Shown here: positions 1-48,967 of the stretch, piece by piece | How the letters are laid out: each line of letters starts with the position of its first letter | How positions within the stretch are numbered: the first letter of the stretch is position 1 | NCBI GenBank assembly: GCA_021162935.1 | Contig: JAGGXR010000043.1 | Location: 1-48,967 of the forward strand | Length of the DNA: 48,967 nucleotides | Reading direction: 5' to 3' | Source: Deltaproteobacteria bacterium | GTDB lineage: Bacteria; Myxococcota_A; Polyangia; HGW-17; SLPX01 | The notes under the pieces: model-generated | Databases searched by the model: none | What the model saw: only the letters and a program-made list of their open reading frames with translations | Told to the model about the DNA's origin: nothing | Program-made: the position numbers and the translations under genes

Positions 1-2118
1 AACCAGGCTGGGGATGCCTCGGTTACCGATGCCGCCGCCCCATGGGATGCAGAGGTTACCGATGACGCCGCCCCATGGGATGCAGAGGCCGACGCCGCCC
101 TGCCTCCGCCCCTCGCCCTGCTGGAGATCTATGCCCTGGACATCTGGGCCCAGCCGCTGCCCCAGGGCGAGGCGACCTTGACGGTCACCAGGAACAGCGC
201 CCCGGTGGCCACCACGGGCTGGCCCGTGGCCACGGTGGCCCTGCGGGACGCCGGCACCTACGCCGTGTCCCTGGAAGCGCCCGATCACGATCCTCTGTCA
301 GTGGATGCGGTGTGGAGCGGCGGCACTGGGCTCGCCGACCTGTCCGTCACCCCTGGCACGGGCACGACAGGGCACGGTTTTTCCCTGACCCGGCAGACCC
401 GCGACGTGGGCGGAGAGTTCATCCCGGTCTACACCCTTTACCTGGGGCTGCGGCACCAGTGGTTCTCGGCAGAGGGGCGACCGGCCCGACGCGGCAACCA
501 GGTGGACTTCCTCATGGACGGGGAGGAGGCCTGGGGGCAGGTCTACACCGACCTCACCGCAGCCACGCACGATGTGATGATCTCCACCTGGTGGTGGGTC
601 TCCAGCTTCGAGCTCTATCGGGATCCGGTGAACCATCATCAGCAGACCGCCACCGAGCGCTGGCCCTACACCATGCTCGGGGTGCTCGAGAACCTCACTG
701 CCGTGCGACGCGTCCTGGTGGGCGAGTTCTGGGGATCCCACGATATTGTGGACTTCATGACCTCGGATGCGGACCTGAAGGCCTACGCCGAGACCGCCAA
801 CGACGACTTTGAAATCATGGGGCAGGGCAACCCGACCTTTGGTGTCTTCCAGTTCGAGGTGACGCCCTTCCAGTTCGGAGAGCGGGTACGCCAGACCTTC
901 GCCGAGACCGCGGGCCGCACCTTCGACCCGGAGGACGACATCCAATCCACGGTGCCGGCACGCCAGGTGGACCTCACCCAGTGGCCCGTGTCCGTGGAGG
1001 TCCAGATCGCGTCCTACCACCAGAAGTTCGCGGTAATCGACGGCCAGGTGGCCTTCATCGGTGGCATGAACGTGAAGGGCACCGACTGGGACACGAGCGA
1101 CCACCGGGTCTTCGAGGAACGCCGCATGGAATTTGACGCCACCCAGGCAGAGCGCGACGACGTGATCAACAAGGACGCAGACTCCGAGTTCGGCCCGCGC
1201 AAGGACTACATGGTGCGCCTGGAGGGCCCGTCGGTACAGGACGCGGCCGACGTGTTCCACGAGCGCTGGGCCTACCAGATCTCCGAGGGAGTGCCCTACT
1301 CCCAGAACAGCACCGACTTCACGGTGCCGAGGGACCAGCCCGCCCAGCCTGGCGGCCTCCAGGTGCAGGTCACCGCCACCCTGCCTCAGCCCTTCTGGGA
1401 GCACGCCATCGCCGAGACCTGGTACAACGCCGTGGCCCACGCGGAGCAGTACATCTACATCGAGGATCAGTACTGGCGCATCCCCATGCTGGTGGACGCC
1501 ATCCTGGACCGGATGACCCAGGTGCCCACGCTCCGCCTGGTGGTCATCACCAAACCCGTGGACGAGTGGACCGACCCGGGCTGCGAGTGGACCCACGCCA
1601 CCCATCAGCAACTCCTTGCGGCCTTCCCGAACCGCTACCGCACCTATCAGCTCCGCGCCTTCGACATCGTGGACGTGGGCTGGGGAATCGACGAGACCGA
1701 CAGCAAGTTCATGGACATGGACACCCACTCCAAGCTCCTCATCGTGGACGACAAGTTCCTCTCCGTGGGCTCCTGCAACAAGAACAACCGGGGCATCGTG
1801 TACGAAGGCGAGCTCAACGTAGCCGTGCTAGACCCGACCTGGGTCCGAGACGTGCGCCGCCGCATCTTCGCCAACATCCTGCCGGACGGCACGCCGGCCA
1901 CCGACGACGTGGCCACCTGGTGGCAGCAGCTTGAAGACGCGGCCACCTGGAACGACAACGTGTATGATAACTGGGACGCCGAAGGCTGGGACATCGATCT
2001 CGGCGACGGCACCGACCCCCTGCCCGCCGCCTACACCCCCCAAGGCTTCATTTACTCCCTGGGCTTCCGCACGGTGAACGACTGCTTCATCGAAGGCGTG
2101 GGCCCAGACATGACCTGA
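1..2118 (+). CDS. Phospholipase D-like protein with two HKD motifs, 5' truncated by the window edge
   Basis: The reading frame is open from base 1 with no start codon, so the gene begins upstream. The first ~35 residues are an Ala/Asp-rich linker with an 11-residue tandem repeat, typical of the spacer after a lipoprotein or signal anchor. Then come an Ig-like stretch and two phospholipase D catalytic motifs: HQKFAVID (codons from 1018) followed by GGMN, and HSKLLIVD (from 1726) followed by GSCNKNNRG. These are the two HxK(x)4D halves of one PLD active site, so the enzyme should cleave phosphodiester bonds, probably of phospholipids, outside the cytoplasm. It ends at TGA 2116. The substrate cannot be told, and cardiolipin synthase-like or toxin-like activity remains possible. 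No partner gene is visible downstream. Confidence 0.85.
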   Translation, partial: NQAGDASVTDAAAPWDAEVTDDAAPWDAEADAALPPPLALLEIYALDIWAQPLPQGEATLTVTRNSAPVATTGWPVATVALRDAGTYAVSLEAPDHDPLSVDAVWSGGTGLADLSVTPGTGTTGHGFSLTRQTRDVGGEFIPVYTLYLGLRHQWFSAEGRPARRGNQVDFLMDGEEAWGQVYTDLTAATHDVMISTWWWVSSFELYRDPVNHHQQTATERWPYTMLGVLENLTAVRRVLVGEFWGSHDIVDFMTSDADLKAYAETANDDFEIMGQGNPTFGVFQFEVTPFQFGERVRQTFAETAGRTFDPEDDIQSTVPARQVDLTQWPVSVEVQIASYHQKFAVIDGQVAFIGGMNVKGTDWDTSDHRVFEERRMEFDATQAERDDVINKDADSEFGPRKDYMVRLEGPSVQDAADVFHERWAYQISEGVPYSQNSTDFTVPRDQPAQPGGLQVQVTATLPQPFWEHAIAETWYNAVAHAEQYIYIEDQYWRIPMLVDAILDRMTQVPTLRLVVITKPVDEWTDPGCEWTHATHQQLLAAFPNRYRTYQLRAFDIVDVGWGIDETDSKFMDMDTHSKLLIVDDKFLSVGSCNKNNRGIVYEGELNVAVLDPTWVRDVRRRIFANILPDGTPATDDVATWWQQLEDAATWNDNVYDNWDAEGWDIDLGDGTDPLPAAYTPQGFIYSLGFRTVNDCFIEGVGPDMT
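22..87 (+). repeat. 33-bp tandem repeat, two copies, in the PLD gene linker
   Basis: Bases 22-54 and 55-87 are the same 33-bp unit with one difference (gcc/gac), encoding an 11-residue Val-Thr-Asp-rich repeat. More copies may lie left of the window. Confidence 0.9.
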
Positions 2119-2291
2119 GCACGCGCGCCCCCTCCGCAAGGCGCACGATTTGACACGCCTCCTGCCCTCGACCTAGGCTGGTTGCCTGGGAGATCGGGCG
2201 CCCGCATCGCGCCGAGACCGCCTGACGCAATACTCTCTGCCCGCTGTGGGACCGACACCCTGCGAGCTGCCTTCTCTTGCCGGAAGACGCC

Positions 2292-2444
2292 ATGTTTTCG
2301 ACGACATCCATGGATTGGTTCAGCACGGGACAGTGGCTATGCCTCTGGATCCTCGCCGGATCGGTGGTTGCCCTCGAAGCCGGGGGGACCGCCTGCGGCG
2401 GCGGTGGAGACGCTGACAACGAGAACCTGAACGGAAACCATTGA
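2292..2444 (+). CDS. Possible 50-residue lipoprotein-like small ORF or gene remnant
   Basis: The ORF runs ATG 2292 to TGA 2442. The translation has a hydrophobic stretch (LCLWILAGSVVALEAGG) followed by T-A-C-G-G-G-G-D and an Asn/Asp/Glu-rich tail. That is the pattern of a lipoprotein signal plus linker, but with no domain after it. The lipobox is poor, with Gly-Thr-Ala before Cys, and no strong ribosome binding site is visible. It may be the remnant of a larger lipoprotein gene or chance. Confidence 0.25.
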   Translation: MFSTTSMDWFSTGQWLCLWILAGSVVALEAGGTACGGGGDADNENLNGNH

Positions 2445-2453
2445 ATTATCACC

Positions 2454-2519
2454 ATTTCAGCCCGTTTCTCCGGGGGAGGATCGGTTGAGTCATCAGGATT
2501 TCAGCCCGTTTCTTCGGGG
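2454..2519. repeat. 22-bp direct repeat, two copies 44 bp apart
   Basis: Copies at 2454-2475 and 2498-2519 differ at one base (ctccgggg/cttcgggg). Each can fold a short CCCG/CGGG stem. Two copies are too few to call a CRISPR. They may act as weak terminators or be a repeat family. Confidence 0.75.
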
Positions 2520-2572
2520 CAACATCCGCTTCGATGCTCCGAATTCCTCGTGCACAGGCGAATACCGTGGAG

Positions 2573-3352
2573 TCATTCGGACCGCATGGCCTCGATCTCC
2601 TGGGCGAGTCGGCTCATGGCGGCGCTGGCCCGATCCTGGAGAAACAGGTCGGTGATCTGGTCCGTATAGTTCGACCGGGACACGTTGACCTCAATGATGC
2701 GACAGCCCGCCTGCTTGGCCAAAAACGGCACCATGGATGCAGGCATGACCTCGCCTGTGGTGCCGATCACCAGAAAGACATCGGATCGCTGCGCCTCTTC
2801 GAATGAAGCATCACGTACCGACTCGGGAATCGGCTCACCAAAGAACACGAAGTCTGGTTTGAGGACCTCGTTGCAGGTAGGACAACGCGGCGGTAGATTG
2901 TTGAGATCCACCTTGGACACGTGGATCCGGGCGCTGCAGCCCTCGCAGACGAGATACTGAGCGGTCCCGTGGAACTCGTGGACCACCCTGCTGCCCGCCT
3001 CCTGGTGCAGGTTGTCGATGTTCTGGGTCACAACCGCCTGAAGGAGGCTGGCAGATTCGAGGTCCGCCAGCACATGATGGGCTGCATTGGGTTTTGCCTG
3101 GCCAAAAAAATCGTAAAAAATCTCTCGAATGAGCGCCCAGGACTCGGCTGGGTGACGATGGAAATACCCGATTTCCAGAAAGCCCGGGTCGTACTTGCTC
3201 CACAGGCCATCCTTTCCGCGAAACGGCGGAATACCGCTTTCTACTGAAATGCCCGCACCAGTAAACGCCACGCTCCGCTTCGAGGCCAACAGGAGTTCGG
3301 CCGCCTCGCGGTAGAGTCGATTCCCATCCAAATGTCTGTCACCCTGTTCCAT
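2573..3352 (-). CDS. Sir2-family NAD-dependent protein deacylase (sirtuin)
   Basis: A 259-residue protein with the Sir2 core in order: FTGAGISVESGIPPFRG (NAD binding), TQNIDNLHQEAG, the catalytic His in HEFHGT, two zinc-binding CxxC pairs (CEGC, CPTC), then the VIGTTGEV and EVN motifs of the Rossmann fold. It should remove acyl groups from lysines using NAD, in the cytosol. The start is placed at ATG 3352 because AAAGGTG lies just before it. An in-frame upstream ATG at 3394 would lie within a palindrome and has no ribosome binding site. The gene follows the amidase on the same strand after a 166-base gap that contains its own likely promoter. The target proteins are unknown. Confidence 0.92.
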   Translation of the reverse strand: MEQGDRHLDGNRLYREAAELLLASKRSVAFTGAGISVESGIPPFRGKDGLWSKYDPGFLEIGYFHRHPAESWALIREIFYDFFGQAKPNAAHHVLADLESASLLQAVVTQNIDNLHQEAGSRVVHEFHGTAQYLVCEGCSARIHVSKVDLNNLPPRCPTCNEVLKPDFVFFGEPIPESVRDASFEEAQRSDVFLVIGTTGEVMPASMVPFLAKQAGCRIIEVNVSRSNYTDQITDLFLQDRASAAMSRLAQEIEAMRSE

Positions 3353-3378
3353 GATGCACCTTTCTGCCATCCATCGAG

Positions 3379-3398
3379 ATCCATGGAGGTCCATGGAT
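3379..3398. promoter_or_regulatory. Perfect 9-2-9 inverted repeat ahead of the sirtuin start
   Basis: ATCCATGGA, two bases, TCCATGGAT. It lies 27 bases upstream of the chosen ATG, inside the inferred leader transcript. It could be an operator or an RNA hairpin controlling access to the start. The regulator is unknown. Confidence 0.5.
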
Positions 3399-3480
3399 GT
3401 CCCACGAGCATGAGACCAGCCGGCATGCCTTGTTCAGAACGCATGACGCGATCACCGCCTACCGGTCCAAGCCCCTTAGC

Positions 3481-3510
3481 AGTATCGTCAGGATGCACAG
3501 GTCCTGTCAA
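3481..3510 (-). promoter_or_regulatory. Likely sigma-70 type promoter for the sirtuin gene
   Basis: On the minus strand TTGACA (3510-3505), 18-base spacer, GATACT (3486-3481). This implies a leader of about 120 bases. Confidence 0.5.
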
Positions 3511-3518
3511 ACCGATTC

Positions 3519-4124
3519 TCACAGATGAGAGGAATCGTGCATCGATCGGAAAAGTGGCCGTTGCATCTTGGCGAAAAAACGACGCAGTCCGTTCCAATCA
3601 AACAGCGGTCCAGGGTCCAGCTTGCGGCGCACGAAAAGGTCCGACCGGTCCTGGGCCGGCTGGAGGGTCTGATCCAGGTCACTGTGTCGAACGAGATGAA
3701 GACGTCTGGTCAGAGAACGTGACAGGATGTCCAACAAGCAGGCAAGCGACTCGTATTGAGCGTCGGTATAAGGCTGAGTCATCTCCTGACTGCGCGAGTC
3801 GTACCAATTTGGATACCGGCCCTGGTTGACCATTTCGATGCCCACGCTACCCCGATTATGGCCCCGAACATGATGGGCGACCCGGTCCAAGGCGACGTAT
3901 TGCACGACGGTTCCATCCCGATCGATGTAGAAGTGCCCGCTGTTCCCTGTCCCTGACGGATAGAGGATGCGCTCGGCATACTGACGGGCCATGGCAAGGT
4001 CCGGCAGTTCAGTGCAATGAATGACCACGAGTCCGATTCTGGCCAGGGAACGGCGGTCGAGACGGTCCTGGTAAGGAAGCGGAGCATCGGCCACAAGGCA
4101 ATCTCGTGCAGGCAGGTGAAGCAC
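3519..4124 (-). CDS. N-acetylmuramoyl-L-alanine amidase, Amidase_2 (AmpD/PGRP) family
   Basis: A protein of up to 201 residues with the Amidase_2 fold: VVIHCTE (first zinc His), GHFYIDRDGTVVQYV, AHHVRGHNRGSVGIEMVN, then RHSDLD and KLDPGPLFDW, which hold the remaining His and Asp zinc ligands. It should cut the lactyl-amide bond between MurNAc and the stem peptide. No signal peptide is visible, which favours a cytosolic role in muropeptide recycling, as in AmpD, unless the N-terminus is misplaced. The GTG at 4124 begins 8 bases after the ftsZ stop, so the gene is probably co-transcribed with ftsZ and may be translationally coupled. No good ribosome binding site precedes it, and a GTG near 4094 is an alternative. 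Confidence 0.85.
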   Translation of the reverse strand: MLHLPARDCLVADAPLPYQDRLDRRSLARIGLVVIHCTELPDLAMARQYAERILYPSGTGNSGHFYIDRDGTVVQYVALDRVAHHVRGHNRGSVGIEMVNQGRYPNWYDSRSQEMTQPYTDAQYESLACLLDILSRSLTRRLHLVRHSDLDQTLQPAQDRSDLFVRRKLDPGPLFDWNGLRRFFAKMQRPLFRSMHDSSHL

Positions 4125-4132
4125 CGAAGCGA

Positions 4133-5347
4133 CTACTTGACGGTGGAAACTTGAGTGGACTTCCGGATGAAGGCCGGGACGTCGAGATCGTCCATGTTGT
4201 CGTCCATTCCAAGGTCCTCCATGCCGCCTCGGACCTGGGACTCCATGGTGGATTCGGCCTGGCGCGCCATGCGCTGGCGGCGCACGTGCGTCGGCACGTC
4301 GCGATTCTGGGTGTCGCCCATGTACAGGGGCATCTGAGTTGCCCGACGCCCGGTCGCCAGATGGCTCGAATCCACGGCGGCCTGAATCCGGCCGTTGAAC
4401 CCAGTGGCGATGACCGTGATGGACATTTCCTTCTGGATCGTGGAGTCGATGACCGAACCGAAGATGATGTTCGCCTCGGGATGGGCCTTTTCCTGAATCA
4501 GGCTGGCGGCCTCGGTGATCTCGGCCAGGGTCAGGTCCGGACCCGACGTGATATTGATCAGGATACCCATCGCACCGTCGATGGACATATCTTCGAGCAG
4601 CGGGCTGGAAATGGCCTGCGTGGCGGCGTCCGAGGCACGACGCTCTCCTTCGGCCCGGCCGGTCCCCATCAGGGCCTTGCCCTTTTCCCTCATCACGGTG
4701 CGCACATCGGCAAAGTCCACGTTGATGTAGCCGGATTGCGTGATCAGGTCCGCAATGCCCTTGACCGCATTGAGGAGCACGTTGTCCGCCTTGCGGAAGG
4801 CCTCGATCAGGGTCACGTGCCCGGCCATGTTCACGAGACGATCGTTGGGAATCGTGATGAGCGTATCGACCGACTCCTGAAGCTCCTTGATCCCCTGGCT
4901 CGCCTGCTGACCGCGACGCCGACCCTCGAACGTAAAGGGCCTGGTGACCACGCCGACCGTCAGGGCGCCGATTTCTCGCGCCGCCTTCGCGATGACCGGA
5001 GCGCCGCCCGTTCCGGTGCCGCCGCCCATGCCGGCAGTGACGAAGACCATATCGGCCCCGGTCAGAACTTCTTGGATTTTCTTGAGGTCCTCTTCAGCGG
5101 CCCTGCGGCCCACCTCGGGGTCGGCGCCCGCGCCAAGCCCTCTGGTAATATTCAGACCGAGTTGGATCTTCTCAGCCGCTTGGTTGGCATCCAATGCCTG
5201 TTTGTCCGTGTTCGCGGCGACGAACTCGACCCCGTGCAGCTTGGCGTCAATCATTGTGTTGACGGCATTGCCTCCACCGCCACCGACACCGATAACCTTG
5301 ATTTTCGCCTGGCTCTCGATGGTATCGTCCAGTTCCATATACGTCAT
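4133..5347 (-). CDS. ftsZ: Cell division protein FtsZ
   Basis: A 404-residue tubulin-like GTPase that forms the Z-ring at midcell. It shows the N-terminal [13 protein letters not shown] loop, the tubulin signature MGGGTGTG (about residues 107-114), the NDRL motif, the catalytic T7 loop around [11 protein letters not shown], and a variable linker ending in the conserved C-terminal peptide [10 protein letters not shown] that binds FtsA. The start at ATG 5347 is set by AAGGAGGA six bases upstream. In-frame codons further upstream lie beyond this site. It is the last essential gene of the dcw block, 35 bases after ftsA, with the amidase just downstream. Confidence 0.99.
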
Positions 5348-5382
5348 CCGACTCCTCCTTACCGCGACCGACAGGCCTGTGT

Positions 5383-6618
5383 TCAAAAGACTTCCCGCCA
5401 CCAATCCCGCATTCTTCGCATCATCCGGCTGTACGGTTTGTCATCACTGTTGAGAACACGAAAATGCGTTTCTTGATCGTTCTCTGCTCCATATTTTACC
5501 AAACCGACGCCTGTGGCAAATTTTGGACTATTTATGACTCCGACGAGGCCTTTTACGTCCTTGGGCAGACCGACGCGAACCGGCATGTCCAAAATATGTT
5601 CCGCCAGTTGGGCCATTCCGGGCAGGCTCGCCGATCCTCCAGTAATCACGACGCCAGCTCCGAGCAAATCCGCATAATTCGCCTTGTCCAGCTCTCGATA
5701 GACGAGTCGAAAGATCTCCTCGACCCGAGGCTCGATGATGCTCGCCAGCAGTCTCCTCGGCACGATCCGAGGCTCCCTGCCGCCGGTACTGGGAACTTCC
5801 ACCGTTTCTTCCTCGCCAACGGAATTTACCAGAGCATAGCCCCACTGCTGCTTGATCCGCTCGGCCTCCGCCCTGGGCGTCCGCAGCCCCACGGCCACGT
5901 CCGACGTGAGGTGATCGCCGCCGATGGTCAAAATCGAGGTATGCACCACGGAACCGTCAAGGAAAATAGCGATGTCGGTGGTTCCGCCACCGATATCCAC
6001 CAGGGCGACCCCAAGCTCCTTTTCGTCCTCGTCCAGGGTCGAAAGGGCCGACGCAAGGGGTTCGAGCACGATGTCTGCTACGTCCAAATCGGCCATGTTG
6101 CAGCACTTGATGATATTTTGTGCCGAGGTCACCGCCGCCGTCACCAGATGCACCTGGGCCTCGAGCCGCACACCTCTCATGCCCACCGGGTCCTTGATAC
6201 CGTCCTGATCATCAACCACGAAGTTCTTGGGCAGGACATGGATGATCTCCCGGTCCATCGGCATGGCAACGGCGCTAGCCGCATCGATCACGCGCTCCAC
6301 GTCCTGCTGGGTCACCTCCCGATCCTTGATGCCGACCACGCCCGGACTGTTCACACTGCTGATGTGCCCACCGGCAATCCCGGCGTACACCGTGGCAATC
6401 TCGCAGCCCGCCATGAGCCCTGCTTCTGCTATCGCCTCCCGGATGGAGTTTACCGTCGCATCGATGTTCACCACCACACCCTTGCGCAACCCTGTCGAAG
6501 GATGGGTCCCCACACCCAAAACAGTCAACGAGCCGTCCACGTCCGCCTCGCCGACGACCGCAGCGATCTTCGTGGTTCCAATGTCCAGACCAACGACCAC
6601 TTCCCTGTCTTCTGACAT
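5383..6618 (-). CDS. ftsA: Cell division protein FtsA
   Basis: A 411-residue actin-family ATPase that tethers FtsZ to the membrane. It shows the phosphate-1 loop [16 protein letters not shown] at the N-terminus, the phosphate-2 motif [13 protein letters not shown], and the adenosine motif [13 protein letters not shown]. The C-terminus ([16 protein letters not shown]) is the amphipathic membrane-targeting helix, here very rich in Arg and Trp. The ATG at 6618 follows AAGGGACGAAGG. The 258 bases between this gene and ftsQ hold no convincing ORF and may contain a promoter for ftsA-ftsZ, although no clear -35/-10 pair was found. Confidence 0.98.
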
Positions 6619-6876
6619 GCCTTCGTCCCTTTCTGTCCACCAGGCTCTGTGCTGGCCTCACTCCGTCGCGTACCACTTTGGTCCTAACAGTCGTTCCGTT
6701 CGTCTGCCTCATCCAGGCGCCGATCCAGCCGGCCCCCATGATCCGGCGCCACCGCCCCACCGCCCCGCTCCGCCGACCGGCACGCCTCCCACGCCTCTCG
6801 ACACCATGGTCGACAGTCCTACCGACCATCTTGTGGCCAATTCCATGCTTTGCGCAAATTTCTGACGTGAATCCGC

Positions 6877-7986
6877 CTATCGATCCACCTGGGCCAGTCG
6901 CACCGTGACCCGCTCGGGTCGCACCTTGTTGTCCAAGCGCACCACACCCACCCTGGCCGCGTCCTTGCCCAAAGCCGTCAGGACGCTGTCCAATCGATTC
7001 AACTTGGCCGCAATGGCGCCCTGTCCAAGGCGAATCTGTATCCCGGTCTTTCGCGTGTAGAGGGTCACGTCTCCGTCCCGATCCCGATGCAACTCGCCCA
7101 CCGCCGGTCGGTCCCCGCGACGATCGTAATTCTCGACGATTGCAATCATCTCGCGAATCCAGGCCTCCGTTCCCTTGCGCCGACGATCGTATTGCGACCG
7201 ATCGATGCCCGTGACAAAGGGCAGATTTGTCACTTCTTCAGGTTTGGCCCGCTTGAAGATCACGCCTCGGTCGTTCGCCAGATAAAGGCCGGACATCACC
7301 ACCACCACGATCGGTTTCTGCTCCGTTACATGAATCTCGATGGTATCGGGCAGCTTCCTCGTGGCCTGAGCCGAGGCAATCCATGGGTGGGCGGCCACCC
7401 GAGATGCCACTTTCTTGAGGTCCAACGTGAACACGTTCGCATGCGTCCCAATCCCAGCAATCGACCGCAACTCGGCGGCGGAAACGTGCTCGGTTGGACT
7501 AAAGACCACATGGTGCACTTCGAAATGGGCGGACCTCGTCACGAACCGATAGGCCTCGTAGCCTCCGCCCACCAAAAGAAGGACCGCTGCGGTCACAGCC
7601 AGGAAACGGACGAGCGAGGCACTGACGGACCACCGGTCGGCCGCGCCGGTGATCCGATGCAGGAACGACCCGTCCTCGAGCGCCACCTTCCAGGATGCAG
7701 AAGACGGCGCGACCACCTGCCGATTGCCCGTGGTCTTTCGGTTCCTGCGCTGCGACCTGCGCGTCTTCTTCGCGCCGCTGCCTTGTTTGGCCCTGGAGGC
7801 ACGCCCCCATCGACTCTGCGAATCGGCGGCCTTCCATTCACCCGTGCTGGCAAGGCGAAAGGTACCCGTCGCAGTTCGCTGCGACCGCCCACGATCGGCC
7901 TGTTTCCTGCCTGCATGAGCCCTGTCGGCCTTGCGGAACGAACCGGTCGTGCCCGTGCGCCACTGTCCGCTCGTGGGCCCCGTCAT
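6877..7986 (-). CDS. ftsQ: Cell division protein FtsQ with a long basic N-terminal tail
   Basis: A 369-residue bitopic divisome protein. Residues 1-120 are cytoplasmic and very rich in Arg, Lys, Gly and Ser. A transmembrane helix (about 124-142) follows, then a POTRA domain (about 155-222, starting [19 protein letters not shown]) and the FtsQ beta domain. It connects early cytosolic and late periplasmic division proteins. The N-terminal tail is several times longer than the ~25 residues seen in E. coli FtsQ. Its ATG overlaps the murC stop as ATGA. Confidence 0.93.
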
Positions 7987-9374
7987 GATGCTCCTCCCTG
8001 ATCGTCGAATCGAACGAGGAGGTCTCGACCCACCTTCCAGACATCACCGGCCCCCAAGGTGATGACCAGATCCTGGTCCGCCGCCCAAGATGAAAGATAC
8101 TCCACGGCCGCATCGAGGCTCCCCACGTACTCGACCCCCTTATGACCGAAACGCGCAATGGCCTCGGCGAGCCCCTTTGCATCCACACCCTCGATGGGCG
8201 ACTCACCCGCAGGATAGATATCCGTGACTAAGACGACGTCTGCCTGATTAAACGCGGTGGAAAACTCATTCCAGAGACGCTCCACCCTGCTGTAGCGATG
8301 TGGCTGAAACACAGCGGCGATTCGATGATTTGGATAGCTCAGTCTGGCCCCCGAAAGGGTCGTCATGATCTCGGCGGGATGGTGTCCGTAGTCATCCACC
8401 ACCACGACACCGTCACGCTCACCACGAACCGTGAATCGTCGCTGCACGCCTTGAAACCCGGCCAGTGCCTTTTGAACCACGGAAAACTCGATGCCAAGCT
8501 CGTCGGCGATGGCGACCACCGACAGGGCATTGAGCACGTTGTGTCGCCCCGGCATCTGCAGGGTCAGATGCCCTAATCGCTTCCCGAACCGATACACGTC
8601 GAACCGGGACGTCAAGCCATCGAACTGGACATCGTCGGCCCGAAAATCCGCCTGGGCGGAAAAGCCGTAGGTCAAACAACGTTTGTGCATCCTGGGAATG
8701 AGGTTCTGCACCCGCGGGTGGTCCAGGCAGGCCGCCACGGCTCCGTAGAAGGGCACCTTGTTGGCGAACCGGACAAACGCTTCTTCGAGTTTTTCGACCG
8801 TGCCGTAGTGGTCCAGATGTTCTGGATCGATGTTCGTAATCACCGACAGAACAGGCGACAGGAGCAAAAACGATCCGTCGGACTCGTCTGCCTCGGCCAC
8901 GAGGTAGTCGCTCTGGCCCAATCGCGCATTGGACCCAAGACTGTTCAACTTGCCTCCGATGACGACCGTGGGGTCCATGCCCGCTTCGGACAAGACCGTG
9001 GCGAGCAAAGACGTGGTGCTCGTTTTGCCGTGGGTGCCGGCCACGGCGATTCCATACTTGAGGCGCATCAACTCCGCGAGCATCTCCGCCCTGGGAATCA
9101 CGGGAATCTTGTGCCGATGTGCCTCGACCACTTCAGGATTGTCGTGTTTGACCGCACTCGAAATCACCACCACGTCGGCCCCTTGCACCTGTTCGGCCCT
9201 GTGCCCCTTGTACATGACCCCGCCCAGGCCGACGAGCCGTTGGGTCGAATCATTGGAGCGCAGATCGCTGCCCGAGACGTGATATCCCAAATTCAAAAGG
9301 ACCTCAGCAATGCCGCTCATCCCGATTCCACCGGCCCCAACGAAGTGAATGTGACGCACTCGTTTGTTGAACAT
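7983..9374 (-). CDS. murC: UDP-N-acetylmuramate--L-alanine ligase MurC
   Basis: A 463-residue Mur ligase that adds L-Ala to UDP-MurNAc using ATP. It shows the N-terminal [14 protein letters not shown] Rossmann motif typical of MurC, the ATP loop [14 protein letters not shown], the EADESDGSF motif, the [11 protein letters not shown] motif, and the ligase C-terminal [10 protein letters not shown] motif. ATG 9374 is preferred over the adjacent GTG 9377 because GGAGG lies four bases before it. The start overlaps the murG stop (TGATG) and the stop overlaps ftsQ. murB, which often sits between murC and ftsQ, is missing. Confidence 0.98.
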
Positions 9375-10465
9375 CACGCCTCCGCTCTCAGCCCAACCAA
9401 CTCGTGACAGAGCGTCACCACGCAGGCTGCAGCATCGGGTTTTCCAAGAAGCTTCGCTGCATGCCCCATCCGTTCCAGCAGACGCCCGTCTCCACGGAAG
9501 CGAGCAAGCTCCGCCTCGATTCGGGGCACGGTCAGCTCTCGTTGCGGTACGAGAACTGCGGCACCGGCGTCCGCCAAAACCGCCGCGTTGGCGTTCTGAT
9601 GGTCATCCGCCGCATAGGGAAACGGCACGAGCAGCGACGGCAGGCCGGCCACAGTCAACTCGGCAATGGTGGTCGCTCCCGCTCGACACAGGACCAGATC
9701 CGTCTGCTCGTAGACACTCGCCATGTCTTCGATGAACGGCAGCACCTCGGCAGCTACGTCCCATTTCCGATAGGCGGCCTGGACCCAATCGAAATCCGCT
9801 CGCCCTGTCTGGTGGCGGATTTCCATGTCGTACCGACCCAGCACAGGTGTCAACTTCACCATGACGTCGTTGAGAGCCCGAGCCCCTTGACTGCCGCCCA
9901 AAATCAAGAGGCGCGTCCGATCGGACGGTCGCCTCGGCACTGAGAGACGCTCGACCAGCGCCGGACGAACGGGATTTCCACAGGCGACGGCCTTGGACTC
10001 TGGCAGCCGCTCGGTGGCCCTATCGAATGCAATGACCACCTTCGTGGCCAGACGCGCCAAATGGCGATTCGTGGCGCCGGCAATGGCATTCTGTTCCAGC
10101 AGGATCACAGGAATCCTCCTGATCCAAGCCGCCACCACAATGGGCGCAGCCACGTACCCACCGGCTCCAACCACCACGTCAGGTGCGACCTTCGTCACCA
10201 TCTGAATGGCGCGGCTGACGGCTGACGGCAAGAGCGCCAAGGACCTCAGACGCGCTGTGAGGCTCATCCGCTTCAACTTCCCGACCGTGAGGTACTCCAT
10301 GGAGAATCCGGCACGCGCCACGAGATCCGCCTCCATGCCGTCTCTGGTTCCTGCGAAGGTAACGTCGTGACCGGCCGAAGCCAACTCCTGTCCCACGGCC
10401 AAGCCTGGAAAAATATGCCCACCGGTGCCGCCCGCAGCCACCAACACGTGGATGGTCCTGGTCAT
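9374..10465 (-). CDS. murG: UDP-GlcNAc:undecaprenyl-PP-MurNAc-pentapeptide transferase MurG
   Basis: A 363-residue GT28 glycosyltransferase that turns lipid I into lipid II on the inner face of the membrane. It shows the Gly-rich loop [16 protein letters not shown], the second loop [11 protein letters not shown], the [12 protein letters not shown] acceptor motif, and the donor site [12 protein letters not shown] with [11 protein letters not shown] and PYAADDHQ. The ATG at 10465 follows AGGGAGGTGA and overlaps the ftsW stop as ATGA, so the long in-frame extension upstream, which lies within ftsW, is not used. Confidence 0.98.
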
Positions 10466-11793
10466 CGCGTCACCTCCCTGGCGAGCCCGGCGTCCGGCTG
10501 TCGTGCCGGCACGCGCCTGTTGCCTCCCGACGAGGTCCGCCGCCTGCCATGCTTCATTTTGACCCTGACGCCTGCCGGACGTCTCGATGAAATCCTGAGG
10601 AGCACTCCGACTGAAAACATGGTCATCACGAGCGAGGAGCCTCCAAAGCTCACAAAGGGCAGCGTCAGACCCTTGGTCGGCAACAACCCCATGACCACGC
10701 CCATGTTCACCAGGGCCTGCATCCCAATGAGCGTGGTGATGGCAAAGGCCAGGTACATCCCGAACAGATCCGAAGCGCGCAAAGCAGCCCGGAGCCCTCG
10801 CCACAGGAACAGGGCAAGCAGACCAATGACCAACACGAGTCCGATGAGGCCGAGTTCTTGGCCAATCACAGGAAAAATGAAGTCCGTATGGCCCTCAGGC
10901 AAAAAGAAAAGCTTCTGTCTGCCCTGGCCCAACCCCAAGCCGGACCAGCCGCCAGACCCAAGAGTGACCATGGATTCGAACACCTGGTAACCGGCCCCGC
11001 GTCGGTGGGCTTCGGGGGCGAAGAAGGCAAGCAAACGCCGCATCCGCCACTGACTACCCACGATGGCATACCAGGCAACGGGGGTTGCCGCCATGACCGC
11101 TGTAACGATATAGACGAGCTTGGTGCCCGCCGCGAACAGGACCACCATGGTCATGCTCATGAGCAACACCGAAGTCCCAAGGTCTGGCTGTGCCAACACG
11201 AGCACCACCATGAGGGACGCAACGAGCATGTGGGGCAGAAACCCAACCGCAAACCGGTCGATCTTTCCTGCCTTGGCCGCTGCGGAGGCACTCAAATACG
11301 CTGCCAATACGAACTTGGCCAGCTCAGATGGCTGGAAGGACAGTCCGCCCAGTCGAAACCACCGCCTGGCGCCGCCCACCTTGCGGCCAACACCAGGAAT
11401 GAGCACCAAAAGGAGCAACACGAACGTGAACAACAACAAACGATAGACCTGACGTCGGTACAGATCATGATCGATCCTGTACCCCATCCACATGGCCACC
11501 AGCCCCACCAACGCATAGCCCACCTGACGCTTGGCCAAAAACAGGTCCGAGCCGAATCGGCTGAAACTCATCACAGCAGACGCGCTGTAGACCATCACGA
11601 GCCCAATGCCCGTCAGGCCCAAGACGGATCCCAAAAGCCACAGGTCCACCGACTCGTCCAATCCAACTGAGGAAAACTGACCGGAAGCCGACCCAGTCGC
11701 AGACTCGTCCTTCGAGGTCGATGGACCGCCTCCGAAGGATCCGGATGTACCCTCATGCTTCCACCAGGTCTTGACCCTGCCCGTGACGCTCAC
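10462..11793 (-). CDS. ftsW: Peptidoglycan polymerase FtsW (SEDS family)
   Basis: A 443-residue membrane protein with about ten transmembrane segments after a ~45-residue hydrophilic head. SEDS markers include the GARRWFRLGGLSFQPSELAK loop, AQPDLGT, GQGRQKLFFLPEGHTDFIF and the C-terminal PTKGLTLPFVSFGGSS. It polymerises glycan strands from lipid II at the septum together with FtsI. The start is GTG 11793, overlapping the murD stop as GTGA. The C-terminus has a basic tail of about 45 residues. Confidence 0.97.
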   Translation of the reverse strand: MSVTGRVKTWWKHEGTSGSFGGGPSTSKDESATGSASGQFSSVGLDESVDLWLLGSVLGLTGIGLVMVYSASAVMSFSRFGSDLFLAKRQVGYALVGLVAMWMGYRIDHDLYRRQVYRLLLFTFVLLLLVLIPGVGRKVGGARRWFRLGGLSFQPSELAKFVLAAYLSASAAAKAGKIDRFAVGFLPHMLVASLMVVLVLAQPDLGTSVLLMSMTMVVLFAAGTKLVYIVTAVMAATPVAWYAIVGSQWRMRRLLAFFAPEAHRRGAGYQVFESMVTLGSGGWSGLGLGQGRQKLFFLPEGHTDFIFPVIGQELGLIGLVLVIGLLALFLWRGLRAALRASDLFGMYLAFAITTLIGMQALVNMGVVMGLLPTKGLTLPFVSFGGSSLVMTMFSVGVLLRISSRRPAGVRVKMKHGRRRTSSGGNRRVPARQPDAGLAREVTR

Positions 11794-13223
11794 GGCACCC
11801 TCCTATACTCGTCGGTTCCTGCTCGACCCTGCACGGCCGCCACAGCATCTCGAAACGCCTGACCCCTGGCCCTGTAGTCCACAAACATATCGTAACTCGA
11901 ACAGGCCGGCGACAGGACCACGGCTTCTCCCGGCACGGCCAGAGACGATGCCAACACAACCGCCTCGTCCATGGTTTCCGCCCGATGCAGAGGCACAGTA
12001 CCAGCGAGTTCTTCGGCCATGATGGGCGCCGCCTCACCGAGCAGCACCACGGCCCGCGCCCGGTTTGCCAGCACGCGCGCCAGGGCTTCGTACGAGCCTC
12101 CCTTGTGTCGACCGCCGGCGATGAGCACGAATTGCTGCTCCAATCCCGACAGAGACCCCACAGCCGACCCCACGTTCGTGGCCTTGGAATCGTTGTAGAA
12201 GTCCAACCCCATAAACGACCCCACGTGTTCCATCCGGTGGGGGAGCCCGGTAAATACTGACAGGACCGCGGCGACCTCGCGTAGGTCCACGCCCAACAAA
12301 CCGGCCGCCACGAGCGCCGCCAGGGCGTTGGCCACGTTATGGCGGCCGGGAATCCGAAGCAGACTCCTATCGAGACGAACCTCGTCCTGGCCGGGCAGGA
12401 CCAAACGCATCACGTCTCCGTCCAGATAGCCTCCGGGAGAAACCGAAGATTCGACACTGAACCAGGCCACCTGGGCCCGCAGGTCATTCGCCATGGCGCG
12501 GCACAATGGATCGTCGGCGTTGAGCACGGCAAAGTCTGTTTCATTTTGATTCGCAAAAATCCGTTTCTTGGCAGCCACGTACTCGTCCATGTCTGCGTGA
12601 CGATCGAGGTGGTCCTGCGACAGATTCAGGAACAGCGCCACCTTGGGATGGAGTTGCTGGGTCCGTTGGAGCTGGAAGCTGGACAGTTCTGCCACCACCA
12701 CGCCGTTTGGACCTGCAGCTTCGGTTTCGAGACAGTCACAGAGGGCCGAACCCAAATTCCCCCCCACGAACAGGGGCCGCCCCAGGGTCTCTATGAGCTT
12801 GCCCAAAAGGACCGTGGTGGTGGACTTGCCATTCGTTCCCGTCACACCGAGCAGAGTCCCTTCGATGAAACGAGAGGCAAGTTCCGCCTCGTCCATGACT
12901 GGGACCCCGTGACGAACTGCTTCGTTCAGTTCCCGGATGGGGGGCACGCCAGGGCTGGTCACCACCAGATCCGCCTCAACGAAGGTGGCGAGCCGGTGCT
13001 CGCCCAACTCTATGGTCACGCCCTTGGGCAGACCTGCAAGCACATCCGCCAGGTCATCGGCCCTGCGTCGGTCGGTCGCCACCACCTGGGCGCCCCGACC
13101 GGAAAGGAACCGGACCGCAGCCCCCCCGGCACGACCCAGGCCCACGACGACGACGCGACGACGAGCCAGGTCCGTGGTGACAGACGGCTTTGAAGACGGT
13201 CTATGGTCCACAGGCTCCATCAT
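11790..13223 (-). CDS. murD: UDP-MurNAc-L-alanine--D-glutamate ligase MurD
   Basis: A 477-residue Mur ligase adding D-Glu. It shows the N-terminal VVVGLGRAGGAAV motif, VTSPGVP, the ATP loop VTGTNGKSTTTVLLG, GGNLGSAL, SSFQL, NLSQDHLDRH and the C-terminal DFYNDSKATN and LIAGGRHKG motifs. The start is ATG 13223 (ATGATG), overlapping the mraY stop. An obvious ribosome binding site is lacking, which fits translational coupling. The end overlaps ftsW. Confidence 0.98.
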   Translation of the reverse strand: MMEPVDHRPSSKPSVTTDLARRRVVVVGLGRAGGAAVRFLSGRGAQVVATDRRRADDLADVLAGLPKGVTIELGEHRLATFVEADLVVTSPGVPPIRELNEAVRHGVPVMDEAELASRFIEGTLLGVTGTNGKSTTTVLLGKLIETLGRPLFVGGNLGSALCDCLETEAAGPNGVVVAELSSFQLQRTQQLHPKVALFLNLSQDHLDRHADMDEYVAAKKRIFANQNETDFAVLNADDPLCRAMANDLRAQVAWFSVESSVSPGGYLDGDVMRLVLPGQDEVRLDRSLLRIPGRHNVANALAALVAAGLLGVDLREVAAVLSVFTGLPHRMEHVGSFMGLDFYNDSKATNVGSAVGSLSGLEQQFVLIAGGRHKGGSYEALARVLANRARAVVLLGEAAPIMAEELAGTVPLHRAETMDEAVVLASSLAVPGEAVVLSPACSSYDMFVDYRARGQAFRDAVAAVQGRAGTDEYRRVP

Positions 13224-14350
13224 CGCATCTTGAGCGTGGCGAGGCCCACCAAGGCAAGCATGATGGACACGATCCAGAATCGCACAATGACCTTCGGCTC
13301 AGCCCAGCCCTTCTTCTCGAAGTGGTGATGCAGAGGCGCCATCAAGAAGATCCTCTTGTGCGTGAGTTTGAAGTAGCCGACCTGGACAATCACGGACACG
13401 GCCTCCACGACGAACAGGCCGCCCACCATCACCAGGACCAATTCCGTCTTGGTCGCCACTGCAATCGCCCCGAGTCCAGCGCCCAAGGACAAGGACCCCA
13501 CGTCCCCCATGAACACCGAAGCAGGGTACGTGTTGAACCACAAGAACCCGATGCCCGCTCCGATGAGAGAACCGCAGTAGATGGAGAGTTCCTCGGTACC
13601 CACCAGGTGCGGCACCAAAAGGTACTTGGCCAGCACCACCGCATCGAACTTGTTCGTGTAGACGATGATGGAACTTCCGATGATGTAGGCGAAGAGCAGA
13701 TACACGAAGGCATCGATGATCACGGGGCCGATGGCCAGACCGTCGAGGCCGTCAGTCAGGTTCACAGCGTTCGAAGTGCCCACCACCACGATCGTGGCGA
13801 ACAGAATGTAGACCACCAGGGGCAGCGAGGCGGAGTGGCTGTAAAAATTCATAAATGGGATGTCCAACCGAAGACGCACCGAAGGGTCGAAGAGATTGGA
13901 TCGAAACAGATAAATCGAAGCCAACAGCGCAATCAGGGTCTGGAGTCCAATCTTGACGATAGCGGGCAGCCCCTTAGAATTTTTCTTCGAGATCTTGAGT
14001 GAATCGTCCGCAAACCCGATCATGCCGAACCCGACCGTCACCGTGAGCACGAGCCACACGAAGCCGTTGGTCAGGTTCGACCACAACAGGGTCGCAATGA
14101 CGAGAGAAAAGAGAATGAGGCTGCCGCCCATGGTCGGAGTCCCGGCCTTGACGAAGTGGGTTTCCGGACCGTCCTCTCGAATGGGCTGTCCCACTTGACG
14201 ATCCCGAAGCCGCTTGATGAACCAAGGGCTCAATAGAAAGGTAAGCACCATGGCCGTCAGGGCTGCCGCCAAAATCCTCGTGGTCGTGTATCGAAATACG
14301 TTCACACCGGACACGTACTGGGTCAGCCATTCAAAAAAATGAAACAGCAT
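13220..14350 (-). CDS. mraY: Phospho-MurNAc-pentapeptide transferase MraY
   Basis: A 376-residue polytopic membrane enzyme that forms lipid I by moving phospho-MurNAc-pentapeptide to undecaprenyl phosphate. Family marks are TPTMGG, the FADDSLK aspartates, NAVNLTDGLDGLA, FMGDVGSLSLGA, and the cytoplasmic HHHFEKKGW motif. ATG 14350 shares one base with the murF stop (TGATG) and is preceded by GAGGAAGG. Confidence 0.98.
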   Translation of the reverse strand: MLFHFFEWLTQYVSGVNVFRYTTTRILAAALTAMVLTFLLSPWFIKRLRDRQVGQPIREDGPETHFVKAGTPTMGGSLILFSLVIATLLWSNLTNGFVWLVLTVTVGFGMIGFADDSLKISKKNSKGLPAIVKIGLQTLIALLASIYLFRSNLFDPSVRLRLDIPFMNFYSHSASLPLVVYILFATIVVVGTSNAVNLTDGLDGLAIGPVIIDAFVYLLFAYIIGSSIIVYTNKFDAVVLAKYLLVPHLVGTEELSIYCGSLIGAGIGFLWFNTYPASVFMGDVGSLSLGAGLGAIAVATKTELVLVMVGGLFVVEAVSVIVQVGYFKLTHKRIFLMAPLHHHFEKKGWAEPKVIVRFWIVSIMLALVGLATLKMR

Positions 14351-15765
14351 CAGCGACCTTCCTCGCCCGAGCACCAACGATCCAGCGCCCGCTCCAACCC
14401 TGTCACCCTCGACGCCTTGACCAGCACACGCCACTGGTCGCCAAACCGATCCCGCGCCAGGTTTCCCGCCTCCTGCGCGGACTCGACGACATCAACCTTT
14501 CTTGTTCCCACGAGATCCAGGTCCACAGCAGCACGTTGCATCAAGGGACCCACCAAAATGAGGCGGTCCAATCCCGCCTGCAGTGCTGCCCCGATCACGT
14601 CTCGGTGCAGCCTCGCAGCTCCGGGTCCAAGTTCAGCCATGTCTCCAAGAATCGCCCCCCTGCGTCCAGCCCCCGGAAGCGTAGCGAGCGCCTCGATTCC
14701 GGCCACCATGGACGTGGGATTCGCGTTGTAACAATCATCGAGCACCCAGGCCCCACGGCACCGTCGCACCACGGATCGATGGGGCGCAGAAACGAAACGC
14801 TCCAGGCCGTCGTGAATCGCCTCGCCCATCACATGGAGAGCAACTGCGGCGCCGGCTGCCGCCGCGGCGTTAAATGCATTGTGCACCCCCGCCACCTGGA
14901 GGGTCGCCTCGACCACATTTTCATCGATGCGGAGCTCGACCGAAAGTGCCCCCGTGGATGCACTCCGTGCCGAGATCACCTGCACGCGACAGTCCTGCTC
15001 GGAACCGAACCGAATCTGCTTGGCTACGTGGCCACTAGCGTCCTCCAGAATGGGTTGTCCGTCGGGGAATACGGCACAACCTGCCTCGGGCAGCGCCTGG
15101 AACAGTTCCGCCTTGGCCCTGGCCACCTGCTCGATACCACCAAGACCTTCGAGGTGGGCATGGCCGATGCTCGTGATGACCCCAACGACGGGCCGCACGA
15201 GGCCGGCCAACTCAGCGATCTCGCCCGGATGGTTCATGCCCATTTCGATCACCGCGTACCGATGCTGCCCATTGAGCCTCGTCAGGGTCAACGGCACACC
15301 GAGGTGATTGTTGAAGTTGAGTCGATTCCGAAGCACCGCGTCCTGGCCTGCCGCCACGGCAAGAATGGACGAAAGCATCTCCTTGACCGTGGTCTTGCCG
15401 TTCGAACCCGTGACCCCGATGACGCGTGGGCTGCGCTGACTGCGGGCCCATTGAGCATAGGCCCACAACCCATCCTGGACGTCTTGGACCTCGACGAGCG
15501 CCAGGCCCTCGGGCACCTCGAAACCCTCGGCCGCAAAGCCGCGACGCACGAGCGCCGCACCGACTCCGATAGCCTTTGCCTGAGGCAGGAATTGATGCCC
15601 GTCCACGCGCTCACCGGGCAACGCCACGAACAGCTCCCCCGGCTGCATGATTCTCGTGTCGATGGAGGCCGGACCCACCAGAGCCTGCGGATCTCCAACA
15701 AGCAATGTTCCCCCCACGATCCGCGCGAATTCTTCCAGCCGAATGCCTTCTGTAGACCCTATCAC
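14350..15765 (-). CDS. murF: UDP-MurNAc-tripeptide--D-Ala-D-Ala ligase MurF
   Basis: A 471-residue Mur ligase that adds the D-Ala-D-Ala dipeptide. It shows DTR and GELFVALPGERVDGHQF in domain 1, the ATP loop VTGSNGKTTVKEML, NFNNHLGVPLTL, EMGMNHPGEI, the SIGHAHLEG motif and DDCYNANPTSM. The start is GTG 15765, overlapping the murE stop as GTGA. ddl, which would supply D-Ala-D-Ala, is not in the cluster. Confidence 0.98.
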   Translation of the reverse strand: MIGSTEGIRLEEFARIVGGTLLVGDPQALVGPASIDTRIMQPGELFVALPGERVDGHQFLPQAKAIGVGAALVRRGFAAEGFEVPEGLALVEVQDVQDGLWAYAQWARSQRSPRVIGVTGSNGKTTVKEMLSSILAVAAGQDAVLRNRLNFNNHLGVPLTLTRLNGQHRYAVIEMGMNHPGEIAELAGLVRPVVGVITSIGHAHLEGLGGIEQVARAKAELFQALPEAGCAVFPDGQPILEDASGHVAKQIRFGSEQDCRVQVISARSASTGALSVELRIDENVVEATLQVAGVHNAFNAAAAAGAAVALHVMGEAIHDGLERFVSAPHRSVVRRCRGAWVLDDCYNANPTSMVAGIEALATLPGAGRRGAILGDMAELGPGAARLHRDVIGAALQAGLDRLILVGPLMQRAAVDLDLVGTRKVDVVESAQEAGNLARDRFGDQWRVLVKASRVTGLERALDRWCSGEEGR

Positions 15766-17303
15766 CGGTCGCCTCCAGCCTTCCTGCTTTCCAACGCCTC
15801 CAACAGGGCCAGCGCCTGTTCCCGATCATCGAAGTGGATCCGGTCGTGACCCAAAATCTGGTAGTCTTCATGCCCCTTGCCCGCAATGAGCACCACGTCA
15901 CCGTCGCGCGCCGCCTCGATCGCGAGCGTGATGGCGCTGCCGCGATCCGGTTGGACCACGTACCCTGTGTCCGCCTGGCCGAACCGCTCTGCGTCGAGGT
16001 GCTCCATGCCCGTGGCGACCACGCCTTCAAGAGCCATGTCGATGATGGCCCCGGGGTCTTCGGTTCTGGGATTGTCGGAGGTGACCACCACAAGGTCTGC
16101 CCCCTTGGCCGCGGCCTTCCCCATCAAAGGACGCTTTGTCTGATCCCGATCTCCGCCACAACCGAACACGATCATCAACCGCCCCTTGGTCAAGGGACGT
16201 AGAGTAGCGAGCACCTTTTCAATGGCGTCGGGCGTATGGGCGTAGTCCACCAGCACCGTGGGCCGACCGGGCTGAACATGATGCACCGGCTCCAGCCGAC
16301 CCGGAACCCGGTCGCACCGGGACAGACCGGGCCCAATCACGTCGGGCGGAATCCCGAGTCCAAGGGCCAGACCCACCGCCACGAGGCTATTCGCTACGTT
16401 CGTCCGGCCAAGCATCTTAGACTGCACCTCGATGGCACCCCTTGGGGTGACCACCCGGGCTGAAAATCCGGACAGGCTCTCTTTGAGGGTCTCCACGTGG
16501 ATGTCGGCCTGTCGGTCCGTCGCCGAACAACACAGGCTCATCCCAGAAAAGGCACCGACCATCTGTGCAGCCATTGGATCATCCGCCCAGGCCACAGCCA
16601 CGCCGTCCGGGTCGAGATGGTCGCGAAACAGCGTCTGCTTCGCAGCGAAATAGGCGTCCATGGTGCCGTGCAGGTCGAGATGATCCTGAGTCAGATTCGT
16701 AAACGCGGCCACGTCGAAGGTCAGCCCTTCGACCCGGCCCATATCGAGCGCATGGGACGACACCTCCATGATCCCATGGGTACAGCCTGCCTCGACCATC
16801 TTCGCCAGCATGGAATGGAGCAACCAGGCAGTGGGCGTTGTGTAGGGCGCCGGCTCGACTCGACCGCAGTAGCGGTAGCTCACCGTTCCAATCACGCCCG
16901 GCCTTGCCCCTTGCTCCGTCAAAATGGATTCGAGCAGGGAACAGGTCGTGGTCTTGCCGTTCGTCCCCGTCACCGCCACCATGGTCAAGGACTCGGCGGG
17001 ATGGCCCCAAAAGGCTGCCGCCAGCGGTCCCACCGACCGAGCCGCATCCGCCACGACGATTACGGGCACCCCCAAATCCAACCAACGCTCTGCGACCACG
17101 GCAGCCGCGCCTCGAGAGACAGCCTCTTGGGCGAAGTCGTGCCCGTCCACGGTACGCCCTCTGGCCGCCACGAACAGGTCTGCCTGCTGCACCTTCCTGG
17201 AGTCCTCGGCAAGGCCTGTCACGGCCAGATCCTCGCCCTCCAGTCTCGCCCCGGGGACCGCCTCCGCCAGCTCGCTCAACATGATCGTTCTCTGTCCATT
17301 CAT
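15762..17303 (-). CDS. murE: UDP-MurNAc-L-Ala-D-Glu--meso-diaminopimelate ligase MurE
   Basis: A 513-residue Mur ligase that adds the third stem residue. It shows DSRKVQQADLFVA, the ATP loop VTGTNGKTTTCSLLE, TTPTAWLLH, MEVSSHALDMGR, NLTQDHLDLHG and the C-terminal VDYAHTPDAIEKVL. The specificity loop reads SDNPRTEDP. The DNPR motif marks meso-diaminopimelate rather than lysine enzymes, so the wall should be of the DAP type. The start at ATG 17303 gives a normal-length N-terminus, has GGTGA upstream, and lies 16 bases after the ftsI stop. Confidence 0.97.
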   Translation of the reverse strand: MNGQRTIMLSELAEAVPGARLEGEDLAVTGLAEDSRKVQQADLFVAARGRTVDGHDFAQEAVSRGAAAVVAERWLDLGVPVIVVADAARSVGPLAAAFWGHPAESLTMVAVTGTNGKTTTCSLLESILTEQGARPGVIGTVSYRYCGRVEPAPYTTPTAWLLHSMLAKMVEAGCTHGIMEVSSHALDMGRVEGLTFDVAAFTNLTQDHLDLHGTMDAYFAAKQTLFRDHLDPDGVAVAWADDPMAAQMVGAFSGMSLCCSATDRQADIHVETLKESLSGFSARVVTPRGAIEVQSKMLGRTNVANSLVAVGLALGLGIPPDVIGPGLSRCDRVPGRLEPVHHVQPGRPTVLVDYAHTPDAIEKVLATLRPLTKGRLMIVFGCGGDRDQTKRPLMGKAAAKGADLVVVTSDNPRTEDPGAIIDMALEGVVATGMEHLDAERFGQADTGYVVQPDRGSAITLAIEAARDGDVVLIAGKGHEDYQILGHDRIHFDDREQALALLEALESRKAGGDR

Positions 17304-17319
17304 CGAATCACCATTGCGC

Positions 17320-19323
17320 TCACCTTGGAGCGGAAAACGACACACGGCACTCCACATCAGCCGGGGCGGATCCAGGAGGTGGCGATTGATTGACAGCGAC
17401 TCCGCTGCCCTCCAAACGACAGGTCAAGCCTGCCTTGCGCGCTGCTTCGACGACCTGACACATGGTCAGGCCCGAAAAATCAGGAACGTGCCGCGATGGC
17501 CCCTGGGGCGTTGCGGCCGGCAGAGCGGGCGCGGCCGGCACCATCGACGCCAAAGATACAGACCGCGACTGGTTTCGCAACGCTGCCTTTTTGTGCACCT
17601 TGGTTCGAGACCCGCCAGGGCGCCTGGACACTGCAAGCACATCGAGGGCAGCCCGTGCCACTCGCTTGAACACAGGAGCCGCCACATCGCCGCCGTAATG
17701 TTCGGTCTGTGGTTCATCCACCATGACCACGATGGCCAGGGCAGGATCGTCCGCAGGGACGACGCCCATGAACGAAGCGATCCATCGATCGTTCGAATAC
17801 CTACCTGTTTCCGGATCCACCTTCTGGGCCGTCCCCGTCTTGCCTGCCACCGGATAGTCCTCCATGGCCGCCTGCACGCCTGTTCCGCCAGGCTGCACCA
17901 CAGTCCGCATCACATCGATGACCTTATGGGCCACCCACCGAGCCACGACCCTACGCCCCCTGGGTCGGGTCACCAAAGTCACGTTCCCATCGGCGTCGCG
18001 CACGGATCGCAAGATCCTGGGCGGGTAGAGGGTCCCTCCGTTGGCAAGGGCGGACAGCCCGGCGCCAAGCTGCACCGCGGTGGCTGTGAATCCCTGACCA
18101 AACGAAATGTTCGCCAGAGCAGCCCGGGACCACCTTCGCCACGGGCGCAGCCTTCCCCGCCGCTCACCGGGCAGACGGATCCCGGTGCGCTGTCCAAAGC
18201 CGAAGCTGCGCAGATAATCATATAGCCTCTTGCGTCCCAATCGCTCGGCCAGTTTGAAGGTACAAATATTCGACGACTTCTTGATGCACTGGGTCACGGT
18301 GAGCCACTTATGAGCATGTGAATCCCGGATGACGTGGTCATCGACCGTGATCCGACCATTTTCGCAGTACACGTGATCGTCGACCGTGGCCACCCTCGTT
18401 TCCAGCGTGGCGGCCAACGTGAATACCTTGGTCACCGAACCTGGCTCGAAGGTATCGGTCACCGCCCGATCCCGCCATTGCCTCGGCTTCGACCCCTGGG
18501 GCATGTTCGGGTCGAAGCCCGGCGCGTTGGCCAACGCCAAGATCTCGCCCGTTTTGGGATTCATCACCACCAGGGTGCCGCCCTTGGCCTCGGTCTTGGT
18601 CACTGCTTCTTCGAGCGCCTTCTGCGCTTCGAATTGAATCGTCTTGTCCAGGGTCAGCACCACCGTGTGTCCCGATGCAGGTCCCAAATCAGGCAGCCCA
18701 TTGACGAACACGGCTCGGCCAAGCGCATCCTTGAGCCCGATGACCTTGGAACGAGACCCGGTCAGCCACTGATTGAACTCCAGCTCGCTCCCTTCGAGGC
18801 CCTTGTTATCCGACCCCACGAACCCGATCACCTGGCCGGCCAACCGCCCATTGGGATAAAATCGCCGCATCTCCTTCTTGAAATAGATGCCCTTGATGTG
18901 GAGCGATCGCACCCGTTGCAGGACGTCGGGCCCCACTCGGCGTTGGATCCAGACAAAATACCGATTGGACCGGAACCGCTCTGTCAACAAATAGGGGTCC
19001 GCACCGATCGCCTCCGCCAATATTTGGGCGTTCTCCTCTGCATGCCCCTTCATCTCCTTGGGATTCGCGTAGATGGATGAAACCTCCACGCTGACGGCAA
19101 GCGCGCTTCCGTTCCGGTCCAGGATGGAGCCACGTACCCCGGGAAGCTGCACCGTTCGCATGTACTGAGCCTCGGCAAGATGCTTCATCTTGGCGTGCTG
19201 AACGACGGTCAGAGCAAAGGCTCGATAGAGGGCCACGCCAAACAGGGCCGACAACACGACGGCCGTCACGATCATCCTGACCCTGATGCCCCGCATGCTG
19301 CGTACGCTCAAAACGTCAGCCAT
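17320..19323 (-). CDS. ftsI: Septal transpeptidase FtsI (class B PBP) with C-terminal PASTA domain
   Basis: A 667-residue bitopic penicillin-binding protein. A single N-terminal transmembrane helix (MIVTAVVLSALFGVALY) is followed by the pedestal (RGSILDRNG) and a transpeptidase domain with the three active-site motifs: EPGSVTK (catalytic Ser), SSN and KTGTAQK. The last ~60 residues, starting HVPDFSGLTMCQVVEAA, form a PASTA repeat after a basic Ser/Pro-rich linker. It cross-links septal peptidoglycan with FtsW. ATG 19323 is preferred (GAGG nine bases upstream, 10 bases after the ftsL stop). An ATG at 19347 would overlap ftsL and lacks a binding site. Confidence 0.95.
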   Translation of the reverse strand: MADVLSVRSMRGIRVRMIVTAVVLSALFGVALYRAFALTVVQHAKMKHLAEAQYMRTVQLPGVRGSILDRNGSALAVSVEVSSIYANPKEMKGHAEENAQILAEAIGADPYLLTERFRSNRYFVWIQRRVGPDVLQRVRSLHIKGIYFKKEMRRFYPNGRLAGQVIGFVGSDNKGLEGSELEFNQWLTGSRSKVIGLKDALGRAVFVNGLPDLGPASGHTVVLTLDKTIQFEAQKALEEAVTKTEAKGGTLVVMNPKTGEILALANAPGFDPNMPQGSKPRQWRDRAVTDTFEPGSVTKVFTLAATLETRVATVDDHVYCENGRITVDDHVIRDSHAHKWLTVTQCIKKSSNICTFKLAERLGRKRLYDYLRSFGFGQRTGIRLPGERRGRLRPWRRWSRAALANISFGQGFTATAVQLGAGLSALANGGTLYPPRILRSVRDADGNVTLVTRPRGRRVVARWVAHKVIDVMRTVVQPGGTGVQAAMEDYPVAGKTGTAQKVDPETGRYSNDRWIASFMGVVPADDPALAIVVMVDEPQTEHYGGDVAAPVFKRVARAALDVLAVSRRPGGSRTKVHKKAALRNQSRSVSLASMVPAAPALPAATPQGPSRHVPDFSGLTMCQVVEAARKAGLTCRLEGSGVAVNQSPPPGSAPADVECRVSFSAPR

Positions 19324-19333
19324 CACATCTGCC

Positions 19334-19774
19334 TCATTGTCTGGCATCCACGCCGAACAGGGGTGCCGCCCTGTTGATCTCGTGCACCTCTTCGGGCCGA
19401 GGAGGCCTCAATCCCAACCTCTTTGCGGCGATCTGCTTGATCCGTTCGGGACTGCGCAGCAGCGCCTGCTCCACGGACAACTTCTGATAAACCCGCGACA
19501 GTCGCGCCGTCTGGGTCGTCTGGCGCGACAATTCGTACCCAATCTTGACGATCCTGAGCCGCACCCAGACCTGCGCCATACCTGCCACGATCAACGCAAC
19601 AGCCACCACCAGCATCAACACGACTTTGCGCCTCGTGGACATCCCAGCCCGAACCGGTGCCACCTTCTCGGCGACCGAGTTGGTCCGCCTGGCAGTATCC
19701 AGAATCGATTCCTCCCCCTCCAGCAACTCGCCATTGCCTGCTGCAAACGACATCTGCTCGACCGCCGTGGTCAC
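19334..19774 (-). CDS. ftsL: Cell division protein FtsL-like
   Basis: A 146-residue bitopic protein with a ~48-residue cytoplasmic head, one transmembrane helix (about 51-71) and a short helical, coiled-coil-like region (about 72-108) ending in RIKQIAAKRLGLRPPRPEEV, the usual FtsL/LexA-like tail. Sequence identity in this family is low, so the call rests on size, topology and position between rsmH and ftsI. It should scaffold FtsI/FtsW. The start is GTG 19774, overlapping the rsmH stop as GTGA. Confidence 0.88.
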   Translation of the reverse strand: MTTAVEQMSFAAGNGELLEGEESILDTARRTNSVAEKVAPVRAGMSTRRKVVLMLVVAVALIVAGMAQVWVRLRIVKIGYELSRQTTQTARLSRVYQKLSVEQALLRSPERIKQIAAKRLGLRPPRPEEVHEINRAAPLFGVDARQ

Positions 19775-20901
19775 ACAGGCCTCCTTTCCAACACCCGCAA
19801 CTTAGCGCTCCGACTCCTCGAGTTTGCCGCCTCTTCCTGGCCAGATGGCCGGACCGCCTTGCGGGTCACCAAGCGAAATTCGCCCTGCCCCAGTTGGTCC
19901 GCCGTCACCGGCAGGTCCGGCGGAACCTCGGCCGCCGGGTCGGCCAGCGACCGAAACGCCTGCTTGACCTTGCGGTCTTCGAGCGAATGAAACGAAATCA
20001 CCGCCAGCCGACCACCAGGGGCCAACCACGAGGGTGCTCGCTCCAGAATTCGATCGAGTTCGCTCAATTCGTCGTTGACCGCGATCCGCAGCGCCATGAA
20101 CACCTTGGTGGCCACGTGCACCCGCGCCTTGGCTGTCCGGGCCGGCCCCGCCGCCCGCTCGATCACCGCGGCCAGGTCCCGAGCCGATCCGAGACTCCCA
20201 GCATTCACTGCAGCCTTGATGGCCGACGCATAGCGCCGAGCCAACGGCTCCTCACCGAACCGACGCAGCACGTCGGCTAGCTCCGCCTCGGTCCATCGTT
20301 CCAAGAGGTCAAGGCCAGAACGACCCCGCCCCTGGTCCATCCGCATGTCGATCCGGCCCGAATCGAAGGAAAAGCCCCGTCGGTCCCTGTCCATCTGGAA
20401 ACTCGAAGGTCCCAGATCCGCCAGCACCCCATCCACATGCTTCCAGCCCAGGTCGAAGAGCACCTGGCCCGCCTGACTTGCCCGACAATGGACGAGATGC
20501 ACCCGGTCCCCAAAGGAGGCCAGCCGCATCCGGGCCAACTCGATCGCCTCGGCGTCCCGGTCCAGGCCGAGCAGTTCGGCTCCAGGTCCGCCCGCCTCCA
20601 ACAGGGCCTGGGCATGGCCGCCCATCCCTAGGGTCAGATCCAGATATCGCGCGCCTGGACGCCCGAGCAGGCGCACCACGTCCGCCAGCAGCACGGGCTC
20701 ATGGAGACGCGCCGCCTCGTCGGCCCCGCCAGGACCGATGAACCCGATATCGACGCGGTCGGCATCGCCAAAGCCAGGCGCTTCGTGACCAGCGCCCTGA
20801 CGACCAGCACCGTCGTGACCACCGTCACCAGACCCAGCGCCCTCACGGCCGGCCATCATGGCGGCCAAACCGCGTTCAATATGTGAAGACATCCGGCTCA
20901 T
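19771..20901 (-). CDS. rsmH: 16S rRNA (cytosine-1402 N4)-methyltransferase RsmH
   Basis: A 376-residue SAM-dependent methyltransferase for C1402 of 16S rRNA. The family core begins at LHEPVLLADVV and contains LDLTLGMGGHAQALLE (SAM loop), GLDRDAEAIELA, ADLGPSSFQMD, RGFSFDSGRIDMRMD and the C-terminal AVISFHSLEDRKVKQAF. Before the core lies an unusual ~65-residue Gly/Asp/His-rich extension (GREGAGSGDGGHDGAGRQGA). ATG 20901 is chosen because it forms an ATGA overlap with a short upstream frame. TTG 20913 and ATG 20892 are alternatives. It heads the dcw cluster; mraZ is absent. Confidence 0.95.
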   Translation of the reverse strand: MSRMSSHIERGLAAMMAGREGAGSGDGGHDGAGRQGAGHEAPGFGDADRVDIGFIGPGGADEAARLHEPVLLADVVRLLGRPGARYLDLTLGMGGHAQALLEAGGPGAELLGLDRDAEAIELARMRLASFGDRVHLVHCRASQAGQVLFDLGWKHVDGVLADLGPSSFQMDRDRRGFSFDSGRIDMRMDQGRGRSGLDLLERWTEAELADVLRRFGEEPLARRYASAIKAAVNAGSLGSARDLAAVIERAAGPARTAKARVHVATKVFMALRIAVNDELSELDRILERAPSWLAPGGRLAVISFHSLEDRKVKQAFRSLADPAAEVPPDLPVTADQLGQGEFRLVTRKAVRPSGQEEAANSRSRSAKLRVLERRPV

Positions 20902-21080
20902 CCGTTCATCCAATCAGAACATGCACAAGACTCTTGCTGTCCTCCAAATGCTGGCACGTTCCCAAAAGCGCTGAAAAAACTCGCCTTTTCATCATCGAAA
21001 CGGTCCGTTGTGCCACCAACCAAGCCTGACGATCCCGCACCTGCCACTTCTTCCCACCCTACGTCTATACGATGATTCAT
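20898..21080 (-). CDS. Possible 60-codon leader ORF overlapping rsmH
   Basis: It runs ATG 21080 to TGA 20898, the stop overlapping the rsmH ATG as ATGA like the other junctions of the operon. AGGGG precedes the ATG. The translation (starts MNHRIDVGWEEVAG) matches no family I know, and its third-codon positions are much less GC-rich than those of the neighbouring genes. It could be a coupling leader peptide or chance. Confidence 0.25.
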   Translation of the reverse strand: MNHRIDVGWEEVAGAGSSGLVGGTTDRFDDEKASFFSAFGNVPAFGGQQESCACSDWMNG

Positions 21081-21283
21081 GGGGCCCCTGATCTGTCAAG
21101 TTTTCGCCCCGCCGGATTTTCACAAAAACCATGTAATTTCAAGTAGTCAGCAACACTACACAAACATATATACACCTACACATATTATCCTGCTCAGCAG
21201 CACAGAATCGGGACAAAACTCAAACCATAGGCCGGAGGGACGGACCGACTCGTCAGTGACGGATGAACGTCAAGCGGACAGGT
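20902..21283. other. AT-rich region upstream of the dcw cluster
   Basis: Clearly more AT-rich than its surroundings, with a GT/TA-rich minus-strand tract near 21140-21190. On the minus strand it contains a perfect -35 TTGACA (about 21099-21094) and a separate TAATAT (21187-21182), but no correctly spaced pair, so the dcw promoter is only inferred to be here. Confidence 0.4.
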
Positions 21284-21601
21284 TCAGTGATCGACGAAGG
21301 CGGTCACTGAGCTGAACAAAACCCGGCCACCACGCCGAGATAGACACATCAACTCGCGGGCCAGGATTCGCTCGAAGTTCTCCTTCGGGAAAACAAAGCT
21401 CCCCCATTCACCAATTTTGCGATCCTCGTGTCGCCCAAAAAACTGGGCATAGCAGTAGGTACAGCCAAACGTACAACCCACGTATGGGTTGATGGTCCAG
21501 TCCATGCTCGGCACGTGCGACGCATTCATGATCGTGCGCACACGAACCCCAGCACTCGTCTGATTCGGAAACAGGTCCATCTGGCGTTCAAACTTCGACA
21601 T
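21284..21601 (-). pseudogene. Truncated radical SAM protein (spore photoproduct lyase-like family)
   Basis: ATG 21601 with GGAG seven bases upstream opens a 105-codon frame. It encodes NPYVGCTFGCTYCYAQF, the CX3CX2C cluster-binding site of radical SAM enzymes, followed by GRVLFSSVT, where related proteins continue with the rest of the TIM barrel. Here it stops after VTAFVDH. Such enzymes are usually near 300 residues, so about two thirds is missing, and the following 380 bases show no continuation in any minus-strand frame. The partial barrel is unlikely to be active. The break lies just upstream of the dcw promoter region. Confidence 0.75.
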
Positions 21602-21753
21602 CGGACGGCTCCAGAAACCCACGGCACAACAACCTCCATGCCACGCATTTGTGCACAATGCCACGCTTTCCGATAGGGTTCCCTTTCCCCCCACACGGCA
21701 GCATGCGCCCGATACGCAGCAGGTTTCCCCCAACACGCCACAGCATGCTCACA

Positions 21754-22284
21754 TCAAAACCACTCGTTGAAGTCCTCGATCTGGGTGGCGCGCAGCCGGT
21801 CGCGGTCTGGACGCTGAAACCAGGCGAGTTCCTCGCCCCCTCCCGGGGCAAAGACGGCGGCACTGCGGCAGGCAATTCCTGGATACGCATGGTCCCATGC
21901 GCGCTGTCCGATGGGCTGACACCTGGCATGGCCCACGTCTTTGTTGTGCTCGTCTTTGGGATACGTTGCAGGCAATCCGGCAGCCATGCAGCCTTCATCG
22001 GTGACCACATCGACGTACTCGTCGTAGGCGACCTCGGTCGAGACCAGGACAGGACCTGGGTCCAGGTCACCAAACGTCCATGGGGCACCGTCGAAGCTGC
22101 GCTGCACCTGCGCACGAGCCACCTCCACGGTCGCGTTCAGGTAGACCACGGGAAACGAACCGCGGGCGTTCCATCGACCGCCGCGGCGCATGGAAAAGCT
22201 GCCGTCGAGCGGGTCTGCCCAGTCAGAGTCCGCGACGCGATAGAAGAGGCCTCCCCGCCGTATCGTCCGCATGACGACCTTCAT
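21754..22284 (-). CDS. RES-domain protein, probable NAD-degrading toxin
   Basis: A 176-residue protein covering a RES domain: LFYRVADSDW, RRGGRWNARGSFPVVYLNAT, EVARAQVQ and GIACRSAAVFAPG carry the Arg, Glu and Ser positions that name the family. Characterised RES toxins degrade NAD+ and stop growth, so the same is inferred here. The ATG at 22284 overlaps the stop of the upstream regulator gene as ATGA, the normal antitoxin-first arrangement. The final residues (IEDFNEWF) resemble the end of other RES proteins. Confidence 0.88.
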   Translation of the reverse strand: MKVVMRTIRRGGLFYRVADSDWADPLDGSFSMRRGGRWNARGSFPVVYLNATVEVARAQVQRSFDGAPWTFGDLDPGPVLVSTEVAYDEYVDVVTDEGCMAAGLPATYPKDEHNKDVGHARCQPIGQRAWDHAYPGIACRSAAVFAPGGGEELAWFQRPDRDRLRATQIEDFNEWF

Positions 22285-23084
22285 GCGGTCGCACTCCAGT
22301 CGAACGACGCGCGGATCCGATCCAACACGGCATCATGACGATCATCCGATATCATCTCGACGATACTCTTGCCGGCGAACCAGCCCGCTGGCTTACGCAC
22401 GATCCCGGGAATTCGATCGGGCTTCAGATTGCGCAGGAGGACCTCGGCGATTTGAAGCGTCGTCACAACCTTCGCGCGGCGATCGCCTGGCACATTCCCA
22501 GTGCGAAGCCACTTTTGAACGGCCTGACGCGTGATCCCAAAAAGCCGTGCCAGCTCAGTGTCGTTCAAATCGAATACCTCGGCGATGATGTGGAGCGGCG
22601 TCTGACGACGGGCGGTCCGCAGTTCTCTGACCACGTAGCGACGAAACCGCTCGAAACGAACGGCATCCACTTCTTCGAGCGAGAACACGAACCCGTCCCT
22701 GCTCGCCAAGGTGGGCGTCAGCCCATGCACTTCCTGCAGATACGGAGGCTCGACAGCCCGACGGATTCGTTCCACGAGAGCAACCGCCACCCCAGCGCCC
22801 GGCCCGAACCGTTGGACCCAATTGCTCACCAGAAGATTGGGTGCCTCTGTCAAAGCAATGCTTGCTGCAAGGCGGCTCGTCCGCGCACCGAAGGACTCGA
22901 TCATGCGATTGAGCAAAGACTCATAGGCCCGTGCATACGATCGGCTGGCCCGCGGCCTGCCACGGAGCGCATCCTTGGCAACCAGATCGATCGTGTCGAG
23001 TTCGGCGGAACAGAGGTCCTGACATGTCGAAATGATATCGGAGGGCTCTCCGGACATCAGAACCGTGATTGCGTCAGGCAGCAT
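22281..23084 (-). CDS. Xre/MbcA/ParS-like antitoxin with a long N-terminal extension
   Basis: A 267-residue partner of the RES protein. A helix-turn-helix lies near residues 172-195 (DTELARLFGITRQAVQKWL). The C-terminal ~45 residues (RKPAGWFAGKSIVEMI onward to DRIRASFDW) resemble the toxin-binding domain of MbcA/ParS antitoxins. Ordinary family members are about 120-170 residues. Here the first ~165 residues form an additional helical region I do not recognise. The start at ATG 23084 is fixed by GGGAGG five bases upstream. That site is part of a tandem repeat. Expected autorepressor of the operon. The function follows from pairing and order, not from an identified whole-length homologue. Confidence 0.75.
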   Translation of the reverse strand: MLPDAITVLMSGEPSDIISTCQDLCSAELDTIDLVAKDALRGRPRASRSYARAYESLLNRMIESFGARTSRLAASIALTEAPNLLVSNWVQRFGPGAGVAVALVERIRRAVEPPYLQEVHGLTPTLASRDGFVFSLEEVDAVRFERFRRYVVRELRTARRQTPLHIIAEVFDLNDTELARLFGITRQAVQKWLRTGNVPGDRRAKVVTTLQIAEVLLRNLKPDRIPGIVRKPAGWFAGKSIVEMISDDRHDAVLDRIRASFDWSATA

Positions 23085-23126
23085 GGCGACCTCCCATCGA
23101 GGCGACCTCCCATCGAGGCGACCTCC
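23085..23126 (-). repeat. 16-bp tandem repeat (2.6 copies) multiplying the antitoxin ribosome binding site
   Basis: Units at 23085-23100 and 23101-23116 and a partial at 23117-23126. Read on the minus strand each contains GGAGGTCGCC, so three Shine-Dalgarno copies stand in a row directly before the ATG. The full units also carry an ATG between copies. Confidence 0.95.
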
Positions 23127-23142
23127 TGGCTCGTTCATTTCA

Positions 23143-23171
23143 AGAATAGCGCAACCAAAAGGCAACCGCAA
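23143..23171 (-). promoter_or_regulatory. Likely promoter of the RES toxin-antitoxin operon
   Basis: Minus strand TTGCGG (23171-23166), 17-base spacer, TATTCT (23148-23143). The -35 box and spacer lie inside the 17-bp direct repeats, as expected for a promoter repressed by its own antitoxin. Confidence 0.55.
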
Positions 23172-23214
23172 CCAAAAAGCAACCCAACGGCGCAACCGCA
23201 ACCAGAAGGCAATC
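23151..23214. repeat. Three 17-bp direct repeats, likely antitoxin operators
   Basis: Consensus GCAACCARAARGCAAYC at 23151-23167, 23168-23184 and 23198-23214. The half-motif GCAACC occurs seven times between 23151 and 23234, within each unit spaced 11 bases, about one helical turn. Confidence 0.85.
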
Positions 23215-23311
23215 AGTCAAGAAACGGTGCAACCCGGGGCAAAGCCGTGATCACCAACGAATTGGAGCCTCATCAGCAATCAAGGAACCCCGGCCCACCC
23301 TATGGGTCACC

Positions 23312-23416
23312 CTAAAATTTCATCACCATTACAATGGGAATGGAAAAGGCAACGACACCCCAAACGAGGATGAGCAGACCCGAGATGAGCAGGAGTGAAA
23401 GCTCGACCAGATACAT
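23312..23416 (-). CDS. Possible 34-residue membrane peptide
   Basis: ATG 23416 to TAG 23312. Nearly the whole product is one hydrophobic helix (LVELSLLLISGLLILVWGVV). It lies 48 bases after the stop of the 700-residue lipoprotein gene on the same strand. No convincing ribosome binding site was seen. It could be a small membrane protein or a fragment of a lost one. Confidence 0.3.
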   Translation of the reverse strand: MYLVELSLLLISGLLILVWGVVAFSIPIVMVMKF

Positions 23417-23464
23417 GAGACCGAGCTTGAGGATACTCTTTCGCGACTATTGGCAACCGCCCGG

Positions 23465-25567
23465 CTACTGGCAGCTTCCCAGGTTCCTCCAGGCCAACAC
23501 GAGGTTGCGACCCGACGTGATGTATCCATAGCGCCGTCCGAGCCAGTAGGCTTCTGTCAGGTCGAGGCCTGGGGACTGTTCCTGGCCTTGAACCGAGTAC
23601 TGCACGCCGATCTCGAATGGATTGCGCTGCCACAAAAAGTCGGTCCAGGGCCGGTACCGCATGGGCAGGGCGTCGCGAGCCTGGGCCTGGGCGCAGCCAT
23701 CCGACAACTGGCACTCGCCTGGCGCGCCGGTGCATTCGGATGTGATAGGCTTGCCGGGAATGCGCACCCCGAACACCTTGAATCCGTCCTCGCAAAAGGC
23801 GCGCTCGTCCTCGGTGGGACAGATCGGTTCATTGCCATCGGGGAGGTGGGCCAGGAGCCACTGACGGTCGATGTCATAGGTACGACGCGGGTCGTCGAGC
23901 ACACCGCCATTGCCACCCAAGGTCTCGACCGCCCGGATGGCCTCGGCAACGGCCTGGGCCTTGGCGGTGGCGATGTCGTCGGGCACCGTACCGGCATACA
24001 TGAAGTCGAACTTGGCGTTGTCCAGGTTATACATATCCTTCTGTTCCAGCTCCACGTCCATGACCTTGGCCAATTCGGTCCGCAACGGGCTGTCGTCGAG
24101 GAGTTCGAGCAAGCTCCAAAAAGGACTGAACGTGATGTGCGACCCGTAGAAAGAACGACACCAACGGGGCGTGCGCAGGGAACTCATGAGATTGGCCACT
24201 TGGAGGGCATGCAGGTTCCCGATGAGCTCGTCGTAGAGGAATTTTCGATACACCTCACGACCAGTGAAGTAATAGGCCATGGCCGCCAGATGGATCATGT
24301 GCATGGCGTCGCCGCCCCGGACGGACACCACGTAAATATGGTCGATGCTTTCCGGTGTGGTCTCCTTGTCGCCTTGAAGGTCCTTCGCCAGAGTCAGAAG
24401 GTCCAAGATAAAATCGTCCGACGTGGCGTCCAGTACCCGATAGGGTTTGAGCGCCGGTGCATCGGGGCAACTCCGATCGAACGTATCTTCGTTCGTCGAA
24501 TTGATGCTTCGGTTGGCGTAGGCCACCACCGTATCGAGCGTGCTCAGGTCCATATCTCCCGGGTCGAGTCGAAGGAGCCCGCGGGAAAAGAAGTCTCGAA
24601 CCGCGTCGAGCGCCTCCTGATTCTGCTGCAAATTTCGAATCTCAATGCGGCCAAGCCGGTTCAGGTAGCAGGTCATCTCGTGTGTGATCCGGTCCTTGGT
24701 ATCCTGGTCCTCGTCCCTGAGCAGGCCGAATACGAGGGGAAAGGCGGTCATGGGGCCCGAATACTGGTCGATGGACGGGTGGCCATGCCAATAAGGCGTG
24801 CCGTCCCAGGTTTTTCCCTGACCATCGATGATGCCGTCTCGATAGACATCGGGCAGGCCCGGCGCATTGACCGGATCGAAATAATGGTCGTTGTCATCGA
24901 AAAAGTCGGCGTTGTATCGGACGATGTGCTCGTCCGTCTTGGGCGCCCCCGGCGCCACGATCAACCCATGGTACCTGGCCACATACCCTGGAATCCCGGT
25001 CACATCGAACAGGATCAGAAGCTGCTTCGTCTTGGTCACCATACGCTCGTAGTCCGCCTCGGTCCCGGTCACCAGATAACGAAGCGCATAGGCGTTCAAA
25101 GCCGCGCCGGTCCAGATGGCCGAGTCGCCCACGCCATCATAGGCGGCGAAGTGGTCCAAGGCCCCCCACTCGGCCTCGGGCGTTCCAGCGGGCGTAGGAC
25201 CGGTAAAGACCCGATTGGCGGTCTGGCCGTCGGGCTGGTGATACCGATCGTACCAGCGCTCGAAGAGAAACACACGACGCACGAGCGGGTCGATCGTAGA
25301 GGGAAACTTGTGCGCCTTCACATCGTACAGGTCGCATTCGCTCAGCACACCGTTTCTGCACTGCTCGTCCAGAAACACGGCGCAGCTCTCCATGTCCGTG
25401 CCGGCCAATGGGTCTGTGGGTGTCGCCCCGCCCGGATCGTGCACCAGCAAGGCAGGAACCGGATCACCACGAGTGCTCCCACAAGCCCCAAGCGCCAAGA
25501 CGCCAAGGATTGCCATGAACAGGCCTCCGGCCAGCGGCGCCGTCCGACCGCACGCTGACGCATGCAT
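23465..25567 (-). CDS. Secreted lipoprotein, 700 residues, function unknown (possible alpha/alpha-barrel fold)
   Basis: I do not recognise a named family. The chosen ATG 25567 has AGGGGAGGGG nine bases upstream and gives a signal peptide ending in LALGAC (lipidated Cys 29). The mature part is acidic and helical with Trp/Tyr/Asp-rich segments such as DSAIWTGAALNAYALRYL, GHPSIDQYSGPMTA, GDAMHMIHLAAMAYYFTG and GSHITFSPFWSLLELL. Such segments recall the repeated helical hairpins of (alpha/alpha)6-barrel glycosidase-like proteins, so a carbohydrate-active or binding role is possible but unproven. A C-terminal Cys-containing region (CPTEDERAFCEDGFKVFG onward) may carry disulfides. It follows the TldD-like pair on the same strand after 140 bases. 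Confidence 0.75.
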   Translation of the reverse strand: MHASACGRTAPLAGGLFMAILGVLALGACGSTRGDPVPALLVHDPGGATPTDPLAGTDMESCAVFLDEQCRNGVLSECDLYDVKAHKFPSTIDPLVRRVFLFERWYDRYHQPDGQTANRVFTGPTPAGTPEAEWGALDHFAAYDGVGDSAIWTGAALNAYALRYLVTGTEADYERMVTKTKQLLILFDVTGIPGYVARYHGLIVAPGAPKTDEHIVRYNADFFDDNDHYFDPVNAPGLPDVYRDGIIDGQGKTWDGTPYWHGHPSIDQYSGPMTAFPLVFGLLRDEDQDTKDRITHEMTCYLNRLGRIEIRNLQQNQEALDAVRDFFSRGLLRLDPGDMDLSTLDTVVAYANRSINSTNEDTFDRSCPDAPALKPYRVLDATSDDFILDLLTLAKDLQGDKETTPESIDHIYVVSVRGGDAMHMIHLAAMAYYFTGREVYRKFLYDELIGNLHALQVANLMSSLRTPRWCRSFYGSHITFSPFWSLLELLDDSPLRTELAKVMDVELEQKDMYNLDNAKFDFMYAGTVPDDIATAKAQAVAEAIRAVETLGGNGGVLDDPRRTYDIDRQWLLAHLPDGNEPICPTEDERAFCEDGFKVFGVRIPGKPITSECTGAPGECQLSDGCAQAQARDALPMRYRPWTDFLWQRNPFEIGVQYSVQGQEQSPGLDLTEAYWLGRRYGYITSGRNLVLAWRNLGSCQ

Positions 25568-25707
25568 CCAACGAGCCCCTCCCCTGTCTGCAACACGATG
25601 TCCCTTCACGATTCCACGTCCCCTTTTCCTCGTCTCGTTCTGCTTCCCTATCGTACCAGCAATTTCCCATCGTACCGTCGACGCGCATGGCCCCGTGCGC
25701 CCAGCCC

Positions 25708-27498
25708 TCAATGAACGAGCGTCAAAGGAGATGGCAGCATGGGCAGTCGAGTCGGATGATCCGTTCGAGGCGTCACACTCGCCCGAGGCAGTACGAAATT
25801 GCGGCACCGGATACTGATGCCGCGGCCCATTCCCAACCACACGTTATGAACCTGCTCCGGCCCACCGAACAGGACGATGTCCTTGAGGTCAGCCGCCTGA
25901 ATCGGATCCAACCGCACGCCACGAACCAAGGTCCGTTTCCCATTGAGGTCCACCCGATACACGAGTTGGGGGCTTGGCAGCGTCACCATCTGCCCCCGGG
26001 ACCGACCAATCCCAAAAAGACTCGGACGTCGAACACGAGTCACCACGTAGCCGTGGTCCAGGCCGGCATGACGGACAGCGGCCAGGTATCGTCGCATCAG
26101 GCCCGACCGAGACAACGACCTTCGCACCCGAACCACCAGATTCGTGGGTGCCGCCACAATCGACAACGACCTCGTCAGCGCCCGACCATGGCCGTTCGAC
26201 CGTTTCACGTCCACCGAAGGACGCCGACTCGACAGGAAGGTCATGAGCCTACCTGCCTTGACCAGGACCACACGCTTCGACACAATTCCTTCGTCGTCGA
26301 GCGTCTGGTGTCCGGCAAGCATTTTGCCCTTGTAGCGACTCAGACCCGGGTCGTCGATCACGGACACCGAGCGCGCTAGAATGGGGCGACCGAGCATCTT
26401 TTCGAACAGGGATCGGCGATTCCAGGTCACGGGCGGCGGATTGGACGAAAGATGCACACCGAGCACACCAAGAAGCGTCATCCCTGCTCCCTGATCCTCG
26501 AACAGGACCGGGCCCGTGTAGTTCTCCTTCACCTTCGGAGCTACGGCGAGCCGTTCGACGAGTTCGGCCAGACGTTTGGCGCGTTCCACCGCCTTGCTCC
26601 GGTCCAAGACCTGACCAGGGACCAGGCGCTGATCATCGGACATCCCAACGTTCCTTCCGTCTGTCGCCTGCGTCAACGCTCTCAACTTGAGATGCCCCTC
26701 CCGGCCGACTCGGCCGAGCCGCACACCCTCGCTCGTGCGCGTCAGTTGCTCGGTCTTGATCACGTACAACGAAACCGAGGACTGCTGGATCTTGGGATGA
26801 GACCGAAACACGGCCGAAGCGGCGAGCACGGCGGCTTTGCCCCCTTGCACCGCAAAAGGACCAATCGCGCCCGACACTGACTGGGAACGCCCCTTCTCCT
26901 TGGTCCAGTCCGCCGTTTTCTGAGCACCTGGATGGTTACGCAGATACGCCTGCTTGGCGGCGTAGTACCCAATCGCCCGGCGATACGCGCTGTCGAAGGC
27001 CAGATGAAGCCCGCGACGAATGGCCAATCCATTGACCTCGAAGGGCACGGCCCGCACTGACAGAGCAGGTCCAAAATGTCCATAGTAATTGGTGTTGTCC
27101 CGGTCCATGCTCCCAACCCGGACCGCCGAGTACACCCTGGCCATTCGCCTCGTCTTGTCCGGACTCATCAAATGGCCCAGGGTCGCATAGAGTCCCCAAA
27201 TCGTGTTTCGCACCCAGGCAACCGCCAAAAAATACGGGGCCGGCTCGCCGGCAATCCGCAGCCCCCTCACGTTGCGCGTCAACTCCTGACGCAAGGCGCC
27301 GTCCACCCGAGGATCGATGGCCGAATGGCCAGCCGTACGGATCATCCTGGGATGGCGCCCAACCATCGCAGGCACCCGACGAGCCATGGCCCGACCCATT
27401 CCATTTGCATGCCGGCGACTCCTGGTTTTGGGCCTGGCCGACGCCTCCATCGTCCATGTGAGACAAACGGCAAGTAGGACCGTTGTGACCATTTTCAT
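25708..27498 (-). CDS. Exported TldE/PmbA-like protein lacking the zinc motif
   Basis: A 596-residue paralogue of the gene just upstream. A Sec signal peptide (MKMVTTVLLAVCLTWTMEASA) is visible. The two proteins share PAPYF near residue 85-90, the N-terminal domain layout and RSNGHGR with the following NLVV. Where the neighbour has HEVFGH, this protein reads LGVLGV (residues 343-348), and the C-terminal zinc-binding Cys is not in place. This mirrors bacterial TldD/TldE, where only TldD is catalytic and TldE is a structural partner. ATG 27498 follows GGGAGG and overlaps the upstream stop as ATGA, so the pair is made in step. Classic TldD/TldE are cytosolic, so export is unusual. Confidence 0.8.
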   Translation of the reverse strand: MKMVTTVLLAVCLTWTMEASARPKTRSRRHANGMGRAMARRVPAMVGRHPRMIRTAGHSAIDPRVDGALRQELTRNVRGLRIAGEPAPYFLAVAWVRNTIWGLYATLGHLMSPDKTRRMARVYSAVRVGSMDRDNTNYYGHFGPALSVRAVPFEVNGLAIRRGLHLAFDSAYRRAIGYYAAKQAYLRNHPGAQKTADWTKEKGRSQSVSGAIGPFAVQGGKAAVLAASAVFRSHPKIQQSSVSLYVIKTEQLTRTSEGVRLGRVGREGHLKLRALTQATDGRNVGMSDDQRLVPGQVLDRSKAVERAKRLAELVERLAVAPKVKENYTGPVLFEDQGAGMTLLGVLGVHLSSNPPPVTWNRRSLFEKMLGRPILARSVSVIDDPGLSRYKGKMLAGHQTLDDEGIVSKRVVLVKAGRLMTFLSSRRPSVDVKRSNGHGRALTRSLSIVAAPTNLVVRVRRSLSRSGLMRRYLAAVRHAGLDHGYVVTRVRRPSLFGIGRSRGQMVTLPSPQLVYRVDLNGKRTLVRGVRLDPIQAADLKDIVLFGGPEQVHNVWLGMGRGISIRCRNFVLPRASVTPRTDHPTRLPMLPSPLTLVH

Positions 27499-29390
27499 CG
27501 TGCACCTCCCTGGCCGTGGGACGCCTCGGTTGCCTGATGGTGGAACGTCGCGCCAGTCCGTCCGGCAGACGACGATCCTAGTGATTGCTCCACGGGCACC
27601 GGCAAGATGGGCGGTCGATTCTTGCCAGCCGGCTTCTTTTGGGTCTCCACTTTTGAGATGAGCAAGGAAGGCGACGTAGCCGACACGGGCACCCAGCCCG
27701 ATTCGGCACCGCACATACCGTTGAACACGGACACGTCGTTTCCCGCGGCCACGATGCGTCGCAACGCCAACAGCGGCGTTCCCACCATGTCCACCCCGCG
27801 AATGAGCTCATCGCGGCGCCCGTCCAGGTACATGCGATACACCTTGACGGGCATCACCTTGAAGGCTTGAGGCATGCTCCTCTGTGTCAAGGTGAATCCG
27901 CCGGACACGTCCTCGAAGATGAGGCCATACGGCTTGTGCTGCCGACGCAAAGCCGCTTTGAGCATTGCACGAAGCATCTCGTACGTGACGAAACGATGGG
28001 GCTCCACCACGAGGTTCGCCTGCCTGGGAACCGCCAACCGACCGAATTGGCGACGGCCGTGGCCGTTGGACCGATTGATGCCGGGAATGGGAATCCGCGA
28101 CATCAAGAACCCCTTGAGCACGCCATGATCCACGAGGGTCGCCCGCTGGGCGGTCATCCCTTCGTTGTCCACCAGATAATGCCCGTTGGCGAATCGACCG
28201 TTGATATCCACGATCCTCGGGTCGTCGAACACGGACAGAAACGACGGCATGATCTGCTGCCCCAGCTTGGCTCTGAAGGTCTGGCCAGACCGCCGCAACT
28301 TCTGGCGATGTCCCTCCATCCTGTGGCCGAACACCTCGTGAAAAAAAACGCCGGCCGCCCTGCCGCGAAAAATAGCAGGCCCCTCGTAGGGATCTGCCAC
28401 AGGCGCCTTACGCAGGACCTCCAGGTCAGAAATCATCGTTTGGGTCAGTCTGGTCAGCTCGGCCAGGCTGGGCAGCCCATCCTGGTTGCTGGCCACCCGA
28501 ATTTCGTTGCGGGCAAGGGGCATACCATCGGGAGCCAGGGTCGCCGCCTGAACCACAACGATATAGCGCGCTCCGGGCACCTGGATCGAGGTTCCCTCGC
28601 TGCTGACCATGTACGAGCCACCTGCCACCCCCGAAATCTGGACCGCACTGGACAGAATATCTGGATGGCCGGAAAACAGATTGGACAGCTTCCTGGCGAC
28701 CGTCTCCCACTTGGGCCTGTCGAAGACGAGATGCGTGGTCTGACAATGCAGGACGAGGTGCTCGGGCGACGAAAAATCGTCGGATGGTTTGGCTGGTTTG
28801 GGCGTTGTCTTGGCCCTGGCCTGCTGGGCCGCATAGGTGCGACAGGCGTTGCGGTACGCCCCGTCGGTGGCCTTCCACAGGGCCATTCGCACCGCCGCCT
28901 CGTCATCGTCCAGTGGCAACGTTGCAACCGTGGTCCAGGATCGATCCAGAAAATGCGTGTTGTCGAAATGCCGATTCCCCACCCGAAGGTCCACGTTGAC
29001 CGAACGAGCACGAATGGTGGCCGACACGGTCAGGCTCCCCAGGCTGGCCGCCACATCGGCCCGTTCCTCGTCCCGCCCTTCGTAGGCGACGAAGTAGGGG
29101 GCCGGGCAGCCGCCCGAAGCACGGAACCCCTTCATGGTTCGGTCGATTTCCTTCTGAAACAGACCGAGCAGCGGCGACGCCTGGGTCTTTCGACAGGTGG
29201 ATTCGAGCTTGAGGTTCCAACGCAGCGACGCCATCGGCTCGTGCGGACGGACCCTCGGCATGCGCTCGACCGGATGCGCCGCTCCCTTGCCCGCCGCCGA
29301 CCCGCCGCAGCCACCCTGCACCACGCACAACGCGGTCCCCAGGGAAACCACCCCCAAGATGATTCCTGCCCAATTGTGTCCTTGTTTCAT
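27495..29390 (-). CDS. Exported TldD-like metallopeptidase (probable lipoprotein)
   Basis: A 631-residue member of the TldD/PmbA family. The N-terminus is a signal peptide ending QGGC (Cys 28), a weak but plausible lipobox. The metallopeptidase motif HEVFGHRMEGH (residues 351-361) corresponds to the HExxxH of TldD. FNGMCGAESGWVPVS (Cys 560) matches the C-terminal Cys ligand region. Other shared blocks are DDPRIVDINGRFANGHYLVDNEG in parts and RSNGHGRR. TldD/TldE unfold and cleave peptides, maturing antibiotics such as microcin B17. An envelope location suggests a different substrate. The start ATG 29390 has AAGGAG six bases upstream. The gene lies 100 bases after the HAD phosphatase. Confidence 0.88.
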   Translation of the reverse strand: MKQGHNWAGIILGVVSLGTALCVVQGGCGGSAAGKGAAHPVERMPRVRPHEPMASLRWNLKLESTCRKTQASPLLGLFQKEIDRTMKGFRASGGCPAPYFVAYEGRDEERADVAASLGSLTVSATIRARSVNVDLRVGNRHFDNTHFLDRSWTTVATLPLDDDEAAVRMALWKATDGAYRNACRTYAAQQARAKTTPKPAKPSDDFSSPEHLVLHCQTTHLVFDRPKWETVARKLSNLFSGHPDILSSAVQISGVAGGSYMVSSEGTSIQVPGARYIVVVQAATLAPDGMPLARNEIRVASNQDGLPSLAELTRLTQTMISDLEVLRKAPVADPYEGPAIFRGRAAGVFFHEVFGHRMEGHRQKLRRSGQTFRAKLGQQIMPSFLSVFDDPRIVDINGRFANGHYLVDNEGMTAQRATLVDHGVLKGFLMSRIPIPGINRSNGHGRRQFGRLAVPRQANLVVEPHRFVTYEMLRAMLKAALRRQHKPYGLIFEDVSGGFTLTQRSMPQAFKVMPVKVYRMYLDGRRDELIRGVDMVGTPLLALRRIVAAGNDVSVFNGMCGAESGWVPVSATSPSLLISKVETQKKPAGKNRPPILPVPVEQSLGSSSAGRTGATFHHQATEASHGQGGAR

Positions 29391-29489
29391 CGATGACTCC
29401 TTGTACGCGTCACGGTCCTGTATCCCGTCTTCGCTATGCGGCCACCATACGCCGATCCCATACGAATCGACCCGCCTTTGTCGTGTCCT

Positions 29490-30182
29490 CTATTCCCCTG
29501 ACGCCTCACCGAGATCGTCGGCTAGTCGCACCCCGAGGTGAGGCAGAATGAGCGTCAGATCCTCCTCGTCGATCACCACCCGGGCCAGCCGCCTCAACTC
29601 GTCGGACTTGGGACGGAAGGCAATGGGAAGACCCGCGATGCCCGCGGCCGACAGGTCGTTATCGTTGTCTCCCACAAAGGCACAACGATCCAGGGGAATC
29701 TGGAGACGACGGCTGATCTCTTCGATCCCATGCGCCTTGCGATCCAAATCGAAGGGCGTGTGACGCCCCCCAGCGATCCGACCGGTCTCATCGAAAAAAA
29801 TCCGGTTCAGGAACACCACGTCGAACAGGCTCTCGTCGAAGAACGTGGTGAGGACCAGGTCCAGGCTGCCCGATAGGACGGCGATCTTCTTTCCCGCTTC
29901 CTTGAGCCGCTCCAACGTGGTCTGCGCCCCGTTCGTGGGCACGATCTTCTCGGCAAACATGGCCTGCATGGTCTGCCGGGTCACACCCCGTTCGTCGAGG
30001 AGTTCCAGGTCGTGTTCGAACCATTCCCGGTAGGAAATACGCCCTTCGAAAAACGCCTGACGCGCCAGAACCCGCCGCGCAGCATCCGTTTTGAAATGGT
30101 CGTGGAGCGAATTCCAGATAAAGACCGTACCCTGAACGAGGGTCCCGTCCAGGTCGAAACACACCACCTCATAGTCTGACAC
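29490..30182 (-). CDS. HAD-family phosphatase, SerB-like
   Basis: A 230-residue HAD hydrolase. FDLDGTLV near residue 9 gives the nucleophile and acid Asp pair. VLSGSLDLVL supplies the motif II Ser, Arg158-Lys in LDRKAHGIEE motif III, and FVGDNDNDLSAAG motif IV. The cap and length fit the phosphoserine phosphatase-like subfamily (IB). The substrate is not certain. The GTG at 30182 is chosen because GAGGTG stands six bases before it. It is the first gene of the minus-strand set leading into the TldD-like pair. Confidence 0.85.
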   Translation of the reverse strand: MSDYEVVCFDLDGTLVQGTVFIWNSLHDHFKTDAARRVLARQAFFEGRISYREWFEHDLELLDERGVTRQTMQAMFAEKIVPTNGAQTTLERLKEAGKKIAVLSGSLDLVLTTFFDESLFDVVFLNRIFFDETGRIAGGRHTPFDLDRKAHGIEEISRRLQIPLDRCAFVGDNDNDLSAAGIAGLPIAFRPKSDELRRLARVVIDEEDLTLILPHLGVRLADDLGEASGE

Positions 30183-30492
30183 CGTGTCACCTCGACTGCC
30201 GCGCAATCCCCGACAGGGCCATCACAGAGCCGTCAGAGCCGACCACGCGTGCTGATTCGTGGATGTCACAGATCCTGGGTTCGGTCAACCCCGGGCGTCC
30301 TGGCCGACACGCCGAGAAATCCGTGTCATGGACCAATCGCGCCACGTGACCCGCGCGGCCTCACGAAAACCGTTGTGGACTCCGGCGTCACTAGAAGCAT
30401 CCAACCCGACCACAGACGGCCCATTGTCCGATGCAATGGCGATGCGTGAACAAGGCTTTCTCACCACTTTGTCGATCGAGTTGAAAAACACG

Positions 30493-30522
30493 TTGACAGC
30501 CCTGACCAGATATCCCTAGATT
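30493..30522 (+). promoter_or_regulatory. Promoter of the first P-domain lipoprotein gene
   Basis: TTGACA (30493-30498), 18-base spacer, TAGATT (30517-30522). The second paralogue has the same layout upstream, which supports the call. Confidence 0.6.
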
Positions 30523-30531
30523 TAGTGGTTG

Positions 30532-30587
30532 CGATGGGATGGAACGATCACCTGCAGTGGACAGAGTGCGATGCAGCCATCCCATCG
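30532..30587 (+). promoter_or_regulatory. Leader inverted repeat, 11-bp perfect arms
   Basis: CGATGGGATGG at 30532-30542 pairs with CCATCCCATCG at 30577-30587, with a 34-base loop that can form a further CTGCA/TGCAG stem. It begins right after the inferred transcription start, so it should fold in the mRNA leader. Confidence 0.6.
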
Positions 30588-30663
30588 AAAATGGGACGAA
30601 AAACAAACGAGCCACACAAACAAAGGTAGAGCGGTCAACCGCCCACCACAAGGAGGTCTTGAA

Positions 30664-33663
30664 ATGCGACGTACATTTTTGGCAATCACATTATTGGCGG
30701 GAGCCACGTGGCTCGTGGCATCCTGCAGCGATGACTCGTCAGGTCCGTCCTGCGGAAACGGCATCTGCGAGGATGGTGAAACACCCGATTCCTGCGCCGA
30801 CGACTGCGGCTGCGGAAACGCCATCCTGAACACGGGCGAAGACTGTGACGGCACCCAGTTCGGTAACGCCACGTGCCAGGATCTGGGCTTTTCGGGCGGC
30901 ACCTTGAACTGCTCGGCCACCTGTCAGTTCGATACGTCGTCCTGCACGAACGAATCCAAGTGCGGCAACGGCACCATCGACAACGGCGAAGACTGCGATG
31001 GCACGAACCTGGACAACCAGACCTGCCAGACCCAGGGCTTCGGAGGCGGCACCCTGGCCTGCTCCGACACCTGTCAGTTCGTCACATCCGGCTGCTGCGC
31101 CAGCACCTGCACGAGCGCTGGCGACACCCAATGCAACGGCGACACCGTACAAACATGCCAGACCGGCACCAGCGGTTGCCTCGAATGGATTGACACCACC
31201 GACTGCACCGCCACCAATCAGGTCTGCCACATGGACCAGGGAACGGCGAGTTGCCAAAACACCTGCACAAACCAATGCAACCAGGCCGGCGACACCCAAT
31301 GCAACGGCGACACCGTACAAACATGCCAGACCGGCACCAGCGGTTGCCTCGAATGGATCGACACCACCAACTGCACCACCACCAATCAGTTGTGCATCGT
31401 AAACGAAGGCATCGCGCAATGCGAAAATCCTCCCACGGGCGACGACTGCGGATCCGCCATTCCCATCAGTTCCACGCCGTTCACCATAGACGGGACCGAC
31501 ATCACCGCCGACGCCACCGACGACTACGACTTTTCCTCGAACACCGACTGTGGCACCGCGCATGGCGTGGACATATTCTTCACCATCGACCTGAACGCAG
31601 GCGACACCCTGCACATGGCTGAGACTGGAGGCATGGATGCGGTCATCCGCGTGCTCGACACCTGCGATGCCACGTCAGCCTGTCTGTTCAGCGCAGACTA
31701 CGGGGAAAACGACCTAAGCTTCGTGGCGCCTGCCGACGGCACCTACTTCATCGTGCTGGAAGCCTACTACGCATCACCATCGTCAGTAGACTATCACTTC
31801 GTGGTGGACGTGTATCCGGCCGAATCCGCGTGCGGCGACGGCATCGACAACGACCATGACGGCGACACCGACTGCGAAGACAGCGATTGTGCCGGCCAAG
31901 GATCTTGTGAAACCACCGAAACCACCTGCAACGACAGCTTCGACAACGACGGCGACGGCGACACCGACTGCGAAGATACGGACTGCTTCGGTCAGACCGG
32001 CTGCACCACCGAGACGATTTGCGGTGACGGCGAGGACAACGACAATGACGGCGACACCGACTGTGCCGACTCCGACTGCCAGACCACGGTGGCCTGCCAG
32101 CCTCTCAAGGGCATCTGGCAGGAGTTCGGCAACGACGACCCCGTGGACATTGTGGGAAAAACCATCACCTTCACCCCGGACGCCACGGACGTAAACGGCT
32201 ACACATGGGCGGTCACCGGGGACGCCACAACCTACCCGATCGTGCCCGGAAGCGGCACGACGAGCGCCACCATGGACCTGGGCGACGACGATTCTCAGGC
32301 CTACGCGCTGACGACCATGACGGGTGGTTTTCCGTTCTACGGCACCACGTACAGCCAGATATACGTGGGTTCGAATGGCTACATCGCCCTGGGTGAGGCT
32401 GATACCTCGGTCACATATGACGCAACGGACTTCCTGGCATCCGGGCCCAAAATCGCAGGATTCTCGGATGACCTGGCGCCAGACGACGGCGGAACCATCA
32501 CCATCGACGAGTTCGCCCATAGCGTCGTGGTGACCTACGATCAGGTACCAGAATACTGGAGCGGCGATCTGGAATCCTTCCAGATCGAACTGCTCGACGA
32601 CGGCGTGATCAAGGTCCACTACCTCCAAAGTCAACTCACCGACGAAGGCATCGTGGGCATCACGGCTGGGGTGGGCATTGCTCCATATCCAGCCGAGACC
32701 GACTTCGTGCTGCCGCCTCCGCCGGTGATCAACGAGGTCCTCTATGATGATGACAGTGGTGACGACATGGAGTTCGTCGAGATCAAGGCGCCTTCGGGCA
32801 CGGACCTGTCCGCCTACACGCTCGTGCATTACAACGGCAACGGAGGCAGTGTCATCTGGAGCATTCCGCTGACGGGATATGCTGCAAACACGAACGGTCT
32901 GTTCCTCATCGGATCAAGCCATTGGCCAAACGCGGACATCCACTGGGCAGACGTTAGCATATCCGACACGAATGCGCTGCAAAATGGCGCCGACTCCCTG
33001 GTGCTCTACAAGGACTATGGTTTGGGCACCGAGGCTGAGGTGGACGCTGTTGAGTGGGAAACCGGCGCAAGCGTTTCCCACGCCGAGGGCAGCCCGGCCG
33101 CCGGCACTCCTTTTGGAAGCTGGAACACGTCCTTCGGCCGGTATCCCGACGGAACGGATACGGACGACAACTCGGCCGACTTTTTCACGGAATGGTGGCC
33201 AACGCCAGGCGAGCCCAACAACGGACCCAGCCCGGACGACACGTACAATCGCATCACCGGTTCGACCCAGTCCGACTATGCGGACAGCTTCCCCATCGCC
33301 ATCCCGGACAACGATGCCACGGGCATCACCGTCACCTTCGACACATCCACATGGGACTGGGTCCCTGCCACGGTGGGCGACATCGAGGTGGGCATCAACA
33401 TCTCGCATTCATATATTGGCGATCTGGAGGTCACCCTGACCGCGCCGGACGGCACCACGACCGTTGTGCTGCATGACGAAACAGGCGGTGGCGACGACGA
33501 CATCAATGGCGTCTACGACCTGACCCTGACCCCGGACGACGGCACCAACAACATGGACAGCTTCAATGGCCTGAACGCCCAGGGCACCTGGACCCTCCAT
33601 ATCTCCGACAACGGATTTGGGGACATGGGCCAGCTCAACGAATGGATCCTGTGGATCAAGTAA
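30664..33663 (+). CDS. Large mosaic surface lipoprotein (Cys-rich repeats, PPC-like, lamin-tail, P-domain), copy 1
   Basis: 999 residues. A signal peptide ends LVASC (Cys 21). Then come Cys-rich repeats of the CGNG...GEDCDG type (30-145), two near-identical 56-residue Cys repeats (about 145-255), a PPC-like beta domain (about 258-385), three Asp/Cys repeats of the DNDGDGDTDC type that may bind calcium (388-478), a beta domain with GGFPFYGTTY and VGSNGYIALG (about 500-680), a lamin-tail-like domain beginning VINEVLYDDD (about 688-830), and a C-terminal proprotein convertase P-domain ending NEWILWIK. No protease domain is present, so an adhesive or structural surface role is inferred. ATG 30664 follows AAGGAGGT. 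Confidence 0.88.
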   Translation: MRRTFLAITLLAGATWLVASCSDDSSGPSCGNGICEDGETPDSCADDCGCGNAILNTGEDCDGTQFGNATCQDLGFSGGTLNCSATCQFDTSSCTNESKCGNGTIDNGEDCDGTNLDNQTCQTQGFGGGTLACSDTCQFVTSGCCASTCTSAGDTQCNGDTVQTCQTGTSGCLEWIDTTDCTATNQVCHMDQGTASCQNTCTNQCNQAGDTQCNGDTVQTCQTGTSGCLEWIDTTNCTTTNQLCIVNEGIAQCENPPTGDDCGSAIPISSTPFTIDGTDITADATDDYDFSSNTDCGTAHGVDIFFTIDLNAGDTLHMAETGGMDAVIRVLDTCDATSACLFSADYGENDLSFVAPADGTYFIVLEAYYASPSSVDYHFVVDVYPAESACGDGIDNDHDGDTDCEDSDCAGQGSCETTETTCNDSFDNDGDGDTDCEDTDCFGQTGCTTETICGDGEDNDNDGDTDCADSDCQTTVACQPLKGIWQEFGNDDPVDIVGKTITFTPDATDVNGYTWAVTGDATTYPIVPGSGTTSATMDLGDDDSQAYALTTMTGGFPFYGTTYSQIYVGSNGYIALGEADTSVTYDATDFLASGPKIAGFSDDLAPDDGGTITIDEFAHSVVVTYDQVPEYWSGDLESFQIELLDDGVIKVHYLQSQLTDEGIVGITAGVGIAPYPAETDFVLPPPPVINEVLYDDDSGDDMEFVEIKAPSGTDLSAYTLVHYNGNGGSVIWSIPLTGYAANTNGLFLIGSSHWPNADIHWADVSISDTNALQNGADSLVLYKDYGLGTEAEVDAVEWETGASVSHAEGSPAAGTPFGSWNTSFGRYPDGTDTDDNSADFFTEWWPTPGEPNNGPSPDDTYNRITGSTQSDYADSFPIAIPDNDATGITVTFDTSTWDWVPATVGDIEVGINISHSYIGDLEVTLTAPDGTTTVVLHDETGGGDDDINGVYDLTLTPDDGTNNMDSFNGLNAQGTWTLHISDNGFGDMGQLNEWILWIK
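31120..31389 (+). repeat. Internal 168-bp-period repeat in lipoprotein copy 1
   Basis: Bases 31120-31221 recur at 31288-31389. The first 71 bases are identical and only a few changes follow. They encode the repeated GDTQCNGDTVQTCQTGTSGC segment. Confidence 0.95.
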
Positions 33664-33683
33664 CGAGTCTGTCCTGACCGGAA

Positions 33684-33712
33684 AATCCGGCCCGCTGCCA
33701 GCGGGCCGGATT
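33684..33712 (+). terminator. Strong hairpin after lipoprotein copy 1
   Basis: Perfect 13-bp stem AATCCGGCCCGCT / AGCGGGCCGGATT with a 3-base loop, 20 bases after the stop codon. There is no long T-tract, so it may act as an attenuating or 3'-stabilising hairpin. Confidence 0.7.
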
Positions 33713-33931
33713 GGCACCTTCTCTATTCGGCGCTCGCCCGCGGCATACCTGGGCCCGCCGAGCCCCCGCGATTCAATCCCCAACGTCCATGCTCCCAACG
33801 CGCATCCCTTTTCATGCGACATCCTGCCTGGACGGAGCCAAAACTCGTAAAAACACAGCGTCTGGACCGCTCGGCCCTGCCTCAAAAAGGCGCCATTGGG
33901 CAACAAATCCACCCGACTCAAAAAAAAGCCG

Positions 33932-33961
33932 TTGACCCGGCCTGCGAATCCTGACTAAGAA
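33932..33961 (+). promoter_or_regulatory. Promoter of the second P-domain lipoprotein gene
   Basis: TTGACC (33932-33937), 18-base spacer, TAAGAA (33956-33961), matching the spacing of the copy 1 promoter. Confidence 0.5.
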
Positions 33962-34043
33962 CAAACAGTCATAACGATCGGGCGGGACGAACAAAAAACA
34001 ACGAGAAACATAGAGAAACGACCATGGTGAAGGAGGTTCGATA

Positions 34044-37000
34044 ATGAAACGACTATTTTTGGCAATCACATTCTTGGCGGGTGCCACGTGGCTCGTGGCA
34101 TCCTGCAGTGACGACTCCCACTCGGGGCCCAAATGCGGGGACGGAGTCTGCGATTCTGGCGAAACAGCGGCCGACTGTCCAGCCGACTGCGGCTGCGGAA
34201 ACGGTGTGGTGAACCAAGGTGAGCAGTGCGACGGTCAGGACATGGGCGATACCCCGACCTGCCAAGACCAAGGATTCGAGGGCGGCACCCTGAGCTGCAA
34301 CGGCACGTGCCATTACGACACGACCCAATGCACTGGTGGGTCCCAATGCGGCAACGGAACCAAGGAAGGGACCGAACAATGTGACAAAACCGACCTTGGT
34401 GACCAGACCTGCCAGGATAAGGGCTTCGACGGCGGCGAACTGGGCTGCGACCAGAACTGCCACCTGGATATCTCGGGCTGTTGCAATGACTCCTGCGACA
34501 CGGACGGCGCCAAAAAGTGCCTGGGCGAGGTGCTGCAAGCCTGCCAGACGGGGGGCACCGGCTGCCTCGCCTGGATCAACAACACCGACTGCTCCACGGC
34601 AGGCGGCCACTGCGTGACGGACGACTCGGGCGCCCATTGTGAAATCCCCTGCACGAATCACTGCCAAACCGATGGTGAACTGCGGTGCCACGGCGACATC
34701 CTGCAAGTCTGCAGCATGCAGGGCGACTGCCTGGACTGGGCGGATCAAACCGACTGTACGACCACTCAGCAGTTTTGTTCTACCGATGGGGGCACGGCCC
34801 ATTGCGACACGGCGCCACAAGGGGACCGATGCGCGAATCCGATCATGGTGACCTCGACGCCCTTTACCATGGATGGCACTGACATCACGGACGACTACAC
34901 GGACGCGTACGACTTCTCGGGAACAGACTGCGGCACGGGACACGGCGCAGAGGCGATCTTCAGCATCGACCTGACCTCGGGGCAGGTCCTGCACATGGCT
35001 GAGACTGGAAGCATGGATGCGGTCATCCGCGTGCTCGACACCTGCGACGCCACGGCAGCCTGCCTGTTCAGCGAAGACTACGGCGAAACCGATCTGAGCT
35101 TTGTCGCTCCCGCAGACGGAACCTATTTCGTGATTCTGGAAGCGTATTTTTCCACTTCCACGAGCGTGGACTATCATTTCACCATCGATGTGCCGCCGCC
35201 CGAGTCACAGTGCGGCGATGGCGTGGATAACGACTTCGACGGTGACACCGACTGCGAAGACAGCGATTGTGCCGGCCAAGGCTCTTGTGAAGCCACCGAG
35301 GCCACCTGCAACGACAGTTTCGATAACGATGGCGATGGCGACACCGACTGCGCCGACAGCGATTGTGCCGGCCAAGGCTCTTGTGAAGTCACCGAGGCCA
35401 CGTGCAATGACTCATTCGACAACGATGGCGACGGCGACATCGACTGCGCCGATACCGACTGTTTCGGCCAAACCGGCTGCACCACCGAGGCGCTGTGCGA
35501 CGATGGGGCGGACAACGACGGCGACGGCGTCACCGACTGCGCCGACTCCGACTGCCAGACCCTGGTGGCCTGCCAGCCTCTCAAGGCCATCTATCAGGAT
35601 TTCGACAGCGACGATCCCATGGACCTGGTGGCCCACAGCATCACCTTCACGCGCGACACGAACAACATCAACGGCTACACCTGGGCGGTCACCCAAGACG
35701 CCACAACCTACCCGATCACACCCGGAAGCGGCACGACGAGCGCCACCATGGACCTGGGCGACGACGAATCTCAGGCCTACGCGTTTGCGACCATGACGGG
35801 CGGCTTTCCGTTCTACGGCACCACGTATCACAGCATGTTCGTGGCCTCAAACGGATACATCGCCCTGGGCGTCGATGACCACTCTCTCCACCCTTCGGCT
35901 GCCAGCTTCCTGCCGAACGGACCCAAGGTCGGCGGCTACTCCGTGGACCTGGCGCCAAACCACGGCGGAACCATCACCATCGACGAGTTCGCTCACAGCG
36001 TCGTGGTGACCTACGACCAGGTGCCCCGATACTCCAGCGGCGAGCTGGAATCCTTCCAGATCGAGATGCTCGATGACGGCACCATCAAGTTCCACTACAT
36101 CCACAGTGAATTGACGGATGAGGGCGTCGTGGGTATCACCTCCGGAGTCGGGATCACGCCCTATCCGCCTGAAACAGACTTCGTGCCTTTTGCTCCGGCA
36201 GACACGGTGCTGATCAACGAAGTGTCCTACGACAATCCAACGACCGTCGATGCAAACGAATTCGTCGAATTGGTCGGGGCCCCAACCATGCGGAGCCTCG
36301 ACGGCTACACCCTCGTGCACCACGACGGTGACACGGGAGCGGTCATCTGGGCCCTGCCCCTGGACGGCCTCCGCACGAGCGATGCGAGCGAAATTCTCAT
36401 CGGCCCGTCCACCATGGCCGGAATCGACATCAGTTGGGCCCAACTCGGACTGCCCAACGAAACGGACGTCCTGGACGACGGTCCGGACTCGCTGGTGATC
36501 TACGCCAACTGGGATGGATCGAGTGGCGACCCAGTGGACGCGGTGGAATGGGAAACCGGCGCCTCACATTCTCATGCCGAGACTGCGGCCTGCAAGGGGG
36601 TCGAAGATTCGGACTGGAACACGTCCATCGGCCGGTACCCGGCCGGTCACGACACGGATGACAACTCGTCCGACTTCTTCGTGCAGTGGTGGCCCACGCC
36701 CGGCGAGCCCAACAACCAGCCCGGACCGGACAGCACCTACTTCCGCCTGACCGCCTCGACCCAGTCGGACGAAGCGGCCCAGTTCCCCGTCGCCATCCCC
36801 GACAACGACGCTTCGGGCATCTCGGTGCACCTCAACACGAATAACGTCACGGGATTCAATCTCACCTCAATCACTGACATCCAGGTGGGGATCAAGATCT
36901 CGCATACATGGATTGGCGATCTGATCGTGACGCTGACAGACCCGACGGGGATGATGCGCGAACTGCGCCACCGCTCCGGAAGCTCTACGGAGAACATCAT

Positions 37001-37151
37001 GACCGTGTTCGACATGGTCGACACGACCGATGGAAGCGACTTGGACGACTTCAACGGAGACGACCCCAGGGGCGAGTGGATCCTGAACGTTTCGGACAAC
37101 GCTGGCATCGATACGGGCGACCTGGAAGAATGGGTCCTGTGGGTGAAGTAG
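34044..37151 (+). CDS. Large mosaic surface lipoprotein, copy 2
   Basis: 1035 residues, same architecture as the preceding gene: signal peptide with LVASC (Cys 20), CGDG/CGNG Cys-rich repeats, PPC-like domain, Asp/Cys repeats (four here, three in copy 1), the GGFPFYGTTY beta domain, a lamin-tail-like domain (VLINEVSYDNPT) and a C-terminal P-domain ending EEWVLWVK. Several stretches are almost identical in DNA to copy 1 (for example around 34990-35050 and 35700-35790) while the Cys-rich N-terminal region is far more diverged. This suggests duplication followed by gene conversion or selection. ATG 34044 follows AAGGAGGT. Function is unknown; a surface-exposed adhesive or calcium-dependent protein is inferred. 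Confidence 0.88.
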   Translation: MKRLFLAITFLAGATWLVASCSDDSHSGPKCGDGVCDSGETAADCPADCGCGNGVVNQGEQCDGQDMGDTPTCQDQGFEGGTLSCNGTCHYDTTQCTGGSQCGNGTKEGTEQCDKTDLGDQTCQDKGFDGGELGCDQNCHLDISGCCNDSCDTDGAKKCLGEVLQACQTGGTGCLAWINNTDCSTAGGHCVTDDSGAHCEIPCTNHCQTDGELRCHGDILQVCSMQGDCLDWADQTDCTTTQQFCSTDGGTAHCDTAPQGDRCANPIMVTSTPFTMDGTDITDDYTDAYDFSGTDCGTGHGAEAIFSIDLTSGQVLHMAETGSMDAVIRVLDTCDATAACLFSEDYGETDLSFVAPADGTYFVILEAYFSTSTSVDYHFTIDVPPPESQCGDGVDNDFDGDTDCEDSDCAGQGSCEATEATCNDSFDNDGDGDTDCADSDCAGQGSCEVTEATCNDSFDNDGDGDIDCADTDCFGQTGCTTEALCDDGADNDGDGVTDCADSDCQTLVACQPLKAIYQDFDSDDPMDLVAHSITFTRDTNNINGYTWAVTQDATTYPITPGSGTTSATMDLGDDESQAYAFATMTGGFPFYGTTYHSMFVASNGYIALGVDDHSLHPSAASFLPNGPKVGGYSVDLAPNHGGTITIDEFAHSVVVTYDQVPRYSSGELESFQIEMLDDGTIKFHYIHSELTDEGVVGITSGVGITPYPPETDFVPFAPADTVLINEVSYDNPTTVDANEFVELVGAPTMRSLDGYTLVHHDGDTGAVIWALPLDGLRTSDASEILIGPSTMAGIDISWAQLGLPNETDVLDDGPDSLVIYANWDGSSGDPVDAVEWETGASHSHAETAACKGVEDSDWNTSIGRYPAGHDTDDNSSDFFVQWWPTPGEPNNQPGPDSTYFRLTASTQSDEAAQFPVAIPDNDASGISVHLNTNNVTGFNLTSITDIQVGIKISHTWIGDLIVTLTDPTGMMRELRHRSGSSTENIMTVFDMVDTTDGSDLDDFNGDDPRGEWILNVSDNAGIDTGDLEEWVLWVK
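35259..35450 (+). repeat. 96-bp tandem repeat in lipoprotein copy 2
   Basis: Two units, 35259-35354 and 35355-35450, each 32 codons, encoding DSDCAGQGSCE followed by the DNDGDGD segment. Copy 1 of the gene has one unit fewer. Confidence 0.9.
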
Positions 37152-37270
37152 TGCTGGTTCTGGGCGAGCCAGGGTCAGCTGAGGCCCGGATCGACGAAAG
37201 AGTCCTACCAATCGATTGAAGACACAATTTTCCTCTGTCGAGACACCGCCCAAAAGCATGCACATCGATG

Positions 37271-39286
37271 CTACTTGAGCACTGGAACCCCCTCCAATGC
37301 CGAAGTCAAAAAGAGCCGATAGTCTCTCATGGCCGACGCCACGTCGAACACCACGAAATGACCGTCGTCGCCGTCCTGCGCGTTGTACTGCACGAACACA
37401 CCCGTGGCCGCACCGTCCGCCAGGTTCCCACTCACGGGACGAGCCGTTGCCTTGGATTGACCCGCAAGGGCAAAACCGACAAGAGGCTGTACCTCCGGGC
37501 CGGTCCAGGTCAGCCCAAGGGACACGCCCAATGCTTCGAGGAGATCCGGTGGTACGTAGTGGTCCACGTACCCTTGGCTCTGAAAGACCGACTTGACCTG
37601 GTAGTCGAACGGCGGTTCGGCCGTGATGAGCCGGGCGTAGTTCGTGGGATCCGACGGGTCCGTGTAGGTCTGGATGAGCGTCAGGGCTGGATGAAACCGG
37701 TCGATTGTTTCCTCGTCGAGCATCAAGGCCACCAAGGCCGGGATGTCATAGGGTTCGGTCTTTTCCGTCAGGGACAGGATCATGTTCCCTCCGGCCCCTG
37801 ACAGCACAGCCGCCTTGACGTCCGGCTCGAAAGCCAAGAACGGGGGCCCAGTGATCCCACCCTGGGAATGTCCCATGAAAAAGATGTTGTGCGGATCGAA
37901 CCGAATGGGGGTGCCAGTTCCAGGAGCCGAAGCCACGGCGAAGGCCTCGACGAGTCGGATGAGTTGAAAATCGTCGCAGGCCGCCTGGCGAACGTTGTCG
38001 AGTCCAGCGGCTGGATTCTGGTAGTTGAAAAACATTGTTTCCGAATCGCATTGCTGCCCGCCGCACCTCGTTCCATGGAGCACCTGATCGATCCCCACCA
38101 CAGCAAATCCTGCCACCACGGATGCCCCATCTTTGACCGCGGCCAGGTTGTCTGCCACGCCGGCCCGCACAAACGTCATGTAGTCACCGCCCGTCCCGTG
38201 CGCATAGAGCACCACGGGCCAGCCAGCCGCCGGCATGGTTCCCTTGGGAACGCTCAACGCAAAACGCAGCGACTCGGTACGCACCAACTTCGGCATCCCA
38301 TCCTGGTCCAGATCGATCTGCCCTCCGCTGTGCAGGTACGGCGGATCGCCCTGTTGATAGTTCGGACTGTCGTAGGTGCCCTCATACAAATCGAAATGGT
38401 CGTAGCTCGACCGGTGCGAAAAGGCCGTCGGATCCGGAGCATCGGGCATGTCGCGATAGACCGCCTCCCGCAGCTTCCCCATCAGGCTGACAGGATCCTG
38501 GGTCGTAAACAGGGCCGCGCTTACCACATGGCTCGTGGCGATATCCTGATCGGCTAGATACTGCCTCAAAGGCGCATAAGCCTGCCAGGCCCGATGGCGG
38601 ACATCGCTACCTCCCGGGTCGCTGCTGGCCAAGACCACCTTGAGATCCTGGCCGGGACGAACCGGTTTGCCGTCCTCACCCAGAATCGCATCCGTCACAA
38701 TGGCTGCATAGGTGGTCTGCGGCCGGAGCACAAAGCCAGGGTGGGGCAACAGGGCCAACGTGTTCGTACCGACGTAGGATCGATCCAGCGAGTCATCCAC
38801 ATCCACTGGCACCCGCTCGCCATAATCGGGCGAATCCGCATCCACCGACACGAGGAAGCAGCCGGATCCCGCTTCGAGCGTATCAGCCGCTGCACTCGGC
38901 AACGAACTCGCATCCACCGGTCCGGTGAAACGAAAATAGATGGCACCCTGAGTGGAGAAGCCATGGATCGCCCCATCGAACAGCTTGATGTAGTCGTCCG
39001 TCATGGCCGTATGCGACGGAAACAGGGTCAGATCCAGCGTGCCGTCATCGTGACGGCGCACGTCGTTGGGCCAAGGCAGATCAAAATAGGTCTCCTGGCT
39101 GTCGGGCTGCTGCAACAAGAACACCGCCTGGGTCTGGGACAGCGCATTTGGATGGTCCGAGCAGGCTGCGACCAAAAACAGCGCACCAACGACGGCCAGA
39201 ACAAACAAAAGCGGCGGCCCGACCCGCCGCCCGGTCTTCGACATCGAGGCCGGCCCTCGGCATCCATTCTTGAATCCGTCAGTCAT
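37271..39286 (-). CDS. Lipase/esterase-like alpha/beta hydrolase lipoprotein (Pla-1/cor lipase type)
   Basis: 671 residues. A signal peptide ends LVAAC (Cys 42). The N-terminal half holds an Ig-like SbsA-type module (IYFRFTGPVDASSLP, LRPQTTYAAIVTDAI). The C-terminal half is an alpha/beta hydrolase with HGTGG (363-367, oxyanion hole) and the nucleophile elbow GHSQGG (472-477). The closing His is probably in DGHFVVFDV. This order is that of extracellular lipases of the Pla-1/cor type, so hydrolysis of lipids or esters outside the cell is inferred. ATG 39286 has GGAG six bases upstream; ATG 39244 is an alternative that gives a more typical signal length. It is convergent with lipoprotein copy 2. 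Confidence 0.82.
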   Translation of the reverse strand: MTDGFKNGCRGPASMSKTGRRVGPPLLFVLAVVGALFLVAACSDHPNALSQTQAVFLLQQPDSQETYFDLPWPNDVRRHDDGTLDLTLFPSHTAMTDDYIKLFDGAIHGFSTQGAIYFRFTGPVDASSLPSAAADTLEAGSGCFLVSVDADSPDYGERVPVDVDDSLDRSYVGTNTLALLPHPGFVLRPQTTYAAIVTDAILGEDGKPVRPGQDLKVVLASSDPGGSDVRHRAWQAYAPLRQYLADQDIATSHVVSAALFTTQDPVSLMGKLREAVYRDMPDAPDPTAFSHRSSYDHFDLYEGTYDSPNYQQGDPPYLHSGGQIDLDQDGMPKLVRTESLRFALSVPKGTMPAAGWPVVLYAHGTGGDYMTFVRAGVADNLAAVKDGASVVAGFAVVGIDQVLHGTRCGGQQCDSETMFFNYQNPAAGLDNVRQAACDDFQLIRLVEAFAVASAPGTGTPIRFDPHNIFFMGHSQGGITGPPFLAFEPDVKAAVLSGAGGNMILSLTEKTEPYDIPALVALMLDEETIDRFHPALTLIQTYTDPSDPTNYARLITAEPPFDYQVKSVFQSQGYVDHYVPPDLLEALGVSLGLTWTGPEVQPLVGFALAGQSKATARPVSGNLADGAATGVFVQYNAQDGDDGHFVVFDVASAMRDYRLFLTSALEGVPVLK

Positions 39287-39437
39287 ACCATTCTCCACCA
39301 TTGATTCGACTCCTCGTGGAACATCCCACGACAGTGGTGAGCCCCTTGAGCCCACGACCCAAAATCAGGTCCTGTTGGGATTCGGTCTCTCACCGTCCTC
39401 CCCTATCCGCCTGGAGGATCGACGGTCGGAAGGGAGC

Positions 39438-39752
39438 CTACGATCCTCGATAAACGGCCGGATCGATCCCGAACTTTCGAAGCTTATTGTACACGGTTCC
39501 ACGGCTCACGCCCAGGGCGTCGGCCACATCCGGAATTGAACCCTGATGCTCCACCATGGCAGCGACGAGCAGCTCCTTTTCCGCTTCTTCCAGATTCAAA
39601 CTCGAAGCACGCACCTGCTTTTGGACGGGAATCCCGGTCAGGGTCCCCCCCGCCGGCACCAGGTGAAAACCTCGATGGGATCTCCGCCCGCTTCCATGCG
39701 ATCGGCACGGGTCTGGTGACTTGGTCCCATGCCCCTCCTTCCCGGCTATCAC
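39438..39752 (-). CDS. Short Fis-type helix-turn-helix protein, possibly frameshifted
   Basis: The C-terminal ~50 residues (EEAEKELLVAAMVEHQGSIPD in part, then DALGVSRGTVYNKLRKFGI) are a Fis/NtrC-type DNA-binding helix-turn-helix. The N-terminal half in this frame (GTG 39752) looks non-coding. Another frame starts with ATG near 39740 right after GGAAGGAGG and encodes MGPSHQTRADRMEAGGDPIE before reaching a run of seven G on the coding strand (39651-39645). One extra G there would join it to the HTH. So the gene may be intact as drawn, broken, or phase-variable. It lies upstream of the lipase-like gene on the same strand and could regulate it. Confidence 0.6.
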   Translation of the reverse strand: MIAGKEGHGTKSPDPCRSHGSGRRSHRGFHLVPAGGTLTGIPVQKQVRASSLNLEEAEKELLVAAMVEHQGSIPDVADALGVSRGTVYNKLRKFGIDPAVYRGS

Positions 39753-39958
39753 CTGCGACCATGACGAGCAATAACGCCACAGGAGAAGCTGCAGCCGCCA
39801 CAGTTCTTGCGAACGTGCTTCGTACCGATTTCCTTTCTGTAATGCAAATGGCTGATTTGCGGAGGCTGGTCAGAATACATCTGCCATCTGGAACGCCGAT
39901 CCATCCCGCCTGGCTTTGTCGCTCCTCGCTTGCGTTCCTTACGGTCCAATTCGTACAA

Positions 39959-40759
39959 TCACGGTCCGTGCCAGATCCGATATCTCAGAAGCGCCCTCGC
40001 CGGTGAAGCATCCGCGCCTGAAATTTTCAGGGGAAGCGCCACCAGGTCATACCAGCCGCCGACCGCCAATCTAAGATCGAGCGTCTCCAGAATCCAAATC
40101 GGCGGCTCTTCTCTGAGCAGAATGTGGTGCACAGGAAAACCAGAACCCTGTCCGGATTCAACAGACAGGGCATCGATACCCACGAGACGGACGTCGGTTT
40201 CGCCCCTCAGGTATCGAGCCGCATCCTCGGTCAGGAAGGCTGCACTCGACCCCGAACCCGCCGATCCAGGTCCGCCGGCTCGACCAACGCCATCCGATGA
40301 GGTCCCATCCCTTCCGTTCGGCTGTGCCACTGTCTTGATCAGCAGCCTTGTCACGCCACGCAGGTCGAACCGAGCCAGTGCGGTTCCAGAAATCCGATCC
40401 GAATCTGCACTGAGATCCAAAAGAAGGGCTGGGCCCATGAGCAAGCTCACCGGTGCTGCATCCACCCCAAGGGCACCACCAAAATGGGCAGGCGCGTCCA
40501 GGTGTGTTCCGCTGTGCGTCCCCATCTCGATACGACTCAAGCTGTAGCTCTTTGGTTCGGTCGCAATCCAACGACTCACTGGCTCCATGCGAAAAACCGG
40601 ATCGCCTTCGTAGCAAGGCGTGGCCGGGCCGAGCGCCACGCTCACGTCGATCCATGCCTCGCCGTCCCCATCGTTTCGCACTGCCGACGATCCAGGATCC
40701 GCCCTGTTCCCTGCTCCCGAAGGAAGAACCAGGCCATCGAGAACCCCACGATCGAACAT
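39959..40759 (-). CDS. Cyclase/kynurenine formamidase-family metal hydrolase
   Basis: A 266-residue protein of the cyclase family (PF04199 type). The metal site HSGTHLDAPAHF lies at residues 82-93 and the preceding YEGDPVF is also typical. The C-terminal GVKNA-like region is replaced by LLREEPPIWILETLDL. KynB hydrolyses N-formylkynurenine, but no tryptophan-catabolic genes are near, so the substrate is unassigned. Residues about 147-173 (AQPNGRDGTSSDGVGRAGGP and on) are a Gly/Ser-rich insert not expected in the core. ATG 40759 follows GGAGGTG. It is divergent from the phaR-like gene. Confidence 0.85.
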   Translation of the reverse strand: MFDRGVLDGLVLPSGAGNRADPGSSAVRNDGDGEAWIDVSVALGPATPCYEGDPVFRMEPVSRWIATEPKSYSLSRIEMGTHSGTHLDAPAHFGGALGVDAAPVSLLMGPALLLDLSADSDRISGTALARFDLRGVTRLLIKTVAQPNGRDGTSSDGVGRAGGPGSAGSGSSAAFLTEDAARYLRGETDVRLVGIDALSVESGQGSGFPVHHILLREEPPIWILETLDLRLAVGGWYDLVALPLKISGADASPARALLRYRIWHGP

Positions 40760-40876
40760 ATCGCACCTCCGCGTCGTCAGAAAATGCGGTGGCTGAATCG
40801 GTGATCACGACAAGGGTGCCCGGTCGAGCCGCCGTCGGAAATACCGGGAATACATCGATCTGCCGCACATGATTCA

Positions 40877-40885
40877 TGCTATACT
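40877..40885 (+). promoter_or_regulatory. Extended -10 promoter element for the phaR-like gene
   Basis: TGCTATACT is an extended -10 (TGnTATACT). No good -35 lies 16-18 bases upstream, consistent with an extended -10 promoter. The leader is about 40 bases. Confidence 0.45.
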
Positions 40886-40931
40886 GGGCAAACAATCCAT
40901 GGGCAAGAGGCATCAGACACGGAGCGCCATC

Positions 40932-41516
40932 ATGGCTCACAAGAAAACGGCTGCAATCCCCAAGAAACGGATCGATTCCGAACAGCATGCCAAAGATGTC
41001 GCGAGCAGCCAGCGTGAAGAGTCGCCGTTGCAAGATGATGGCCCTATCGAAATCCGAAAGTATTCGAATCGACGGCTCTACGACACATCATCGAGCAGTC
41101 CGGTCACCCTGGCGGACCTTGCTTCTATGATCCGGAACGGCACGGAAATCCGAGTGGTGGATGCATCCACGGGAGAGGATCTCACCAGGACCATCTTGCT
41201 GCAAATCATCTTGGAAAACGAACAGGATGCGAGCCTGCTTCCCGTCTCTTTCTTGAGACGCGTGATCGAAACGGGCAGCGAAGCAGCAGCGGATTCCTTC
41301 CGAACCATGTTCGTCTCCACCATGGAACTGTTCAGTCAACTCGTGGAGGAATTCCAGGATCAGGTCTCGGACATGACCCAGATAGGATCGACCTTTCCCC
41401 TTCCCTTTCAATGGATGGCGTTTCTGAACCGGGCCATGGAGCAAATACCTGGCAGGGACGACCGGGAAGCCACGCCAGACGAGGGGAAAAAGCCCGTCTG
41501 GCCGCCTCCACTGTAG
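40932..41516 (+). CDS. phaR: Polyhydroxyalkanoate synthesis regulator PhaR-like
   Basis: A 194-residue protein with the PHA accumulation regulator DNA-binding domain at residues 40-98: IEIRKYSNRRLYDT, VTLADLASMIRNG and VDASTGEDLTRTILLQII are the family signature. A helical region follows (SFLRRVIETGSEAA..., MELFSQLVEEFQDQV) that usually mediates oligomerisation or granule/phasin binding. In known cases PhaR represses phasin genes and senses polyhydroxybutyrate. No PHA synthase is in the window. A 21-residue upstream extension is possible, but ATG 40932 has GGAG seven bases before it. Confidence 0.9.
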   Translation: MAHKKTAAIPKKRIDSEQHAKDVASSQREESPLQDDGPIEIRKYSNRRLYDTSSSSPVTLADLASMIRNGTEIRVVDASTGEDLTRTILLQIILENEQDASLLPVSFLRRVIETGSEAAADSFRTMFVSTMELFSQLVEEFQDQVSDMTQIGSTFPLPFQWMAFLNRAMEQIPGRDDREATPDEGKKPVWPPPL

Positions 41517-41522
41517 GTCACA

Positions 41523-41573
41523 CCTGCTGTTTCTGGCAGGGACCGGCGTCCCTACGAAAACAGGCGTCCCTAC
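41523..41573. terminator. Palindromic element between two convergent genes
   Basis: CCTGC (41523-41527) pairs with GCAGG (41536-41540), and alternatively GGGAC (41539-41543) with GTCCC (41548-41552). The 11-mer GGCGTCCCTAC occurs twice (41545-41555, 41563-41573). It probably serves as a bidirectional terminator, or is a small REP-like element. Confidence 0.45.
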
Positions 41574-43330
41574 CAGGAGGTCATCTTTTCCAGAACCGTA
41601 TAATGGGGCAAAATGTCCACGGGGATGCCCTTCAAACGCTTGAGGGCATCGGCCAGGACCGGAGACATGACCCCGTACTTGGTGACGAATCGTTTGGCGG
41701 CCTTGTAGTCGCCACGCGCCTCGAGGGTCAAGAGATCATGCGCCAGATCGCGCACCGCCTGCTTGATCTTGGAAAAATCGAGCTGGAACCGATGCGTTGC
41801 CTTGTCGTATAGGATGGCGCCCTTATCCGTCAGGTAATTGAAGGAAATCAGGTTTGCGCGGCCATGCGCCTCGGTGGCTCCGAATCGAATGGCCCGGAAA
41901 AAGCCAGCCAGATACGACGCGTAGACACGACGGTCCAGATCCTTGGGCAGCACGCCCTTGCCGATGAGATACGACGACAGGTAGAGGCCGGTGATATCCG
42001 CCTTGCCTTCTTCGATGGTCGAATACAGATCCAACAGTTGGTGGTTCACATCTGTCTTGACCTTCTTGCCGTTGCGCTCCACCACGATCTGGCCCGGGCC
42101 CTGACCGTGGGCCGTCTCATGCATGAGCGTATTCGTGAAAAAGGCATCGAAGTTTACTAACTTGAGCTGCTCGGGATCCATGAGTCGCCGGGCGATGGGC
42201 ATCAAGATGGCGTTGAACTTGGCATGTCCCACGTTCTTGAGGAGCACGAGCTTGTACCCCTTCTTCTGCCGAACCACCTCGTCGTTGGGCAGGTTGAAGG
42301 CCAAGGTCTGGACACCGACCTTCGTGTCGCCTGCCGTGAACAACTCGTCCACCACCGTGATAGGCAGGCTGCCTCCCCGCTTGAAGTTCTTGTCCTTGTC
42401 GGCAATGGGCAGCGCATTCTCCATGTCCTTTTTGTACTTGGCGATCTTCTGGAGTCTGGCGCTGTAGACTGGATCCCTGAGACACACAAACGATTCGAAC
42501 GAGGCCTTGTACCCAAACAGTCCATCTTCATAGACTTCGTACGGACCGATGACCACCTCGATCGTGCCGTCTCCGAAATCGAGCCACGCCATATCCGAAG
42601 GACGATAGTCGTTCGTGGAAAAAGCCTTGGCTCGAAGCTCCAGGTACTTCTTGAGCCTGGCATCCTTGGTAAGCGCCGCTGCCTCTCGCAGATATTTCGC
42701 TGCCCGCTGCAGGAAGGGCCGATAGGCCGTCGAGTAAGGAATCGCCACGAGTTCCTTTCCCTTCCTCTGGATGACCGTAAAGTAGGATTTGAATGCTTTC
42801 GCCTTGTCCGGATGCGCCTTCACAAAAGTCTCGAACTCTTTTTTGGTCATATCGGTCGGATAGAACCCGGCACCAAGCGGCTTCTTCCGCCTGCCGTAAA
42901 ACGGCTTGTCGTGATCGAGGCGATCCCACGGGCCAGACATCATGTCGAAATAGGCGAGCACGTCCTTGAGCTTCGGATCGGCTGCGAGCTTCTCCCGGAG
43001 CTTCGGATTCTTCGGGTCCACCTGTATCAGAAACAGGTCATCCATGACCTCGGCCGCCTGGACGAGTTTTTTGATCACCTTCTTGTCCGTTGCCGACAGC
43101 CCCTTGGTATCGAAGTTCAGCGACGTGGGCACGAACTTGGCCAACTTGGCACGCACCGAAGCCGTGCGATCCTGAGCACGAGCCGCCGACCGGACCGCCG
43201 TTCCCTGAGCCGCAGTCTTGGTCTTGGCAGACTGTGTCCCCGCCGCCTGCTTCGTCTCGTCCCCTGCGTTCTTCTTGCCACAGCCCATCATCAAACCTCC
43301 AAGCAACAAACCCAACAACACTTTCTTCAT
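41570..43330 (-). CDS. M49-like (dipeptidyl-peptidase III-related) lipoprotein metallopeptidase
   Basis: 586 residues. A signal peptide ends MMGC (Cys 17), followed by a Lys/Ala/Thr-rich linker and a large helical domain. The zinc site reads HETAHGQGPG (residues 404-413) with the second Glu in EEGKADITGLY (440-450). This HExxH plus EExxAD pair is the pattern of bacterial relatives of DPP III; classical M49 has HExxxH and EECRAD. Peptidase activity in the envelope is inferred. Start: ATG 43330 lies eight bases after GGGAG; ATG 43336 is too close. It overlaps a palindrome at its 3' end and is convergent with phaR. Confidence 0.8.
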   Translation of the reverse strand: MKKVLLGLLLGGLMMGCGKKNAGDETKQAAGTQSAKTKTAAQGTAVRSAARAQDRTASVRAKLAKFVPTSLNFDTKGLSATDKKVIKKLVQAAEVMDDLFLIQVDPKNPKLREKLAADPKLKDVLAYFDMMSGPWDRLDHDKPFYGRRKKPLGAGFYPTDMTKKEFETFVKAHPDKAKAFKSYFTVIQRKGKELVAIPYSTAYRPFLQRAAKYLREAAALTKDARLKKYLELRAKAFSTNDYRPSDMAWLDFGDGTIEVVIGPYEVYEDGLFGYKASFESFVCLRDPVYSARLQKIAKYKKDMENALPIADKDKNFKRGGSLPITVVDELFTAGDTKVGVQTLAFNLPNDEVVRQKKGYKLVLLKNVGHAKFNAILMPIARRLMDPEQLKLVNFDAFFTNTLMHETAHGQGPGQIVVERNGKKVKTDVNHQLLDLYSTIEEGKADITGLYLSSYLIGKGVLPKDLDRRVYASYLAGFFRAIRFGATEAHGRANLISFNYLTDKGAILYDKATHRFQLDFSKIKQAVRDLAHDLLTLEARGDYKAAKRFVTKYGVMSPVLADALKRLKGIPVDILPHYTVLEKMTSW

Positions 43331-43685
43331 CACCATCTCTCCCTTCTGCTCCATGGACAGCGCCTCGGCGTCACCATGGTCGGCAGATGTCAGGACATCG
43401 AGCTTTACGACAGGCGGCCTGGACCAAGCCATTCCTTCTCGGTGAAAAACCACCCTTCGCTGCCACCGCCAGGAAACTATCAGATCCAGCGATTTTCAAA
43501 AAGGCTGAATCCGTCCCTGTCCGGTCCCGGAAGTCGGTCCGACTCGAAACAGCAATCTCCTGTGGAACCACGAACAGTCGATGAAGCACATCCAAAACCG
43601 TGACGGTACGAGGTTCTGTTGACACAACACAACCGACCAACTACGATCCTGTTTGTCATATGTTGGTTGGCTTAAGGAGGTCCCC
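43331..43685. other. Divergent intergenic region
   Basis: About 355 bases between the M49-like gene and the ConA-like lipoprotein gene. The right part has a strong plus-strand promoter (43619-43647). The minus-strand promoter of the M49-like gene was not identified. Confidence 0.55.
43619..43647 (+). promoter_or_regulatory. Sigma-70 type promoter of the ConA-like lipoprotein gene
   Basis: TTGACA (43619-43624), 17-base spacer, TACGAT (43642-43647). The short leader ends in TAAGGAGGT and GTG 43686. Confidence 0.65.
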
Positions 43686-44657
43686 GTGGCATTCTTGCGA
43701 CGTAGCCACATGCCCATTGCAGTCGTCTTTTTCATTCTGCCGTTTCTGGTGATCGACTGTGGAAACAAGGCCTCCCACGACAATGCGGACGCTCAGGCCA
43801 ACAACCACAGCGATGCGACCATGGCCGAAGCTGGATCGGACGCGACTGTTCCCGATGCACAAATTTCTGTTGATGCGGATCTGGATGGCGGCGTCGATTC
43901 AGGTGCCACTACTACATTCACTCCCTATTTCTACGACGACTTCGAAAGCTACTCGACCGGTGAATCTCTGACCGGGTTTCATCCGTTCGACGCGTCTGGA
44001 CGAACCACGGCATCCACCGAACAGGCCCACCGTGGACAGAAAAGTGCACGCATGGAAATCGATGCAGGAGACAAAGGTGGATTCGGACGCTGGGGCGGTA
44101 TCCTTCCCATCGACCCGGCCCTACCAAAGGGCTCCGAAGTTTGGGTCCGTCTGTGGGTGTACTGGCCGTCCAGCTTCCAGTTCACCGCCTCGCCTTGGAT
44201 GAAGTTCCTCCGGCTGCACAACCGCACGGGCTCCGGCGATAACGGAGGCTACAACGACCTGTACGTGGACAACGCCGACGGCACGACATCAGTCCTGCGG
44301 ACCATCAAGGAATTCGACGACGTCTGGGCGGTCTACGACGGCCCCAAACTCCCGCGAGACACCTGGGAGCGCTACGAAATGTACCTGTTCATCGACGACA
44401 AATCCGTGGACGACGGCGGTCAGGGGCGGGTGCGGATCTGGCGCAACGACGAACTGATCTTCAACCGCACGGACGTGCCCACCATCACCGAAGCCCAGGG
44501 CACCATCAACTCGTTCTACCTGTTTACGTACTGGAACAATGAAAATCCTCCCAACAACCACCTGTACGTGGACGATTTGGTCGTCGCCACGAGCGCCAAC
44601 CCACCTCCGAACACAGACAGCCACGGCAACGTATGCATCGGAAACTGGCCACAATAA
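43686..44657 (+). CDS. Secreted lipoprotein with ConA/polysaccharide lyase-like domain
   Basis: 323 residues starting at GTG 43686 behind AAGGAGGT. A hydrophobic signal ends LVIDC (Cys 25), followed by an Asp/Ala-rich linker to about residue 75. The rest is beta-rich with DDFESYSTG, HRGQKSARMEI, VWVRLWVYWP, KFLRLHN, WERYEMYLFIDD, GRVRIWRNDELIFN and LYVDDLVVAT. This series is typical of jelly-roll glucan/heparin lyase-like domains that bind or cut polysaccharide. Catalytic residues cannot be assigned, so binding alone is possible. Confidence 0.75.
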   Translation: MAFLRRSHMPIAVVFFILPFLVIDCGNKASHDNADAQANNHSDATMAEAGSDATVPDAQISVDADLDGGVDSGATTTFTPYFYDDFESYSTGESLTGFHPFDASGRTTASTEQAHRGQKSARMEIDAGDKGGFGRWGGILPIDPALPKGSEVWVRLWVYWPSSFQFTASPWMKFLRLHNRTGSGDNGGYNDLYVDNADGTTSVLRTIKEFDDVWAVYDGPKLPRDTWERYEMYLFIDDKSVDDGGQGRVRIWRNDELIFNRTDVPTITEAQGTINSFYLFTYWNNENPPNNHLYVDDLVVATSANPPPNTDSHGNVCIGNWPQ

Positions 44658-44722
44658 CTCGTTGAGGCAAGCAGCCCATCTTCGGCGGCGGGTTGATTCT
44701 CCACCGTACCGCATGGCAGGTA

Positions 44723-44746
44723 TCGGGTCGGATCCTCACGACCCGA
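44723..44746 (+). terminator. Hairpin after the ConA-like lipoprotein gene
   Basis: Perfect 8-bp stem TCGGGTCG / CGACCCGA with an 8-base loop, about 65 bases after the stop. No T-tract. Confidence 0.5.
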
Positions 44747-44755
44747 CGGGCGCTG

Positions 44756-44784
44756 TTGCAAAAATCCAATCCATGCAGGATAAC
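44756..44784 (+). promoter_or_regulatory. Weak candidate promoter for the MopE-motif lipoprotein gene
   Basis: TTGCAA (44756-44761), 17-base spacer, GATAAC (44779-44784). Confidence 0.35.
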
Positions 44785-44930
44785 TACTTTTGCAGGTACT
44801 TCCGTATGGGTCCAACACGAAAGACGAGCGTTCCAGAAAAACGAGCTTTCATAAGGAATGGTTCGTGGAAGATCCATTCGAATGAATGATCAGCGGGGCC
44901 CGACGGCTTCGAATGAGAAAGAACACTCAC

Positions 44931-46388
44931 ATGAAAGAACACATACGGTCACGTGGATGGTTGGCGTCGGGACTGATCCTGTCGGGCCTCGTCGTAGTAT
45001 CCGGCTGCACCCCAAAGGGGACCAACGCAAACACAGACGCATCCACATCGAATGATACATTGACCATGACCGATGCCTCCGTGGCGCCTGATCGGTCCGA
45101 TTTGACCGACGGGTCGACCCAAAGACGCGACGGAAGCGCCTACCACCTCGACGCAGATGTGGACCTGGACGGGTGTCCCACCTCCATGCAACATCCCTGT
45201 CCGAACCCATTGCCAGACGGCTGCGGCCCCCAGGAGCTGTGCGGCAACGGCCTGGACGATGACTGCAACGGACAGGTGGACGAAGGCTGTAGCTGCACCG
45301 TGGGCGACGTACAGCCCTGCTTCCTGGGACCGCCGAGTTACGTGAGCACCGGGGCCTGCACGAGCGGCACGCAGACCTGCCAAGGAAGCGGCGAATTCGC
45401 CACCTGGGGTCCTTGCGAGGGAGGCATCTGGCCAAGTCCAGAAGTGTGTGACGACCTGGACAACGACTGCAACGGATGCGCCGACGACGGTCTGTGTTGC
45501 GAACCTCCCCTGTCCTGTCCAGATCCGGAAGACATTGCGGATGCCCAGCCCTTCGTTCCCTATCAACTCGACGGCACCCAATGGTATTCCGGCCCGGCCA
45601 ACTCCTGGAAGTGGGAAATCGAAGGCGGTCCTTGTGACCAACTCCTAGGCAACACAAGCTACGAAATCACGGCGGACAACACGTCTCATCCGACCATCAC
45701 CTTCACCCTGTCGGGCGACTACACGGTTACCATGACCGTCACCACCGACTCGGAAACGTACACCTGCACCTTCATCGTCCATGTAGTGGGCCCCGGCCTG
45801 CGCGTGGAACTCTGCTGGGAAGGGACCGGAAGCAGAGACATCGACCTCCATCTGCTGCGCTCCGATTTCCACGCGGACTGGTGCGCCAGCAATGATTGCT
45901 TCTTCGATGACTGCAAGGCCACGAACTGGGACATGGGATCTTGGGGCTATCAAGACGGCCCCATTGCTGAATGCGCCGGGACGCCCATGGGCAGCGATTG
46001 GCAATCTCGTGGGTCCTGCGCCAATCCTCGTTTGGACATCGACAACATTGATGATGTTGGTATTCCGGAAAACATCAATGTGGACACACCGGGTGAGGGA
46101 CAGAGCTTCCGCGTGATGGTGCATTACTTCGGCGGCCAGGGAGGCGAAGCGCACCCCCTCGTCAACATCTACTGTGACGGCCACCGCATCGCCACCTACG
46201 GACAGACGCCCAACCAGGTGACCGGCTTCACCACGCCAGGAGCTTGGGATTGCCAGGGTGACTCCTGGCGGGTGGCCGACGTGGTCACCCACGACAACAA
46301 TGGGCACACGACCTGCAACGTAACGGCCCTGCACCCGAACAACCAAACCGCTGGCTACCGGGTTCTCCGTGACGACACGTCATATTGA
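44931..46388 (+). CDS. Lipoprotein with MopE-type metal-binding motifs and a PKD-like domain
   Basis: 485 residues. The signal peptide ends VVVSGC (Cys 26), then an Asp/Thr/Ser-rich linker. Two Cys/Asp motifs, CGNGLDDDCNGQVDEGC and VCDDLDNDCNGCADDG, match the putative metal-binding motif of MopE-type proteins. A PKD-like beta domain follows (NTSYEITADNTSHPTITFTL in part, then DYTVTMTV). The C-terminal part has SRDIDLHLLRSD, RLDIDNIDDVGIPENINVD and SFRVMVHYF, a secreted domain common in myxococcal proteins whose role is unknown. The start is uncertain: ATG 44931 gives the best signal peptide; ATG 44913 and 44886 are in frame. Product probably on the cell surface. Confidence 0.78.
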   Translation: MKEHIRSRGWLASGLILSGLVVVSGCTPKGTNANTDASTSNDTLTMTDASVAPDRSDLTDGSTQRRDGSAYHLDADVDLDGCPTSMQHPCPNPLPDGCGPQELCGNGLDDDCNGQVDEGCSCTVGDVQPCFLGPPSYVSTGACTSGTQTCQGSGEFATWGPCEGGIWPSPEVCDDLDNDCNGCADDGLCCEPPLSCPDPEDIADAQPFVPYQLDGTQWYSGPANSWKWEIEGGPCDQLLGNTSYEITADNTSHPTITFTLSGDYTVTMTVTTDSETYTCTFIVHVVGPGLRVELCWEGTGSRDIDLHLLRSDFHADWCASNDCFFDDCKATNWDMGSWGYQDGPIAECAGTPMGSDWQSRGSCANPRLDIDNIDDVGIPENINVDTPGEGQSFRVMVHYFGGQGGEAHPLVNIYCDGHRIATYGQTPNQVTGFTTPGAWDCQGDSWRVADVVTHDNNGHTTCNVTALHPNNQTAGYRVLRDDTSY

Positions 46389-46426
46389 TGCATGAGGCTC
46401 CGGGCCGAAATCAACGAAAGGCTGCC

Positions 46427-47269
46427 ATGCCCCCACCACTGACACAGGTCCAAGGACCATTACTCCAAGTCGAGCATCTCGTGGCCGGCTACGGCGACCA
46501 CGTGGTGGTCCAAGACGTATCTTTCACCGTGATGCCAGGCGAAACGGTGGCCCTCGTTGGGTCCAGCGGCTGCGGAAAATCCACCATCCTGCGCTGTCTC
46601 GTTGGCCTACTCGAACCCATGGCGGGCATGGTGCGCCTCTTCGGCACGGAACTGTGGTCCCTGTCCGTCACGGACCGCGCTCCGCTGCTCCTTCAGGTCG
46701 GCCTCGTATTCCAACAAGGAGGCCTGCTCGGCTCACTGACCGTACGCGACAATCTGGCCCTCCCCCTCGAACTCCACCGCAACCTGTCCGACGCGGTGGT
46801 GGATCGAATCGTGGCTGCGCGTCTCGCTCAAGTCGGGTTGAGCGAGGCGGCCTGGCTCAAGCCGTCCGAATTGTCGGGAGGCATGCGCAAACGCGTCGCC
46901 GTGGCCCGCGCTGTCATCACGGATCCAAAGCTCCTACTCGCCGACGAGCCCACGTCCGGACTCGACCCCGTAGTGGCAGCGGGTATCGACGAAGTTCTGG
47001 CAGGCGTCCGTGACGCCCAGCAGACGAGCATGCTCATGGTCTCCCACGACATGGCCTCGGTCCATCGCCTGGCGGACCATATCTTGATGATGGCCGACGG
47101 CACACTCGTGGCCCAAGGTTCCTACGACGACCTTTCCCGATCGCCAGACCCGAAGGTCCAGGATTTTCTCGCTCGACGCCCGTCGCCCGAAGGTCAGGCC
47201 GGGTCGAACCTGACACACCTCTTCGACGGTGGGCCACCCCAAAACATCCCGGGCATCCCAAACCAATAG
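46427..47269 (+). CDS. ABC transporter ATPase, MlaF type
   Basis: A 280-residue ATPase with Walker A GSSGCGKST (45-53), Q-loop VGLVFQQGGLLGSLTV, signature SELSGGMRKRVAVARA, Walker B LLLADEPTSGLDP and the switch His in MVSHDM. The GGLLGSLTV and GGMRKR forms match the MlaF/Mkl group that powers phospholipid transport between the membranes. The matching permease (MlaE) and MCE protein (MlaD) are not in the window. The last ~35 residues are a non-conserved tail. ATG 46427 follows GAAAGG. It starts 38 bases after the preceding lipoprotein gene. Confidence 0.9.
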   Translation: MPPPLTQVQGPLLQVEHLVAGYGDHVVVQDVSFTVMPGETVALVGSSGCGKSTILRCLVGLLEPMAGMVRLFGTELWSLSVTDRAPLLLQVGLVFQQGGLLGSLTVRDNLALPLELHRNLSDAVVDRIVAARLAQVGLSEAAWLKPSELSGGMRKRVAVARAVITDPKLLLADEPTSGLDPVVAAGIDEVLAGVRDAQQTSMLMVSHDMASVHRLADHILMMADGTLVAQGSYDDLSRSPDPKVQDFLARRPSPEGQAGSNLTHLFDGGPPQNIPGIPNQ

Positions 47270-47622
47270 GAATGTATCAACCGATGCGCCCCAATCTCAG
47301 GGACGATTTCCCCATTTCGGACTCATGGTCGACGTCCATGATCTGCAGGACACGCAGGACAGCCGACCCAATCCGTGAACGAGCAGCCCTCCAACAGGCC
47401 ACAGAGGCTCTGTTCATCCCATCGGACGGCGCAACCGAGCAACCGAGGCCCACACAGATCCCATCAGCCGGACATTTTCCTTCAAAATCCTTTGAACACC
47501 TTCCATGGTTCGGCTAATATCCCGCCAGGCATAATCTTACAACACGAAGCACAGATGATGACGCTGTCAAAGGCCGAGCAGGCCTCGGTTGGCATTTGTG
47601 TCGTTGGAGAGACGGTTCAAGG
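47270..47622. other. Intergenic region with the promoter of the Crp-family gene
   Basis: About 350 bases. A short open frame directly after the ABC gene stop (47272-47517) has no family resemblance and is judged non-coding. The right part holds the promoter. Confidence 0.5.
47492..47520 (+). promoter_or_regulatory. Promoter of the Crp-family regulator gene
   Basis: TTGAAC (47492-47497), 17-base spacer, TAATAT (47515-47520), the best-matching promoter of the window. The leader is about 95 bases. Confidence 0.65.
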
Positions 47623-48543
47623 ATGAGGGCAAAAACCATCGGCTCGGCCGAGCACCACCTTCTCGAAATCGTGGTCCAATGCCACGAGGCAGGTTGTAAG
47701 CCCACGATCAAAGATGTGGCCGAAATGCTCGGCGAAGACATCGCACTGGTCACCGATCGGGTCGAAGCTTTGAAACAGGCGAAACTCATCGCCACCAGAG
47801 GCCGGGTTCGTGTTCTGCACGTCACTCAAAAAGGCCGAAATCTCGTTCAATCGGAAGAAGCCCGGCTGCCCGCCCTCGGTCTCGATGCCATAGACGGTCT
47901 GGCAGCCTCCCTCGATGTGCTCAGACCGCACCTGCGGGCCCGGCACTTCGATGTCAACGAGTTTCTGTGGCGCGAGGGCCAACACGCCGGCATGCTCGTG
48001 CTCATCCAGAAAGGCCGCGTCCAGGCGTACCGCGAGCCGCCCGATGGCCGAGGCCCGCTGCTCTATACGTTTGGACCCAAGGACGTCTTCGGATTCCTTC
48101 CTCTGCTCGACGGCGAACCCTACCCGGCGACGTGCGAGGCCATCGAGCCCACCGACGCCCTGGTGATGACACGAAACGGCCTTTCCCGCGCCGTGGCCGA
48201 AGATCCACAGGTGGCCATTATCCTGCTGTCGGCTCTGGGCAAACGGTTGCGTCAGGCCTTTTCGCGAGTCCAACGTTTGACCGCCAAGAGCGCCCTGGCC
48301 CGGGTCGCCGCCGAGCTGGTGGACCTGACAGGTGGCCATTTCGAAGCCGGAGGCCTCACCGTGGTGGACCTGCCCAGGTCCCATCGCCAGTTTGCCGAGC
48401 ACATCGGGCTGACTGCCGAAACCCTGTCTCGAACCATCACCCATCTCGTCCAGCAAAAGATCATCCACCGAATCGGCCCGGGGCAACTCCAAATCCTCGA
48501 CCCGGATGGTCTCAAGCTCGTGGCCCAACACCCGCCCATGTAA
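47623..48543 (+). CDS. Crp/Fnr-family regulator with an extra N-terminal winged helix
   Basis: 306 residues. Residues 10-75 form a winged helix-turn-helix of DtxR/MarR look (PTIKDVAEMLGEDIALVTDR, then LIATRGRVRVLHVTQKG). Residues ~95-205 are a cyclic-nucleotide-binding-like beta roll (FDVNEFLWREGQHAGMLVLI, then DVFGFLPLLDGEPYPATC). Residues ~218-282 carry the usual Crp HTH (RSHRQFAEHIGLTAETLSRT). Crp proteins normally have only the last two parts. FNR-type Cys residues in the sensing region are not evident, so the signal could be a nucleotide, a haem ligand or something else. ATG 47623 is preferred over an upstream in-frame ATG because of a GGAG/AAGG context, though spacing is not ideal. Confidence 0.85.
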   Translation: MRAKTIGSAEHHLLEIVVQCHEAGCKPTIKDVAEMLGEDIALVTDRVEALKQAKLIATRGRVRVLHVTQKGRNLVQSEEARLPALGLDAIDGLAASLDVLRPHLRARHFDVNEFLWREGQHAGMLVLIQKGRVQAYREPPDGRGPLLYTFGPKDVFGFLPLLDGEPYPATCEAIEPTDALVMTRNGLSRAVAEDPQVAIILLSALGKRLRQAFSRVQRLTAKSALARVAAELVDLTGGHFEAGGLTVVDLPRSHRQFAEHIGLTAETLSRTITHLVQQKIIHRIGPGQLQILDPDGLKLVAQHPPM

Positions 48544-48848
48544 GAATGAATTGCTGCAGAAAGCGAAAAGTCGCACCCATCGCCTCTTTGCGGTGATGGG
48601 GCCGCCATGGACTTTCAAATCCAAGAAAATCTTTGCGTCACCGGGCCATCCTTGCTTCGAATCAATGTACTCCATCGAAACAAGAGGCATATTCCATTCG
48701 TCGATACGGAAAAGACAGTATCCAAATCGACCAACGAATCTCAGGAACGATTGGCGCAATGAGGTGCTAATCAATATGTGGTGGGCAAGCCATGGGCGCA
48801 GGGCGCTCAACAACGGACCGGTTCGTTGCCGGTCATCCAGCAGTCGGA
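48544..48848. other. Region between the Crp-family gene and the intron-like element
   Basis: About 305 bases, less GC-rich than the genes. No supported ORF, tRNA or terminator was seen. It would be the 3' exon side of the group II intron-like element. Confidence 0.45.
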
Positions 48849-48967
48849 GTAGGAATGACCATTACTAGCCACCCCCTCCACAGATCCCAGCGAGCGGAGT
48901 TACCGCACTGGGCTCCTCCCTCGGGTAGTGACGATCAGACGCTGTTCGGGATAGGGGTGGAAAATCC
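48849..48967 (-). mobile_element. 3' end of a probable group II intron, continuing beyond the window
   Basis: Read on the minus strand the sequence runs into a domain V-like hairpin (48915-48883) and then a domain VI-like hairpin with an AGTAATGG loop, ending ATTCCTAC near 48849. That pattern resembles the ends of bacterial (class C-like) group II introns as I remember them. The reverse transcriptase ORF would lie to the right, outside the window. The exact 3' splice site is inferred. Confidence 0.6.
48883..48915 (-). ncRNA. Group II intron domain V-like hairpin
   Basis: Minus strand begins GAGCCCAGTGCGG, loops through TAACT, and returns CCGCTCGCTGGGATC. It has the GAGC start holding the AGC catalytic triad, an upper GCGG/CCGC stem, a TCG bulge at the usual place and a lower CCCAG/CTGGG stem. 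The length (33) is near the standard 34. Confidence 0.6.

Follow-up and report, generated by a model that had tools for sequence, protein, structure and literature searches.

Two adjacent genes on the minus strand of the window, a 48,967-nucleotide stretch of DNA, probably encode an envelope-exported, TldD/E-like heterodimeric metallopeptidase that would trim unfolded peptides; we put the probability of this reading at about 0.7. By analogy with the E. coli enzyme we infer the dimerisation and the activity of the pair. The active-type gene comes first and its degenerate paralogue follows (Table 1). A comparison of the two proteins shows 28% identity over 546 columns (E=2e-40), so they are true paralogues, and the ATGA overlap of the two genes described by an earlier sequence-only reading is confirmed. 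That reading had seen an intact zinc motif and a C-terminal Cys in the first protein and LGVLGV in the aligned place of the second; the alignment agrees on each point, and the Cys is gone from the degenerate subunit at the position aligned with C560. Promoter and terminator scans of the gene-pair region gave no more matches than in shuffles.

Table 1. Features of the putative exported TldD/E-like gene pair in the window.
Feature	Position	Strand	Evidence or remark
Putative active-type exported TldD-like metallopeptidase subunit (P0002), 631 aa	27495..29390	-	PF19289 E=3.8e-29; E. coli TldD 5nj5 E=2.5e-17; Z=34.3 to TldD
Putative degenerate exported partner subunit (P0001), 596 aa	25708..27498	-	PF19289 E=2.7e-12; paralogue alignment; Z=26.0 to TldD, 24.0 to TldE
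ATGA stop/start overlap joining the active and degenerate genes	27495..27498	-	
Predicted signal peptide of the active subunit, residues 1-27; VVQGGC as possible imperfect lipobox	29310..29390	-	Shine-Dalgarno AAGGAG 6 nt upstream
Predicted signal peptide of the degenerate subunit, residues 1-21, ASA cleavage site	27436..27498	-	Shine-Dalgarno GGGAGG 6 nt upstream
Zinc motif HEVFGHRMEGH, active subunit residues 351-361	28308..28340	-	H351/E352/H356/E359 = E. coli TldD H262/E263/H267/E270
C560 in MCGAESG, active subunit, third metal ligand (E. coli TldD C454)	27711..27713	-	
LGVLGV, degenerate subunit residues 343-348, aligned with HEVFGH	26455..26472	-	

Both monomers are predicted to have the two-domain fold of TldD and TldE, with a pLDDT of 79.9 for the active and 73.9 for the degenerate model. 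Superposition on E. coli TldD aligns 446 residues of the active model and 438 residues of the degenerate model, both at 3.6 Å. In the structure search TldD/TldE entries are the sole fold matched by either model, and nothing else scores above Z 5.2. At the level of profiles, both proteins exceed the Pfam cut-off for PF19289, the PmbA/TldD C-terminal domain, and the TldD models of NCBIfam match weakly, far below their cut-off. The N-terminal domain PF01523 is recognised in E. coli TldD/TldE but finds no profile match in either protein or anywhere in the window's genome; the fold model nonetheless spans this domain. A sequence search of the PDB matches the active protein to E. coli TldD (5nj5) and finds no match for the degenerate protein.

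The metal ligands of E. coli TldD are H262, H267 and C454, with E263 beside the first His (PMC5810440). These residues map to H351, H356, C560 and E352 of the active subunit, and the HExxxH motif with its distant Cys is present in this subunit alone. Seven residues (H351, E352, G355, H356, R357, E359 and C560) are invariant across the aligned active subunits, while the zinc ligands are lost in every degenerate partner aligned. With these folds, the loss of ligands in the partner and the paired loci described below, the proposed TldD/E-like logic of one active and one inactive subunit is supported. The surroundings of the metal differ from those in E. coli, where the clamp is tethered by Lys456 through salt bridges with Glu270 and Asp272. 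Glu270 is kept as Glu359 in the active subunit, but Lys456 is replaced by Ala562 and Asp272 by His361, and the active site may therefore be tuned differently.

Relatives of the pair are widespread. A scan of named genomes confirmed at least 580 relatives, and the best 80 loci were analysed. The records of these best 80 are labelled Acidobacteriota, Planctomycetota, Gemmatimonadota, Verrucomicrobiota, Bacteroidota, Ignavibacteria, Melainabacteria, Elusimicrobia, Cloacimonadota, Zixibacteria, WOR-3, Aminicenantes and Proteobacteria, labels that come mostly from metagenome-assembled genomes, so that some names may be wrong. Within the window's phylum, 85 of 191 genomes carry a member of the exported clade. 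A search of plasmids returned weak canonical relatives only.

The replaced clamp residues bear on a second reading, in which the same exported heterodimer would be an amide hydrolase (deacylase) acting on a specific small molecule or cofactor of the envelope or of secreted material, instead of a general peptidase. The TldD/E family is said to include N-deacetylases, according to the title of Vobruba et al. 2022 as cited in PMC10885120. Yet across phyla neither a biosynthetic cluster nor a conserved neighbouring enzyme gene accompanies the pair, and its broad distribution suggests a general role, so a deacylase appears unlikely. Among the neighbour genes compared across phyla, none is conserved that would name a substrate. 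An M48 protease, a lytic transglycolase with a SPOR domain, a sigma factor and a formyl transferase do recur, mainly within Acidobacteriota loci. They look like shared synteny of that phylum, and assignment of a function via the gene neighbourhood was rejected.

The sequence-only reading had suggested a link between the pair and a roughly 700-residue lipoprotein downstream. This 701-residue predicted lipoprotein (23465-25570, minus strand) matches no Pfam family, and none of the other loci compared has a homologue of it next to the pair; the link is not supported. At 30529-37151 (plus strand) two large, Cys-rich exported proteins are encoded in tandem; they are related to each other and carry proprotein-convertase P-domains at the C-terminus. 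A RES-domain protein overlapping a helix-turn-helix partner at 21754-23201 (minus strand) resembles a RES/Xre toxin-antitoxin pair. At 41573-43453 (minus strand) we find an M49 (dipeptidyl peptidase III-like) peptidase, an apparent lipoprotein (MKKVLLGLLLGGLMMGCGKK) with HETAH in place of HExxGH; it is one more peptidase of a usually cytosolic kind that the window's genome apparently exports.

The comparison of loci speaks for a partnership of the two genes. In same-class relatives the tandem pair is found at ten loci, one of them as two contig ends, and the site is intact in the first protein and lost in the second. Among the best 80 of the at least 580 relatives, the degenerate gene lies directly downstream in 75, is fused in one and is missing in four, in one of which the contig ends 530 bases downstream. 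The junctions are tight, with a median gap of -1 nt and an exact 4-bp ATGA overlap in 28 of 64 measurable pairs. Three fusions are each encoded in one frame; L202 (1135 aa) and L203 (1138 aa) come from the window's phylum, and the third is L063 (1172 aa). In all three a single signal peptide is followed by the active domain and then by the degenerate domain. Apparent long N-terminal fusions at L113 and L129 were discarded, because their extra stretches seem to be non-coding sequence carried along in a stop-to-stop frame.

These loci also bear on the possibility that the active subunit is an envelope homodimer and that its degenerate neighbour is no partner at all but a paralogue that is decaying or acts on its own. 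The window's phylum does contain unpaired exported homologues with an intact motif, some of them in genomes that look complete. Not every member of the clade therefore requires the partner, and an archaeal TldD homodimer is reported active in work cited in PMC5810440. However, the degenerate gene is open, exported and adjacent in the great majority of the best loci, 11 divergent copies of it share 34 invariant columns, and it is fused to the active one in three genomes. A homodimer that works without this partner is thus quite improbable. Three further members of the exported clade (L049, L050 and L051) have neither signal peptide nor partner, which suggests a return to the cytosol.

Export signals, of Sec type, are predicted on both subunits, as had been claimed, and recur in most of the relatives. 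Each ATG is preceded at 6 nt by a strong Shine-Dalgarno site (AAGGAG-tcatcg-ATG for the active and GGGAGG-tgcacg-ATG for the degenerate gene). The N-termini are therefore unlikely to be mis-set, and the signal peptides (MKQGHNWAGIILGVVSLGTALCVVQGGC in the active and MKMVTTVLLAVCLTWTMEASA in the degenerate subunit) are very probably translated; misassigned starts, which the sequence-only reading had named among the outcomes that would speak against it, were rejected because of these sites. By a single simple heuristic, which is not SignalP, 88 of 98 active subunits and 69 of 76 degenerate ones have a signal peptide; several of those missed seem on inspection to have one too, or lie on truncated contigs. 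The same gene pair with signal peptides, sought in other genomes at the suggestion of the earlier reading, is thus found, with signal peptides on about 90% of the subunits. Under a similar rule 32% of the other long open reading frames in the same loci score as positive, genuinely exported proteins among them. The canonical TldD proteins of relatives, taken as a control, gave a surprise, with twin-arginine-type signals in four of seven cases.

The active subunit had also been called a probable lipoprotein. In the window its lipobox is atypical, with Gln at -3, while the active subunits of most same-class relatives have clean lipoboxes (LAGC, LLAC, LAAC, LSSC). Lipidation is therefore plausible for the group and uncertain for the window protein itself.

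A phylogenetic analysis separates the exported proteins from the cytosolic ones. In a tree of 80 rows the exported proteins cluster together, apart from canonical TldD plus TldE, and all degenerate partners fall into one group. In a tree of 30 rows the split between the exported pair and canonical TldD plus TldE receives 100/100. Constraining the inactive partner to group with TldE in the 30-row tree lowers lnL by 73.6 and is rejected (p-AU 9.2e-5), which rules out the inactive partner as a TldE orthologue; nor does the active subunit behave as an orthologue of TldD, given the separate clade. Long branches are a caveat. A TldD-related protein with HESCGHPAE (L135, 1426-2904, plus strand) sits on a long branch, outside the rest of the canonical TldDs. 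From the separate clade and the rejected constraint, the arrangement of one active and one inactive subunit probably evolved twice, once in the exported clade and once in TldD/TldE. That the pair might simply be cytosolic TldD/TldE with misread N-termini, as the family name and the fold could suggest, is very improbable in view of the start sites, the signal peptides that also head the fusions and a tree that excludes orthology with either protein.

The order of events inside the exported clade is less clear. A tree with more unpaired exported homologues and a canonical outgroup places the paired active and paired degenerate groups as sisters (97/98), each monophyletic (100/99), with the unpaired exported homologues outside. 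In the 30-row tree, two unpaired exported homologues instead join the active subunits (93/85). When the duplication took place within the clade is thus less sure than the clade's separation from TldD/TldE. In the 80-row tree the sub-clades match between the active and the degenerate halves, which indicates co-inheritance. The simplest history would be that an exported active ancestor was duplicated and one copy lost its site, independently of the TldD/TldE duplication.

The two systems also differ in their occurrence. The two proteins are the sole TldD-family proteins of the window's genome (97.1% complete), while canonical TldD-family proteins are present in 25 of 27 good related genomes. Among 25 named genomes with the exported protein, all draft assemblies, canonical TldD/E domains are seen in 16 and none in nine. 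Since no canonical proteins are seen in the window's genome or in these nine, the exported pair seems independent of the cytosolic one. With its separate clade, export signals, paired loci and fusions, the pair can be regarded as a system distinct from TldD/TldE, as was proposed.

E. coli TldD/E forms a shell whose one metal site lies in TldD; unfolded N-termini enter it through a narrow pore, and cleavage is insensitive to sequence (PMC5810440). For the preferred reading, the exported trimming peptidase, we envisage a similar mechanism. Both chains would be made from one message and would assemble in the periplasm as a hollow shell containing one metal site, and in the window's class this shell would probably be tethered to the outer membrane via a lipidated active subunit. 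Unfolded peptides or protein N-termini could enter via a narrow pore and be trimmed independently of sequence, with the inactive subunit closing and enlarging the chamber. Its likely role would be to clear or trim peptides and unfolded segments in the envelope. We see somewhat better than an even chance for the wider proposal that such a chambered TldD/E-like heterodimer, its pairing evolved independently, is widespread outside the cytoplasm and serves many phyla as an ATP-free periplasmic or surface 'pencil sharpener'. If this is true, an energy-independent compartmentalised peptidase would be added to envelope proteolysis from Acidobacteriota to Planctomycetota and Bacteroidota, and the TldD/E fold would have come to pair an active with a dead subunit a second time, independently.

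A comparison with E. coli TldD/TldE (PmbA; MEROPS M103; PDB 5nj5) shows the same predicted two-domain fold in both subunits, and likewise one subunit with HExxxH and a distant Cys and a second that is inactive. In contrast, both subunits of the exported pair carry signal peptides by our heuristic whereas TldD/TldE is cytosolic, the site was lost separately in a separate clade, and the exported genes are adjacent and overlapping while tldD and tldE are unlinked in E. coli. The signature HExxGHRxEGxR...CxAESG further sets the exported pair apart. Two other kinds of exported protein share the TldD fold. In relatives of the window's genome, four canonical-type TldD proteins with the motif HEAIGHGME (L024, L025, L031 and L032) start with twin-arginine signals, and in some a lipobox-like Cys comes next, which suggests Tat export of canonical TldD; three of the four were placed in the canonical TldD clade, and a canonical TldE follows. 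Unpaired exported TldD-like proteins (e.g. L194, L195, L197 and L201) belong to the same exported clade as the pair and have a signal peptide and HExxGHRLEGER, but they have no degenerate partner nearby and branch outside the paired clade. As unpaired, paired and fused forms all exist, comparing them could show directly what the dead subunit is for. TldD/E is treated as an intracellular peptidase in the literature searched, and our searches of that literature for an exported or periplasmic form found none described, though a mention in the 2022 family review is possible. The fold and the probable chemistry of the pair are those of TldD/TldE; the pair is set apart by its probable envelope location and by an inactive partner that probably evolved independently.

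Follow-up and report, generated by a model that had tools for sequence, protein, structure and literature searches.

A rare FNR-type regulator with an additional N-terminal winged helix of most likely LexA origin and a predicted target promoter upstream of fmdE–tauE

In a stretch of 48,967 nucleotides from a Deltaproteobacteria bacterium, which is referred to as the window, we have identified a gene that encodes a real and rare LexA-headed regulator of the FNR type. In the reading that we prefer, and to which we assign a probability of about 0.6, the protein is a predicted activator of the Crp/Fnr superfamily that acts on an fmdE–tauE operon and whose N-terminus has been extended by a winged helix of the LexA type. 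This reading builds on the computed order of the domains, the LexA kinship of the heads of related proteins, the recurring crp–fmdE–tauE neighbourhood and the combination of a box with a −10 hexamer matching in four of six letters in five fusion loci. Proteins of the Crp/Fnr superfamily contain one DNA-binding domain as a rule, and among the matches listed in searches of the open-licence part of PMC none concerned a LexA-head/Crp architecture. The original prediction, which had described a Crp-family regulator with a winged helix preceding the normal sensor and driven by the strongest promoter of the window, held with respect to the domain architecture, whereas its claim on the promoter did not. 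The features of the locus are compiled in Table 1.

Table 1. Features of the regulator gene and its downstream region (positions refer to the window).
Feature	Position	Strand	Basis
Fusion regulator gene	47623..48543	+	306 amino acids plus stop; ATG at 47623, stop ends at 48543
Winged helix, N-terminal, most likely LexA-type, residues 1–80	47623..47862	+	Predicted fold, profile and alignment
Linker, residues 81–95	47863..47907	+	pLDDT about 45 over residues 81–90
cNMP_binding sensor domain, residues 107–193, containing FGFLPLLDGEPYPAT	47941..48201	+	Pfam
HTH_Crp_2, C-terminal, residues 226–298; recognition helix E266-T-L-S269-R270	48298..48516	+	Pfam
FNR-like box TTGCTTCGAATCAA, 9/10, predicted site of the C-terminal HTH	48652..48665	+	TTGAY-N4-RTCAA scan
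−10-like CATATT, 4/6, 22 nucleotides after the box (class II spacing)	48688..48693	+	TATAAT match
Multi-copy group II intron, 3' end, closes the contig	48841..48967	−	RF00029 (Intron_gpII) at 48843–48917, 37.2 bits, below the gathering cut-off of 40

The boundaries initially proposed for the gene coincide with its start and stop codons, and the expected sensor and C-terminal helix-turn-helix (HTH) were recovered in Pfam as PF00027 (E 2.1e-18) and PF13545 (E 1.3e-17). With 66.5 bits for cNMP_binding (cut-off 27.5) and 64 bits for HTH_Crp (cut-off 27), the protein is a member of the Crp/Fnr superfamily. Its best sequence match in the PDB is the CRP of M. tuberculosis (3h3u and others, E 1.1e-17), whose sensor and HTH align across residues 98–281 but which has no second DNA-binding domain. 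Opposite F158 and Y167, this CRP has a glutamate and an arginine that form part of its pocket for the cyclic nucleotide. Y167 is invariant among 30 orthologues, and these replacements place the window protein outside the group of cAMP-responsive CRPs. Similarly, FNR proper uses four cysteines to hold a 4Fe-4S cluster, and the window protein, with C20, C25 and C171 as its only cysteines, does not belong to these oxygen sensors. No alignment column contains a cysteine in three or more of the 30 orthologues. Sensing by an Fe-S cluster or by cAMP was thus judged unlikely from the alignments, and the ligand of the sensor is probably neither of the two. The proposal that the first module would act as a second sensor found no support; the relatives have no counterparts of C20 and C25 except for a single cysteine in L046.

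The specificity of the C-terminal domain can be assigned with more detail. In its recognition helix, S269 and R270 are invariant across 30 sequences and E266 is found in 90% or more. We take this E-x-x-S-R helix to be the FNR/DNR pattern, which reads TTGA, and its occurrence together with TTGAY-N4-RTCAA sites defines a specificity of the FNR/DNR type, with binding being predicted from sequence. The protein shares with FNR/DNR-type regulators the sensor of the cNMP fold, the C-terminal E-x-x-S-R HTH and the TTGAY-N4-RTCAA box at class II distance, but differs from them by the extra N-terminal LexA-type winged helix, by the absence of conserved Fe-S cysteines and by the occurrence of its subfamily with fmdE–tauE.

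At the N-terminus, the proposed winged helix was borne out as a prediction, with helices at residues 8–22, 29–36 and 40–52, strands at 56–59 and 64–67 and a helix at 69–81. The AlphaFold model of this domain hence displays three helices, a two-stranded wing and a fourth helix, with block pLDDT values of 86, 86, 89, 88, 82, 80 and 72 across residues 11–80. Its layout is nearly identical in the AlphaFold model of the full-length protein, whose pTM of 0.53 leaves the relative placing of the domains unsure. The best Foldseek matches of the N-domain model are winged helices of the DtxR/IdeR/MntR and MarR families, which also appear with Z-scores of 12.0–13.6 among the best 50 matches listed by VIA-align; the absence of LexA among these best 50 excludes nothing.

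The kinship of the head becomes apparent from related proteins. The head of the window protein is unlisted for PF01726 (LexA_DNA_bind) even at E 10, and its residues 1 to about 95 yield weak matches below the cut-off to several winged-helix families in Pfam. The heads of its relatives score 42.6 (L044), 42.7 (L046), 43.4 (L057) and 30.8 bits (L107) for PF01726 at a cut-off of 23.7. A profile of four heads including that of the window, when searched against the PDB, retrieved 17 sequences, of which the top nine are LexA (best E 8.5e-12) and the remainder are mostly of the DtxR type. Since the heads of the relatives pass the PF01726 cut-off and the profile finds LexA first, the added module is most likely derived from LexA. 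In the PDB list obtained with the N-domain of the window protein alone, LexA (E 0.078) ranks below de novo designed TIM barrels, which lead the list and were dismissed as chance matches as the stretches printed for the two best of them are non-significant. Fold prediction, the LexA_DNA_bind matches in four relatives and direct similarity together support a Crp-family protein with two different modules of the DNA-binding type.

Searches for the domain architecture revealed the same order of domains in four other genomes. A scan of GTDB contigs identified 42 loci, three of which (L044, L046 and L057) align almost from end to end, and tblastn searches with five N-domains at E 0.01 returned no match in 39 of the 42. 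Most orthologues of the Crp part carry no extra head domain, and the head was absent in the close orthologues examined in related genomes (L009–L013 and L038–L043). When used alone as a query against 377 genomes of the phylum of the window at E 1e-5, the N-domain retrieved only itself. With a full-length profile built from four fusion proteins, we found a fifth fusion (L107) when searching 119 genomes related to that of L046, where full-length matches were confined to three genomes, those of L107, L046 and L057. The same profile detected no fusion other than L044 itself in 117 relatives of the genome of L044, and only L046 and L107 in 395 genomes of the phylum of L046, with at most five candidates scored per genome. 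Applied to all fetched loci at E 0.01, tblastn with the five N-domains found only fusions and other proteins containing LexA-type domains, besides a weak match to L101 (E 0.002), a locus that was retrieved through PF01726. It is very improbable that the fusion stems from accidental read-through, in frame, of an adjacent winged-helix gene or from an annotation artefact: headless orthologues are the rule, as such an explanation would suggest, but the domain order is common to five genomes, the heads of the relatives exceed the Pfam cut-off and the gene is a single open reading frame without internal stop.

In phylogenetic trees of the Crp part, L046, L057 and L107 form a clade with 100% support. 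The five fusions together do not group as one clade either in a tree of 50 rows, which requires three changes, or in a tree of 33 rows, which requires two and from which 17 rows had been dropped (long branches, among them L070, as well as near-copies, a number of Acidobacteria and the far outgroup). A single clade of all five was not rejected in the 33-row tree (AU p 0.0615), and either one gain with subsequent losses or two gains may account for the history of the fusion. A search for relatives in viral contigs, with patterns that reach close relatives only, found none, and an origin from phage was discarded. An operator upstream of the fusion gene (TACAAATGT-like) is clear in close relatives only and was set aside as a shared element. 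In L142 and L144, a TATAAT hexamer is located six nucleotides ahead of the ATG of the fusion gene, whose mRNA may for this reason be leaderless.

The trees bear on the question of whether the N-domain of the window protein was acquired independently from a MarR, DtxR or ArsR protein and would resemble the relatives' LexA head by analogy alone. Such a separate origin would be in line with the lead of DtxR and MarR among the fold matches, with the scattered position of the fusions in the Crp tree and with shuffling statistics, where the N-domain scores similarly against one ArsR (z 7.1; 1.6 for a second ArsR) and the LexA of its own genome, L087 (z 7.0), and merely 1.8 against another LexA. Against it stand the heads of L044 (z 14.1, the top of ten domains compared) and L046 (z 11.6, both from 1000 shuffles), which score by far the highest. 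The alignment with L044 extends from residue 1 to 82 with gaps of one residue (35% identity in 86 columns), and both heads are found at the same place ahead of the Crp domain. We consider a separate origin unlikely and take the head of the window protein as a diverged LexA-type head, whose kinship would be established via its relatives.

The resemblance to the LexA repressor, which comprises the N-terminal DNA-binding domain in the four relatives and the top rank of LexA when the head profile is searched against the PDB, ends at the position of the S24 peptidase, where the window protein instead contains the Crp sensor and HTH. As no S24 match is listed for the window protein at E 10 in Pfam, the protein does not belong to the LexA repressors, and self-cleavage is therefore not expected. 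The genome of the window encodes a canonical LexA (L087) and a second LexA-like protein (L086 on contig C86, 91.7 bits for LexA_DNA_bind), whose S24 domain is degraded (20.3 bits, cut-off 23.3) and carries an alanine in place of the serine of L087. Elsewhere, a stand-alone frame of 118 amino acids (L095 on contig C278 of genome G407) encodes little beyond a LexA DNA-binding domain, and in the two relatives L091 and L092 palindromes right ahead of lexA (ATGTATGTTAACATACAT; GTATG-TTAC-CATAC) are possibly SOS boxes.

Whether the head of the window protein still contacts DNA is less certain than its descent. Its net charge amounts to +2, compared to +11, +6, +9 and +12 in the four relatives, and in the recognition helix, whose sequence GWRAPGTVRDHVRAL is nearly constant across the heads of L044, L046 and L057, letters were replaced by E, D, I, A and L. 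Together with the missing PF01726 match, these features confer appreciable, if tentative, weight to a scenario where the N-domain no longer binds DNA and acts in dimerization or protein contacts. Conversely, the helix-turn-helix-wing layout is retained at good confidence and a change of sequence by itself cannot prove a loss of function. From the changed helix and the lost charge, we would expect that the head either binds another sequence or acts as an accessory or dimer-stabilizing domain.

By its Crp half, the protein falls into a subfamily that is found beside fmdE and tauE. Clustering of proteins from 32 loci identified TauE/SafE in 17 and FmdE in 12, besides ArsP_1 permeases, ArsR, Thioredoxin_3, SBF-family transporters (presumably ACR3) and others as recurrent neighbours; in tblastn searches, fmdE is present in 23 of 31 loci. 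The gene directly follows the fusion gene in L143, L144 and L145. In L144, the FmdE frame covers no more of the profile than its first third. L145 contains TauE and then DUF2490 after FmdE with a divergent SBF transporter, and L143 encodes MerT, MerR, ArsR and LMWPc within the same 19 kb. In L142, a C_GCAxxG_C_C gene takes the place of fmdE after the box, which counts against fmdE–tauE as target.

Upstream of fmdE, the TTGAY-N4-RTCAA motif reaches the full score of 10 in 15 of the 23 loci with fmdE (31 examined), a count in which L145 was scored as 6 owing to an ORF start placed too far upstream (10/10 after correction), and in five fmdE loci it scores just 7–8. In the 23 promoters whose box scores at least 8, TATAAT is matched best at a gap of 22 nucleotides, with a mean of 2.91 of 6 compared to 0.96–2.17 at the other 21 gaps; this gap is the spacing of a class II site, which is centred at −41.5. 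This count leaves out L055 and L056 with a score of 7, the box of L055 being 10/10 in the fmdE scan and 7 with a differently set upstream edge. Following the fusion gene, the box scores 8/10 in L143, 9/10 in L144 and 10/10 in L142 and L145, and it starts 28–49 nucleotides from the first base of the stop codon in these relatives and 111 nucleotides from it in the window. The hexamer at gap 22 matches in four of six letters in all five fusion loci including the window. Four places in the whole window reach 9/10 or better, and only the one listed in Table 1 is accompanied at this gap by a −10 with four or more of six matching letters. In 2000 shuffles of the 301-base stretch, the combination of both elements was never reached, and the box alone was reached in 2.45%. 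Ahead of the regulator gene itself, the box scores at most 7/10 in the window and 9–10 of 10 in six of 27 other loci without fusion. On these sequence grounds, the target operon and its promoter are well predicted.

A further possibility concerns the simultaneous use of both heads, as the original prediction had suggested a protein bridging two sites. In such an arrangement, the LexA head would occupy its own operator, in some relatives a dyad over the −10 and start, and the Crp half the site at −41.5, which would allow one protein to activate a promoter and to block it as well. Perfect dyads of 18–20 bp cover the predicted −10 and start in L143 (TATTCTGATGTCAGAATA, 22 nucleotides past the box, score 8) and L144 (ATATCGTTACATAACGATAT, 21 nucleotides past the box, score 9), whereas the 21 remaining promoters reach 6 at most. 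Each is single within its own fetched locus at up to three mismatches, and the near-constant recognition helix described above counts in favour of the bridge. However, when compared over 18 bp, the two dyads disagree at about half of the positions despite nearly identical recognition helices, which speaks against a common specificity of the LexA type, and no such dyad is found in L142, L145 and the window (scores 4, 3 and 1). The dyads could also be hairpins of the leader RNA. With dyads in two of five fusion loci, the bridge is thus not supported, and we regard it as rather doubtful. Still more doubtful appears its extension to a two-headed lineage, where LexA- and FNR-type heads would hold the dyad and the box and the head of the window protein would have evolved a new specificity.

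In the genome of the window (G000), fmdE–tauE is located on another contig, from which a group II intron has probably separated the regulator. The window contig (C107) stops 424 bases past the regulator gene inside a repeat, whose intron end recurs at the ends of five other contigs with 98–100% identity. The sole fmdE found in the genome occupies one end of contig C61 and, with this contig read in reverse, comes first, ahead of tauE and a DUF2490-like gene (24.1 bits, below the Pfam cut-off of 29.8) as in L145. The leader of C61 equally consists of a repeat, its intron end recurring on five other contigs with 96–100% identity. This end matches the Rfam family group-II-D1D4-6 with 60 bits (cut-off 49), and a diverged short copy on contig C112, which holds both intron ends in the same order, with 84.3 bits. 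From C112 and the Rfam matches, both ends belong to one group II intron family in reverse orientation. The simplest interpretation is an order of regulator–promoter–intron–fmdE–tauE–DUF2490-like, with a join of C107 and C61 that is a proposed one, as several further contigs carry this intron at their ends. The multi-copy intron, which is present in the window, at the end of C61 (L147) and in L157–L164, was found in reverse at ribosome-binding sites. With the junction deduced from the shared end and the start GTGCG, which we take as the start of a group II intron, an ATG follows within 14 nucleotides or less in all eight right ends found, and GGAG(G) is located at the junction in seven and three nucleotides away in the eighth. 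The target of the intron thus appears to be the complement of the Shine-Dalgarno sequence.

The claim that the gene has the strongest promoter of the window was not confirmed. The region 46400–48967 contains no promoter-like site, the best match upstream of the gene reaches 8/12 at 47492 compared to six sites of 10/12 elsewhere in the window, and 29500–48967 shows no excess of sites (5 versus a shuffle mean of 5.2). Further upstream, positions 46385–47266 encode an ABC transporter ATPase (best NCBIfam match MlaF, 164.8 bits, cut-off 441). It is preceded by a frame at 44886–46388 with matches to Cu-binding_MopE and PKD rather than to a permease.

In our preferred reading, the Crp half would bind as a dimer to the box centred near −41.5 and, in the active state of its sensor, activate fmdE–tauE. 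In the relatives, the LexA-type head would supply a second contact to DNA, whereas in the window protein it would have kept its fold with a changed recognition helix and the loss of most positive charge. In the genome of the window, fmdE–tauE would probably be situated downstream of the regulator gene and be split from its promoter by the group II intron, which would sit in reverse at the ribosome-binding site of fmdE.

The analysis assigns a likely function and a predicted promoter to the crp–fmdE–tauE operon, which is often found near arsenic and mercury genes and which was the subject of none of the matches listed in our searches of the open-licence part of PMC. If the doubtful two-headed reading were true, activator and repressor would be combined in one protein that may tie metal or sulfur stress to SOS-type operators. 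As a natural LexA–Crp chimera found in five genomes, the regulator offers a ready test of two questions, namely whether two heads on one protein bridge separate sites and how recognition helices drift once a fusion has occurred.
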